Part shown: piece by piece, positions 1 to 64,000 of the stretch
How positions within the stretch are numbered: the first letter of the stretch is position 1
How the letters are laid out: each line of letters opens with the position of its first letter
DNA from: Mytilus galloprovincialis
Lineage: Eukaryota > Mollusca > Bivalvia > Mytilida > Mytilidae
Assembly: GCF_965363235.1 (NCBI RefSeq)
Contig: NC_134849.1
Span: forward strand, 16,952,863-17,016,862
Length of the DNA: 64,000 nt
Direction of reading: 5' to 3'
Translations under genes and position numbers: made by a program
The notes under the pieces: model-generated
The model's input: only the letters and a program-made list of their open reading frames with translations
Databases searched by the model: none
What the model was told of the DNA's origin: nothing

Positions 1-459
1 TATGCATTTATGCCCTATAAAGTCAACACAAACAATTTGGAATAAGAAATACTGAGCAATATGAATTTTTTTAATTGCGGATTGTATTACCGTAATTTAA
101 AGAAATATGGAATAAATGATGACCATTTTAACGGCAAAAAAAAAAAAAATTCTTTTTCACGGAAGAAAGACTTTATGTATTATTTTCAACATATTGGTGA
201 GCTTTTTCTAAATTGGTTATCACTAATCCTAAACTTGACAATAACATTAAATGATTTAAACGACTTGGTCTGTCAGGCTATTGAACAAAATATTGAAAAC
301 TGATTATGTCATCACGTTTATTTTTATCAAATTATATTGAGCATTATTATCATACTTGACTTTTATACTAATGTATGCAACATTAATGATTTGATTTTTT
401 ATAGAAGTAAAAGAAAAACTTTGTCGGATGGATGAATAGACCGAGTAGTGATATTTTGT

Positions 460-690
460 TTTTGTCAATTAACTCATCATAGATACCAGGATTGAATATT
501 GTATTCACGCAAGACAAGTGTTCCGTCTACAAAAGACGCACCAGTGACACTCGAATCCAAAAAAAAAATGATAAGGGCTAATATAGTACGAAGTGGAAAA
601 GCATTGAAGACCAAAATTCCTAAAAGTTTTGCCAAATACGGCTAGGTAATCTATTCCTGAGGTAGAAAAGCCTTAGTATTTCCAAAATGC
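460..690 (-). repeat. Dispersed repeat family R5
   Basis: This is an inverted copy of a repeat that recurs at 26670-26820, 30950-31140, 37995-38140, 53080-53270 and 58480-58570. Its hallmark, read on the minus strand, is a stretch around GTAGACGAAAC followed by CTGGTACCT or CTGGTATCT. I associate it with bivalve genomes. The class is unknown and no coding capacity is visible. Confidence 0.6.
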
Positions 691-1298
691 ACTGTTAATT
701 GGAAAACATGACGTAAAGAATCATGCTCACCATGTCAGTCTAGTTAACAAAGTATGGTTCGTCTTTACATCCAATCATTATGTTCCCGTCGGGGTGTGCA
801 TAAAACATTGGCAACGAAAAATACAAATGAAGCCATTTACACCCTTGCTAATGCGAGTGTTATCAATTTAACTAAAAATTATTCATGGATTGATTTCGGT
901 TCGAAAGAATACAGCTGTTCAATTTCAGATTCAGGTGCAACTGTTCAACATAATCACTGAACATGATTATAACAACTTAATTTTGAAAAATATCTGGTTC
1001 AATCAAAGGGAGACATGAGCTAATATGAAAACTCCAGTCGAAAAAGAACAGACGAAAACACAGAAAGGCATACAACGGAGAGTCACACACTACACAAACA
1101 GATCATAAACCCCTTTCAAACAACTAGGTAAAACCTATGAACTGCAGAAAAGTCAACAGTTTCGGCATATATCATTCCAAATACTAAGTTATTGTCTTTT
1201 CAGCTGTACAAAAGTTTATTTGAAACCACTATCTGACAAGGTTTATACATTAGATCTACAAGGGTGCAATAATAATCTTGATACTGATCAGCTCTATT

Positions 1299-2177
1299 AG
1301 GAAAAAATTTGTAAGGGTTCCGTGGAACCCAGTGTCTTGCCTACTTTTGCTGTAAATCGCAGGCTCAACAAAAATGAGGAAAAAAATCAATAAAAATATT
1401 CCTCTTGATACTATCTTACGATTGTAAGAAGCTTCTGTCCAAGTTTGGTAAAAATTTAGGATAGTTAATGAATCTAATAAATGTTTTGAAAACTTTAACT
1501 GCAGACTGTATGTAATGTTAACTGGAAGAAAATCTAAGTAAAATACAGAAAAAATGGAGTTATCTTTTTGCAAAATTTGCTTCTGGATACTATCTTATTA
1601 TCATAAATAAGCTTCTGTCCAAGTTTGGTACAAACCCAGGATAGTTTAAGAAAGTTATTAACATTTTTAAAACTTTAACCACAGAGTGATTGTAATGTTT
1701 CCCCGCAGAAAAACTAAGTCCATTTAAAAGTAAAATACAGAAAAAATGGATTTATTTTTTACAAAATTTCTTCTGGATACTATCTCAGATCATAAACAAG
1801 CTTCTGTCCAAGTTTGGTACAAACCAAGGATAGTTTAAGAAAGTTATTAAAACTTTAAAAACTTTAACCACAGAGTGAATGTAATGTTTCCCCGCAGAAA
1901 AAAACTAAGTCCATTTATAAGTAAAATACGGAAAAAAATGAGTTTTATTTTTACAAAATTTACTTCTGGATACTATCTTATGATCATAAACAAGCTTCTG
2001 TCCAAGTTTGGTAGAAATCCAGTATAGTTTGAGAAAGTTATTAAAATTTCAAAAACTATAACCACAGAGTGAATATTTGTGGACGACGCCGACGACGCCG
2101 ACGACGACGGAATGTAGGATCGCTTAGTCTCGCTTTTTCGACTAAAGTCGAACATGTCGAAGGCTCGACAAAAACGA
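1299..2177. repeat. Insert of four imperfect tandem units, present only in duplication copy 1
   Basis: Copies 2 and 3 run straight across this point (near 31850 and 40760), so the segment was inserted in copy 1. It opens with a self-complementary GGTTCCGTGGAACC. It then repeats a unit of roughly 165-195 bp, recognisable by CTTCTGTCCAAGTTTGGTA near 1435, 1614, 1803 and 1996. It ends in a GACGACGCC run and GGCTCGACAAAAAC. The start (CTCAACAAAAAT) and end (CTCGACAAAAAC) resemble each other. It is a repeat common in molluscs; its class is unknown to me. Confidence 0.65.
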
Positions 2178-2226
2178 AATCCATGTAAAACAATTGTCAG
2201 ATACTCTACGTAATAAACATAACAAA

Positions 2227-2430
2227 CTGATTGGTTCATATCATGCAAGTAAACCCAATTCTGATTGGTTAATATCATGTAAGTAAACCCAATTCTGATT
2301 AGTTAATATCATGTAAGAAAACCCAATTCTGATTGGTTCATATCATGTAGGTATACCCAATTCTGATTGGTTCATATCATGTAAGTATGCCAAAGTCTGA
2401 ATGGTTCATACCATGTAAGTGAACCGTTTA
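2227..2430 (+). repeat. 34-bp tandem array with inverted CCAAT motif, six units
   Basis: CTGATTGGTT or close variants start at 2227, 2261, 2295, 2329, 2363 and 2397, a strict 34-bp period. The orthologous array in duplication copy 2 has seven units and copy 3 has one. GATTGG is the reverse of a CCAAT box, but no transcript near it is evident. The array lies in the 3' flank of lectin A. Confidence 0.85.
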
Positions 2431-2819
2431 GAACCTAACTCAGAAGATAATTCACCGTCTGTTTCTTCCCCACCTGCAAAGCGAGAATGTTGATTCTCGA
2501 AATCCGCCATTTGCATGTAGTTACTAATGGACTGTCAATCTAAAGGGACCACTCCGTAGCAGATAGAACTTAGGTACAGAGGACTGTCATTCTAATAAAG
2601 GTTCACTCCGCGGTTGATTGTGGTTTTGTACAGACTTGTCTTTCTATGTTGTGATGTTATATTACTGTTTCAGAAAAGAGAGAAGGTTTTCTATAATTAA
2701 AACGTTTAATCCCGCTGCAATTGTTTGCACCTGTTCTAAGTCAGGAATCTGATGTTCAGTGGTTGTCGTTTGTTTATGTGGTTCATAAGTGTTTCTCGTT
2801 TCTCGTTGTTTTATATTTA

Positions 2820-2945
2820 TTAGACCGTTGGTTTTCCCGTTTGATTGGTTTTACACTAGTAATTTTTAAGGCCTTTATAACTTGCTGTTCGGTGTGAGAC
2901 TATGCTTCGTGTTGAAGACCGTACCTTGACCTATAATGGTTTGTT
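2820..2945 (+). repeat. Dispersed repeat family R3
   Basis: The copy begins around TAGACCGTTGGTTTTCCCGT and runs to the stretch CCTTGACCTATAATGG. The same order of words occurs at 14270-14460, 32525-32670, 41290-41490, 41540-41660 and 50530-50685. Longer copies end in GAGAGTTGTCTCATTGGCA. The class is not determined. Confidence 0.65.
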
Positions 2946-3968
2946 TTACCATATGAATTTATATTTAACGTATATATGACTACTAGTATATAAGTTTGAA
3001 TAAATTGTGTCCAATCCCTTTTGTATATTTAGGCAAATAAAATATGTTTAAAAATGCGATAGTTCTTAAGCCTAAAGTTAACCTATTACTTTTTAGTTCT
3101 TCTAGATTGGTTGAGTTTATTTACCTCCCCCTTTTCCTCTTGATAATTTTGTATCAGTGCACAGTGCCTCTAATAGGTTACACATGCGTATTTAGGTTAG
3201 ATATCTGAAACTTTGTTTAACGAGCATATCTCTTCAAACTTGTAATAAAAGATATAACACAGTTAGATATATCTCAATCAGGAATCTTAAATCTTAAGGA
3301 TTTTGAAAGGCAAGGACGATCAAATTGTAATAAGTAGAAACATAGGGAAGTGCATGTCATAAAGTGATATTGAAAAGTAGCCAAATTCTTTTACTTTGGA
3401 TTCATTATTATTATTCGTGGGGTACCAGTTTTAGTGGATTTCGTTGGTAAAGGTGAACAACGAAATTAAATGTTCAATGAATAACAAATTTGTTCCGACT
3501 TATATACAGACTTTGGCAAACTCACTAAATTAAATATCCACGAATATGAAAGTTTTACTGCATCAACGAAAATTGGTACCTACGAATCAAAGTAACTGAA
3601 TCCGCAGTATGGTCAGTGTCATTTCTTAATTTACGAACACAAAATTCAAGAAAAGTACGTCATTTATCAGGTCCGAAGCGATAAAATGATAATTTTTTGA
3701 TAAACTCTGCATACTGCATACAGTTCATGTTTACTGCTCATAGACCACTTAGCGGCGATTTGATTTTGCAATGTTCAAATTAACTTGATTTTTTGAAATC
3801 AAGAAAGATTAAAGTTTTCTATACGATCTCAACGATTTATATTTACGTTTATTTTTAGCGAAATTCGCAAAATACAAATCGCTTGCGTCATGAGTTTGTT
3901 TGTTATATTTAATATGTTGTCTTCCGATAGTAATTGATTTACAAAATTTAAAAGTATTTGAGTAACGC

Positions 3969-3974
3969 TTTATT
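3969..3974 (-). terminator. Poly(A) signal of lectin A
   Basis: AATAAA on the minus strand lies about 100 bp past the lectin stop codon. The equivalent site is conserved in lectin B (33978-33983) and lectin C (44003-44008). Confidence 0.6.
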
Positions 3975-4073
3975 ATTTTATAGACATAACAAGATAAAAA
4001 CAAGGAGTTTGTAGAAAGTCACAATTGGAATACACGCATAGAGAAATAGGTACAAATCTGATTCTTTGTAGGT

Positions 4074-5058
4074 CTACTTGGGACACGCCATCCACGTGTA
4101 GACAACTTCGTAGGTAATCGAGCCGCCCCAAGATACAATTTTGAACATGAATCCATGTCCAGAAAGATGGTGTACTGTCGCTTTTATCCTCACATTTTTC
4201 CCCCTGTAGGTATCCAGTGAGGTCATTCCAACCACTAAAGCAGGTGTCCTGCGGAAAGGTCTACGAAATGGTATGTACATAATTCGATGTTTGTTTCGTC
4301 TACTCGAATACCCAAGCTGTGCAGTTCCTGAAATGCCTACAAACAGTAAAATGAAATACTTTAAACTTATCAAAGCAAAAAAAAAAACACATTTGAGTGA
4401 CTTCAGCCAATACAACATTAACTACCCCCAAGCTAAGACCCCCATTCCAAACCCAACTTAAGTATATTTTAAATGCAAACAAACATAATAGATAAATACT
4501 TACAACCATGGCGGCGGTAATGTCGGTGTCGGACTGAAATAAATTGAAAGAATAACATTTTAATTGCACATATTATGTTACAATATAAAGCATTAAATGA
4601 AATTGAAGGAAGGAGAATAAATAATAATGCATTGTTAAACAACCAATATACACATATATACATTTATTAATATTAACAAAATTACAATGATTAGCATCTA
4701 ACTGAGAAAATAAAATATGACAAATACGTATAGGTAAACATAAATTGAGGTTTACCGACCTTTGAAATAGTACGATAAAATGACAAATAAAACGATGGAT
4801 GTTACAAAGTGTGTCTGAGTTCAACGAAAAGTACACGTACCTTCTGTCTCCAAATCGGATCTGCAACTTGGTTTCTTCTGATTTAGGAGCCTCGACTTCG
4901 TTCTCTATATCATTGACTGAAGAGGGGGCAACATCTAGCTTCGGAGCCTCAATTTTGTTCTTTATATCATCGACTAAAGAAGGAGAGGATTTAAACTCCA
5001 CACTCCCGCCAACTGCAGAAAAAATGCACACAGTGATGAATATAAACACAAACTTCAT
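4074..5058 (-). pseudogene. H-type lectin A, disrupted by a deletion in exon 1
   Basis: Three exons can be read: 5058-4841 (signal peptide MKFVFIFITVCIFSAVGG plus acidic stalk), 4533-4504 (30 nt, basic) and 4336-4074 (H-lectin domain, ending YTWMACPK). All junctions have GT/AG sites and match lectin B. Against B, exon 1 lacks 47 bp in the coiled-coil coding part (joint near 4860). Exon 1 therefore ends in phase 2 instead of phase 1. Exons 2 and 3 are then read in the wrong frame, and a stop follows about 20 codons into the shifted frame, before the lectin fold. The promoter, TATA box, splice sites and poly(A) signal all survive, so it may still be transcribed. A truncated secreted stalk is the only product I can predict. 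An assembly or allelic variant is possible. Confidence 0.8.
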
Positions 5059-5127
5059 TGTGTCAAGCTTCTGAGCCTTTTCTATGAAAACTAGACACGT
5101 TATAATTACTATTGTTATATCGCCTCT

Positions 5128-5135
5128 CTTTTATA
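5128..5135 (-). promoter_or_regulatory. TATA box of lectin A
   Basis: TATAAAAG on the minus strand lies about 70 bp before the start codon. It is preserved at the same distance in lectin B, and in C as TATAAAAAG. Confidence 0.75.
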
Positions 5136-5170
5136 CACGTCAACCGAAAAATGTTTTCCTTCTTGTACGT

Positions 5171-5235
5171 GACTTCGACAAACTGGTAACGCATATTCTA
5201 TTTTCCTACACACGACTTCAACAAACTGGTAACGC
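5171..5235 (-). promoter_or_regulatory. Paired upstream element of lectin A
   Basis: Two near-identical 22-bp words (plus strand GACTTCGACAAACTGGTAAC and a GACTTCAAC variant) start at 5171 and 5214, 43 bp apart and just upstream of the TATA box. The pair and its 43-bp spacing recur in lectins B and C. This is the best candidate for a shared inducible control element. Confidence 0.65.
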
Positions 5236-6015
5236 AAGTTCTATTGACCAATGTATAAAACGAGGCTCCAAGCTGAAACTGGTAGTGTGAGTTTAAAAAT
5301 TGCATTTAGAATATATTCACAGAGAACATAGAAATACACTAGAATGGACAAATAAGTAAATAAACAGTCCCGACGACTACCATTCCCCACTTAAAAAAAC
5401 CGAACACAACAGCAATATAACACAATGTACGCCTTAGCATTAACTCGTTAATTTATTAAGCAAATAACAGATTTACATTGGATAATACTTTGAGATGAGA
5501 TTTTACATATTTTCGGTTGTCTGATATTTGTTCATTGAACTTTTCCTGTAAGACATTTATAAAGATGAAAGGATTAAAAGTAAAATTCATTACAGACCAA
5601 TTTCGTAATTCAAAAGTTGTTTTCTTGTGCTGCACTTTGTAAGACTTGGGTATATGTAAGTTATATTTTTCTCCATGTTCAACATTTTTTATCCAATGTA
5701 TTAATACTAGTTTATTTGAATGTATAAATCCGGGCTAATGAAGAAGAAGAAGTCAATTTAAAAATAATAAAGCAAGTAGCATAAACATGATACATCTTTA
5801 CTCAATACATATCTATTGAGTGCACAGGTAAAAAATTCGGAGTACACACCGTGAGTTCAATTGCATTGTGGTATACTTAAAGTGACGTATCTATTTGAGA
5901 GTTAATATTTAAAAGTGATATAACCATTATAACTAATGCATGACTTTCTAATATTTTTTAAATAACTGATTTTTTTTTGTAAAGATTAAAGCAGTATACT
6001 GTTTTGAGTAATCAA

Positions 6016-6465
6016 TAAATAAAGGCAACAGTAGTATACCGCTGTTCAAAACTCATAAATCCATGGACTAAAAACAAAATCGGGGTAACAAACCAAAACC
6101 GAGCGAGACGCATTAAATATAAGAGGAGAACAACGACACAACACCGAAACGCAACACACACAGAAACAGACCAATCATCAGACAAAACACCACGAGAATA
6201 ACAAATGTAACATGAAAACCAAATACATGAATTTGGGATAGACAAGTACCGTGCCACGTCTTATCTCAATATCTCAAAAATAAGAGAAAACACAAACGAC
6301 TCAACGTTAAAATGCAACACAAAGAGAAACGAACAATATTATAACAATGACCATCTTCCTGACTTGGTACAGGACACTTTTAAAGGGGAATAAAAGTGGT
6401 GGGTTGAACCTGGTTTTAAGGCATGCCAAACCTCGCACTTTAATGGCAAAGTTAAATACAACACA
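6016..6465. mobile_element. Family R1 element (450 bp) with 7-bp target duplication
   Basis: The element is flanked by TAATCAA at 6009-6015 and 6466-6472. Duplication copy 2 has a single TATTCAA at the same place (about 36829-36835), which is an empty site. Related sequences occur at 22080-22285 and, inverted, at 38240-38545. No convincing protein is seen; the class is unknown. Confidence 0.75.
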
Positions 6466-6919
6466 TAATCAAATATGGGAAACCCTGTATACCTTGCTTG
6501 TAATTCCTCATATTTCATGCTCAAGAAACGTGATATTTGGTATGTTTTTGTTTGTTTTTATGTGTATTAATACTAAAATGAACAACACGAAAGGTGCCAC
6601 ACGGGGGTCAGTTTTGCCTAGACATCTTTAGCACAAAAAACATTGTCCGAATTGTCTTTATTACAATGCCGTCCATTTTTACCCCCGAATGTTGCATATG
6701 GCATTAGACTTATCACCAGTTTTATTCTTACGTGAGCAACACGACATGTGCCATATTTTTTAGCACTTCATGAAAACCTGTGATCAAACCCAGTTTTTGG
6801 TGGGGTTCGTGTTGTTCGGTCTTTATTTAAGAATTGAATACTTTTTTATATAGGGAATCACTGATGCGTGACTGGAGCGCCCCTCCCCCTTTAGGTCAAT
6901 CAGCGGGCCCCCTTAAAAA

Positions 6920-7516
6920 AGTTCTGGATCAGTTTTCAGTAAATTTAAACTAAGTGCCCATTCCCTAGCAATTGAAAGAGGGCGTTATACCAACATTGAA
7001 AGAAGTAAACGCATTTGCTTATCCTGTAACAGACAAGAAATTGAGGATGAATACCATTTCTTCTCAATCTGTCCATGCTATACATCATTGAGGGATACCT
7101 TTATACAAAATATTAATAAAAATCTTAATTTCAATTTTATTAAATTGCAGTCCGCTATAACACTGAAGCATTTGACTGCACTTTAAATAGCAGTCTACCA
7201 GTCATTATATATAAAAATCACCATAAAGTATATTAATGATTGTTTTTTATTGAGAACATCTGTATAACTTGTATTTCTTTTAATATGCAACCTAATTTTT
7301 GTTTATGTTTTTTTTTTTAATTGTTCATGAACATTAATAATGTGTTAACTGTTGATATTTATAGTCTTTTTTTTCTATGCTGTGAATACCACTGTCACTC
7401 TAATATAATTATAATCAATTTAACTATTGTCAGTTTATTGTCTTATGTTTGTATGACATAACCATTTATTAATGTAAATGTGTTTGTGCTAATAAATATT
7501 GTCTATTGTCTATAAC
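6920..7516 (+). mobile_element. 5'-truncated LINE, C-terminal end of the reverse-transcriptase ORF
   Basis: Around 6945-7185 the plus strand reads FKLSAHSLAIERGRYTNIER, then a C-x2-C followed by IEDEYHFFSICPCY and a stop. This is the usual zinc-binding tail of many LINE reverse-transcriptase proteins (RYxxI, CxxC, EDExHF, CPxY). An AT-rich 3' UTR follows, ending near TATTGTCTATTGTC. The upstream part is missing, as expected of a truncated retrotransposition. The clade is not assigned. Confidence 0.75.
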
Positions 7517-8245
7517 AAAGTCAATCACATAGCTTCAAAAATCAAAAATGTTTAAATCAAAAAGCTCCTTAGAGCTTGTGTTGCTTATTTGTACTTATGC
7601 CGAATCAAAATAAAAGTTTTTCTTATGTTCTTCTTATCTTCTTAAATCAATAAACTTTAAAAATAATAGTCAGTTATTTGAATTGCATATGGTAAACAAA
7701 ATAGATTACCTAATGCTAGCGAAATAACATAATATTTCATATTTTGAAAATTTCTATTTTCCAGCGCCGACAACACATTCACTATATTGCTGTTGCAGGT
7801 AAAATATCCATTTCTATAGAAATAAGCTCTTTTTCAGGCTTGAATTAAGATATTTTAAATAAAACCGGCAAAATAGCCACTGCCTATTTTTTTCGACCCC
7901 CATTTCCGAGGCAGAGTTTAAAGGTGGATCCAACAGACGGATCCGTTCGTCTATTTCCTTATTTCCATATGCATAAGCATATTATTCAGTGCCACTTATA
8001 GCTGTCCAATGTTCATGAGTTTCTTTTTCTCTAATACCAACGCAATTAATAATATCAATTGGGTTTTCATCGTTTTCTTTGTGTAGTTCAATATTTGTGT
8101 CACCCTTTCTAACAGAAATTGTTACAGCTATAGAGACGTATATTGTTAATATCATGTGCTAAATAACCACATTTATTATCATGATAAATCAATTGCACGG
8201 TACATACATAGTTTTTATATGCTTCATACCCAACTATTCAGCGTT

Positions 8246-8335
8246 CAGTGGCGTAGCAAGGCCATTCTTAAGTGTACGCACGAACTTCGGCGAATGATCT
8301 GAAGGCCCCCAGCGACCCCAGACCTCTGGGATGAG
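8246..8335 (+). repeat. Short dispersed repeat (GTGGCGTAGCAAGG type)
   Basis: This stretch around AGTGGCGTAGCAAGGCC and GCGAACTTCGG-like words resembles a repeat I know from molluscs. It sits directly before the Penelope-like fragment and may be part of it. Confidence 0.4.
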
Positions 8336-8370
8336 AAAAAAACCAAGAGGCTCACACATTATCGTTAAAA

Positions 8371-9330
8371 AGGTACAATTTTTGTCGTTCAAATTCATCG
8401 ACAGCAACATACATGGTTGGTTGATAACATTCCTTCATAGGACATTATTTCAGCTTCCCAGTTGTAGGCTTTCCATTTCTATGTAGCAAAATTCAAGTAA
8501 AACCTGCATATGAAGTTTAACCGGTATCTCCAGTTACTACAATATTTCCGACTTGCAATTCGATCCTATCACAGTTTTTTTGAATTAGGTTGCTACTTAC
8601 ACGGAAGCAATTTAATCAAGAGATCCAAGTGGGGAAATTACAAGCATCTCTTCGAAAAAATTTAAGATCGCTTTTTCGAGTTGGTTGACGGTTTCACAGA
8701 TTACGACGGAAAGATACAATTTTTGTCGTTCAAATTCATCAACAGCAACATACATGGTCGGTCGAGAACATTCCTTCATAGGAGATTATTTCGGCTTTCC
8801 AGTTGTAGGCTCTCCATTTCCCTGTAGCAAAATTCAAATAAAACCTGCATATGGAGTTTATACCTGTATCTCCAGTTACTACAATATTTCCGACTTGCAT
8901 TTCGATCCTATCACAGTTTTCTTGAATTAGGTTGCTACTTACACGGAAGCTATTTAACCGAGAGATCCAAGTGGTGAAATTACAAGCATCCCTTCGAAAA
9001 GTTTAAGAGCGCTATTTCGAGTTGGTTGACGGTTTCACAGATTCCGACGGACATGTTCCATAACTGTTTTCACCACAATTCTTTCCTCTTCCTCTAATTT
9101 GACATACCTAATTTGACTCATCACCGTAGGTTTACTTACATGAGCGTCACGTGGAGCAGGATCTGTTTACCCTTCTATAGGGCACCTGAGATCCAGTTTT
9201 AGGTGTACTTCGTATTGCATAGTCTTAAGTTTTCGATGTTGTCTTTTTTTGCACCGTTGTTTGTCTTTTCGTCAACATTCCTTGTTTGAAATGACATTGT
9301 CAGTTTTCAATGGATGAGTGTGACAACTAT
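8371..9330 (+). mobile_element. Penelope-like element, 3' part, internally duplicated (degenerate)
   Basis: The plus strand encodes pieces matching the end of bivalve Penelope-like reverse transcriptases as I know them. These include DYFSFPVVGFPFLCSKIQ, KPAY and LLLTRK, followed by a KLQASLRK-type stretch. The whole piece occurs twice in tandem, starting at about 8371 and 8712 (period 341 bp). After the second unit it runs into the GTGGAGCAGGATCTG... tail that recurs through the window without any coding part. It is a decayed fragment. Confidence 0.75.
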
Positions 9331-10104
9331 ATAAAAATATATGTCCACCAGAGATGAATATTGTATATCTTGATTTGATTAAAAAAAACCAATAGACACA
9401 TTGTTAAACAAGATGCATATAGTTAGGAAAACAAATTTTTAAGTGCCAAAAGATGAAACTAGAAAAATTGAACTGCTCTCTCAAAGTTTTGACGATAAAA
9501 AAAAAAAAAACAACACCCGTCACCTTTTCACACGTTTTTTTCTCTTTTTAAATGTTCTCCACTGTTTTAACACTATTTTCAGTTTACCGAGTGCATGTAC
9601 CATCTGAAAAACAAACTATTTAGTATTAAATATATCATGATTAATAGAACGTGACCATTGTAGATCCAAGACTTATAGGGTTTCATTAATTATTGATTCG
9701 CATATGGTTGTGAGTTGCCTTTTGAGTTTTCTTCAAAAGTATAACACTTTTCATTACCTTTTTGTACAGTATATCATTAAATTAGTGGCAAAGACATATT
9801 TTCTTTCTTATGATTATTCCGCCTTTTGATAATACAAATTGAATGTGAATTTACCAATGTTATATATTCAATATCGTTAGCTGCTATCAATATCTATATA
9901 ATTACATAAGATGTATGTTTCATTATAATATTTTATTCTGATTGGCTAACTGCACATCTCGTGTTATTCCGTAAGCAGTTGCATTGCTCAATACAACTTT
10001 TCATTCATGATAACACGTGCTCCAACAATAAAGTGCACAGGTGAATTAAATAATAAAATATATAAAATTCGTGTTTTCATAATCATAGCTAAAAAATGTA
10101 ATTA

Positions 10105-10250
10105 TAAGTATTGAATGCTTCTTTTTGTAACTTTATAGGGTTGTAAAAGCGTTGACCGTGCGCTTCATTTTCCGCGCTTCATACAAAATGTACTTCGGTC
10201 AACGCTTTTACAACCCAATAAATATACAAAAAGAAGCATTCAATTCTTAA
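10105..10250. mobile_element. Palindromic repeat (hairpin)
   Basis: Arms around TTGAATGCTTCTTTTTGTA and GGGTTGTAAAAGCGTTGACC on the left are repeated in inverse on the right, with a short loop near 10165-10190. It resembles abundant mussel fold-back repeats. The surrounding 9880-10300 may belong to the same unit. Confidence 0.6.
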
Positions 10251-10480
10251 GTAACAACTAGTCTATAAGCTACACGTTCAATAGTCAAAATCTACGTAGC
10301 TGCTACGATAGGTTTTGCAGTTGATTTATATTTTATTTCTATTGACCACCGTAACTGTATTCTTTCACGACGATTTTTCTACCGAATGACAGCTGTGGTC
10401 AAGTAAAAGTCCAGATACTGCCCTTTATTACGATCGACCATTATATCGCAGGGCCTACCTTATATAATTGTTGTTGATTT

Positions 10481-10560
10481 TTTCTCGGCCTGACCATTCA
10501 TGAAATATTTGCCACTGGACACAACGATCAATCGACCAATCAATTGTCCGGTGTAAGGAT
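10481..10560 (+). repeat. Short dispersed mollusc repeat
   Basis: The piece contains CCATTCATGAAATATTTGCC and ACTGGAC followed by CAATCGACCAATC-type words, which I recognise as a recurrent mollusc repeat. No gene is seen between 9330 and 12660. Confidence 0.4.
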
Positions 10561-11052
10561 TAATCTGCAATTATAATTAACAGGATCTTCGACAACTGGC
10601 AAAACATTTACCGTATGATAAGCTATAAAAGGTCCCTTAATAACAAAACGTGGAACACTTCACTAAAGTAAACCAGCTACCCTTCGTAAGCTAATGATAT
10701 CTAAAAATAGAAAAAAGTTATATCAGGCATTTAGCAAGTAACGTGAACTACTGGACTATATGTTCCCGGCTTTAGGTTGTTGTCTTTGATTTAATCAAAC
10801 AGAAAAAATGAGTACAGAAAAGAATCAGAAAAAAATGGACTCTTTTATTTCACTCAACCATCTGTTGATCCGGAAACTGGAGTACCGTTTTAATACAATA
10901 CTTCTATCGTTAGACCGACACAACAAGAATGAGACGGAATTAAAAACATTTTTATGCATGGATAAAAATAAATCGAATGAGACCTGTTTTTTTTCCACAT
11001 GAATACGATCTTCAATTTAAAAAAACAGATTTTTTTCTAAGCTTGAAATAAA

Positions 11053-11180
11053 TATAAGATAAGATAAGATAAGATATTTTTATTTCCAATTATGGGCCCC
11101 AAAGGGCATAAACATTACAACATCAATAATTTTTTCATAATACAATACAAACAATGAGATAAAAAAAAAAAAAAAAAGTT
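11053..11180 (-). mobile_element. LINE 3' end with pentanucleotide tail
   Basis: Read on the minus strand it has CCCTTTGGGGCCCATAATTG, then AATAAAA, and ends in a run of TTATC repeats (11053-11080). That is the normal look of a LINE 3' end with a simple-repeat tail. No coding part is kept. Confidence 0.65.
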
Positions 11181-11889
11181 AAACGAGAACTATTTAAGTT
11201 CTTAAAGAATACGTATAGATAAAGAATCTATAGTATGTTGGTTTTTTTTAATACTAATGCATTTTATTACAAGTGTGGTTGATATAGATAACAAACAAGC
11301 AGCCCAAAAAGAAAAAAAAAGAAAAATAGATATCCACATATGTATAGTACACAAAAAGTTGGATCAATTAAATATATAATAATTAGCCAAAAAGAAAGTA
11401 GAAATTAAACATGTCCATGACTCATCCTGTGTCAGCAGCAAATAGGAAAGCATTATGGTTTCCTAAAGGCAGCTGACACCAGGGGACGATACCTTATGGG
11501 CCATAGGCATGTAAAATGTGTGTAAATGTCTCTTTCCTACCTGTATCAAAAGCAAACATGGAAGCATCATAGGTAACTTGAATGCAGTTGATACCAGGGG
11601 ACGATGCCTCAAGGATATAAGAGAACATTTGAATAAATAATATATCTTAACAATTATTTATAAGACACGTTATCATTTGTGATAGAAACTACTTCTTTTG
11701 ATAAAAAAGTGCAAATAATATAAAAAAAAACCAACAACTTAAATACAGCAGTACTATGACACAGCAGTACTATGAGAGGACAATGGATTCGTTCGGTTAC
11801 ACACGAGCGCCATACGCAGGTATAGACGGCATACATTGTATTTACTTTTCACAAATCTGACCTCCCGAATTATATTTAGTATTTTGTAT

Positions 11890-12125
11890 AAACATGAGCG
11901 GCACGACGGGTGCCACAAATGCCATTGAGCATGATCTGCTTACCCTTCCGGAGCACATGAGTTCCACCCTAGTTTTTGATAATGTTCGCGCTGCTCAGTC
12001 TTTAGTTTCTATTCTATGTTTTGTGTACTATTAATTGTCTGTTGGGTTTTTTAACAATGGCGTTGTGAGTTTATATTCGACTTATAAGTTTGAATGTCCC
12101 TCTTGTATCTTTTGCCTCTCTTTTA
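11890..12125 (+). repeat. Penelope-like 3' tail copy (family R2)
   Basis: It begins CACGACGGGTGCCACA, continues through CTGCTTACCCTTCCGGAGCA and ends around CCTCTTGTATCTTTTGCC. It is the same tail as that attached to reverse-transcriptase remnants at 9125-9330 and 43130-43560. Confidence 0.65.
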
Positions 12126-12224
12126 CTAAATATCACTAAAGGAACAAGAACTGCAACTTCCTGCAGAAGAACAGGAATGCATCCCCGGATTTCTCAATGT
12201 TTATAGTTTCATGTGTAGTGTTGA

Positions 12225-12440
12225 AAAAAGTAAAATCACAAAAATACTGAACTTAGAGAAAAATCAATTCGGAAAGTCCATAATCACATTGCAAAATCAA
12301 ATAACAAAACGCATCAAAAAGGAATGGACAAGAGCTGTCATATTCCTGACTTGGTACAGGCATTTTCAAATGTAGAAAATGGTGGATTAAACCTGGTTTT
12401 ATAGTGCTAACCCTCTCACTTTGATGACAGTCGAAAGGAA
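12225..12440 (+). repeat. Dispersed repeat family R4
   Basis: The copy carries the words AAAAGTAAAATCACAAAAAT, TCCATAATCACAT and TGACTTGGTACAGGC. Related copies lie at 33045-33195 (same strand), and 16580-16725 and 38920-39040 (inverted). Class unknown. Confidence 0.55.
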
Positions 12441-12687
12441 ACCCTCTGTTTTGGTTGGATTCGTGTTTTTCAATCTTTTGTTGCAGTGTACATAGGAAAC
12501 CCGACGTTCTTCATTTTGGTCATAGTGTATTACGATTTTATTTAACGTTTGGTTCTTTGTGATCTTCTCATTCGTTTTATAAACAGTTTATAAATTCAGG
12601 AAACGTTTTGGTGATGGCGAATTTATGGTAATAAGATGCTTTTTAGAGACAAAATAAACATGACAACATATACCAGATTTAAAGAAC

Positions 12688-12693
12688 TTTATT
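12688..12693 (-). terminator. Candidate poly(A) signal of the minus-strand Cys-rich gene
   Basis: AATAAA on the minus strand lies about 380 bp past the stop codon at 13073. The stretch between would be a 3' UTR. No nearer strong signal was noticed. Confidence 0.4.
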
Positions 12694-13072
12694 CGTGTTA
12701 AAACAATGATAATTACATACAAACATACATGAAATTATATAAAACAATTCTAATTAAATACTTAGTGAAATAGTGAATCTCTTCTATATTAGTTCATGAA
12801 ATGCAATAAGGTTGGTACCAAGGAATTTTGCTTTTTAGTGCAAATGTGGTATAATCAGACAAAATATACTAGGGGAGTGTTTAGAGTCAATTCCAATAAT
12901 AACAGTTTCAAGTACTATAATTGAAGGGAAATCCTTTTATTTATAAAACACTGATATAAGTGAAGGAAAATAACATGTTTTAAAAACATTGTCCGAATGT
13001 CTTCGTCGAAATAAGCAGTTGAATTTCTTGTAGCTCCAAGTGTCTGGTTCAAATAAGTACATGCTCAGTTAT

Positions 13073-16000
13073 CTACCCTTTGGTTAAATCCTCCCATGCA
13101 ATCCAAGGTGCTTTGAATTTCCTACATTCACAACATTGCGGAGCTCTCAGTTGTAGTCTGTGTATACGTGGGAATGGTTGTGGACAGTATAGCCAAATGT
13201 TGAAGATTTTGTAGTTGCTTTGTACACACTTATATCTGTATGGGAACATCCAGGACATGCAAGGAACATTCTTACAATATTGTGGTCTGAAATGAGTAAA
13301 GTATGAATGAGAAGATGTGGTATGAGTGCCAATGAGACGACTCTCCATCCAAGTCACAATGTATGTTAATAATTATGGGTCAAGTAGTTTGTATTAATGA
13401 AAGCATTCTGTGTAAATTTGTTATTAATACATCATAACGTTGTAGAATCTGATGCATCCTGGGTAATTTTTTTTAAAGTGTACACCAAAACGTCCTGATT
13501 GGTTGAAAATGTCATAAACAAATGAATTTTAACTAATGGCGTGGTACGAACAATTACCCATGATGCATTAGATTCTGAAACGGCCAATTGGTTCAGTATT
13601 TCCTGCAACAATAATGACAATTTTTAAAACCAACATTAGATGTGTTTAAAAACTTTCAAGGGTTACAGGATACATAAAGACAACTTTTCATTTCAGAAAT
13701 GGATATTTTGAAAGCAATTACTAGTACATTTTAACTTGTGGTTGGAAAAAACGAACCAGTGCATGATTTTTAAAAGTTATACGTCTAATTCTAAATCTGT
13801 TTCCTTATTTGAAGTTTTATACCAAAGAATAAGTTAACTTACTTGCAGTCAGCATACGTTATAGCTGTAAATAGAGTATTCCACCAAGGTTTAAACACGT
13901 AACACTTTTTCCCGTAATACCAAAATGTTTTACCAATATACAACGATCTGAACTTAGACTCACACATCGATGCGTTAGCAGGTTGTCTAAAAAAATTAAA
14001 TATAAATATAAGAAGACTTGATATGAATGCCAATGAACCAATTTCTCACTATATATCAAATACATATAAATATAAAGCCCAAGGAGTTGAGAAATATATA
14101 CATCAACAAAAAGGCAACATGTTACAAATACAGTATAAATTGTTTTATTAATAATCTGAAGTCGTTTGTAGTACTGACAAATATTGAAAATACGATTAAT
14201 TAAGGGGTTCTTGTTACTCAGTCTTTACTTTTCAATTACTGTATTTGTGTACTGTTTTTTTTATATAGATTAGACCGTTGGTTTTCCCGTTTGAATGGTT
14301 TTAAATTACTAATTTTTGGGACCCTTTATAGTTTGATGTTCAGTGTGAGCCGAGGCTCCGTGTTGAAGGCCATACCTTGACCCCCTAATGGTTTACTTTT
14401 ATAAATTGTTATTTGGATGGAGAGTTGTCTCATTGGCACTCATATCACATCTTCCTATATCTATTATATAATATGTTGTTTGTTTTGTGGTCGTTTTTGT
14501 GTGTTTTTGCCCTGGTATTGTCAGTTTGATTTCGACTGATGAGTTTGACTATACTTTTGGTATCTTTCGCCTCTCTTTCATATTGTTTCTATATCTATAA
14601 TTCATATCTTCAGTAAAATATATGTAGATATAGGATGTAAGCGTGTGTCTACCTTTGAAATTAATAATTATATGAGCTTGTAATAGCAGAAATAATTATT
14701 CTGTCAGCGTCTGGTGTCCTTAATAAAACAGTCAAGAAAGAACAAAATCTCCGGCGCAGAAATCACATATGCGTTCCGTTCAATACTTTGTAACACTACA
14801 CTCAATATTAGAGGTCATATTAAGTACAGTATTGCAAAGCATGTATGGAACGGATATGAACTCTGCGCGGCCGGAGATTGGAAAGAACACACTTCCAAAA
14901 AGAAATTCAAAAGATTGTGGTCCAGATTGTGGTCCAGATTGTGGTCCAGATTGAAGCAGGAATGAGAAAATCAATTAAAAATAATGCATAATGGTTAATA
15001 TATTTTTCTTACGGTGTTGCGATCCACGGGTCTTTTGTATTTAACGAAATGAGGCTTTGTGCAGCGTCTTTGTCACTCTTTAGCTGCTCATAATCTCTTG
15101 CATTCTGTTTAGAGAGTTCTTTCTCTGCTCCGTCTATTTCAGACCTACGATAGAATAAGATTTAGAGTAATTAAGCTTAATCAAAGACTTATTTTAGAAA
15201 CAGGGAGATTTGGTCCATAACCATTATCTTTATGTTGAAACTTTGATTTAATGTTACCTTATTATCGAAACATTTACATATTTCTCAGATATGTGAACCA
15301 AAATTAAAAATGAGTTGATAACATATTTCGATCAAACTGACTTCTGAGTAACTGGCAAACCACAGAATAAACATGTTAAATGTGAATTGAAAATTAGATT
15401 ATATGAGTTTCTTATACTATGTTCCTAATTTTGTCATTTTTTTTTTTAAGAGGGAGACGGATTTATATAAGTTTTTCTTATTTCCGAATCCCTGTATTTA
15501 TATAGTTTAATTATATTTCATGCACTTTTTGAAATAAAATATTGTTTAAACTAAGCTTAATCAACATTCCACCATGGAATTATTTCATGCTAGCCATAAT
15601 ACTTTATTAGTATCAGCTAACATGATTTATATAATAAGAAAAGTTATATTTACCGGGTTAGACCTTGGGTTAGACGTACAATTAATTTGGCTAGATTATT
15701 ATCAGAAAAAGATATTGGTTTGAAAATTCTTTTGAAACATGGAATGGAACAATAAGTGTCTTTTGTTTCGGTAACATGTCTTTTGAAAATCTAAAATAAA
15801 AATTAAATGGAACCAAATATGAACCACGCGAAAGATAGTGCATTATATTTTTAAAACGTAAAAAAAGTAAATTGTTGGAAATTCATTTGTTGGTGTAAAG
15901 TAAAATAACATAAATACCAAACTCGGAGGACCGAGGAAAATTCAAATCGGAAAGTATCTAATCAAATGGCAAAATCAAAAGCTCAAAAGCACCAAACGAA

Positions 16001-17346
16001 TGGACAACAACTGTCATATTCCTTACTTGGTACATGCAGTTTCTTATTAAGAAAACAATGTAGAAAAGTTAAAAATAATAAAATTATGAAATTTTGGCCA
16101 TCTGCGTGATGCGGGATTCCCTGAATAACTTAAATTTAGATTTATCGCAAATCATTTATAAATTAGTTTCTTGAAGTGAAACTATAAGGAAACTTTACAG
16201 AAACAAGGATACACTAACTAAAAACGCCATATGCTAAGACAAATTAACTCATCATAGATACCAGGATTAAATTTTGTATTTTCATATTATTATAAGACAA
16301 ACTATCATAGGTAAAGCTAACTCACTCAGGGTATTTATCTTCATCATCGGAATTAAATCCTGCTAGAATATCATCATTATACTGGGCATCACATTGGTCT
16401 TCTTCTTGGCAAAAGCCATATGCAAAGACACAGAAGAATACCTACAAAACAGAAGGCATTGATAATACAAATCAATTATGTGTATTTTAATATGCATCTA
16501 TCAAATACAGTTTATTTAGTTTGCACCTTTTTTCAGAGCACACATGTGAAATCATCAAAGATAAAATACATGTAAACAAACTTAATGCCTGTACCAAGTC
16601 AGGAATGTGACAGTTCCTGTCTATTCGTTTTTGATGTTTTTTTGTCATTTGATTTTGCCATGTGATTAGGGACTTGCCGATTTGAGTTTTCTCTGAGTTC
16701 AGTGTTTTTGTGATTTTACTTTTTTTATACATGTAAACAAACTTGACTTTAGTTTTATGAAATAACAATGCAATGTTCCAATGGATGTCGATGGACGATA
16801 TTTAGCTTTAAGTCTTATGAATGTAAGTGTCGTATTGCTTTTTGCACAGAGGTTGTTTATTAATGATCAAAACTTGCTTTATTTTTTCCATAAACAATGA
16901 ATATGAATAAGGTACCATATTTGAATTAGATCAAATATTGCAAATGGAACTTGACAAATGAGCATTAGTTTTTAAATGTCCATAGCTTATAATTTAAAGA
17001 TGATGGCATAAATGCATAGATAGATAATCAAAATATATAAATGATGAAAAAAATAATGGACAAATACAAAATCAAAGATATAAAAAAATAGAATAAGAAA
17101 ATAATTACATAATCAAATAAACGAGAGGTCAATACATACTGAAAAAAAAATGATAATAAAAATGAATAAATGAAATACTTGTGGAAAACCATTTTGAACG
17201 TGAGAATAAGAGGCTCTAGTATATATAATTAACCAATGTTCAAATATCATATTTAAAAATCAGTTATAACTTTAAAATAATTTCTATAGGATAATATATG
17301 AATTAAAATAGAAATAGATACGTACCAATGTTCTTAATATTTTCAT
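13073..17346 (-). CDS. Secreted cysteine-rich peptide precursor, five exons
   Basis: Exons are 17346-17326, 16441-16326, 15144-15013, 13986-13843 and 13286-13073 (627 nt, 208 residues). All have GT/AG introns, of phases 0, 2, 2 and 2. The start MKILRTL continues in exon 2 as a hydrophobic signal peptide (VFFCVFAYGFC). Exons 2 and 3 code for an acidic, helix-prone pro-region. Exon 4 has three Cys and many aromatic residues. Exon 5 has seven Cys in the pattern C-x4-C-x10-C-x13-C-x16-CC-x-C and is strongly basic. The gene at 25931-29188 has the same signal exon, phases and Cys pattern but lacks exon 4, a symmetric phase-2 exon. I do not recognise the family. The acidic pro-region plus basic Cys-rich end is typical of antimicrobial peptide precursors, which is an inference only. 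Confidence 0.82.
13443..13577. mobile_element. Inverted-repeat element in intron 4 of the minus-strand Cys-rich gene
   Basis: The arms (AGAATCTGATGCATCCTGGG on the left; the inverse of CCCATGATGCATTAGATTCT on the right) bound about 80 bp. A related sequence lies at 46540-46676 in the long intron of lectin C. It is a small non-autonomous element of unknown class. Confidence 0.65.
14270..14460 (+). repeat. Dispersed repeat family R3, long copy
   Basis: It runs from TTAGACCGTTGGTTTTCCCG to the tail GAGAGTTGTCTCATTGGCAC and CACATCTTCCTATATC, within intron 3 of the minus-strand Cys-rich gene and on the opposite strand to it. Confidence 0.7.
14745..14880. mobile_element. 136-bp palindromic element with 9-bp target duplication
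   Basis: GAAAGAACA stands on both sides (14736-14744 and 14881-14889). The inside is nearly one long hairpin: ATCTCCGGC at the left end and GGCCGGAGAT at the right end, with arms of roughly 65 bp and scattered mismatches. A 9-bp duplication would suit a Mutator-like source, but that is inference. It lies in intron 3 of the Cys-rich gene. Confidence 0.75.
14910..14950 (+). repeat. 12-bp tandem repeat, three units
   Basis: GATTGTGGTCCA is repeated three times and starts a fourth unit, just right of the palindromic element. It gives a false peptide repeat in some frames and has no coding meaning. Confidence 0.8.
16580..16725 (-). repeat. Dispersed repeat family R4, inverted copy
   Basis: It contains CTGTACCAAGTCAGGAATGT and TTTGATTTTGCCATGTGATT, the reverse of the R4 words seen at 12225. 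It lies in intron 1 of the minus-strand Cys-rich gene. Confidence 0.55.
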
Positions 17347-17406
17347 CTTGGATAAATATTGTTGCTGCTGAATATGTTGATGATTTGAATTAAGCGCGGT
17401 TTGTTG

Positions 17407-17414
17407 TATTTATA
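17407..17414 (-). promoter_or_regulatory. TATA box of the minus-strand Cys-rich gene
   Basis: TATAAATA on the minus strand lies about 60 bp before the ATG, at a normal distance for a short 5' UTR. Confidence 0.7.
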
Positions 17415-17429
17415 CTGGATGAAGACTTT

Positions 17430-17990
17430 TGATTGGTGGATATTATATCCAATCAAAATAAGAGAAAAAGTATGCGGATTTCAATGGTCCACTGAAGCAA
17501 AATGTTGATAAGATTTTAACTGTTGTTATGTTAATTTATGTCAGAAGGGCAAGGGTTTATTTATTAAATGTTTTTCATGTGTATTTTAATGCTATTTTTA
17601 AGATTTCATTATCAGGCAATCATTCGTAAATTTTGTCAACAAATTTCTTTTATTACTAAAAAAAAAAGTATTCAAACGAGTTGCGAAGTAAATTATTTTC
17701 GGCAGACAAAAAAATATTTGTTAAAAATTGTTTCCTTAAAATAATAATTCAGTGCATTTTTATCAAACTGTATCTTTTTCTGTATAAGAAAATAATAAAA
17801 ATAAGGAAACATTTAGTTTTTATTAAAGTTTAAAGTAAATATTAAAATTTGTACCTGAAAAAAGAGTAAAATATTTTGTCTAATGCAAAACAAATTTCGT
17901 TATAAAGATATAAAAACTCTTGGATATTGGAATTGTTTATAATCGCATCATTTTCATCATTTATGAAAACAACAATGTTATGCATGAAAT
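17430..17990 (-). promoter_or_regulatory. 5' flank of the minus-strand Cys-rich gene, present in three copies
   Basis: This flank, starting with GATTGGTGGATATTATATCC and AAAGTATGCGGATTTCAATG, has related sequence in the same order at 19100-19790 and 22330-22880. Neither of those has a signal-peptide exon next to it. A conserved word is AAGTATGCGGATWTCAATGG. Confidence 0.6.
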
Positions 17991-18164
17991 AAAAGACTAG
18001 ATAACATAAACTTCAAGGTCATGGTGCCTGATCTTTAGTATTCTCTTTACTGTCTTTTCGTCGTTTCTCCTTGTTTTGTCATGGTTTTATCGGTCTATTG
18101 AATTTTTATTGTCCTTTTGTTATCTTCCAACTGTTTTTTCACAATATATTCAAAGTAATACAAT

Positions 18165-18335
18165 TGGCATATTGGGGTTCGTGTTGTTTATTATTTAGTT
18201 TTCTATGTTGTGTCATGTGTACTATTGTTTGTCTGTTTGTCTTTTTCATTTTTAGCCATGGCGTTGTCAGTTTATTTTCGATTTATGAGTTTGACTGTCC
18301 CTCTGGTATCTTTCGTCCCTTTTTTTTTTAGTGTA
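18165..18335 (+). repeat. Penelope-like 3' tail copy (family R2)
   Basis: It runs from GGGGTTCGTGTTGTTTATTA through CCATGGCGTTGTCAGTTTAT to CTCTGGTATCTTTCGTCCC. Its open frames are not genes. Confidence 0.65.
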
Positions 18336-19099
18336 AAGAGAATAGGGAAAAAGGGAACTGATAAATTTCAAAGCTCGTTGTTTAGTCACATGGTTGACCA
18401 TGGCAGATGAATTTGAAGGATATGACGGTTCTAAGTAATGAGAAAGTGAAAAGCTGCAACAATTAATTATCAAACTCATGACGAAGACCTTAGAGATCCT
18501 GAACCTGTGACTTGTGTGATTCAATTACTTAAAGAATCACAAAAAAATACTGGTTTAAAGTGAAATACTCCGGAGGCGCGATTTGTCTACAATATACCCT
18601 TCCTGAGTTATAGAACCAAGCAAGCTTTATTTTTTTTTTTTAGAAAAATGCCTTAAGCGTTATGAGTAAAAAGTAGCATATTTCTGTGCAGTCTACAAAA
18701 ATGAACATAAGTCCTGGCATTTCTTATCATTGATATATATTATATCGTATGGTATGTCAGATAAAATATACGTATGCAACACGAGTGAGCTGAACAAATC
18801 ATTTTGTTGTCATGTATGTCCATTTTAGCATCAAATTTAGGGAGTAAGAAAAGGATCGACAAGAGCAAATTTATCTGTGCGGTTTGTGTGTAACCTTTAA
18901 GTTTTTCAAATCTTTTGATTCATTTAATTTGTTGTTAAACTCTACACTTCGACACCATTTATAATGCAAATGTTGAAACGCCGATGTTTAACTTATGCTT
19001 TGCATGGGCAAAAACCAAATTTGTCCGGTATAAAAAAGGCTACAATTGAAAAAGGGAAGTAATTTATTTTAAAATGTGTAATAACATATTCAAATCGGT

Positions 19100-19790
19100 A
19101 ATTTGAAAATGGACTATTGGTTATGGAAATCTTAAAGAGTTAAAGTATGCGGATATCAATGGTCAAGTTACATGAGTTAAGCAGAAGATGTTTTGCTGTT
19201 ATGTTCATCTATGTTGTAATTATAGTTGTATGTTTATTAATTGTATTTGGCATAAAGTTTACATAACATGTCTGAATAAAGTATTTCAATGCTATTTTAA
19301 AAAGAATTCCATTATCAAGCGATCAAACCTTTTTTTAAAAGAGGGACGAAAAATACCAGAGGGACAGTCAAACTCATAAATCGAAAATAAACTGACAACG
19401 CCATGGCAAAAAATTGAAAAGACAAACAGACAAACATGACACAGCATATCAAACTAAAGAATAAGGAACACGAACTTAGTCAACAACTTTCATTTTGATT
19501 GCCGGCTTCATCAAACAAAATATTAAAATGAGTGCTAATAAAAATATCTAATGTTTTCTTTTGTAAGTTGCTTCCTTTAAAAAAATATTTGATGTTTACT
19601 GCTGTTAATATGCAGAATAAATTGAAACTACAAACTTTAGTACATGTAAACCAAAGTATTTTCTTTCCTTTTTTGCAAATAAAATGATGAAAATGTGGAT
19701 AAATTTATTTTTTGTTTAAGTTTAATGTAATTACAGTACTTAAATTTGTACATCAAAGGATTCACCAAATATTATGTTTTTGAGTTGATG
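19100..19790 (-). repeat. Second copy of the Cys-rich gene 5' flank, interrupted by an R2 copy
   Basis: TAAAGTATGCGGATATCAAT near 19142 and the following 600 bp follow the order of 17430-17990. An inverted Penelope-tail copy (19335-19490) has landed inside. No exon of the gene is found on either side. Confidence 0.5.
19335..19490 (-). repeat. Penelope-like 3' tail copy (family R2), inverted
   Basis: It starts AGAGGGACGAAAAATACCAG and goes on with CGCCATGGCAAAAAATTG, which is R2 read from the other strand. Confidence 0.65.
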
Positions 19791-19810
19791 CATCAAATAT
19801 ATATTTTTTA

Positions 19811-20504
19811 GCTCACCTTTCCAAAAGGAAATGTGAGCTTTTGCCATCACTTGGCGTCCGTCGTCGTCCGTCCGTCGTCGTTGTCCGTCCGTCGTAAACT
19901 ATTTCAAAGATCTTCTCTGAAACTACTGAACCAATTCAAACCAAACTTCATCTGATTGATTCCTAGGGTATCTAGAATAAAGTTTGTGTTTTAATTCCCA
20001 TTTCATCAAAAACATGGCCGCCATGGCTAAAAATAGAACATAGGGGTAAAATGCAGTTTTTAGCTTATAACTCAAAAACCAAAGCATTTAGAGCAAATCT
20101 GACATGGGGTAAAATTGTTTATCAGGTCAAGATCTATCTGCCCTGAAATTTTCAGATGAATCGGACAACCCGTTGTTGGGTTGCCGCCCCTGAAATGGTA
20201 ATTTTAAGGAAATTTTGCTGTTTTTGGTAATTATCTTGAATATTATTATAGATGTAGATAAACTGTAAACAGCAATAATGTAATGCTTAGGGTATACAAT
20301 GTTTTTTATACTTTCATCATAAATTATATTATGAACACGAGACAAACGAGACATTTCAGTGTGTCCACTCTTGTTTTTGCTTTTGAAGAAGATATGACAG
20401 AATCCAAGAACCATTTATATAAATTGAAAACCCAAAATAATCATTGATGGAAGATTTAAGCAAAAAATTTCAGGTGAGCGATTCAGGCTCTGAGAGCCTC
20501 TTGT
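19811..20504. mobile_element. Abundant mollusc element with GCTCACCT ends
   Basis: It starts GCTCACCTTTCCAAAAGGAA, has a GTCCGTCGTCGTCCGTCC run, and ends AGGTGAGCGATTCAGGCTC. AGCTCACCT and AGGTGAGC form short inverted ends. I recognise this as a very common non-coding element of bivalves. Confidence 0.7.
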
Positions 20505-20634
20505 TTCATTGCTTTATGATTTTTAAAATCGTTTGTCGGTTTATAAATTTGGATTATCCCATAGGCATTTTTTGTCTCTTTTTAAAATTTGATATATTAG
20601 AATCATGTAGTTCTTTTTTTTCCCTAAAAGAGTA

Positions 20635-21239
20635 CAGTCAGTGGACACAAGTGAGTTCTCACTCAATAAATGTCTTAACATTTCAACTAAAATCAATATT
20701 TTTCAAACACATATTTCATAATAAATACACCACTCATTTATATGAATTAAACACAATAATATGTAGAAATTGTAGAAATTTAATTGTTAATTTGGCCCTG
20801 ATATTATTCAGGCTAATATTTATTTTCTGACGAGGTGAACTCAGAGAAAAAAATTCTGGAAAAGTTTGCAATGTATTCAATCTAATTAAAATTAAATCCT
20901 TTAATTGTTCCTGTTGTGATATGTTGCACATCAAGTCATGATGCGCGACATATCAGAAGAGGAGCAATTAAAGGATTTAATTTTAATTAGATTGCAATGT
21001 ATTCTAACCAAATTAAAATCGTAAAATTTGCATTTGTGTTTTACCTATTAGAAAATGATTACTTTTCTCACAAACGTTATGACAAAATAAACGATAAAAC
21101 TTCCGACATTTCTTCATCTTATGGTATCTATTATACGAAAATCATTCAAAAAGTCACTTTGAACAATTTTTTTAAAATCGATTTTAGTTGAAATGATAAG
21201 ACTTTTTTTGAGTGGGAACTCACTTTTGTCCAATGACTA
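20635..21239. mobile_element. Tc1/mariner-like non-autonomous element, about 605 bp
   Basis: Inverted ends of at least 60 bp face each other. The left is CAGTCAGTGGACACAAGTGA and onward; the right is the inverse of AGTCATTGGACAAAAGTGAG. Both continue through a CACTCA word and a TTTCAACTAAAATC word. A TA next to CAGT at the left end suggests Tc1/mariner. No transposase frame is visible. It holds a second palindromic element at 20879-20993. Confidence 0.65.
20879..20993. mobile_element. 115-bp palindromic element nested in the 20635-21239 element, 11-bp direct flanks
   Basis: GCAATGTATTC flanks it exactly on both sides (20868-20878 and 20994-21004). The inside is a hairpin beginning AATCTAATTAAAATTAAATC, perfect for the first 29 bp of each arm and then with a few mismatches to a small loop near 20935. 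Confidence 0.8.
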
Positions 21240-22079
21240 CACCATATTTTCAAAGTTTAGGTTATGTTTTGTTTAAGTTCTATATGCATTATGCTCTCCG
21301 TCGATTTTCAAATAATTTAAAAAAATAAAATAAAAAAATAACAAGAATAGACTTGAAAGTAGTAACATACTTTGTAAATTGTACATCGCTACATGTAAAA
21401 CATATTTGGAAGAGTATACATTTCGAAGTGTATTCTAAAATGGAATATTTCATTATTGTGCATATTGCATTTGTCCAAATTAAACAAAAAAACAAAAAAA
21501 ACAATAGCACGAAGCAAAGTTTACCCTTGCCATGTACAATGCATAAACAACATTGCAGGATACCAATAACTCTAGGATGGCTGGGTTGTTGCTTTTTTCG
21601 GCCCTTTTTTGAAATTCTTCTTATTTTCCTGATTCTTACAAAGACTAGCACTTAAACCAATTGTCTAAAATCAGAAACTATATTCAGCATTTCATATTCT
21701 TAAAAAAAAACTATTTTTGTATGACTGAAGTTGAACACATTATCTTGTATTTAATTTTCGGGATTTCAGCCAGGATCATGAGTAAAATATTCATACAAAC
21801 TTGTGAATCGAAAATAAAACCCAAATTACATCTCGAAGAGCTTCTCATGGTCATTGTAATTTCGTTCCTTAAATGCTTGCAGTTATTCTTTGGGGGATAG
21901 TTATCTTTCATGGGCCCTTATACTTCACATTCTCATGTTATATAATTTTAAAAAGCATATACATTTTCACGCGAATAACTCTTAGGGAGAAAACCTTAAA
22001 ATTTTGTGAATTCAAATATAAGCTCCAATATTATGAAATGGAAATTGTTTATTTTCAATAGTTTATAAAATATTGTTAA

Positions 22080-22285
22080 GATTAATAAAGGCAACAGTAT
22101 ATACCGTTGTCCGAAACTCATAAAAGGATAGAAAAAAAACCAAATCCGGGTTACAAACTAAAACTGAGGGAAACGCATTAAATATAAGAGGACAATAACG
22201 ACACAACATTAAAATGTAACACACACACAGAAACGAACTAAGCATTAGACAAGCATGTATTAAACTATGCATTATCATTATTTGG
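22080..22285. repeat. Family R1 copy, partial
   Basis: AATAAAGGCAACAG, GTTACAAACTAAAACTGAGG and ATTAAATATAAGAGGACAAT follow the same order as in 6016-6200. Confidence 0.6.
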
Positions 22286-22329
22286 TTCTCTTAAAACAAA
22301 AATATTGTGTAAAATACTTGTCAGAAAAA

Positions 22330-22880
22330 TGAGATAGAGAATTTTGATTGGTGGACATGTATCCAATTAATACTACAGTAAAAGTATACGAATATTAACG
22401 GTCCAGTGAAGTCAATAGGGCTTGGTTAACATACTATGGTTTTAGGAGTTTTATTTTATTTCAATGCTATTTCATTATCAGATAATCATGCATATATTTG
22501 TAAACAGTTTGTTTTTATGTAGAGACATTATTAAAACATTTTAAGTATGCAGCAATAAAAGTTATGTTCATCTGACAAAACTTATTTTTTTTTAATTTGC
22601 TTTCTTAACATAATAATTTATCTTTATTGTTGTAAATTAAATCATCTTGAAAAAAAAGTAAATAAAAGTATTCCTTTCTTTTTCCCTTTTTTTTTAATGA
22701 AAATGATAAGATAAAAGACGATACAACATCAATTTGTTTTCCTTTATTAAATACCAAAAAGTGAACCCTTAAAATGACTTAGAATGTTTCGTCAATGAAC
22801 TTTAGGACAAAAACACACTTTTTCGGTAATGGCTTATGTCCTTTATATCCTTTCCATCATTTATGACAAAAAAATGTTTT
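22330..22880 (-). repeat. Third copy of the Cys-rich gene 5' flank
   Basis: TTTTGATTGGTGGACATGTA, a GTATACGAATATTAACGGTC variant and the following AT-rich order match 17430-17990. No coding exon is next to it. Confidence 0.45.
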
Positions 22881-22904
22881 TGGTTCTAATTAAGAATTCG
22901 TCTA

Positions 22905-22978
22905 CTTTTTTTTCTATTCGACACTCTTTTTTTTTCTATTCGACACTTTTTTTTTATTCGACACTCTTTTTTCTCCTG
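22905..22978 (+). repeat. T-rich tandem repeat (TTCTATTCGACAC)
   Basis: Three to four units of T-run plus ATTCGACAC with unequal T-run lengths lie just before a diverged R2 tail (22975-23130). Confidence 0.7.
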
Positions 22979-23794
22979 AGTTCGTGTTGCTTAATGTTTA
23001 GATATCTATGTAGTGTATTGTTACCTATTGATGCTCCATTCATTATTTCTATTTTTCTTTTGGTATGGGTTTTTGTTTGGTCTATCTTCGGCTTATGAAT
23101 TTATATCGTCCCTTTGATATCCATTGTCTCTTTCTTGCTTACACACAAATATTGTCAGGTATCTATAAAAAAGAAGATGCAGTACGATTGCCAATGAGAC
23201 AACTCTGCACAAGATACTAAAAAACGACAGAAATTAACAGCTATAGGTCATCGTATTTTTTGTTGATTAGTTCGTCCTTTGTGCTTTATCATTTATTGCC
23301 AAAGTGGCAATTGTTCGTCTACTTTTAAGTTTTAAATGTACCTTCCAATCTCCCATACAGACTGAGTTGTCGTCCTTTCCTCCTCAAGATTGATGTCTGT
23401 ATGGGAGATTGTATACCTTTGGTATCTTCCGCTTCCTTTTGTTTTAAAGTATTAATGTAATTTTGATTGTTGAACATAGCAGTATGTAAGACAAACGTGA
23501 AGTTCATAAATTTCATAAAGTTAAATAACACAAATACCGGACTCCGAAGAAAATTCAAAACGAAAAGTCCGTAATCAAATGGTGAAGTAATCAAAGCAAT
23601 GAATACCCGTTTTATATAGATACAAACCGACGAAGTGATAGCGCAATAATTAAAGGTTAATATTGTAAAATTGTAGTCGTAGTTAGAATCATATTGAGTA
23701 TTACTTCATTGTGAACACACTTGCAGCAAAAGTATACATTTTCTTTTTGTTTGAAAACAGCTTACCTTTTTTTTTTTTTTAATGAAAAGCATAT

Positions 23795-24609
23795 TGTAAC
23801 AAACCGCCGCCACAGGCCGAGTAATTGTGGAAGGGTCTGTTGACAAGTTTTGGGGCTCTCGTCAGGAATATTCTGCATCTTGGGGTTTTTCCTTTTTCTA
23901 CCTCTAAAGACGAATGGATGCCAGGCAATGCACTCATATTTCTCAGTCCATAAACTATAGGTTCGAACGTATATTATATTTATTATTACATGTTCATGGT
24001 ATATAGTACACAGACAAATGCAGACATGCAGACGCTTAATCAGTAATCAGTTTTCGGGTCATTTAGGTCACTCAGTGTGGTGGGGGATAACTGCCTTTAT
24101 ATTTACATTTCCTTAAAAATACTTCATCTTATATTATTAAAGCATATTAACCTGCTTGGCTTTTCTGTTGGGCTAGGTCTGGTAAAGATAAACTTTCAGG
24201 TTGTTAAGCTACTAGTTAGGCTTGAGCTAACAAGTTATCCGCCATTTCACTGAGTGGAACCTTATTTATATACTTTTGAGATCCCTGAAAGCCAATCGAA
24301 AATAAGGGATCTAGCCAGGGATCCCTGAGGGCCAATGAAAACCCTGTCAGGACTGACAGAAAAATGTCCGATAAAATAGGGGCTTGACAGGAAAACCTAC
24401 ACATTTAAAAATCACACGTAAAATGGACAGTAAATTGCCTGTTCTTTAATTATTATACAAATGGGCCAAGTCCTAACTTTTCCTTTATTTAAATTTAGCA
24501 AAAGAAGCTTAAAACTTCGTTACTAGACTTGTTTCCAATTTCTAGCTGTGCGTAGAACTAGCAGACGCCGGGAGTACTGATACTAAATTCCAGCAGTAAA
24601 CTGGTTACA
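23795..24609. mobile_element. Candidate solo LTR (Gypsy-type), about 815 bp
   Basis: The piece starts TGTAACAAACCGCCGCC and ends GGTTACA, giving the short inverted TG...CA ends of an LTR. ATAT is repeated directly outside both ends (23791-23794 and 24610-24613). No internal region or second LTR is seen, so it is best read as a solo LTR fossil. Orientation is uncertain. The clear flank duplication points to moderate age. Confidence 0.5.
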
Positions 24610-24669
24610 ATATAATCCCTAAGAAACTAATCTTTAACAGATATAAATAATGGAGCCTTAATAAAACTA

Positions 24670-25850
24670 TTAATGTAAAGACTTATTTCTTACTCTTATA
24701 GAATACTTAAGAGATTTAAGATATATAATGATAACGACAAAAATATTTCCTACTGCGGTCACATGACCTGTAAAATGGCTCTTCACAGAGAAACAACAAA
24801 AATGGTTTGGACCGATAGTAAAACTTAAATATTTCCTTACTGAGACACTTTCAGGACTTATAATGGGTTGAAATATAATTTCAGGTATATGCATATTTGT
24901 GCCAGACACCTTACAATCTATGAAAAATATGTTATACAGTAAAACGAGTTTGGTAAACAAGTGGAAGGGGCACTTGCCAAACAAAATGCATAAAGTTAAA
25001 AAGTTGCAAATATAACAGTATGTCCAATTCAAATAAATGTTCATAAAGTCAATAATATTTCTGTTGCAGTCCATCATCCAATAAAGTTTTCATCCATCTG
25101 TAGTTGACTTATTTCTTCTGTTAGCATAGTAAATTCCAGGTTGTAAAAATGATTAAATGTTATATTTGTCCAGTTGTTACAATATTTTAGACGACATATA
25201 TATGTTTAAGTTGACACTTTTTGTCCCACCAACTGTTTAAAAAAAATCATTTTTATTCTCGTGATAATACTGAAAAGTATGTATTAAATTATTTTATTTA
25301 ATCATTTAATGAGAATTACTTGTGTTAATATATAATAAATGTAAGCGTCATCTGTATTTAGTAAAGTATGATATGCAAAAAAAAAAAAAAAAAAAAAAAA
25401 AATGGAAGTACTGTGAACATTGCTAAACAAGTGAAAAAGAAAACACATGCGAATCTTCCAATCCTACACACATTTCGTTTTAATTTTAATTGATCCTGTT
25501 TACCATAGTTTTGTAAATTTATTTGAGATTCTTTTGATCTTCAATTAACACATTTTATAGGTTAGGTAGATGCAAATGTATTTCCTTATGGAGTCTGCTG
25601 AAGCAATACGTATTTTTTACAACCAGGATTATTTACGGAAACAAAATCAGTTTTGCTTTACTGACGTATATATTCAATAAAGAAGTTCATGCCTGATGGC
25701 GCATGTCATACTTATTATCCATTAAATTGTATACTGATATTATCTACACTCCTTTTTAATGTCGATTTCTTTTCTTATGGTCCGATGACCAAACTTTAAA
25801 TTATTTACGTAAATTTCCATTTGTTGATACTTTATCCAATGATATGGAAG
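24670..25850. other. No gene recognised
   Basis: AT-rich intergenic sequence with a poly(A) run at 25379-25402. A 135-codon open frame on the minus strand (25077-24670) has no signal peptide, no family resemblance that I can see and no splice support. I do not call it a gene. Confidence 0.5.
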
Positions 25851-25860
25851 CTTACTTCGA

Positions 25861-25868
25861 TATAAAGA
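25861..25868 (+). promoter_or_regulatory. TATA box of the plus-strand Cys-rich gene
   Basis: TATAAAGA lies 70 bp before the ATG, with the 5' UTR from about 25890. Confidence 0.7.
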
Positions 25869-25930
25869 CAAGGCACCGCGAAGTTCAAATCATACAACAC
25901 TCGACTCATTCAAGAATAGAAATCACAGAT

Positions 25931-28900
25931 ATGGCTGTTCTAAGAATTTTGGTAAGTAATTGGATATTTTCTAAACTTTAAAATATGACTAACCATGTAC
26001 TTAGATTTAGAAATTAATAAATAGATATATACTCAATTAACTGAATATTTTCTCAAATACTTATGATTTTATCATTATTTAAAAAATAAGTTGTTTTATA
26101 ATTTTTCTCTGGTGACCTGATCGGAATAAAATTTGGGAATTTTAGAATTGAGTTTCTGAAATTTTTCGACACTTGCTTTTGTTCAAATCAAACGTTTTAG
26201 TACAGCCAAATAACTATTTTGAAATTGGAACTGTTTTCGTGTGAAATTATTTATTCAATAGTAAATTTAAAAAAGGCATCGTTCCTTCTTTAGCCGTTAC
26301 TAATGCTCGACAATCTTTAACTGTTAAATTGAAATAATATATTAATTGATTGTTTTTTTTAACGTTTAATGAAACGAAAATATGCATATCAATGAAGAAC
26401 AATTTTGATTAAATCACATATTATATATTAAGGCATTGTGTTTACAAAAAAATATGATTCGTAGGCGGCAAGAATGACTATAAAATGATAATAAATGATT
26501 CAAAGCAAAATGTTTCCACTGTAGCATTACATTGAATTTTTCTTAACTACAAGGAGATTACATCGAGCCACTATGTCTCCTATTAATTCTAAATGTAGCC
26601 CTGCATTATACATACTGGAATTAAGAATACCAAATTCTTTAAAAGTTTTTTTTTATTATTATTTTTATGTATAATGGATATTGGTCCTCATTGCTCTTCT
26701 TCGTACTTTATTTGGCCTTTTAAACTTTTTTTTATTCTTGCGTCACTGATGAGTCTTTTGTAGACGAAACGGTCGTCTTGCGTAAATACAAAATTTAATT
26801 CTGGTATCGATGATAAGTTTATTTAGAATAATAATTATTGTTTCTTACCGTTCAACCACTTATTGGTTCTTCGGCCGGTCATTGAAATTAAGTATTTTTA
26901 TTATAGGGGATTGTGATGTGTTTTATTGCTGTTGTCAACTGCCAGATTTGTGCATCAGATGCAAAAACTGAAGATCCATTTCAAGGAAAATTAGAAGATG
27001 AAAAGGGCTATCCAAAGTAAGTTGAAAAACATTATAACGATATAAAACAACAAGAATCTTTCTGAAGTTGATATTCGTTTGGTGTTTGTTTTAATTCTAT
27101 TTCTTTTGGGAGGGAAGGGTAATATTGTTACAATTAAATAAATTTACTGCATGAATTTAAGTAGCCACGAAAATGCAAGTTTTCCTCAATACATGAAATT
27201 TGATACCCAAGAAAAAATGAATCCACAGTATTTATAATTCCTTGGGCTAGGCTTATGAAAAAGGTTGACATATTGCAGAAACACATATTCATTGTTGCAA
27301 ATGTCGTTTCTTATTTGCGTCTTTCAGAAGCTTTTTTTTTATTGAAGCAAACTTCTTGTATTAAAAAAATATATGATATCGTAGCCATACAGGACCACAA
27401 ATACATTAATTAAACGCCATTTTGTTGTAATACTGGACGTTACAAACATTGAATTTGTCTTGCTTTTGAATTCACAAACACGCACAAAGGCAAATGCTAA
27501 ATTGATACATCAAAGTTCAACAGGAGCTTTTTTTAATGAAAACCCACTTGCTTTTTACACTTTTCAGAGCTGAAATAGAAGGTGCATATGAGAAGTTAGA
27601 CCGGGACACAAAAGCACTGATCGATAAAGATGCCGGTGAAATGGCAACTTTGAGTAAATACGACTTCCTGCCTGTGTAAGTACTGACTTATACTCTTTTC
27701 AATCTTTAAAAATCTATATGTTCCTCTTTCATTTATCACCAGTTTTCTCATTCATCCTTTCTGTCTCGGCTAATGAAGTTTCGATTTCATGAATAATTGT
27801 CAAGTATATTCTTACCAAAATGAGACAAAATCAAAGCAATTTACCTGCTAAGCAACGGCGTAGACAGGAACAGGGGAGGATCCAGTATATTTGAAAGTGA
27901 GCTTCATTGCATAAAGCTGTATATAAACTGTTTCTCTAAATCCGATAAACTATCGCTAATCAGGTCAAAGACTTATACACTTTGACTGTGTCGTAGTGTA
28001 TGTAAATGAAACAATCAAAAATAAGATAGTTAACAATGAAGATCAAAGCTATCAAAGAAAGAATGATATAAAAAAAGAATATTTTAATTAGAACAATTAT
28101 ATGTGTGACCTTTGCTTGTCTTAGTGTTTCGTTGAATCTCTTAATTTCATTCGTATAATGTCAGCTCATAGTTTATCAATGTTATATTATACATTACATA
28201 CTTTGCCCTCACAAATTTGTCACAATCTATCAAAGAGCATAACATTTAAAAAAAATCAGCCTATCGTTCATCCATGCTATGTTTTTCATTACAAAAAGTA
28301 AAAAATTGATTTCATGCAATGTTATTTTTCAGTTCTCATTTGTCGTCATCCCTTTGCCCTCACACATTTGTCACAGTCTATCCAAGAGGATGGCATTTCC
28401 TAAGCAGTAGTCTGGGAAAGTGTTGGATTCTCAATAGATGGTGGAATACCCCACTCTCATACGCTGTATGCCCGTAAGTACAATTATGGTAGAAAATTTA
28501 TCAAAATACTCCGCATTCATACGCTGTTTGCGCACAAGTACAAATATGATAGAAATTTTATTAAAATACTCCGCCGTCATATGCTGTTTACTCGTAAGTA
28601 CAAACATAATAAAAATGTATTTAAGTACTCTGAGTTCATACGCTGTTTGTGCATAAGTACACATATGACGGATAGTTTATTAAAAGGTTTTTATGCAGGA
28701 GAAGACAACCGGTGTATATCTACACACACAACTGGTGTCAGTCGTTTTACCCCGCGTTTGAATTACTTTTAATTCTAATTACAGGCCGTATTTACAAGAA
28801 ATAAAAACCTCAAAATATATTGGTTGAACTGCGTAATTGAATAATGCAATAAATTATTGTTTCGATTTGTTGATAGAATAAATTTGTACAGATAAAAGAT

Positions 28901-29188
28901 TTATAACTAAGAAGTTTAAGCTGTAGGAAATGAACCTTTTAACATTTGTTTTTGTATTTTCTTATATATATCTGCATCAATTCCCTACGGAAATAAAACG
29001 TAATTAACATTATTCATATTTGTAGAACAAAATCATGCCAAGGCCTACCATGTCCTGCTAAAAACTACCGTTGTACACCATCGAACTACAAGGGCTACGT
29101 AGCATGGACCTATTGTCCAGGAAAAGGATTCAGTCGCAGATGGTTTAAATTGCCTCAGTGTTGTGAATGTCAAAGATTTAAATGTTGA
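25931..29188 (+). CDS. Secreted cysteine-rich basic peptide precursor, four exons
   Basis: Coding exons are 25931-25951, 26907-27016, 27568-27675 and 29026-29188 (402 nt, 133 residues). Intron phases are 0, 2 and 2, all GT/AG. MAVLRIL plus GIVMCFIAVVNC form the signal peptide. Exons 2 and 3 code for an acidic pro-region rich in Glu, Asp and Lys. Exon 4 codes for the mature part of about 52 residues with eight Cys in the pattern C-x4-C-x6-C-x13-C-x14-CC-x-C-x4-C and a net charge near +9; the last Cys is the final residue. It matches 13073-17346 in signal exon, phases and the SNYK and CCEC motifs. I know no named family with this pattern. An antimicrobial role is likely by analogy but unproven. 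A poly(A) signal follows at 29286. Confidence 0.88.
26670..26820 (+). repeat. Dispersed repeat family R5, in intron 1
   Basis: CTGATGAGTCTTTTGTAGAC and AAATTTAATTCTGGTATCG mark a plus-strand copy inside intron 1 of the Cys-rich gene. Confidence 0.65.
28441..28690 (+). repeat. 60-bp minisatellite in intron 3, four units
   Basis: CATACGCTGT or CATATGCTGT recurs at 28459, 28518, 28578 and 28637, a period of 59-60 bp. Each unit also carries GTAAGTACA or a variant, which looks like a splice donor. It lies in intron 3 of the plus-strand Cys-rich gene. Confidence 0.85.
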
Positions 29189-29200
29189 GAGAAAGTGATA

Positions 29201-29228
29201 CAGACAGACAGACAGACAGACAGACAGA
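29201..29228 (+). repeat. CAGA microsatellite in the 3' UTR
   Basis: Seven units of CAGA follow the stop codon of the plus-strand Cys-rich gene by 12 bp, inside its 3' UTR. Confidence 0.9.
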
Positions 29229-29285
29229 GAACAATTTTGATCGAAAAAAAGATAATCCTGTATCAGTTAAAAATGTTGAATAGAA

Positions 29286-29291
29286 AATAAA
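29286..29291 (+). terminator. Poly(A) signal of the plus-strand Cys-rich gene
   Basis: AATAAA lies about 100 bp after the stop codon. Confidence 0.6.
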
Positions 29292-29969
29292 ATGTCAATA
29301 TAATATCGACTTTTAATTGTTGTTGAATGTCCCTGCCATTGAAGATTTTATCCTTTAACCCATAATGTGGTGTCCTGATGGACGTGATATGTAGTTTACT
29401 GACCGCTGCAAAGCCAACCCGACAATTACAATCACACAAAAAACTATGTATAATCAAATGTAAAACTTTGATTTTAACCTAAGTACTCGCCTTCTTTTGT
29501 GACAAAGCATGAGCAGACACAAAATCAAAGCACATTAATTACACACACAAAAATTGAACCAATCTGCAGTGTTGAAGCAAAACAACACAACACAAAAGTT
29601 TAGTATTACAAAATTCCCTATTTCATGATCTGATGCATACGGGGTTATATTTTCAAAATAGTACACTTACATTTTGTAATTAGTTTAAACATTAGGAAAT
29701 TCAACCAATGAAGTGACGTTATTTTTACTTATCAGAAATATAGTTTTGGTCTGTCAAATTTGTTCATCTATTGACAACGAGATAACGTCATTTTATAAAT
29801 CATGCAAAGTATTGTCATTGTATTTTTATCAGTCCAATAAATAATTTATTGGTTTTTTCAGATATATAGATAGTCTCTGTGGAATAACGAGACAATTTGG
29901 CATAATCTGTTGCGTTTTAGAGCTTTATAAATGACGTTTACTAATCATAAGAACCTGAGATAAACCTAG

Positions 29970-30175
29970 TTTTTGGTGGGGTTCATGTTGTTTAGTCTTT
30001 AGTTGTATATGCTGTGTGTTGTGTTTTATTGTTTATCTGTCTTTTTCTTTTTATACCATTGCATTTTCAGTTTATTTTCGATCTATGAGTTTGAATGTAC
30101 CTCTGGTATATTTCGCCCCTCTTTCATGAATTTTGAACAGCGTTATACTACTGTTGCCTTTATTCATTAACAGAA
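29970..30175 (+). repeat. Penelope-like tail (R2) joined to an R1 end
   Basis: R2 words (TTTTTGGTGGGGTTCATGTT, TCTATGAGTTTGAATGTACC) pass directly into the end of R1 (ACTACTGTTGCCTTTATTCA). This shows that the two repeats can be neighbours or that one landed in the other. Confidence 0.55.
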
Positions 30176-31908
30176 ATGAAAGCAGATGTCAAGTGTAAGT
30201 CAATGGACCAAAAAAAAAAATATTACACAAAACATTCTAGTTATAAAAAAAGGTTTCAACATGTGCGATCAAAGCACAGCATGGTATTTCCTAAACAAAA
30301 TCATGATAATTACGTCTCAAACGACACTGATAGATATACAAATTATGTGGAAAAAAAGAACGGGAGATACTAAGGTACATTTTAAACTTATCAGCCGACG
30401 CGACACTGACAACGCCGTTGGAAAAAATCATAACAACATCAAAACTAATTACAATGGAATGTAATGCATGAATTTACACACTATAAAGTAAACAAATAAT
30501 ACTTGGAAAAAGAAATACTAATACTGAGCAATATGCAATTTATAAATTGAGGACTGTATTACCGTAATTTGAAGAAATATGGAATAAATGAGGACCATTC
30601 TAACAGCAAAAAATTAATTTTCTTTTTCACGGAAAAAAGACTCTATTTATTATTTTCAACATGTTGGTGAGCTTTTTCTAAATTGGTTATCACTAATCCA
30701 AAACTTGATAATAACGTGACATTAAATGATTAAAACGACTTAGTCTGTCAACCTGTTGATAAAAATAGTGAAAACTGATTATGTCATTACGGTTATTTTT
30801 ATCAAATTGTATTGAGCATTATTGTCATACTTGACTTTTATACTAATGTATGCAATGTATATGTTTGCATTTTATTTATGATTTGATTTTTTTATAGAAG
30901 AAAAATAAAAACTTTGTCGGATGGATAAATTGACCAAGTAGTGAAATATTTCTTTTCGTCAATAAACTAATCATAGATACCAGGATTAAATATTGTATTT
31001 ACGCAAGACGCGCGTTCCGTCTACAAAAGACTCATCAGTGACGCTCTAATCCAAAAAAGTTGATAAGGCCTAAAAAGTACGAAGTTGAAGAGTTTTGAGG
31101 ACAAAAATTCCTAATGTTTTGACAAGTACGGCTATGGTAATATATTCATGGGGTAGAAAAGCATTAATATTCCAAAAATTCACTGTTAATTGGTAAACAT
31201 GACGTAAGAATCATGCTCACCATGTCAGTCTAGTTAACAAAGTATGGTTCATCTTTACATCAAATCATTATGTTCCCGTCGGGGTGTGCATAAAACATTG
31301 GCAACGAAAAATACAAATCAAGCCATTTACACCCGTGCTAATGCGAGTGTTACCAATTTAACTATAAAACTATTCATGGATTAATTTAGGTTCTAAAGAA
31401 TACAACTGTTCAATTTCAGACTAAAACTATTCATGGATTAATTTCGGTTCGAAAGGATACAACTGTTCAATTTCAGATTCAGTTGCAACTATCCACCATA
31501 ATCACTGAACAGGATTATAACTTTTAAATTTTGAAAATATCTGGTTAAATCAAAGAATACACGAACTAATCAGAAAACTCCCAGTCGAAAAAGAACAGAC
31601 GAAAACACACGAAGACATACAACGGACAGTCACACACTACACAAACAGATCATAAACACCTTTCAAACAACTAAGTATAACCTATGAACTGCGGAAAAGT
31701 CAACAGTTTCGGCATATTTCATTCCAAATACTGAGTAATTGTCTTGTCAGCTGTACATTAGTTGATTTGAAACCATGATCTGACAAATTTTCGAAAATTA
31801 AATCTACAAGGGTGCAATAATAATCTTAATACTGATCAGCTCTATTAGGTGAAAATCGACATCCATGTAAAACAATTTTTGGGTACTCTACGTAATAAAC
31901 ATAACAAA

Positions 31909-32135
31909 CTGATTGGTTCATATCATTTAAGTAAACCCAATTCTGATTGGTTAATATCATATAAGTAAACCCAATTCTGATTAGTTAATATCACGTAAGT
32001 AAACCCAATTCTGATTGGTTCATATCATGTAGGTATACCCAATTCTGATTGGTTCATATGTAAGTAATCCCAATTCTGATTGGTTAATATCATGTAAGTA
32101 TGCCCAAGTCTGAATGGTTCATATCATGTAAGTAA
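31909..32135 (+). repeat. 34-bp tandem array, seven units
   Basis: CTGATTGGTT or variants begin at 31909, 31943, 31977, 32011, 32045, 32076 and 32110. This is the counterpart of 2227-2430 with one more unit. Confidence 0.85.
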
Positions 32136-32524
32136 ACCATTTAGAACCCAACCCAGAAGATAATTCACCGTCGTCTTCTTCCCCACCTGCAAAGCGAGAA
32201 TGTTGTATCTCCATATCTGCCATTTGCATGTAGTTACTAGTGGACTGTCAATCCAAAAGGAACCACTCCGCAGCAGATAGAGCTTCTGTACAAAGGACTG
32301 TCATTCCAAAAAAGGTTCACTCCGCGGTTGATTGTGGTTTTGTACAGACTTGTCTTTCTATGTTGTGATGTTATACTACTGTTTCAGAAAAGAGAGAAGG
32401 TTTTCTATAATTAATACGTTTACTCCCGCTGAATTTATTTGCACCTGTCCTAAGTCAGGAATTTGATGTTCAGTGGTTGTCGTTTGTTTATGTATTTCTC
32501 GTTTCTCTTTTTTTTTTTCTTGAT

Positions 32525-32670
32525 TTATTAGACCGTTGGTTTTCCCGTTTGGTTGGTTTTCCCGAGTGATTGGTTTTACACTAGTAATTATTTAGGCCTT
32601 TATAACTTGCTGTTCGGTGTGAGCCTATAATCCGTGTTGAAGACCGTACCTTGACCTATAATGGTTTGTT
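32525..32670 (+). repeat. Dispersed repeat family R3
   Basis: Counterpart of 2820-2945 inside duplication copy 2, with a small extra CCCGAGTGATTGGTTTT stretch. Confidence 0.65.
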
Positions 32671-33044
32671 TTACAATATGCATTTATATTTAACGTATAT
32701 ATGACTACTAGTATATAAGTTTGAATAAATTGTGTCCACTTCCTTTTGCATATTTAGGCAAATAAAATATGTTTTAACTAAAAAATAACGTTTGCAGATA
32801 GAAAATTCGATAGTTCTTCAACCTAAAGTTAACCTATGACGTTTTAGTTCTTCTAAATTGGTTGAGTTTATTTACCTCCCCCTTTTCCACTTTATAATTT
32901 TGTATCAGTGCACAGTGCATCTAATAGATTACACATGCATATTTATCATATTTATGTGGAATGAATTTCAATGAGGCACTTGTGCGGTGCAAATAATTAT
33001 AGTTCTTGACTTATCAAGAAAAGTAAATTACCAATCAATAGAAA

Positions 33045-33195
33045 AACACGCATTTGAAGTTAAAAAGTAAAATCACAAACATTCTGAACTCAGAGGAAAA
33101 GCCAATCGGAATGTCCATAATCACATGGCAAAATCAAACGACAAAACACATCGAAAACGAATGGACAAGAACTGTCAAATTCCTTAAAATTAAAT
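33045..33195 (+). repeat. Dispersed repeat family R4, insertion specific to copy 2
   Basis: AAAAAGTAAAATCACAAACA and TCCATAATCACATGGC match 12225-12340. Duplication copy 1 has no such sequence at the corresponding place near 3200. Confidence 0.6.
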
Positions 33196-34082
33196 ATCTG
33201 AAACTTTGTTTAATGAGCATATCCTTCCAAACTGGTAAAAAATAAAAGAAATAACAAACACAGTTAAATATATCTCAATCAGGAATCTTAAATTTTAAAG
33301 ATTTTAAAAGGCATTGTGATAAATAGAAACATAAGGAACTACATGCCATAAAGTGATATTAAAAAGTAGCCAAATTCTTATACTTTGGATTCATTATAAT
33401 TATTCGTGGGGGACCAGTTTTCGTGGATTTCTATGGTACAGGTGAACAACGAAATAAAATGTTCAACGAATAACAAATTTGTTTCGACTTATATACAGAA
33501 TTTAGCAAAATCACTAGATTAAATACCCACGAATATGCAAGTTTTCCTGCGTCAACGAAAATTGGTACCAACGAAAGTAACTGAATCCACAGTATGGTCA
33601 GTTTCATTTCTTGATTTACGAACACAAAATTCAAGAAAAGTACGGCGTTAATCAGGTCCGAAGCGATAAAATGATAATTAGCTGATAAACTCTGCATACT
33701 GTTGTGCACACCTCATTTCATGTTTACTGCTCAAAGACCACTTAGCTGCGAATTGATTTTACTTAGCGGCGATTTGATTTTGCAATTTTCAAATTTACTT
33801 GATGTTTTGAAATCAAGAAAGATTAAAGTCTTCTATATTTCAACGATTTATATTTACGTTTTTTTAGCGAAATTCGCAACATACAAACAACTTGTGTCAT
33901 GAGTTTGTTTGTAATATTCAATATGTTGTCTTCCGATAGTAATTGATTTACAAAATTTAAAAGTATTTGAGTAAAACTTTATTATTTAAAAGACATAACA
34001 AGATAAAAACAAGGAGTTTGTAGAATGTCACAATTGGAATACACGCATAGAGAAATAGGTACAAATCTGATTCTTTGTAGGT

Positions 34083-35110
34083 CTACTTGGGACACGCCAT
34101 CCACGTGTAGACAACTTCGTAGGTAATCGAGCCGCCCCAAGATACAATTTTGAACATGAATCCATGTCCAGAAAGATGGTGTACTGTCGCTTTTATCCTC
34201 ACATTTTTCCCCCTGTAGGTATCCAGTGAGGTCATTCCAACCACTAAAGCAGGTGTCCTGCGGAAAGGTCTACGAAATGGTATGTACATAATTCGATGTT
34301 TGTTTCGTCTACTTGAATACCCAAGCTGTGCAGTTCCTGAAATGCCTACAAACAGTAAAATGAAATACTTTAAACTTATCAAAGCAAAAAACCACATTTG
34401 AGTGACTTCAGCCAATACAACAGTAACTACCCCCAAGCTAAGACCCCCATCTCAAACCCACCTTAAGTATATTTTAAATGCAAACAAACATAATAGATAA
34501 ATACTTACAACCATGGCGGCGGTAATGTCGGTGTCGGACTGAAATAAATTGAAAGAATAACATTTTAATTGCACATATTATGTTACAATATAAAGCATTA
34601 AATGAAATTGAAGGAAGGAGAATAAATAATAATGCATTGTTAAACAACCAATATACACATATATACATTTATTAATATTAACAAAATTACAATGATTAGC
34701 ACCTAACTGAGAAAATAAAATATGACAAATACGTATAGGTAAACATAAATTGAGGTTTACCGACCTTTGAAATAGTACGATAAAATGACAAATAAAACGA
34801 TGGATGTTAAAAAGTTTGTCTGAGTTCAACGAAAAGTACACGTACCTTCTGTTTCCAAATCGGATACTTCTGATTTCAGTGCCTGAAACTCAGTCTCCAT
34901 ATGATCTTTTGACTGCAACTTGGTTTCTTCTGATTTTGGAGCCTCGACCTCGTTCTCCATATCATTGACTGAAGAGGGGGCAACATCTGGCTTCGGAGCC
35001 TCGATCTTGTTCTTTATATCATCGACTAAAGAAGGAGAGGATTCAAACTCCACACTCCCGCCAACTGCAGAAAAAATGCACACAGTGATGAATATAAACA
35101 CAAACTTCAT
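34083..35110 (-). CDS. Secreted H-type lectin B (intact)
   Basis: Exons are 35110-34846, 34538-34509 and 34345-34083 (558 nt, 185 residues), both introns of phase 1 with GT/AG ends. Residues 1 to about 17 form a signal peptide. Residues 20-65 are an acidic, Pro/Ser-containing stalk. About 66-89 (METEFQALKSEVSDLETE) is a heptad-like coiled coil. Residues 90-98 are RHRHYRRHG from the 30-nt exon. From about 118 to 185 runs an H-type lectin domain, with the family features PALVVGM, LDT, NVRI, GF, W168 and a final YTWMAC. Cys99, whose codon is split by intron 2, and Cys183 could form the chain-closing disulfide known from snail H-lectins. Such lectins form trimers that bind GalNAc-type sugars and act in innate defence. 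Specificity here is unknown. Confidence 0.88.
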
Positions 35111-35179
35111 TGTGTCAAGCTTCTGAGGCTTTTCTATGAAAACTAGACGCGTTATAATTACGATTGTTATATCGCCTCT

Positions 35180-35187
35180 CTTTTATA
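35180..35187 (-). promoter_or_regulatory. TATA box of lectin B
   Basis: TATAAAAG on the minus strand, 70 bp before the ATG, as in lectin A. Confidence 0.75.
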
Positions 35188-35222
35188 CACGTCAACCGAA
35201 AAATGTTTTCCTTCTTGTACGT

Positions 35223-35287
35223 GACTTCGACAAACTGGTAACGCATATTCTATTTTCCTACACGTGACTTCAACAAAGTGGTAACGC
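35223..35287 (-). promoter_or_regulatory. Paired upstream element of lectin B
   Basis: The 22-bp words starting at 35223 and 35266 (43 bp apart) match the pair of lectin A. Both are preceded here by ACGTGA. Confidence 0.65.
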
Positions 35288-35964
35288 AAGTTCTATTGAC
35301 CAATGTATGAAACGAGACTTCAAGCTTAAACTGGTAGTGTGAGTTTATACATTGCATATACAATATATTCACAGAGAACATAGAAATACACTAGAATGGA
35401 CAAATAAGTAAATAAACAGTCCCGACGACTACCATTCCCCACAAAAAAAAAACGAACACAACAGCAATATATCACAATGTACGCCTTAGCATTAACTCGT
35501 TAATTTATTAAGCAAATAACAGATTGACATTGTATAATACTTTGAGATGAAATTTACATATTTTTGGTTGTCCCATATTTGTTCATTGAACTTTCCCTGT
35601 AAGACATTTATAAAGATGAAAGGATTAAAAGTAAAATTCATTACAGACCAATTTCGTAATTCAAAAGTTGTTTTCTTGTGCTCCACTTTGTAAGACTTGG
35701 GTATATGTTAGTTATATTTTTTCTCCATTTTCAACATTTTTTAACAAATGTATTAATACTAGTTTATTTGTATAAATCCGGGCTAATGAAGAAGAAGAAG
35801 TCAATTTAAAACTATAACGCAAGTAGCATAAACATGATACATAAATATATATCTTTTGAGCGCACAGGTAAAACATTTTGAGTACACAATGTGAGTACAA
35901 ACTCATTGTGTTATACTTAAAGTGAAGTATCTATTTGAGAGTTAATATTTAAAAGTGATATAAC

Positions 35965-36739
35965 TGTTCCAGACCATATGAGTATTTGGACCGTACGCGT
36001 ACGGTCCGGACCGTATGCGTATACTCGTACGGTCCGACCATACGCGTACGGTCGGACCGTATGAGTATACGCGTACGGTCCAGCTGACCAGACATGTTTT
36101 GAGATCATATGGGTTAAACTTTAAACAAACATTTATCAAAATCTTTATTTTTAGTTATACAAATTGTTATTATTACAAAAAAGATAGATGAAGTGAATAA
36201 GCGAACAATTGACATTAAATATTTGTTTAATTGTATGTCTGAATCCTATTTTGTTACTCTGGGTCAAGGTGACACTAGTCTTGCTACCACAAGGAACGTC
36301 ATATTAAAAAAAAAAATTCTTTTTTACATTAACATGTTTTGTTCATGCATGTTCCTTTGCATATGCATTTTTTATGTAAAGTTCCTAAATATTCTATAAC
36401 AATTGTCCTCCCACATTATGTTTACTTCCGATAACTTCAATTTCAATGAGCATACTGGGCTGCAATTAATGAATTACTGACATGCTAAATACAGGATATT
36501 AACAGATTTTAATAAGCGTGATTTTTTTAAATAGTTAAAATATTAAGTTTTTATTTCAATTACTATTGAACTTTTTATATTAATTTGAGATATAAGTTAT
36601 GTTTATCTGTTATATACATTTTTATCTAATAAACTTGACCAACTTCTTAATATTAGTCAGACCGTACGCGTACGGTCCGACCGTATACGTATTTTGAAAA
36701 AGTACGCGTACGGTCTAATTACTCATACGGTCTGGAACA
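35965..36739. mobile_element. 775-bp inverted-repeat element with CpG palindromes and a clean empty site
   Basis: The ends are TGTTCCAGACC and GGTCTGGAACA, extending with few mismatches to nearly 40 bp. TAAC (or ATAAC) is repeated on both sides (35961-35964 and 36740-36743). Duplication copy 1 shows the uninterrupted site at about 5921-5930. Just inside each end lie perfect palindromes: GGACCGTACGCGTACGGTCC at 35988-36007 and GACCGTACGCGTACGGTC at 36660-36677, plus further variants. The core is AT-rich. A 68-codon open frame at 36193-36399 has no resemblance to a transposase that I can see. Confidence 0.85.
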
Positions 36740-37059
36740 TAACTATTATAACTCATGCATGACTTTTTTAATATTTTTTTAAATAACTGATTTTTTTGGT
36801 AAAGATCAAAGTAATATACTGTTTTGAGTATTCAAATATGGGAAACCCTGTGTAGTTTGCTTCTGATTCATCATAGTTTATTCTCAAGATACATGATATG
36901 CATAATTTGGTATGTTTTTGTTTGTTTTTTATCTGCATTTATACTTACATGAACAACACAATAGGTGCCACATGTGGATGAGTATTTTAGCACTTCATGA
37001 ACACCTGTGATCAAACCCAGTTTTTGGTGGGGTTCGTGTTGTTCGGTCTTTATTTTTAT

Positions 37060-40000
37060 TTGTTGTGCATTCAAAATCAGCTATTACGATTTTAGTTCAT
37101 TCTTTACACGTGAGTTACAGCCGATTTCATTGAGTGTGTAGGCAAAGGTTAGAATGTGTTAGGTGGAGTAATTATTAGGTCAGGTATACTACCCTCCTTT
37201 CGAAGTAGCATAATCCAACAGACAGAGAGATTGTCGGACTAGTCGTCTCTTAAAGGAGGGTAGTTTACCTAAGGCTAATATCTAGTTAATTTCCCATAGT
37301 AGGATACCTTTTACAAAATTACATTATAAAGTGTTAGTATAAGTCAGAAGAACTATATAAAAACGAGTTGTATTTATTGAAATCAATTCATGGTCGTAAA
37401 GTAAATTACAGTTGTACGAGTTCAGATTACAACCTTTCCACCCACACAACTGACCTAAAAATGTCTGGATTTTCCCCATTAATTTACATATATCATTTTC
37501 TTTCGTATATAATACGGTAGTTCACAATACAGTATCCGTAACGCATCCTATTGTTGGGGTAACAGGAAAACAATTGCATGTTTTATTAAGTAACGCAAAT
37601 TGAATGATTGTTAATCGCTTGCATGTTTTTAAATAGGAGTTATCTTTTAGAAGGATCTACCGACGCCAAATTAAAAGTTTGGAGCAACTAAGTGTACACG
37701 ATGTGTTTGTTTTAGTTTGATAAAGAAGAAATACCGACATAGCTAGATATAACAATTTATTATCTTATTACTAATACACTTCTATTTCAATAGTACTGTA
37801 ATTGTTATTGTTATTAAATAACATCAAATATCATAATTACAAACTTAATCTTGAACTATATCTAATTTGTAGAAATTTTTAGATTTTTACCTGTGACGTC
37901 ACTTTCATGCGTCGATCCAGTTGTGTGGCAGGCAATGCATGTTTCTTTTGAGTTGTTTTTATGTGCTGACCTAGGTAAATATAGTCGTATTTGTCACACT
38001 TTTTGGAATGTTGGGCCATCAATGCTCTTTGTTTGCCTTTCTTAACGATTTTGATCTGAGCGTCACAGATGTTTCTTCTGTAGACGAAACACGTGTATGG
38101 CGTATTAAATTGTAAGCCTGGTACCTTTGATAACTATTAACATGTAAAAATGTTCTATTGTATTGTTTATCTATTTCTCTGTCCTGAATGTTTTTCCATT
38201 TATTTGTACTGTAGTCCTGTCAAATAATGTTGTCATTTTAGTGTTATGTCAAACATTGCTAAAAAAGCGCGAGGTTTGGCTAGACACAAAACCAGGTTCA
38301 ACCCACTTTAAAATGTCCTGTGCTAAGTCAGGAAGATGGCAGTTGTTATTTTTTAGTTCGATTCTCTGTTTGTTGCATTGTCGTTTAGTTTATTGTTGCA
38401 CTTCAGTATTTCTGTCGTTTCATTGTCTTCCTCTTATAGTTTATGTGTTTCCTTCAGTTTTAGTTTGTAACCCCGATTCGTTTTCTCTCAATCGATTTAT
38501 GACTTTGGAATAGCGGTATACAACTGTTGCCTTTATTCATGAAAACTTTGATGTATACTACCTGTCAATGTTGAGTCCTTCCTTTTAAGAAATATTTGAG
38601 AATTATGAAAGTTTCGTGTTTAGAATAATGGCAAAACCTTTGATCAACATATATATTTAGGTGACGCACACTAATAAACAAGAATTTCAATAAATTTCAA
38701 TAAAAATACGATATACACTCTTTTCTCCTCATACTATATCATGCATACCTTAACGAGGAAAAACATAAATCATTCAAGTAATAAAAATTTTTAGAATGTT
38801 TTGTTTAAAATAACCAAGAAACACAACTCTTTTTTTTTCGATATTACTTTATTTCTAAATCATTTAACTTCAACTTTGACTTTGAGAGGTTTAGAGCTAT
38901 AAAATCAGGCTATATTTGAAAATGCCTGTACCAAATCAGGAATATGACAGTTGATGTCCATTCGTTTGATCTGTTTTATCATTGGATTTTGCCATTTGAT
39001 TAGGGATTTTCCGTTTTCCTCGGAGTTCAGTACAGTTATTTGGACAAATATATATAAGTTTAATATTCAGCTATGACTCTTCTCATTTGATAACAATTTG
39101 AGTCTGACAGAAAACAGATCAGTCATCTACAAATGTTTTTAAAAGGAAAACTTGTGTTTAATGGTCCCAATCATTCAACGAAAATAATATAACCTAAATT
39201 TTAAAAGGTGTTTTGAACATCGATTCAAACCAATTAGAATTAACTAATTGTCCATAGACATGTTCATCGTCAGGAGTCCAAGCCATTGCATAGTGACACT
39301 TATTATAAAAAAGACTGTAACTTGTATAAGGGGCTCAACACCTCGTGATCTGTTTGACTAATACTTTTCTATACTTTTTTCTTTTGAACCATGTGTATCA
39401 ATTTGACAAACATTTTATAGAATCTTTTTTTTTTGTTCTCGACTCCTAGGAGTCGAGATTAAGAATTGAACGATGAACAGTAAGGGCGTGAATTTTTCTT
39501 GCTACCTGATTGGAAGATATTACGAGACGTGAATAATCAAAGTTTATTGATTGGTTAGGACAATCCGAACCTAGTAAATGTCCTTCAATCCCGTAGAGTA
39601 TCGGATTTGTCCTCTCTATTTTAGCAATTGGATTTTACACAGGTAACCTTTATCTATAAATAGTCGAATCTTCTGGAGTAAACAACAACGTTAAACGATA
39701 CTACTTCATAACGTGTGACCTCACGTGTGTGGTAAAATTTGTTGATTGATGTAAGTGGCTATTCTAGTAAATGAATTAATCTACAAAGCGAGAGCACTTT
39801 CCATTTTCATCAGCTAAGAGTCGAATAGCCTTTTTCAAAGGCTAACGCTTGTGATTTATGTCTTCAAAACACTGTGGAGAAACCAAGGGAGGCGACTGTA
39901 ATACAGATTTGGGTTTTACCTTTAATGTATCATTTCTTTGTTTTGTAGTCACTTCTTGCCTAACAGTTTTTATTTCACTTTTTTTTTATCTTTCCCTTTT

Positions 40001-40370
40001 TAACAATTAAGACGTTCAGAAAATAACGAACATTGTCTTTGCAAATCTACTGGTTTGTTCGTATATCTCCAAAAGAGAAACATTTCGTCTTTAATTATGC
40101 CTCTAAAAGTAGAGGATGGGTGTCATGAGAACCTCTATGAGAACGAATAATGCTCAGTCTTTTTCGGGATGTCTTGAGGTCTACGATTCCTGTTTGTCTC
40201 AAGTGGGTCTTTGATTACCAACACATCTAAAAACTGCCTTTTAGTTTGTGATTTCTTGTGTGTAAAATTTAGTAGTGCATGGTGTTCGTTAGCATTTTAA
40301 ATCAATTGTGTTATTTCACCATTTTTATTTATGTACCTTCATTTTAAATAAATCGTCCCTAAACCTCTAT
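37060..40370. other. Intergenic stretch between lectin blocks B and C
   Basis: 37360-37690 and 38600-38890 are the counterparts of 50975-51270 and 51360-51640, so this is duplicated flank. It holds R5 (37995-38140), inverted R1 (38240-38545) and inverted R4 (38920-39040). A perfect 20-bp palindrome CTCGACTCCTAGGAGTCGAG lies at 39439-39458. A TATAAATA word near 39655 is not followed by an open frame. No gene seen. Confidence 0.6.
38240..38545. repeat. Family R1 copy, inverted
   Basis: GCGAGGTTTGGC, CCAGGTTCAACCCACTTT, AGTCAGGAAGATGGCAGTTG and CAACTGTTGCCTTTATTCAT are the R1 words in reverse order and strand relative to 6016-6465. The frame at 38163-38513 is a by-product. Confidence 0.7.
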
Positions 40371-41289
40371 AGTTTAATTTCTGTTCATAAAAATACAACT
40401 GTTCACGTCCAGATTTAGGTGAAACTGTTCATCGTAACCACTGAACATTAATGATCATGATCATAACTACTAAATTTAGAAAATACATATCTCAATAAAA
40501 AGGAGACAAGATACTAATCTGAAACCTCCAGTCGAAGAAGAACAAAATAAAATACTGAAAGGCTTTCAATGGACAATCAAATACTACGCACACATATGAT
40601 AAAACCCTTTTAAACAGCTGGTTATAACCTATGAAATCCGGAAAGGTCAAAAGTTCCGGCATTAGTTGATTTGGAACCATGATCTGATAAAGTTTATAAC
40701 AATAACATTTGATCTACAAGTGTGCAAAAATAATCCTAACACTGATCAGTTCTAATAGGAAAACATAAAATCCATGTATAGTCCGTTTGATTTCTATAAA
40801 TACTCAGAAAATAATTCCTATTTTTTTTGTAAAAATATTTTTTTTTCTTGATGTATGTACATCATGTACATGGTACATTGAAACATTCAAAGCACATGTT
40901 TATTGTTTATGTTTTGAAAGGAGGGCTGTCACACTATTCATACTTACTCCATCAAGTATTCAATATAAAAAAAATAAAAGTAACGTAGAGACATAAGGGC
41001 CCAAAATTATGTTATTTATAGTCAGAGTTCGTGTATTTCAAACATTAACATACATCAAGAGAAAAATGTTTATTTGTAAAAATGAAGTTTTAAGAATTTT
41101 GTTTTTAAATATTTATAGAAGTCAAACAGACTATAATCCACCTCGTGTTTTTGTTAGACGTATTTCTATTTGTATCAATCAGATGAGTTAAGCCTTTTTC
41201 AACTGATTGTTATAGTTCGTTCTTATATTGCACTGTTACACCCTGTCCCATGTTAGGGAATGATTGGGATGCCGCTAACTTTGTTATTT

Positions 41290-41660
41290 TTTTTTTTACA
41301 TAAATTAAGCCGTTAGTTTTCTCGTTTGAATTGTTTTACATTTGTCATTTCGGGGCCTTTTATAGCTGACTATGCAGTAAGGGCTTTGCTCATTGTTGAA
41401 AGCCGTACGGTGGTCTATAGTTGTTAATTTCTATGTCATTTTGGTCTCTTGTGAGGAGTTGTCTCATTGGCAATCATACAACATCTTCTTTTATATATAT
41501 ATATATATATATAAAACAAGCATTGTTTAGATACTCTACGTAACAAACATGACTCTGTGTTGAAGGCCGTACATTGACCTATAATGGTTTACTTTTATAA
41601 ATTGTTATTTGGATGGAGAGTTGTCTCATTGGCACTCATACCACATCTTCCTATATCTAT
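41290..41660 (+). repeat. Two R3 copies and a TA microsatellite
   Basis: One R3 copy runs to 41490 and ends GAGTTGTCTCATTGGCAATC. TA repeats follow at 41493-41512. A second copy, from about 41540, ends GAGAGTTGTCTCATTGGCAC. They were inserted into the array region of duplication copy 3. Confidence 0.7.
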
Positions 41661-41804
41661 GACACACATTATCTGATTGGTTCATATCATGTAAGTTACC
41701 AAATCTAGAACCCAACCCAGTAGATAATTCACCGTCTGTTTCCTCCCCTCCTGCAAAGAGATAATTGTTTATCTCAACATCTGCCATTTGGTTGTTGATA
41801 CTGA

Positions 41805-42060
41805 TGGACTGTCATTTTAAAAGGAATCACCCCGCAGCAGATAGTGATTCTGTACTGAGAACTGTCATTCCAAAAACTGATCACTCCGCAGCATAGTGCT
41901 TTGGTACTGAGGACTGTCATTCTCAAAAGGAACACTCCGCAGCAGATAGTGCTTTGGTACAGAGGACCGTCATTCCAACAAGGATTACTCCGCAGCAGAT
42001 AGTGCTTCGGTACAGAGGACTGTTATTACCAAACGGATCACTACTCGTATGATGGGAGCT
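41805..42060 (+). repeat. 56-58 bp tandem array, about five units
   Basis: Each unit carries GGACTGTCATT, ACTCCGCAGCAGATAGTG and TTGGTACAGA words. Copies 1 and 2 of the duplication hold only about two units (near 2527-2640 and 32230-32340), so the array grew in copy 3. Confidence 0.75.
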
Positions 42061-42854
42061 TTGTACAGACATGAATAAACTGTTAATATTTTGTTTTTCT
42101 ATATGAATGTATAAATTACGGTCGAAGAAAGGTTGAATTTCTTCAATGCATTAAAAGTTAACCTATCTTATTTTAGCTGTTCTGAAAAGGTTAAGTATAT
42201 TTATCCCCTTGATATTTTCGTATTATGGCATATTGCAACTTATAGGTTACAAATGCATATTTCAAGGGTGACGGATTTATATAAGTATAACTTGTTGTCG
42301 AATCCCAGTATTTCTATTGTATAATTGTAATTTGTGTGTAATAAAATATTGTTTAAACTAAATCCATATTTTTTTGCAATACATTTCTATTAGGTAATTG
42401 TGCGGTGCTAGTGATTATAGTTCTTGATTTATAATAAAAAGTAAAATAAACATTCAATTGAGCTTCCCTTCGGTGTCATAAACAGGATGTCCAGAGGCCA
42501 ACAACTTCAAAAATTCGTGGATTTTCTGATAATAACCTGATAAACTCCGGGACTAACAGTCCACTTGCATACTGAAAAGTAACTTATTTGTTAAGACAAT
42601 ATTTCGCGCTAAGCCCTAAATAATTTTCGCGATTTTCAAATTTATTTGATGCATTCAAATGAGGTAGCATTCAGGTTTTACATTATATCGACGATTTATA
42701 TTCGGATAAATTTTCTATGAGAAAAAATAAATCGTTCTCGTAAATTAGTTGGTTCACCCCTACAATGCTGTGACCCTCATATCACGGAATTACCCAAAAC
42801 CCTGTTATTTGGCTCCAATGGCTCTCCATACTTTTAGAAGTACTTTTATCATGC

Positions 42855-43067
42855 TTATTTAGAAATGAATGCATGTTCCCTCAACCTGAGGCTATCTATT
42901 ATCATGTGTCTCATGTTTGAATTGCATTTTGAGTTCAAATACGATCTTGGAAAATTGAAATCGGATAACGTTTGTATTTCTGGAGGGGTGTGCTTCCCTT
43001 CGTTGTCATACACAGGATGTCGAGAGGCCAACAACTTCCAAAATTCGTGTAAATTAGCAGCCAGCAA
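42855..43067 (-). other. Unidentified coding-like fragment
   Basis: The minus strand has a 70-codon open frame including HEFWKLLASRHPVYDNEGKH. A 55-bp piece at about 42475-42530 repeats part of it in the same sense, reading HEFLKLLASGHPVYDTEGK. The changes are mostly ones that keep the peptide similar. I do not know the source. It may be an exon fragment of a host gene or part of an element. Confidence 0.35.
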
Positions 43068-43129
43068 CTACTTTTTGTAATTCTTATTGAAATACTCATG
43101 CTTAAGAAACGACTACTTCCGGTTTCAGG

Positions 43130-43560
43130 TCCAAAAAGAGGGACGAAAGATAACAGAGGGACAGTCAAACTCATAAATCGAAAACAATCTGACAACACCA
43201 TGGCTAAAATTAAGAAAGACAAACAGACCAACAATAGTACACATGACACAACATAAAAAAAACTCAAGAATAAGTAAAACGAACCCCACCAAAACTAGGG
43301 GTGATCTCAGGTGCTCCGGAAGGGTAAGCAGATCCTGCTCCACATGTGGCACCCGTCGTGTTGTTTATGTGTTAACAAATCCGGTAAATAGTCTATTTCG
43401 GTAGGTCACATTCATGAAAGGGAAAGGGATTGTAGTTATATCCGATATCATTTGTGAAACGGTTATTCCAAAACGGTCAACCAACTCGTGATGGCGTCCG
43501 TAAAATTTCCGAAGGGATGATTTCAACTGAAGTCAAAAACAGGGGAAAATGGTGAAATTC
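43130..43560 (-). mobile_element. Penelope-like element, 3' end with end of the reverse transcriptase (degenerate)
   Basis: On the minus strand the peptide QLKSSLRKFYGRHHELVDRF can be read near 43530-43460, a match to the end of bivalve Penelope-like reverse transcriptases as I know them. It runs straight into the tail that appears alone elsewhere (CACGACGGGTGCCACATGTG... to AGGGACAGTCAAACTC on plus). This supports deriving the R2 family from Penelope-like 3' ends. Confidence 0.7.
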
Positions 43561-44107
43561 CGTAATTTTTGGTCCAAACGACCTTGTTTAGACTGCTGTA
43601 CCTAGATCAGTTTCACCCCGACCTAATGACTGTTTGGATATATGTGTAAACTGAGTTCTACTCTACTTGCAGATGACAGATAAATACCTATATCAGCATC
43701 GCTTGGTCATTGGGGTCAAGAAATAAGACGAAAAATAGTCAAAATGACGCTTTTTTGCACGTGATGACCAACTTTGTGGCAAATTCCCGTCCATCCATCC
43801 ACGCCTCCTCACCTAAAGGAATCAATATGCAGCAGGGTAAAGCTCATGTGCATATAATTTGCATATTTTTGCAAATAAACGAAGATTAAACATTTTCTGA
43901 AAACAATTTAACATGGTACTAGTAAGTGTTAATAGTGTTCTATTTTTTTTATTTACCGATAGTTATTGATTAACAAAGATTTAGGATATTTTCGTTTGAA
44001 GCTTTATTATTCTAAAGAAATAACAAGAACGAAACAGAGGGTTTGTAGAAAGTTACAATTGGAAAACACTCATAGAGGAATAGGTACAACTATGATTATG
44101 TGAACAT

Positions 44108-47100
44108 CTACTTGGGACAAGCCATCCAAGTGTAAACAACATTGTAGGTAATCGAGCCGCCCCAGGTTTTAATATGCAAAATGAATCCATGGTTGGAAAG
44201 ATGGAGTACATTCGTAGTTATCCTCACATTCTTTCTCCTGTAGGTATCCAGTGAGGTCATTCCAACCACTAAAGCTGGTGTCCTGCGGAAAGGTCTACGA
44301 AATCGTATGTACATAACTCGTTGTTTGTTTCGTCTACTCGAATACCCAAGCTGTGCAGTTCCAGATACGCCTACAAGCAGTAAAATGAATAAAGTTTATC
44401 AGAGTGAAAAACTAGTGTACATTGGTAATAAAATCAACGACTTTTGATTATTTTCAGTCTATTCTACATTTACTAATTTAATATCTACACAGCTACTTTT
44501 GCATAGGTACTATTTTTGTACTGAAATTCTATAGTACTGGAAATTAACCTTTAATATTTAGTATTATTTCTTTACTTTAGAATTATTGTAATATTCAGGT
44601 ACTTTTATTTTCCAGTACTTGATTTGTTATAATACCACAAAAAATTATCACAGTATTCCATGGTGGAACATCATAACTTTAAGATATTTGAAATAGACAA
44701 ACTTTTAAATTGCTGAAAATCTGTAGTACTTAAATTTCAAGTACAAATCAGATACTGTAAAATACAGGTACCTAAATATTACAATAATTCTTTAACAGTA
44801 ACAAAATAGTGCTGAACATCAAAAGTAGATTTCCAGTACTACAGATTTTTGGTACAGAAGTAGTACCTATCCAAAAGTAGCTGTGTAGTGTAGTTATCTT
44901 TCTTACGGCTGATTATGACCAGATATATATCAGTGATCTCAAACATAGATTACACAACATTCATTCTAATACTTTTAGTGACGGGTTATATTTACTGGTG
45001 GTCAGCGTAGGTAAATTATGAAATATTTTTTTATGTCACCGAGAAGAATAAAATGTGTTAAAATCTATGAGATTGTTTTGATAATGTCCAATGACATAAC
45101 ATATTATATACCCTAATTGTTAGAAGTTTTTGCTGAGATAATTGGCTCATTTAGAAATCAGTCAACAATTTTTTTTAATTTATACAATAAGTTCACCCCG
45201 CAGTACCGTTAGCATCTTAACTGTTATCAGACTGAAAGGAATGATAACAAACATTTAAGGACTTTTAAAACCTTGAATCTCCACTAGAATGCTTTTGAAT
45301 AATGAGATATGGACTTCACTGAACTAGTTTATATATATTTATTTAGGGTCCAGCTGAAGGACGCCTCCGGGTGCGGGAAATTCTCGCTGCATTGAAGACC
45401 TGTTGGTTGCCTCCTGCTGTTGTCTGTTCTATGGTCGGGTTGTTGTCTCTTTGACACATTCCCCATTTCCATTCTCAATTTTATTGGAATATAAGTATTC
45501 AGAATTATCGTCATGTGAGACGAAAAAAATCATGTCAGACGATGAGTATCGTCATGTAATCGATATGTGAGACGATGATTATCGTCATGTAATAGATATG
45601 TGAGACGATTATTATCGTCATGTAATCGATATGTGAAACGATTATAATCGTCATGTAATCGATATGTGAGACGAAATTAGTCGTCATGTGAGACGAAATT
45701 AGTCGTCATGTGAGACGAAAGTACTAGGCTCTATATGGTTTTTCAGGATTAGATGTAAAAAATAACACATTATCAACATAACTGAAGACACATGATGCAT
45801 ATGCAATATGTTTTTAAGTGTAATATTGCAAAACATAGATCTTTTAAAAGATGTACAAATACACATCCGGTGTGCTGTACTTTGTCAATCAAAATTAAAT
45901 GTATTCTTTGGGAATTGTATATTCATGATAAATCTATTTTTTATTAAAAAAAACCTGTTTTGAACCATAAACGTCCAATATGTTATACTAGATTAACAGA
46001 CTCAAAAATCGCACTTCAAGTCGGTGTTATAATCCATACTGAGTGGGAAAACTTCAACAACACGCTTAGAAGTGAAAGGCGTTCCCGTAACTTTCCTGTT
46101 TAGAAATGAATTATTATCCAATTCACCATCCTAAAATTACCGTTTCTTGTGATAAATATTTTGGAGAATCGAAAAATTGATGTTTAATATACAGAAAAAG
46201 ACCATCCCGAATAAGATGGTACGTGCATTAAAAAAATTAAGTATACTTTAAACCGCTTATGTATTATAAATGTTTGTAATTAAGTCGTTATTATATATGA
46301 GGTGAAAATCTGTTGATATGTTTATGATTTTGACAACGGGTTATAACAAAAGAGATAAAAAATACACCTAAGGGATATTCATACTCGACAATCTAGACAA
46401 AATGACAATGCCAAGCAAAAAAACAGTTTTTGCCGAAAAAACTCACACTAGGCCTGAAAACACAACATAAAAAACTAAAATATTGAGCGACATGTAGGTG
46501 CTTCTACATCGGTTTAAACAAACAAGCATTACCCACTCAAAAGTGTACACCAGAACATCTTGATTGGTTAAATGTGTCCGAAACAAATGGAAATTTAACC
46601 AATGACGTGACGTTATTTTCATTTTTGGATACGAACAATGAAATAACCCATGATGCTTAAGATTCTGAAACGGCCAATTCTTTAACTTCTTTTTTTGTTT
46701 TCTATTATCATTTATGATCCCGTATATTTGATCTTCGGCGATGAATGGACCGGCTTATTCTTAATCCGAAAACAGAAGAAATTATTGATACAAATACGGA
46801 CTGAAGTAAAGTTCTTTAAATACAAACAGACTTGATGATAAATAAACACTTACAACCATGGCGACGGTAATAATGACGACGATGATGATGACGACGGTGA
46901 CGTCGGACTGAAATAAAATTCAAATTTAAATTTTGTGCACTTATTATGTAACTATATTTAAGCATTCAATTAGATTAAAAGAAGGAAAACAAATATTATT
47001 GTTATATTTTATCACAAACACAAATACATATTTATATACATATATACACGCATAAATATACATTGTCCAAAATAATCATGATAACATTTAACTGAAAAAA

Positions 47101-48197
47101 TATGATAAAACTACGTAAACATAAATTGGAATTTACCGATCTTTGAAAAAAAGTACGTTAAAATGACAAATACTACCATATTTGTTTAAAAAGGGTCTTC
47201 GTTCAATAAAAAATCAACTTACCTTCTGTCATTTCTCTCTCTAACATAATTATTTATTTAAAAAAATGATAGATAATTCTTTATAACTTCTTTTTTTGTT
47301 TTCTGTAATCATTTATCAGGACCCGTGTATTTGTTCTTCGGCGATAAATTGACCAGATGATTCTTAATCCGAAAACAAGAAATTATTGATACAAATACTG
47401 ACTAAAGTATAGTTCTTTAAATGCAAACAGACTTGATGATAAATAAACACTTACGACCATTGCGACGGTGATAATGACGACGTCGGACTGAAAAAAGAAA
47501 TAAAATTTAATTTTGGTGCACATATTATGTAACTATATTTAAGAATTCAATTAGATTGAAATAAGTAAAACAAATACTATTGTATTATTTTATCACACAT
47601 ACAAGTGTATATTTATATACACACACACACACACGCATCAATATACTTATATACACGCATCAATATACATAGTACAAAATAATCATGATAACATTTAACT
47701 GAAAATATGATAAAACTACGAAAACATACATTGGAATTTACCGATCTTTGAAAAAGTACAACAATATATGTTTAAAAAAGGGTCTTCGTTCAATAAAAAA
47801 TCAACTTACCTTCTTTCATTTCTGTCTCCAACATAGATACTTCTGATTTCAGAGCCTGAAACTCATTCTCCGTTTCACCTTTTGACTCAAAGTTGGCACC
47901 ATCTGGGTTCAGAGCCTCGACATCGTCCTCCATATCATCGTCTGAAGAGGGGGTTACATCTGGCTTCGGAGCCTCGACATCGTCCTCCATGTCATCGACT
48001 GATTCAGAAGAGGGGGTAATATCTGGCTTCGGAGCATCGACCTCGTTCTCATCATCGACTGAAGAGGGGGCTACATCTGGCATCGGAGCCTCGACCTCGT
48101 TTTCATCATCGTCTGAAGAGGGAGAGGATTCAAACTTTAACGTGCTGCCATATGCAGTCACAATGCAAACAGTTATGAATATAAACACGAGCCTCAT
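44108..48197 (-). CDS. Secreted H-type lectin C with expanded acidic stalk and two basic micro-exons
   Basis: Exons are 48197-47810, 47487-47455 (33 nt), 46907-46854 (54 nt) and 44370-44108. All introns are phase 1 with GT/AG ends. With both micro-exons the product is 245 residues. A signal peptide (MRLVFIFITVCIVTAYG) is followed by four acidic repeats of the type DDENEVEAPxPDxxPSS and a coiled coil (ENEFQALKSEVSMLETEM). The micro-exons read VRRRHYHRRNG and RRHRRHHHRRHYYRRHG. The lectin domain ends YTWMACPK, as in A and B. Both micro-exons are multiples of three, so each may be skipped or used alternately. The last intron (44371-46853) is swollen by a fold-back element, a minisatellite and repeats. 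Sugar specificity is unknown. Confidence 0.83.
44485..44888. mobile_element. 404-bp fold-back element in the last intron of lectin C
   Basis: It starts CTACACAGCTACTTTTGCAT and ends with the inverse of CTACACAGCTACTTTTGGAT. Similarity between the two arms continues inwards for about 190 bp, with a loop near 44660-44710. No clear target duplication was found. Confidence 0.75.
45340..45482 (+). repeat. Abundant dispersed mollusc repeat
   Basis: GTCCAGCTGAAGGACGCCTC, TGCATTGAAGACCTGTTGG and TTTGACACATTCCCCATTTC are words of a repeat I know to be very common in bivalves. It lies in the last intron of lectin C. Confidence 0.65.
45508..45720. repeat. 33-bp minisatellite with TCGTC/GACGA inverted words
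   Basis: TCGTCATGT starts at 45508, 45549, 45582, 45615, 45648, 45681 and 45703. Four steps are 33 bp and the last is 22. Each unit runs TCGTCATGTAATCGATATGT then GAGACGA, so it can fold back on itself. It lies in the last intron of lectin C. Confidence 0.85.
46540..46676. repeat. Copy related to the 13443-13577 element
   Basis: GTGTACACCAGAACATCTTG, ATTGGTTAAATG and CCCATGATGCTTAAGATTCT follow the same order as in intron 4 of the Cys-rich gene. Only one outer arm is well kept. Confidence 0.55.
47220..47262 (-). other. Duplicated tail of lectin C exon 1
   Basis: On the minus strand ATGTTAGAGAGAGAAATGAC and AGAAG, followed by GTAAGT, repeat the end of exon 1 (47850-47810). With the flanking intron and a micro-exon this makes a tandem duplication of about 600 bp. 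It explains why C has two micro-exons. No splice acceptor is seen, so it is probably unused. Confidence 0.6.
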
Positions 48198-48264
48198 TCT
48201 GTCAGACTTGTCAGTCTCACTTATGAAAACTAGACGCGTTATACATACTTTTATTATATCGCCT

Positions 48265-48273
48265 CTTTTTATA
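48265..48273 (-). promoter_or_regulatory. TATA box of lectin C
   Basis: TATAAAAAG on the minus strand, about 70 bp before the ATG. Confidence 0.7.
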
Positions 48274-48308
48274 CACGTCCACCGGAAAATGTTTTTCTTC
48301 TTGCACGT

Positions 48309-48373
48309 GACTTCGACTAACTTGTAACGCATATTTTAATTTCTTACACGTGACTCTGATAAACTGGTAACTC
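48309..48373 (-). promoter_or_regulatory. Paired upstream element of lectin C
   Basis: Diverged versions of the 22-bp word start at 48309 and 48352, again 43 bp apart. Both are preceded by CACGTGA or CACGTGAC. Confidence 0.6.
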
Positions 48374-48749
48374 ATTTATTAATAATCAATATATGAAATG
48401 AGGCTTCAAGCCAAAACTGGTAGTGGTAGTTTACATATACAATAAACCCAGAGGACACTGAAGTACACAGAAATTGGCAAACAATTAATTAAACAGCCCC
48501 GACAACTACCATCCACTAAATGAAATAAACAAAACAAAATTACCATACATAGCAGTATGTTACTATGTACGCCTTAGCGCAACTTGTTTTTTAAAATTCA
48601 TAAGCCAATGACAGATTGATGTAAGAATATACTTTGAGCATTTTTTTCTGAAATGATATTTAAAGTGTTGCAGTTATTTGCTTTTGCTTTATTTGTCCAA
48701 TTAACCTTCAATCATATCTAAAATGGGATTCAGAATAAAAACATTAATG

Positions 48750-48950
48750 TGCCTATGCTTACCCTTCCCGAGCACCTGAGATCATCCCTAGTTTTTGGTG
48801 GGGTTCGTGTTGCTTATTCTATAGTTTTCTATGTTATGTCATATGAACTGTTGTTTGTCTGTTTGTCTTTTTTCATTTTAAGCCATGGCGTTGTCAGTTT
48901 ATTTTCGATTTATGAGTTTGACTGTCACTCTGGTATCTTTCGTCACACAG
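48750..48950 (+). repeat. Penelope-like 3' tail copy (family R2)
   Basis: CTTACCCTTCCCGAGCACCT, TTTTTGGTGGGGTTCGTGTT and CCATGGCGTTGTCAGTTTAT. A further partial copy lies at 49080-49200. Confidence 0.65.
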
Positions 48951-49615
48951 ATTTACACACCTTGTCTAGGGCAGATAAGTGAATAGTTCCTGCGACACAG
49001 TGTTTTTTTGTTGTTCCAATGTTTTTAAAATACAGATTTAAACAATGTGTCAAGGCCAAATAAATGATTAAACTGTCATACACGGAGCAGTACTTGCTTA
49101 TCCTGCTGATGCACCTAAGAATACCTCTTGTTTTTGGTGGGGTTCGAGTTTTTTTACGGATCACTTATGAGTTTAAATGACCATATGATAACTTTCGTCT
49201 ATCTTTTTGAAGTCAAATTCCGAGGATTGGAACATATAATGATAAACTAGAATCCGTTTATTGTCGATTAGATATTAAAATCACTAATTTTCATGTTACC
49301 CGTTATTTTATCCTAGCAGGTTTTACATAGAAAATTGGAAGTATGCTAACCCTATATGGTAACTAACCATGTATTTTTAAGGGCACCCTAAACCAAATAT
49401 ACATAGTCACCACATGTAGTCCTTTAACCAATCATATCTCTATTAATCTATAGGAGGTAAGATAAATTTATACATATATTAGAGCGATTATTTTCAACTT
49501 ATATTGAGTTGTCCTTAGAGTATATCTTGTTAATATTTTCAAACTAACTACTACAGAGTTAAACCCCTATCTCACACACATAGAAATTGTCTAAAATATA
49601 TATATTTATCAATTA

Positions 49616-49742
49616 TAGACTTTTGACGAGGTCAATACGTTATATATGGACCTGTTCAAATTATATTTACCGAGGACAAGGTCTGAGGTTTAATATAATC
49701 TAAAGGTCCATACATAACGTATTGACCGATTGAAAGTCCTGA
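49616..49742. mobile_element. Palindromic repeat
   Basis: GAGGTCAATACGTTATATAT and GGACCTGT on the left are mirrored by AGGTCCATACATAACGTATTGACC on the right, split here as AGGTCCATACATAACG and TATTGACC. About 50 bp lie between. It is a small fold-back element. Confidence 0.6.
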
Positions 49743-50529
49743 TACAAAATATATAATGGTTAATACGTGACCAAATAAACCAATGCGAAACAAGAAAAAT
49801 CAAACCAAATGTAATATAAGTTCGTATTGTCTACGGCATAATACATTCGTTTGATGTGTTTGGGCTTTTGATTTGCCATTTGATTAGGGACTTTCCCTTT
49901 TGAATTATCTTCGGAGCCCAGTAGTTATTTTTATTTGTACTTTATATACAAGGATATAAGATATGGTTTTATCAGTTCTGCGACGTTTGTATCATGTTTT
50001 TGGTCATGCAAATAGCTTCGCCTCGACCATCATTAAATTTTAGGTATACATATTACTAGTAACAACTCTCTGCAAAAGAAGACATTGCGAGACTTTTCAA
50101 ATCCATCGATATAAGAAGGAGTGGTCCTAATGTGATAACTCTCTATCAAAGGCACACATCGTAAAGTCAAACCGTTAAAGGTCAAAGTAAGGCATTCAAC
50201 ATGGAGCCTTGGCTCACACCGTACTGCAAGCTATAAAGGCACACAATTTCGAAAAACATTTAAAATTAAAAAAAAAAAATCTTATCTATATAAAAATTAG
50301 AAGAATCACTTATGAACCACAGCAATATATGACAATTATTGATCATCAGGTTCATGACATAGGGCAGGTTGATGAATGAAGCGGATCTAATAATTTTGAT
50401 ATGCGCCAACCTTCATCTTATATGAAACAATAGTGTAAATTCCCAACATAGAAACCCACTTTATAGTATCAATCGAAATGGCATTACTCAATCAAATGAC
50501 ATATTAAAAAAGACAAATGAATATAATTT

Positions 50530-50685
50530 TGGGCCCTTTATATCTTGTTGTTCGGTGTGAGCCAAGGCTCTGTGTTGAAGGTCGTACCTTGACCTATAAT
50601 GGTTTACTTTTATAAATTGTTATTTGGATGGAGAGTTGTCTCATTGGCACTCGTACTACATCTTCCTATATCTATAATCTGAACG
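50530..50685 (+). repeat. Dispersed repeat family R3
   Basis: GGGCCCTTTATATCTTGTTG to GAGAGTTGTCTCATTGGCAC and the TCTTCCTATATC tail. Confidence 0.7.
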
Positions 50686-51679
50686 AATTAATTTGAGTTA
50701 TGACACAAGGTAAATGCTTAATTTATCAAACAAGGGAGTTAGATGTCAAACAATATCAGGAAGACAACCATAACCTTGAACAAAATACCGCGAAAGAAAT
50801 TAATGCACACAGTAAAATAAATAAAACTTTGTAGTAGGGTATACAATTTAGTACGGAAATAGTTGTTTCAGTTAGCCTACATGTTGCGATGATAAATATG
50901 GGGCTTATATTCATCAAATCCTTCATATAGGGACAAATAGTTACGCTATTAACTTTTATCATTAGCCAGAAATGTACTTATTGAAATCAATTCATGGTCG
51001 TAAAGTAAATTACAGTTGTATCAGTTTAGATTAAAACTTTCCAACCACAACTGACCTAAAAATGTCCGGATTTTTGTTTATGTATATGATATGATATTTT
51101 ACAATATAGTATCCGTAACGCATCCTTTTGGTGTGGGAACAGGAAAACATTTACATGTTTGATTTGATAACGCAAATTGTACGATTATTTATCGCTTGCA
51201 TGTTTTAAAAATTTAAGTCATCCTTTTGAAAGATCTCCGAACGCCAAATTAAAGGTTTATGCAAACTAAGGGGTTCCATTTATTTCGCCTACCCATGTTG
51301 AGCCAACTGTAAGTCCTAAACAACACCATCACCATTCAATAACCATTCTTCTATTTTCTGATGTTTTGAGAACAATTTTTTGTTGGTTAAAATTATGGCA
51401 AAGCTTTTGGTCAACAATAAATCTAAGTGACATGCCCTAAAAAATTTGTATATTAATGTGAATTCAATTACGAGATACATTATTTTCTTCTCCTCATACT
51501 ATATCATGCATACCCTTAGAATAAAACAAATTATACATATAGATATATAGATAAATGAATAAGACAGGACTCTAAAATAAAGTGTCTTGTCTATCTATAT
51601 TTTTTTCTACTATATAACATTTAAACTTTTATCTTGACTTTGGACAAATTCGAAGAACATTTATCCTCAGTTTTGTTGA

Positions 51680-52500
51680 ACTTCCATTATTGAGGACGTT
51701 GCTGGCCATTCACGACGTTTTGCAATTTTACAATTAGAACGATCGACAACCAAGAGTCTATACAACAGAAGCGTTTTTTATGTGGCTGTTTTCGACTTTC
51801 GTCCCCAAACGGTTCACATTGTTGTTCGATGCTATGATGCTGTTATTTTACGATGTCGATAGGTCGAAAGCTCGAAGATCTATATATATACGCTGAAATG
51901 ATGTTAAAGAGTTTTACTTCAAATTACATTTCCCGAAACTATTTTCGACGGTTTTTCTTATGACAATTACGTGATTGCCAATACTATTTTTGTTTTGTTT
52001 ATAAATTAAAAACTGGAAGACGATTAAGATGATGTTATTTCTTAGGTTGAGACACGTTAGTGGTGCATTATCAAGTGCTTCTTTCCGTTTATCATGGACA
52101 ACTTTGTGGTCTGAAATTACGTTTATGGTACGTATTGCGATGCGTTTTTATTTCAATATGTAGTTGGTTTGTAGTCATATCTTAACTGACCCTATGTTGG
52201 AATCGGAAATATTGAACAAAATCTAAATCTGATGAACGATTGGACAAAATAGCTTCATAACACCAAGTCATACTGACTAATCAACCTGATTTATGGAGGA
52301 AAACACCTTTTAAATCATCATGTGTCTGATTCTCTTTTCTTGAATCGCCTTCCTGAAGAACAACCAAAGCCAAAAACTAGAGCCCAATTTAACAGTTTCC
52401 GTATTATTGAAGTATAGAATAGGTTGTCGATCGTTTTGATTATAAAATTGCCAAACTTCGTAAATGGCCACCAACGTTCTCAATAATGAAAGTTCAACCA
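51680..52500. other. Inverted pair of unidentified coding-like fragments
   Basis: The left piece (from 51682, plus strand) reads VELPLLRTLLAIHD, then NDRQP and MWLFSTFVPKR. The right piece (from 52499, minus strand) reads VELSLLRTLVAIYE, then NDRQP and FWLWLFFRK. They are clearly related in peptide terms and face each other, with about 550 bp between. This could be a transposon with coding ends, or two exons of duplicated genes. Family unknown. A short frame with a GT donor (52029-52127) lies between. Confidence 0.4.
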
Positions 52501-52509
52501 TAGGGTAGT

Positions 52510-53080
52510 CTTGTGTTTATTGAACGATGGAGACAATTTGAAATTGTGAATGCACAACTTTCTAAAAGAATAAAATACATCCTAGTAAAGAAAAATCGAA
52601 CACTCAGCGTTATAAAATTACACTTGTCATTGTTTTCCTGTGTCAAAACAAAAGGATGCATTTCACGGATACTTATAATAAAGCATCCTATTTGCTATGC
52701 CAAAAAATATAAAAATAAAAAAGTGTTGATTACTGGGAAAAATCCAAACATTTTAAGGTCAATTGAGGAGGCGAATTTGTAATCCTAACTAGTGCAATTC
52801 TACTTTATTTTAAAACCGTTAACTTATTACAATAAAAACACTTTTCTGTATCGCTCTCTACGGACTAATGATACAACATTATACCGTTACGTTATTAAAG
52901 AGTTTTTTGTTGGTGTTTACCCATTTTTTTTGTATATTCACCAGAACGTTAGTGTTCACGCTTGTATTGCCAGTGGTCAGCACTTCTGTGTTGACATGAA
53001 TAATCATTGATATAGTCATACTTATAAATAAACCATTTACAAAGCTTTGACTTTTTAAAAACACGATTTTTCTACCTCAG
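52510..53080. other. No gene recognised
   Basis: AT-rich sequence with short open frames of 60-90 codons. None has a signal peptide, known motif or splice support. Confidence 0.4.
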
Positions 53081-53270
53081 GAATAAATTACCTTAGCTGT
53101 ATTTGGCAAAACTATTCGGAATTTCTTGTCCTCATTGCAATTAAACTTCAAACTTTACTTGGCCTTTTTATCATTGTTGTATGTAAGGGTCACGGATGAG
53201 TCTTTTGTAGACGAAACGATCGTCTGGCGTAAAAACAAAATTTCAATCCTGGTACCTATGCTTAGTTTAT
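53080..53270 (+). repeat. Dispersed repeat family R5
   Basis: GATGAGTCTTTTGTAGACGA and TTCAATCCTGGTACCTATG mark the copy. Its left part begins near 53080 with words also seen reversed at 600-680. Confidence 0.6.
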
Positions 53271-53383
53271 TTACATATTTTACATGTTTCATCCCCCATT
53301 TTTTACACAAGGAACTTCCTATACCTAGTCCGGAATATGAAAGTTGTTTTCTATTCGTTTGAAGGGATTATATTTATGATTGT

Positions 53384-53480
53384 CTCATTGACCTGGGAAC
53401 TCCCAGGGGAATGTTCTTTGATATGGGAAAACCAAGGGGAATGTTCATTGATATGGGAACTCCCAGGGGAATGTTCTTTA
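53384..53480 (+). repeat. 36-bp tandem repeat, three units
   Basis: GGGAACTCCCAGGGGAATGT recurs with 36-bp steps. It makes a false repeat peptide (WELPGECSLI) in a long open frame that ends in an R2 tail. Confidence 0.8.
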
Positions 53481-53499
53481 GAGTGTGCTACTTATTTCA

Positions 53500-53725
53500 A
53501 CGTACGACGGGTGCCACATGTGGAGCAGGATCTACTTACCCTTCCGGAGCACCTGAGATCACCCCTAGTTTTTTGGTGGGGTTCGTGTTGTTTATTCTTA
53601 AGTTTCCTATGTTGTGTCATGTGTGCTGTTGTTTGTTTGTCTTTTTCATTTTTAGACATGGCGTTGTCAGTTTGTTTTAGATTTTTGAGTTTGACTGTCC
53701 CTTTGGCATCTTTTGTCCCTCTTTT
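53500..53725 (+). repeat. Penelope-like 3' tail copy (family R2)
   Basis: Complete-looking tail from ACGACGGGTGCCACATGTGG through CTTCCGGAGCACCTGAGATC to CTTTTGTCCCTC. Confidence 0.7.
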
Positions 53726-54179
53726 GTTTCTGATGGAGAGTTGTCTTTTTTTTGGCAATAATGACACATGATCTCATTCGTATGAGAAATAAGCTATATC
53801 ACTGCCTTATTTCAGATACATTTTCTTTTGGGTTTGAAAAATTGACAGGGATATAACCCTATCAAAAATCACGTTCTGTTGTTCTGTTGTTAATCAAATA
53901 TTAAGCTTCTCGATGATAAAAAAACATTTTCCCATAAAATGTGTGGTTCAAGTTTTTAGAATTTTTTTTATTATTATTTATGTCTCAGTAAACTTTTTTT
54001 CAAAACATTCCGACTATTAAACGTGCAAAATAATTTTAGTCAATGCATCATAAAGCCTCGTACAAAGTATAGTGGTCGAAAGTAGTTTACAAAAGTTACA
54101 TTTCTATGTAAATATATTTTATGCAAGATATTTGTGCAAACGATTTTGTTATTGTGATAGTTCTAATCTTTTGTACTCT

Positions 54180-54410
54180 GCTTGCCCTTCCCGAGCACTT
54201 TAGATCACCCTCAGTTTTTGGTGGTGGTTTAGTCTATGTTGTGTATTGTGTGCTATTACATGTCTGATTGTCTTTTTATTTTTTAACCATGGCGTTGTTA
54301 GTTTATTTTCGAGTTTTAATGTCCCTCTGGTACCTTCCGCCTCTCATTTCTGACTTTTGAATGAGTTTGAATGTCACTTTGGTATCTTTAGCCCCTCTTT
54401 TGTATATTTT
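54180..54410 (+). repeat. Penelope-like 3' tail copy (family R2)
   Basis: TGCCCTTCCCGAGCACTTTA, CCATGGCGTTGTTAGTTTAT, and a duplicated end near 54360-54410. Confidence 0.6.
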
Positions 54411-54973
54411 GACATGGAAAAGGTTATCGACAAGAAAGGACAAATGAAATTTTTTTTTAAAGAAGATCCACGATCTTTTAGTTTTCAGAAGATATCCATT
54501 GTCCATCCTATCTGAATTACAGTCCGACAAGTTTGATCAAAATTTAACTAGTTCGAAACAGAGAGCACATGATTGCAGTTGAATTATCTTTAAATGAATC
54601 AAAATGTCAGATATTATAATGGTAGAAAATAAATGTTTCAATTGAATGTTTACAATCTACTTTATATATCAAGACGTAGTTTATAATCGTTAACAATTTC
54701 CTTGTCAAGTTATACAATTGTGTACAGTGAGAAAATTAAAGGTGTGGGAAACAAAAAAAGAAAAGATATTTAAAAAAAAAATTAAAAACCATTACCAAAA
54801 GAAAAGGCAAATAGACAAACAGGTCCACAAATCACTACCAAATAAAACAAAGATTGAGCACCAGAAACCACACTATCCACGGCTAATTTTACCTTATATT
54901 GTTTAGACACTGAAAGTATACTATTTTCTAATTAGTTGTAAAGATTTTTTAGAATACTGCATATCAGTAAACT

Positions 54974-55201
54974 TTATTTTATACAATGTAGAGTGGTATT
55001 TGGACAAACGTAAGACCCTATCCGACGGATGTTATTAGAGAACACATAAAATCTATGTTTTAAATACAGCAGACGCCCATTGTAGTCTTCTAGTATAGAA
55101 GCTCGTGTTTGACTGGTACAATCGTCAAAGTAAAATGACGCACATCGATTGTTGCCATTTTCTTGGTCCAAAGATACACCAAAATCAAAGAGCTGAAAGC
55201 T
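54974..55201 (-). CDS. Candidate terminal exon of an unidentified gene
   Basis: After an acceptor-like TTTTCCTCAG on the minus strand, an open frame of 75 codons starts SFQLFDFGVSLDQENGNNRC. It includes SFYFDDCTSQTRA and RRIGSYVCPNTTLHC and ends in TAA overlapping an AATAAA. It holds four Cys and looks like a real protein sequence. A decayed relative lies at 58590-58800. No upstream exon was found and I do not know the domain. Confidence 0.35.
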   Translation of the reverse strand, partial: SFQLFDFGVSLDQENGNNRCASFYFDDCTSQTRASILEDYNGRLLYLKHRFYVFSNNIRRIGSYVCPNTTLHCIK

Positions 55202-55369
55202 CTGAGGAAAAATGACGCCACTGCCTCTAATATTGGGATATTTTTATGCAAGTCTTGATTTTCACATACCTTAATAACTTTAACATTGCAACATGTCTCG
55301 TAAGCATAAAATTGATATTCGTATGTGTGTGTGTGTGTGTGAAGTAGAGATGACAACTGACTTTTATTT

Positions 55370-55705
55370 TGTTTAGTACAAATGAATAGGTCACGATTCA
55401 AGACTACCTGAATGATCTACAGTATCCAATTACTCCTGGCTGTTTTTTTTTTGTTTGTTTGTACAAATAAAAAGGTCAAGACTACCTGCATGATCTACAT
55501 TATCCAATGACTACTGGCTGTTTTTTTGTACAAATAAATAGGTCAAGAATACTGGAATGATCTACAATATCCAATGACTACTAGCTGTTCTTTTGTACTA
55601 ATAAAAAGGTCAAGACTATTAAATGATCTACAATATCCAATGACTAATGGCTGTTCTTTTGTACATACTAAATAAAGACTACCTGAATGATCTAAAGTAT
55701 TCTAG
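55370..55705 (-). repeat. Minisatellite of about 65-75 bp, four to five units
   Basis: Each unit holds CTGAATGATCTACA-like, TATCCAATGACTACTGGCTG and GTACAAATAAA words. Unit lengths differ mainly through T-runs. A GT microsatellite (55325-55341) is next to it. Confidence 0.8.
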
Positions 55706-55831
55706 GTAATGTTTAATTTTTTTCTTGCAATTAGATTTTTCTAAATCAAGAATCATTGACAGCCTACTAGTATCCGTTTCAAACCAAATAATTATTAAGA
55801 GCATGTTTTAACAAGCTCTTATACTCCACTA

Positions 55832-56001
55832 GTCCTATAACATATGACTTCGCATTCTTATTCATTTTTTAACGTTTTTATACTGATATTTTTTGTTGAT
55901 TTTTTTTTAATGCGAAATGTGGCACATTGATAGTAAATTTTTTTATCAGAACAGTAAATAGAAATAGTAAATAATGCTCCCGAAGTCATATGTTATAGGA
56001 C
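55832..56001. mobile_element. 170-bp element with perfect 21-bp inverted ends and TA duplication
   Basis: The left end reads GTCCTATAACATATGACTTC plus G. The right end, 55981-56001, is its exact inverse. TA stands on both sides (55830-55831 and 56002-56003), as for Tc1/mariner-type elements. There is no coding capacity. Confidence 0.85.
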
Positions 56002-56499
56002 TAATTACCCACATACTCGTTAAATAAGTTACTAGTGACATAGTTATTTCTGTTACTTGAAGCAAATTCTATTTCTGTAGATTTACACAATAGCATAATA
56101 TTGTTATACTAGTTTTATTTCACCTTGAAGATTAGACAAATAGGAATACTCCTTTGATTTTTTTTATTTCATGTCAGTCAGGTCGCTTTATATGAAACTA
56201 GAAACCACTTCTCTGCCATATTGATATTATATAACAACTCTGTCAATGACTCATATAATTGATATTCATTCTTTAACCATTTTATATCATAGTAGTCTAG
56301 TTTTTTTTTATTTTGCACTAACCCACCATCTTTCATGTCAAATTTCTGTCTCCATTTAAGTTTATGCTATTGAACCATCATGTTATTAAACACAATTCCA
56401 ACTAACTATGCTGTTATAGTGGGTCACCATATATTCAACTTGGGTGGCATTCCAGTTATTGAAATTTGAGTGAGATTAGAACAATGAACTACAAACAAA

Positions 56500-57165
56500 A
56501 AATGTAGACCTTCAGGAATGGATCTCATAATTTAATATGGAGCCATAGTATGCAACCCCGGCCCAGTAACAACAATAAACAAGCTTCAAAGGATAGATGT
56601 CAAGCGGCAAAATGTATCACCAGAGATTACAAGTCAAGAGAGTATGGATACATCTAAAAAATGCTTGCCAAACTGGAACTACAACAAGATCTCCAGACAA
56701 GGACGAGCAAGATGTTGAAGCCAAAATAAGTATTTATGTAAAATGTAGTTGAGGGGCTGATTCACGCTATTGAACCAGAAGAATTCCTAAAAAAAAAAGC
56801 ATGTCCGAAGAGCACCATAACTGCCGAGAAATTCAAAGAATACCACGCAACAATTATTGTGGAAAAGTGAAGAATAACTCTGACGTCAACTCAACTGTGA
56901 GTGTATTGACATTCCACCAAGTAAAACACCGTACAATATTCAAACTCATCCTTTGTAAGATAGTGATCGCGTCAAATCAGCTAGAGGACACTGTTGTGCA
57001 AGCATCAAACGTAGAGAGCTTCAAATCTAGCTGTTCTCACGCCCCGCCAACAAATCGGCGGCGCTCTCTCAAAGCCAGCATCGATATCGACAATTTATTC
57101 ACATGTCATACAGAAACAGTCTGTTACAGACTCTGCTGCTGTAACTTTGTAAACAAAGATTGAAT
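56500..57165 (+). mobile_element. Degenerate LINE, end of the reverse-transcriptase ORF
   Basis: The plus strand reads TTINKLQRIDVKRQNVS near 56565, comparable with the INKLE(A/S)IQRRAARFV stretch of many LINE proteins. NWNYNKISRQGRARC and later VVQASNVESFKSS follow, comparable with VVxAxSVxxFK near the end. It is decayed; only the order of motifs supports the call. Confidence 0.5.
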
Positions 57166-57430
57166 CGGGAGTGACCCAGTCTGCGTTGTTAACCACTAGC
57201 CCGATGCCCCAGACTAGTATTAAATTTTCAGCTCGGACTAGTAAATTTTTTATTATCGCTAGCCCGACCGGACTTACGGATTAGTAAGAAATATAACGTC
57301 CTTTCTATGTTATTTGAACATATTTGAAATTTTGATTGACAAGTAATGCAGAAAAGATCGTCAAATAATGCGTACGAACGTATTAACGAAGTCTAAACTA
57401 TCGAGATCGATGAAAATTTCACCTACGTAA

Positions 57431-57513
57431 TTTTTTTTACCGAGGGTATAGTTTGCTGGCCTCGATGGTCGAGAGACCCGCGGTAGCTCGCCCGCGTCTA
57501 ACGTGCGACTCCC
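57431..57513 (-). mobile_element. 83-bp insert with A8 tail between 23-bp direct repeats
   Basis: CGATGAAAATTTCACCTACG plus TAA (57408-57430) returns with one mismatch at 57514-57536. Between them, on the minus strand, is a GC-rich stretch starting GGGGAGTCGCACGTTAGACG and ending CCTCGGT with eight A. This looks like a small retroposed RNA or SINE. No full tRNA fold could be made by eye. Confidence 0.6.
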
Positions 57514-58320
57514 CGATGAAAATTTCACCCACGTAAAAAAGATAATTAAACATTTATCCTGAGAAAGTGAAACAGAAACGTAAACAAGTCTCACAATTCG
57601 CAATATTTCGATCTGTCATATAACCAGTAAAAGTGGCCCAACACGGACACATTATATTTTCTTATAATAAAAGCATTTGTTTGTAAAACGAAAAGACTAT
57701 CAAGTTTTCCCCCGATTAATTATATATCTTTATTGTTCTAAGAATGTTTTAGTTTTACTTCACATAATCAATAAAGTTATAAAAATAGATTTATGAGTAT
57801 CTAAAGCACATCGTGTTGGTACACTTCGATCTATTTGGTAATAAGAAGGACCGGAGACTAAGTGTCATCAGACGATTCATACGCACCGCGTTTATTAATT
57901 TCAGATTATTCAATACTTCGTAAATCTGGATAAAGACCAGTACCTACCCAAAAGATGTCAGGATAATTCCGATCAATACTTTTTTAATGGTTGTTAAGGT
58001 GAAATGGTAAGAAAGGCTGACATTATTTAGGAGAACTATTTTGTCTAGTGATTGCTGATCATTGGTGTGTGAAAAGTCCAGAACCATTTCAAAACGAATC
58101 TGTTTGTTTATTGCGAAGATAAAAGCGAAAGCTTGAATAAATATGAAAAATATAACAAAGGGAAAGCTCAAAATACCATTGGGGTGATACCATTTAATAA
58201 CAATAAACATATAAACAGGTCAAAAAAGTTTATTCTGTGAATAAAGTATGTAAACTGATTCCCGGTTGATTACTACACAATAGTGATAATACAAGCAAAT
58301 TCCAGTTTGTATTTAAAATA

Positions 58321-58405
58321 GTAAATACGAAACCAAGCGCGGTAGACGGAGAAATGTAATGGAAAGTAAATACGAACCAAGCGCGGTAGGCAGAGAAATG
58401 TAATG
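58321..58405 (+). repeat. 41-bp tandem duplication
   Basis: GTAAATACGAAACCAAGCGC and GGAGAAATGTAATGGAA occur twice in a row with small changes. Confidence 0.8.
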
Positions 58406-58479
58406 GAAGTTCAGGTCAGCAGTATCGTAAACATGCCGCTGAAAGGGTCATTTTCCAAAAATCATACAAATCAAACAAT

Positions 58480-58570
58480 GCTTTCGATATGAGCGTCACT
58501 GATGATTCTTATGTAGAAGAAACGCGCGTCTGGCGTACTAAATTATAATCCTGGTACCTTTGATAACTAA
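58480..58570 (+). repeat. Dispersed repeat family R5
   Basis: GATATGAGCGTCACTGATGA, CGCGTCTGGCGTACTAAAT and CTGGTACCTTTGATAACTA. Confidence 0.7.
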
Positions 58571-58589
58571 TTAAACAAGTGTTTTTGAA

Positions 58590-58800
58590 CGTTTGAACAA
58601 ATATAAGACCCTATCTAACAAATGTTACTAGTGAATCACGAACAATCTATGACTTTAAAAGATATATCATACGAACCTAAAACTTCCGGTATAGAAGCTT
58701 ATGTTTCACAGGTACAATCTTCAAAGTAAAACAAGAATGGGTCCCCAGTACACGGATGCCCAATCCGCGCTATCATTGTCTGTGTTCAGTCCGGCAACTG
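58590..58800 (-). pseudogene. Decayed relative of the 54974-55201 exon
   Basis: The minus strand keeps the nucleotide order of the exon (TTTTACTTTGAAGATTGTAC, AGCTTCTATACCGG, ATAGGGTCTTATATTTGTTC). Several in-frame stops show that it is not used. Confidence 0.45.
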
Positions 58801-58825
58801 TGAAAATCTCTAATATGGCATTAAA

Positions 58826-59041
58826 AGTAGAAAGATCATATCATAGGGAACATGTGTTCCAAGTTTGAAGTTAATTGGACTTCAACTTCATCAAAAACTA
58901 TCTCGACCAAAAACTTTAACCTGGACCAAAAACATAAACATGAAGTGGGACGCATGGACGGACAAACGGACGAATGTACGTACGAACGAATAGACGGACG
59001 CACAGACCAGAAAACATAATGCCCATAAATGGGGCATAAAA
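58826..59041 (+). repeat. Abundant mollusc repeat with GGACGGAC run
   Basis: AAGTTTGAAGTTAATTGGAC, a CGGACAAACGGACGAATG run and CAGAAAACATAATGCCC ending GGGGCATAAAAA, as in many bivalve genomes. Confidence 0.65.
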
Positions 59042-62000
59042 AACACACGATTGTCGCTAATAGAACACAAATAAATAATAAAACAAAAATCATACAAATT
59101 AAACAAGTTTATTTCTTGATGCATTACATCAGATAAGATTGTGGTTTTATTCAAACAATTTACAGTGACATAACGAACTCATATTAATAGTGAATTCGTA
59201 ATACAAGCACATTGATGATATCACGAAAAAAATAGTTAACCCCATTAGAAAATATTGTATCTAAAATCGTCAAGGACCACTGTAGAATCACATTTATCTT
59301 ATAAGAAATGAATAATTATTATATAGCAATTCATATTATGAAATCATAGTGCTTGTAAGCACAGAAGATTAAAGATCGCGTTAATTCATCAGTGGGAAGT
59401 AAAACTAAATATTGCATTGTCAATATATTGTTTTCATTACAATTCTGAACAATGGGAGATAACTCAAATTTTTGAAGATGAGTTTTAACAATGACTATGT
59501 ATATATGTTAGTTCATGTATTATTATTGTTTGTTATACATTAGATTCCTGCACCTTGCAAAAGTTATGTTATTTTCTTGACAGGTGTAACATTGTTTTGT
59601 AACTTGAATATCTGAGCATATGTTATATTGATAAATTTCCGGAAATATTCATTGATAGGATTTTAAGAATGTAATGATCAATGCACAATATGTTGGTATC
59701 AAAATGGTAGTGATAATAAGCCTTGGACGATTTAGATATCAAGTCAGTAATATAGGGTTTTGATTGCATTTCATGCACTCTTTACCCTTAAACCTTTATT
59801 GATTGCATGTTTGAGGGTCTGTATTGGGTTTAAATAATACAATAACATAACTAGAGATGGGTAAAATATAGGAAAAGAGAAAAATGAACCAACAAACAAT
59901 AAAGCATATAGAGAAATGAGCTGCTAAAATATTTAGAAATATGATTTAACGGGCATAAAAAATTTGGCGTAAAAAAGTCTTAAAAGATCAAGGAGAAAAA
60001 AATGATTTAATGGGCAGAAAAATGACAGTGTAAAAAAACCTTAAGGATCAAAGAAAAAAACTGACCTCATTGAACGGTGACCTTCCCAATCAAGATCTTT
60101 ATGTTATAATCAAAAAAAAAAAAAAAATGAAAACAACACGTTAAATAACTTTTTGCATGAAGCGTCTTCATCAGGAATGCTCAAAACCAAACATTTGAAA
60201 TCCGAAGATGTATAAAAACCGAGACCGTTGAAAAGCTGTATATCCTGATCTGTAGACCTAATTTTTCTCCAAAGTCCAATATGCATTGTCTAACAGAAAG
60301 CATAGGTTATCGCTGTCAGGAACCAGATAAACAAGAATAATCTTGGATTACTATGGACAGGACATAATATTCAATGGAGATATGACTTATATATCTTGGT
60401 AAGAAAGGTTGATGAATGGAAATTTAACCAAAGATTCTATATATTTTAACCGAATAATATACACATTTTCAGTTCTTACATTAGAACGAAATTGACAAAG
60501 CATGAAAGTCATATCATGAATGAGTTGTTTATAGAGCTTATAATTTGGTATGGAGGACATTAATTTTAAGTCATGGCGGGGTAAGTTTTAATTCTTTTGA
60601 TATTGAAGAAATGTTTTATGTTTATACTTCTGGAAAGTAGTGAAATAAAGAATAAAATTTGTTTTCAAATCTTCAAACTGTTAACAAAATTAGATGTAAT
60701 AATTCAGTCCCTTAAATGGTTTCCAATAAGAAGTAATTCGTGTTTTAATTGACTTTCTATAAAGGTGATATTTTGTCAGAAATAAGTCTCGACAATGTAT
60801 AATGTTCAATGGTATCAGACATGGTGATAGTTAAGAGGGTACCCAACACTTAACTAAAATAGATTTTGCTCGTTTAATTTTCATAATGTTTTTATAAATA
60901 TTTACTTTGACCAGTTTACAAACAAGTGAAAATTTCTGGAAATTTCAACCACACAATTAACAAGAACAATTTTGTTGAATATATAGCAGTTGACAAACAC
61001 TAATTTTGATCGTTGAAATGCTTGATTTCCCCGTACTATTAATTTGTGATTAAAACGCTCAGCTAGTTTTTTTTAGAGTTATCTATCTTATGTGTTCTGT
61101 ACCATCTTATGCGTTCATAGGTAACACTAATACAAGTATTTAGATCTTTAAAACTATAAATCGAAGACTTGTAAGAAACAAAATAACAATGTTATTCATC
61201 GTGCATGAAGCAGTTGACAGTTGATTTGTGAAAGTGGATGCAACTTAGAGTTAAAATTGAAATGGTAAAGTTTGCATTTATGCAATCTACATTTTACAAC
61301 TATTTGGTAAATGTATTGTAACTGTTAAATATGTTCAATTTTAACAAATTTGGCAAATTGTAAAAACAAATATTCAGATATGCCACAAATATCACAATAT
61401 GAAATTATAAATGTATAACATATGTAAACATATAGCATGATACGTAACGATAACAGACACAGTTCCTCTGTTTAACAGTTATTAGATGTAAAAAAAAATA
61501 GCCCAAAAGATAATAACTTTAAAAAAATAAAATTAAATTTTGACTCATATGTGGAAATAAATATAACAAAAAGTTATCCAATTTATAAATCTAATATCTT
61601 AAAATGACAATAGATTAACAAATACGACAGGAAGAAATGGCTATATAAAAGTTTCTTTTAGTATTACAAAATTGATGATTTGATCAGAAGAATTCTTTGA
61701 AATTTCTAAGGAAAATCAATAATGATATTTTTGTTACACTTGCATTTTATCCTGTTATTCGAAAATGTTAATTTATTTGAAAATGGTTGAGCGTGATTCA
61801 TTTTAGTTAATATGAATTTATAAATACCCATTTTTTGTTTATGTCAAATCGTTTCTTAACCCAACAACTTCTAAAATTACGGGAGCATTAGTGACGTTTT
61901 TTACCAGTAAGTGCAGGTCTCCTGTATTCATTTAAGTCTTGTACAAGAAAGTTCTGCCTTTTTACAGCATATATGTTCTTATATTACACATAATTTAGTC

Positions 62001-62065
62001 ATGTGACCGTGACGTCATAAACGTTTTTTCATGGTTTTCGTTGGTTTAAAATGGAATTTAGAATT
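59042..62065. other. AT-rich intergenic stretch, no gene seen
   Basis: There is no open frame with family resemblance, signal peptide or plausible exon structure. A short ATG GCG GG followed by GTAAGT near 60573 looks like a start exon, but nothing supports it. Confidence 0.5.
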
Positions 62066-62067
62066 AT

Positions 62068-62212
62068 ATTTTAAGAAATAACTGTAATATTTTTTCTGTC
62101 TATTCGAAATAACATAAAAAATGTGGTGCACACGCGTGTTATTTAGTGTGCATCACATTTTTTATGTTATTTCGAATAGACAGAAACAATATTATAGTCA
62201 TTCCTTAAATGC
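62068..62212. mobile_element. Long hairpin element
   Basis: A nearly perfect stem pairs 62096-62133 (CTGTCTATTCGAAATAACAT, then AAAAAATGTGG) with 62146-62183 around a 12-base loop. Weaker pairing extends it by some 25-30 bp on each side. No clear flank duplication. It is a palindromic element. Confidence 0.75.
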
Positions 62213-63356
62213 AAATCAACAAATGATATCATATGTTTTTTAACTTTCGTCCAGATATTAACATATACAAAAATTAAAAAAATCTTAATATGCAATATTT
62301 TATTTAACAAGCATATAAATAAAAATGTAAAATCTATTATAAAACTGTACAGACGCATTATTTAAATTGCAAAACTGTCTTTATCCTATATATCTGCAGT
62401 TATCATGGTTTAAAAAGAAAATCTTGTTTGCTGTGATAAGTGTATTTTTGTAATTATGTGTCCTTTAATACATCTGATTAGTTTTGAGATACCACACTTT
62501 GAATACATATTTCTGGTAGAATTTCCCAACTTATCTATTGGGAATATTGCAATCTGAATTTTTCGTTGAATCATAAGAGAAACAGATTCTGCCCCTAATC
62601 AACTTAAGAATAAAATGTATCTACACTCGGTAGATATATTTATAAAGAATTAAAAAAAAGAAATGCTCAGTAAGCAATGTAATTTCTATAATTTTGAAAA
62701 TAAAATCATCTCGAGGAGATAAATAATGCAATAGATTTGTGATAAAATCTAAAAGAAAACACTGAATTGTATAATAAATTCCTATATTTAATATTTTATT
62801 GTAGAAAATACAGAGTAATAGAAATAATTCAATTACAAAATATCTTGTTATTACATTTTCATCTAAGAGAAATATTATATTTGGCATTATTCAGAGAACA
62901 AATATAAGAGTAACTCTTCTTTCGAGAAGGGGGTCATTATCGTAGACGAATTGGTTTAAATGGATACATCATTACCACGTGGTGAAATAAACTTTCACAA
63001 AACAAACTGTCAATCAAAATGTATCTACACAATAAAATTTAAATAAAATCAACAGTTTTCTAACAATCTAATAAACAACATACTCAACATAACAAATTCT
63101 GATTTGCAAATCTCGTTGATCTGACGAGAACAAATAACGGTTCTCTCCCTTTGATAATTAAAAACGTGTGCAAATGGTAACATTGAAATACAATATATTA
63201 TTTAATGAGTACAATGTAAAAGATGATTGAAATATCGATTCATTATTATTATAAATAAAGCGTTGCTTGGACCCTGCAAAGGGAGATCTGAATATCTATC
63301 TTATGCCTTTTTTGAACTTAAACCAAAAACAACTAATATTTCCCGCCTTGTTTCAG
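62213..63356. other. AT-rich intergenic stretch, no gene seen
   Basis: There are only short open frames without motifs. A poly-pyrimidine stretch and CAG at its right end precede the possible exon at 63357. Confidence 0.4.
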
Positions 63357-63481
63357 ATACATGTCCAATAACCATTTTAACAACTTTAAACACCAGCGTC
63401 TCTTTTCATTGTACAATAGTAGAAGCAGATTACCCTATTACTGTAAAATTTTATCAAACGATACAATTTTTTACAATTGAG
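63357..63481 (+). CDS. Possible immunoglobulin-like exon (partial gene)
   Basis: After TTGTTTCAG an open stretch reads TCPITILTTLNTSVSFHCTI, continues VEADYPITVKFYQTIQFFTI and ends before GTATAC. VSFHC followed by YPITVKFYQ resembles the first half of an Ig domain. The exon would enter in phase 1 and leave in phase 0. No partner exon was found in the window. Confidence 0.25.
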
Positions 63482-64000
63482 GTATACATGTTCGGCGTTT
63501 TATTTGAGTATTGTATACCATCTTGAGTATTAAACTTTCCAGTTTGAAAGTCTTCATTGAGCCATACACTTTAATTTGAATCATCTGCATTGAAAAGTAT
63601 ATACACAAATTTGAGAGGGCAATGCATAATGGTTTATATGATTTATACACTTTATCGCATCAGCACCTTAATACCAGGAAATATATCAATGTATGTCAAA
63701 TTTAAGATAGCTCATTTAATGTAACTAAAATAAAAACCTTAGACAAAATAATATATTTGTGATACGAAATCAAACATGCATTTATTTCTGCTCCAAAAAG
63801 TAACCTAAATAGGAAAAATAAACCATATTAAAAAGATATCTTAACGTGGTACCTAACACTACAGGGATATAACTCTGAAAAATAAACCATTTTTAAAAGA
63901 TAACTTTATGTATTCAGAAACACTGGTTTTCAAATCCATACTATACATAACATAACATCTGTGTTCATTATTTCGTTGTTCGTGTGACTAGCCTATGTTT

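Follow-up and report, generated by a model that had tools for sequence, protein, structure and literature searches.

The window analysed here, a 64,000-nucleotide stretch of contig NC_134849.1 from the mussel Mytilus galloprovincialis, holds two related genes, gene A (25931 to 29188, + strand) and gene B (17346 to 13073, - strand). Both lie where the earlier note, made from the sequence alone, had placed them; the spliced frames are open and the introns are GT-AG. Their parts, in window coordinates, are as follows.

25861..25866, + strand: TATA box of gene A, starting 70 bases 5' of the ATG; its TATAAA aligns with those of B and of the second copies A' and B'
25931..25951, + strand: gene A exon 1, MAVLRIL, start of the signal peptide; intron phase 0
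26907..27016, + strand: gene A exon 2, remainder of the signal peptide and acidic pro-region; phase 2
27568..27675, + strand: gene A exon 3, charged pro-region with LDRDT; phase 2
28201..28266, + strand: incomplete copy of the initial portion of exon 4, within intron 3 of gene A (tblastn with the exon-4 peptide: E 1e-4 at 55% identity)
28333..28473, + strand: gene A exon 4, first half of the predicted cystine-knot domain (C1, C2, C3); phase 2
29026..29188, + strand: gene A exon 5, second half of the predicted knot domain (C4 to CC-x-C and the last Cys), stop
29286..29291, + strand: AATAAA, possible poly(A) signal of gene A, read directly from the sequence
17409..17414, - strand: TATA box of gene B, starting 68 bases 5' of the ATG
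17326..17346, - strand: gene B exon 1, MKILRTL; phase 0
16326..16441, - strand: gene B exon 2, end of the signal peptide and acidic pro-region; phase 2
15013..15144, - strand: gene B exon 3, pro-region; phase 2
13843..13986, - strand: gene B exon 4, first half of the predicted knot domain; phase 2
13073..13286, - strand: gene B exon 5, second half of the predicted knot domain and C-terminal tail, stop
12936..12941, - strand: AATAAA, possible poly(A) signal of gene B, read directly from the sequence

The seven-codon first exon ending in phase 0 is found in both genes, as had been described. Three introns, in phases 0,2,2, had been given previously, and one intron had been missed; each gene has five exons and four introns, in phases 0,2,2,2. 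The genes are indeed members of one family in opposite orientation, divergent paralogues that are homologous throughout, with identity in 32% of aligned columns (65 of 201) and an E of 6e-24 by two-sequence BLASTP. A second B/A pair (B', A') with intact frames lies 71-75 kb upstream on the same contig, and the TATAAA is followed by common words that align across the promoters of A, A', B and B'. Two NF-kB-like patterns, sought on the coding strand ahead of A (1,500 bases), A' (1,440) and B (1,500), had no match. Exon 1 has the same coding sequence in A and A'; overall, A and A' differ at 13 of 180 residues, and B and B' at 12 of 208. Because A and A' show a dN of 0.039 against a dS of 0.194, with every splice site kept, the gene models are not a product of chance. 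The Cys domain of A/A' is under purifying selection (dN 0.026, dS 0.196), while B/B' hold too few changes for a selection reading.

The family had been counted as two members; it is multi-member, as that implied, but larger, with the second A/B copies and weaker relatives on five other contigs, mostly clustered. An exon-4 counterpart is present 5' of exon 5 at loci in other clusters. From this point on, the family profile refers to an alignment of 14 mussel domains that includes no insect sequence. Outside the 14 are close copies (A', B', C6 83071k, C7 34159k and six other copies on contig C10), loci in which exon 4 was not found (C7 29667k, 29676k and 29720k; C6 83075k and 31247k), a broken copy at C7 29683k, the divergent L069 and L070, and further weak matches at C7 1952k, C12 11658k, C4 56940k, C7 88744k, C10 61672k and C10 52389k. 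The weak matches L044 (C9), L045 (C1), L058 (C13) and L086 (C14) were judged from their sequence to fall outside the family. The contig C10 branch attaches weakly to the family, and it supplies the best Pfam Spaetzle match.

For exon 5, the spacing reported earlier, C-x4-C-x6/10-C-x13-C-x14/16-CC-x-C, is exact, and both SNYK and CCEC are present. The Cys domain itself begins one exon earlier than had been noted, in exon 4, which contributes C-x19/21-C-x15/18-C ahead of that pattern, so the seven cysteines counted before are too few and the domain holds 11 in A and 10 in B (9-12 across the 14 members). The knot framework C1...C3...C5...CC-x-C follows Spaetzle spacing: the C1-C3 gap is 37 residues in A and 38 in B, against 36 in both Spaetzles compared, and is longer (44 and 46) in two contig C10 rows. 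CC-x-C occurs in 11 of the 14 members, with x-C-x-C in the other three. C2 and C6, the candidate finger-disulfide cysteines, are present in every member. For exon 5 alone, with A as the query and B added beneath it, AlphaFold2 returned four strands at low confidence (pLDDT 59.3, pTM 0.27).

The gene models support the earlier description of the products as secreted and Cys-rich, with a signal peptide (judged by eye), an N-terminal pro-region and a putative C-terminal knot. Likewise, the contrast of an acidic pro-region with a basic domain is borne out by net charges of -6 (A) and -13 (B) in the middle of the protein and of +12 and +13 in the domain, compared with -1 in Drosophila Spaetzle and +6 in Aedes Spaetzle. 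Neither pro-region contains a dibasic (KR/RR/KK), RxxR or furin-type site, and single lysines are present. SPE, the Spaetzle-processing enzyme, is trypsin-like according to a passage of PMC9427763; cleavage of A and B at a lysine by a trypsin-like enzyme, by analogy with SPE-type action on Spaetzle, is conceivable. The idea of a processed defence peptide is weakened, since the mature unit would be a knot domain of ~90-115 residues, larger than a small peptide, and no dibasic or RxxR site lies between signal peptide and knot.

When the family profile was searched against 177,635 PDB sequences, all seven matches at E<=10 were cystine-knot proteins. The top four are chains of Spaetzle, two from Drosophila and two of AAEL013433-PA (named Aedes Spz1C in a passage of PMC9427763), aligned from the first to the last knot Cys with E-values of 0.0027-0.0061; the other three, ranked below, are sclerostin. 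When alignment columns were shuffled with the cysteines fixed, none of 300 shuffles reached 20.7 bits (Drosophila) or 19.2 bits (Aedes), nor did any of 300 reach the Spaetzle scores when the LPQCCEC block was fixed as well. The PDB search and the 300-shuffle tests used the complete row for L065 of contig C10; the outcome was the same with the earlier alignment, in which 0 of 200 Cys-fixed shuffles reached the score. As a sequence profile, the family resembles Spaetzle beyond its cysteine pattern.

Single sequences give weaker signals. At E<=10, Pfam Spaetzle matches three of the 14 full domains (best E 1.2e-4) and four of 13 exon-5 peptides (gene A, 0.007). No scanned sequence reaches the 27-bit gathering cut-off of PF16077, the best member scoring 23.1 bits; gene A scores 11.6-17.4 bits depending on the stretch (whole gene 11.6, E 0.45), and gene B gives no match. 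A six-frame scan of the whole genome with PF16077 likewise returned nothing above the cut-off and one match below it, a neurotrophin. Searched alone against PDB, gene A finds nothing at E<=10. Against a two-sequence Spaetzle profile, hhalign gave 14.5% (P 0.0019), falling to 4.9% without the contig C10, contig C1 and L055 rows; for this 14.5% and for the Pfam scans of full domains, the L065 row was two residues short at one junction. A profile of A and B only scores 8.7 and 3.6 bits against the two Spaetzles and 14.3 against a sclerostin fragment, so the case for Spaetzle rests on the wider family. The earlier label of an unrecognised family holds only in part, since the profiles tie these proteins to cystine-knot, growth-factor-like proteins, Spaetzle first.

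Like Spaetzle (PF16077; PDB 4bv4, 3e07, 7b1b), the mussel proteins would be secreted precursors with a pro-region and a C-terminal knot ending in (L/I)P-x-C-C-x-C, and their genes carry an intron inside the knot; a characteristic intron-exon structure within the knot is described for four insect Spz genes in a passage of PMC8296651. They differ in having 9-12 cysteines, including a final extra one, where Spaetzle has seven (Drosophila) or eight (Aedes), in adding the C2/C6 pair at positions where Spaetzle has no Cys, in their more basic domain and in the lack of an evident cleavage motif. That A and B encode secreted cystine-knot proteins is very probable on these data, and Spaetzle is probably the nearest kin of the family. 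On balance, we favour the reading of A and B as secreted, pro-domain-bearing, Spaetzle-like cystine-knot cytokines with an additional, sclerostin-like Cys pair.

The Spaetzle likeness might instead reflect a common superfamily only, with A and B being secreted antagonists or growth-factor modulators of the DAN/sclerostin type, which we consider unlikely. In sclerostin-type knots, C2 pairs with C6 in a finger disulfide, and the DAN/sclerostin group carries a CxGxC motif. The universal C2/C6 pair would form such a disulfide, and the mussel domains further share C5-x13-C6 (x13 also in the sclerostin fragment) and a C-x-C ending with these knots (PF05463, PF03045). Besides the preference of the A and B profile for the sclerostin fragment, an exon-5 profile finds only sclerostin in PDB (three of three matches, best E 0.054), Pfam DAN is matched by two of 13 exon-5 peptides with a best E of 8.5e-4, better than the best exon-5 Spaetzle value, L069 matches Pfam Sclerostin weakly (0.061), and none of 300 Cys-fixed shuffles reaches the score of the sclerostin fragment with the full-family profile. 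Full-domain profiles, however, align sclerostin over the second half only (~57-98) and rank it under Spaetzle, DAN is absent among the families matched by the 14 full domains, and A and B have C3-x4-C4 in place of CxGxC.

Equally improbable is a cationic antimicrobial effector on a cystine-knot scaffold, the form in which the defence peptide of the earlier note would survive. Mussel antimicrobial families are clustered multigene families, which the present clusters resemble; at least +10 of net charge in 10 of the 14 domains, which are aromatic-rich, and an acidic pro-region that could neutralise the basic domain also fit. Like mussel CRP-I and myticin, A and B are secreted, Cys-rich and multigene. 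Nevertheless, a domain of ~100 residues is kin to growth-factor-fold proteins, and the sole antimicrobial name met among the 14 is PF06639 BAP, which one contig C10 member matches below the cut-off (13.9 bits against 25; E 0.081). CRP-I peptides have a six-Cys knottin array, C(X3-6)C(X1-7)CC(X3-4)C(x3-5)C, in the last exon, a dibasic site and reported positive selection on the mature peptide (passages of PMC10138031), whereas A and B have another array, no KR/RR site in the pro-region and a domain under purifying selection in A/A'. So far as compared (Pfam/NCBIfam, a myticin profile and the CRP-I array), the genes do lie outside the named mussel antimicrobial families, as had been claimed: neither A nor B has an antimicrobial match in Pfam, NCBIfam returned nothing at all, and the myticin profile matches other loci, on contigs C1 and C10. 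The domain extends over two exons and its matches are to cystine-knot families; a small defensin-like peptide is therefore rejected as the leading interpretation.

Neurotrophins (PF00243) belong to the same superfamily, and BDNF scores 10.8 bits with the family profile, a value reached by one of 300 Cys-fixed shuffles and by nine of 300 with LPQCCEC also fixed. Pfam NGF matches neither A, B nor any of the 14 domains, and we set a neurotrophin aside; the mussel's own neurotrophin, at C10:68061632, scores 4.4e-23 with Pfam NGF and differs from the family in scoring 3.2 bits with its profile (not above shuffles) and in having its knot in one open frame, with RSKR. Coagulogen is a Spaetzle-like cystine-knot protein of invertebrate blood cells, but it is not matched in the Pfam or PDB searches, and a coagulogen-like clotting or structural role on the same knot is highly improbable.

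If A and B are Spaetzle-like cytokines, the precursor would comprise a signal peptide, an acidic pro-region and a C-terminal knot domain of ~100 residues with disulfides C1-C5, C3-C7 and C4-C8, and C2-C6 would staple the fingers as in sclerostin-type knots. Two chains would be joined through the extra Cys in CC-x-C, as they are in Spaetzle. Less surely, the pro-region may keep the protein inactive until a trypsin-like protease frees the knot domain, and the released dimer may act in immunity or development by signalling through a receptor of the Toll/LRR type. Spaetzle activates the insect Toll immune receptor. Action of A and B as a cytokine or receptor ligand is an evenly balanced proposition; Toll as their receptor is a more tentative one, drawn by analogy.

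Mollusc Toll receptors bind microbial patterns directly, according to work cited in a passage of PMC7773633. A spatzle homologue of the bivalve Paphia undulata (Yu et al. 2015, PubMed 26477575) is cited in passages of PMC7773633 and PMC6915886, the former (2020) giving it as the sole Spaetzle described outside arthropods. If molluscan Toll receptors also use a protein ligand, the mussel genes offer concrete candidates for the mussel's own Toll receptors. By a bolder and rather doubtful analogy, the family might be a large, multi-cluster set of ligands, with a Spaetzle frame and a sclerostin staple, that are the missing endogenous ligands of molluscan Toll receptors; if true, ligand-driven Toll signalling would not be an arthropod speciality. 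The combination of the Spaetzle CC-x-C with a sclerostin-like finger Cys pair in one domain also bears on how cystine-knot cytokines diverged.

Among minor observations, weak Pfam matches of one member each to CPL1-like (0.012), DUF2572 (0.045), Transposase_23 (0.09) and DUF4085 (0.23) were, like the BAP match, taken as chance. In the pro-region, the LDRDT of gene A exon 3 recurs in a candidate exon of a relative on contig C6.

Genes A and B of the window belong to a family whose best interpretation, on sequence, is that of Spaetzle-like cystine-knot proteins. The window itself is a 64-kb stretch of a 1.385-Gb genome (contig C12, 16,952,863-17,016,862), in which the two genes resolve into the following spliced models.

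25931-25951, +, gene A exon 1
26907-27016, +, gene A exon 2
27568-27675, +, gene A exon 3
28333-28473, +, gene A exon 4
29026-29188, +, gene A exon 5
17346-17326, -, gene B exon 1
16441-16326, -, gene B exon 2
15144-15013, -, gene B exon 3
13986-13843, -, gene B exon 4
13286-13073, -, gene B exon 5

All introns are GT-AG, with phases 0,2,2,2 in both genes. The earlier note had given 0,2,2, which stands except for one overlooked intron; its extent for the Cys domain does not stand, as the exon with the first three domain cysteines had been missed. The products, of 180 aa (A) and 208 aa (B), are homologous over their whole length, with 65 identical residues in 201 aligned columns (E 6e-24), and the genes are divergently oriented, with 8.6 kb between the two ATGs. 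AATAAA follows the stop codon in A and in B. Exon 4 of A is partly duplicated within its intron 3 (window 28201-28266). Intron 1 of A also holds a dispersed repeat of ~150 bases (about 26678-26823), represented by 52 of the 57 matches of a genome search, 74-90% identical and spread over many contigs.

A second pair, oriented as B/A, lies 71-75 kb upstream.

C12:16899475-16894963, -, gene B', five-exon frame intact
C12:16903914-16907334, +, gene A', five-exon frame intact

TATAAA and the words after it can be aligned in A, A', B and B'. Between A and A', dN is 0.039 and dS 0.194 over the coding sequence, and 0.026 and 0.196 in exons 4-5 (5 residue changes in 100); these values indicate purifying selection on A/A'. 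B and B' give dN 0.030 and dS 0.102 over the coding sequence, with only 7 nucleotide changes in the domain (dN 0.016, dS 0.035), too few for weighing. A and B are, as judged from these comparisons, real genes under constraint. The gene family that the earlier note pointed out is real.

Searching this genome with exon 5 connects at least 19 loci, including the four C12 genes, by direct or chained matches. The relatives (positions in kb) lie on contigs C8 (31828k), C7 (29667k, 29676k, 29683k, 29706k, 29720k, 29731k; 34126k, 34159k, 34175k) and C6 (83062k, 83071k, 83075k, 83079k, 83086k). Against A or B, E-values extend from 2.5e-7 to about 0.3; the latter belongs to the weakest C6 copies, whose match with a C6 neighbour is at E 0.0125. 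At least eight C10 loci form one group, with a single-sequence link to other members of E 0.8 or worse, and five loci are weaker still (C10 61712k, C10 61725k, C1 89322k, C6 31247k and C7 31978k). Locus counts are lower bounds because the searches score best candidates only. One of the 19, C7 29683k, has a stop codon in frame; this copy (L020/L082, C7:29683745-29683885), with its in-frame stop and a CC-x-C motif short of one cysteine, is probably a pseudogene. In three neighbouring family copies on C7 (L014, L015 and L020, 29.67-29.68 Mb), exon 5 has a reverse-transcriptase-like fragment ~1.2 kb upstream; its motif was identified by eye, and it is perhaps a LINE insertion duplicated together with the family gene.

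Fourteen members from C12, C8, C7, C6, C1 and C10 were aligned over exons 4 and 5. In all 14, exon 5 is preceded by an exon ending in phase 2 right after the third knot cysteine. This agreement is support rather than a blind test, because for ten rows the exon-4 search itself demanded phase 2 at both ends; two C10 rows were read without that demand. Exon 4 was not found within 1.5 kb at six loci. In one C6 relative, candidates were seen for the signal/acidic exon and for a pro-region exon, the latter sharing the LDRDT motif of gene A, and one C7 relative gave no candidate for either exon in the 4.7 kb searched. An excerpt of PMC8296651 describes a characteristic intron-exon structure inside the knot for Spz, Spz2, Spz3 and Spz5.

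Of the cysteine columns, seven do not vary and an eighth is kept in 13 of 14 members; the gap between the fifth and sixth cysteines is 13 residues throughout. The column of the fourth is not fixed, its sole candidate in the C10 rows sitting a few residues later. Spaetzle lacks the C2/C6 pair and has another cysteine number, both of which count against the Spaetzle reading. When the profile of the 14 domains was run against 177,635 PDB sequences (E<=10), the best of seven matches were two Drosophila Spaetzle C-106 sequences (E 0.0027 and 0.0034), followed by two of AAEL013433-PA (E 0.0059 and 0.0061), named as Aedes Spz1C in an excerpt of PMC9427763; the last three were sclerostins (E 0.084-1.6). 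The Spaetzle alignments span the first through the last knot cysteine, and a ten-member profile lacking the C10, C1 and L055 rows still places Spaetzle on top (E 0.055-0.13). To gauge similarity beyond the cysteine pattern, all non-Cys, non-gappy columns were permuted. The Spaetzle scores (20.7 and 19.2 bits) were reached by 0/300 permutations, and again by 0/300 with the LPQCCEC block frozen too. BDNF is marginal (1/300, and 9/300 with the block frozen) and mussel neurotrophin is at shuffle level (61/300 and 105/300). The Pfam Spaetzle model matches 3 of the 14 full domains at E<=10, the strongest being a C10 member (1.2e-4); none passes its 27-bit cut-off. Gene B alone has no Pfam match.

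Counting against Spaetzle, hhalign with a two-sequence Spaetzle profile gave 14.5% probability for the 14-member family and 4.9% for the ten-member set. Other results point toward a sclerostin/DAN-type knot. A profile of A and B only shows no preference for Spaetzle (scores of 8.7 and 3.6 bits, versus 14.3 for a sclerostin fragment), sclerostin is the sole PDB match of an exon-5-only profile, and in Pfam exon 5 matches DAN at 8.5e-4 (2 of 13 peptides), a better E-value than Spaetzle at 0.007 (4 of 13). With the 14-domain profile, the sclerostin fragment (15.4 bits) is also above every shuffle (0/300 both times). The exon-5 structure model was poor (pLDDT 59.3) and was left unused.

According to excerpts of PMC9427763, the Spaetzle knot is cut from its unstructured pro-domain by a trypsin-like enzyme yet stays bound to it. 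The acidic pro-region carries a net charge of -6 in A and -13 in B, and the knot domain +12 and +13. By analogy, the pro-region would mask the basic knot, a cut at a lysine of exon 3 would expose it, and two knots may then dimerize via the extra cysteine of CC-x-C and bind a leucine-rich-repeat receptor. A direct antimicrobial role of the domain is possible, given its strongly positive charge and the clustering of copies, but purifying selection on A/A' and the size of the domain argue against it.

The proposal that A and B fall outside the named mussel peptides agrees with the searches, which found no match among those testable. Myticins are mussel peptides (abstract of PMC7356231; also common knowledge), and the 17 genome matches of their Pfam model, each over the cut-off and some interrupted by stops, are the ground for taking the genome to be a mussel's. 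The portions of literature searched hold no description of the A/B family, and automatic 'protein spaetzle' labels on mollusc genomes may exist. As excerpted, PMC7773633 counts a single described non-arthropod Spaetzle, from Paphia undulata, a clam (Yu et al. 2015).

Several other genes were noted. The neurotrophin gene L046 (C10:68061632-68061925, -; Pfam NGF E 4.4e-23, BDNF match 1.4e-16) has a long basic stretch upstream, terminating in RSKR. B and A are flanked by a direct segmental duplication (window 2-5924 and 30468-35964, in pieces 86-94% identical), both copies of which contain an exon for an H-type lectin (Pfam H_lectin 9.2e-14); the lectin portion has a third match, about 85%, at 43956-44389. 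An open frame at 47790-48332 (-), with no Pfam match at E<=0.1, encodes a secreted-looking acidic repeat protein and on visual inspection looks like the lectin genes' N-terminal exon at 4573-5058 and 34826-35110.
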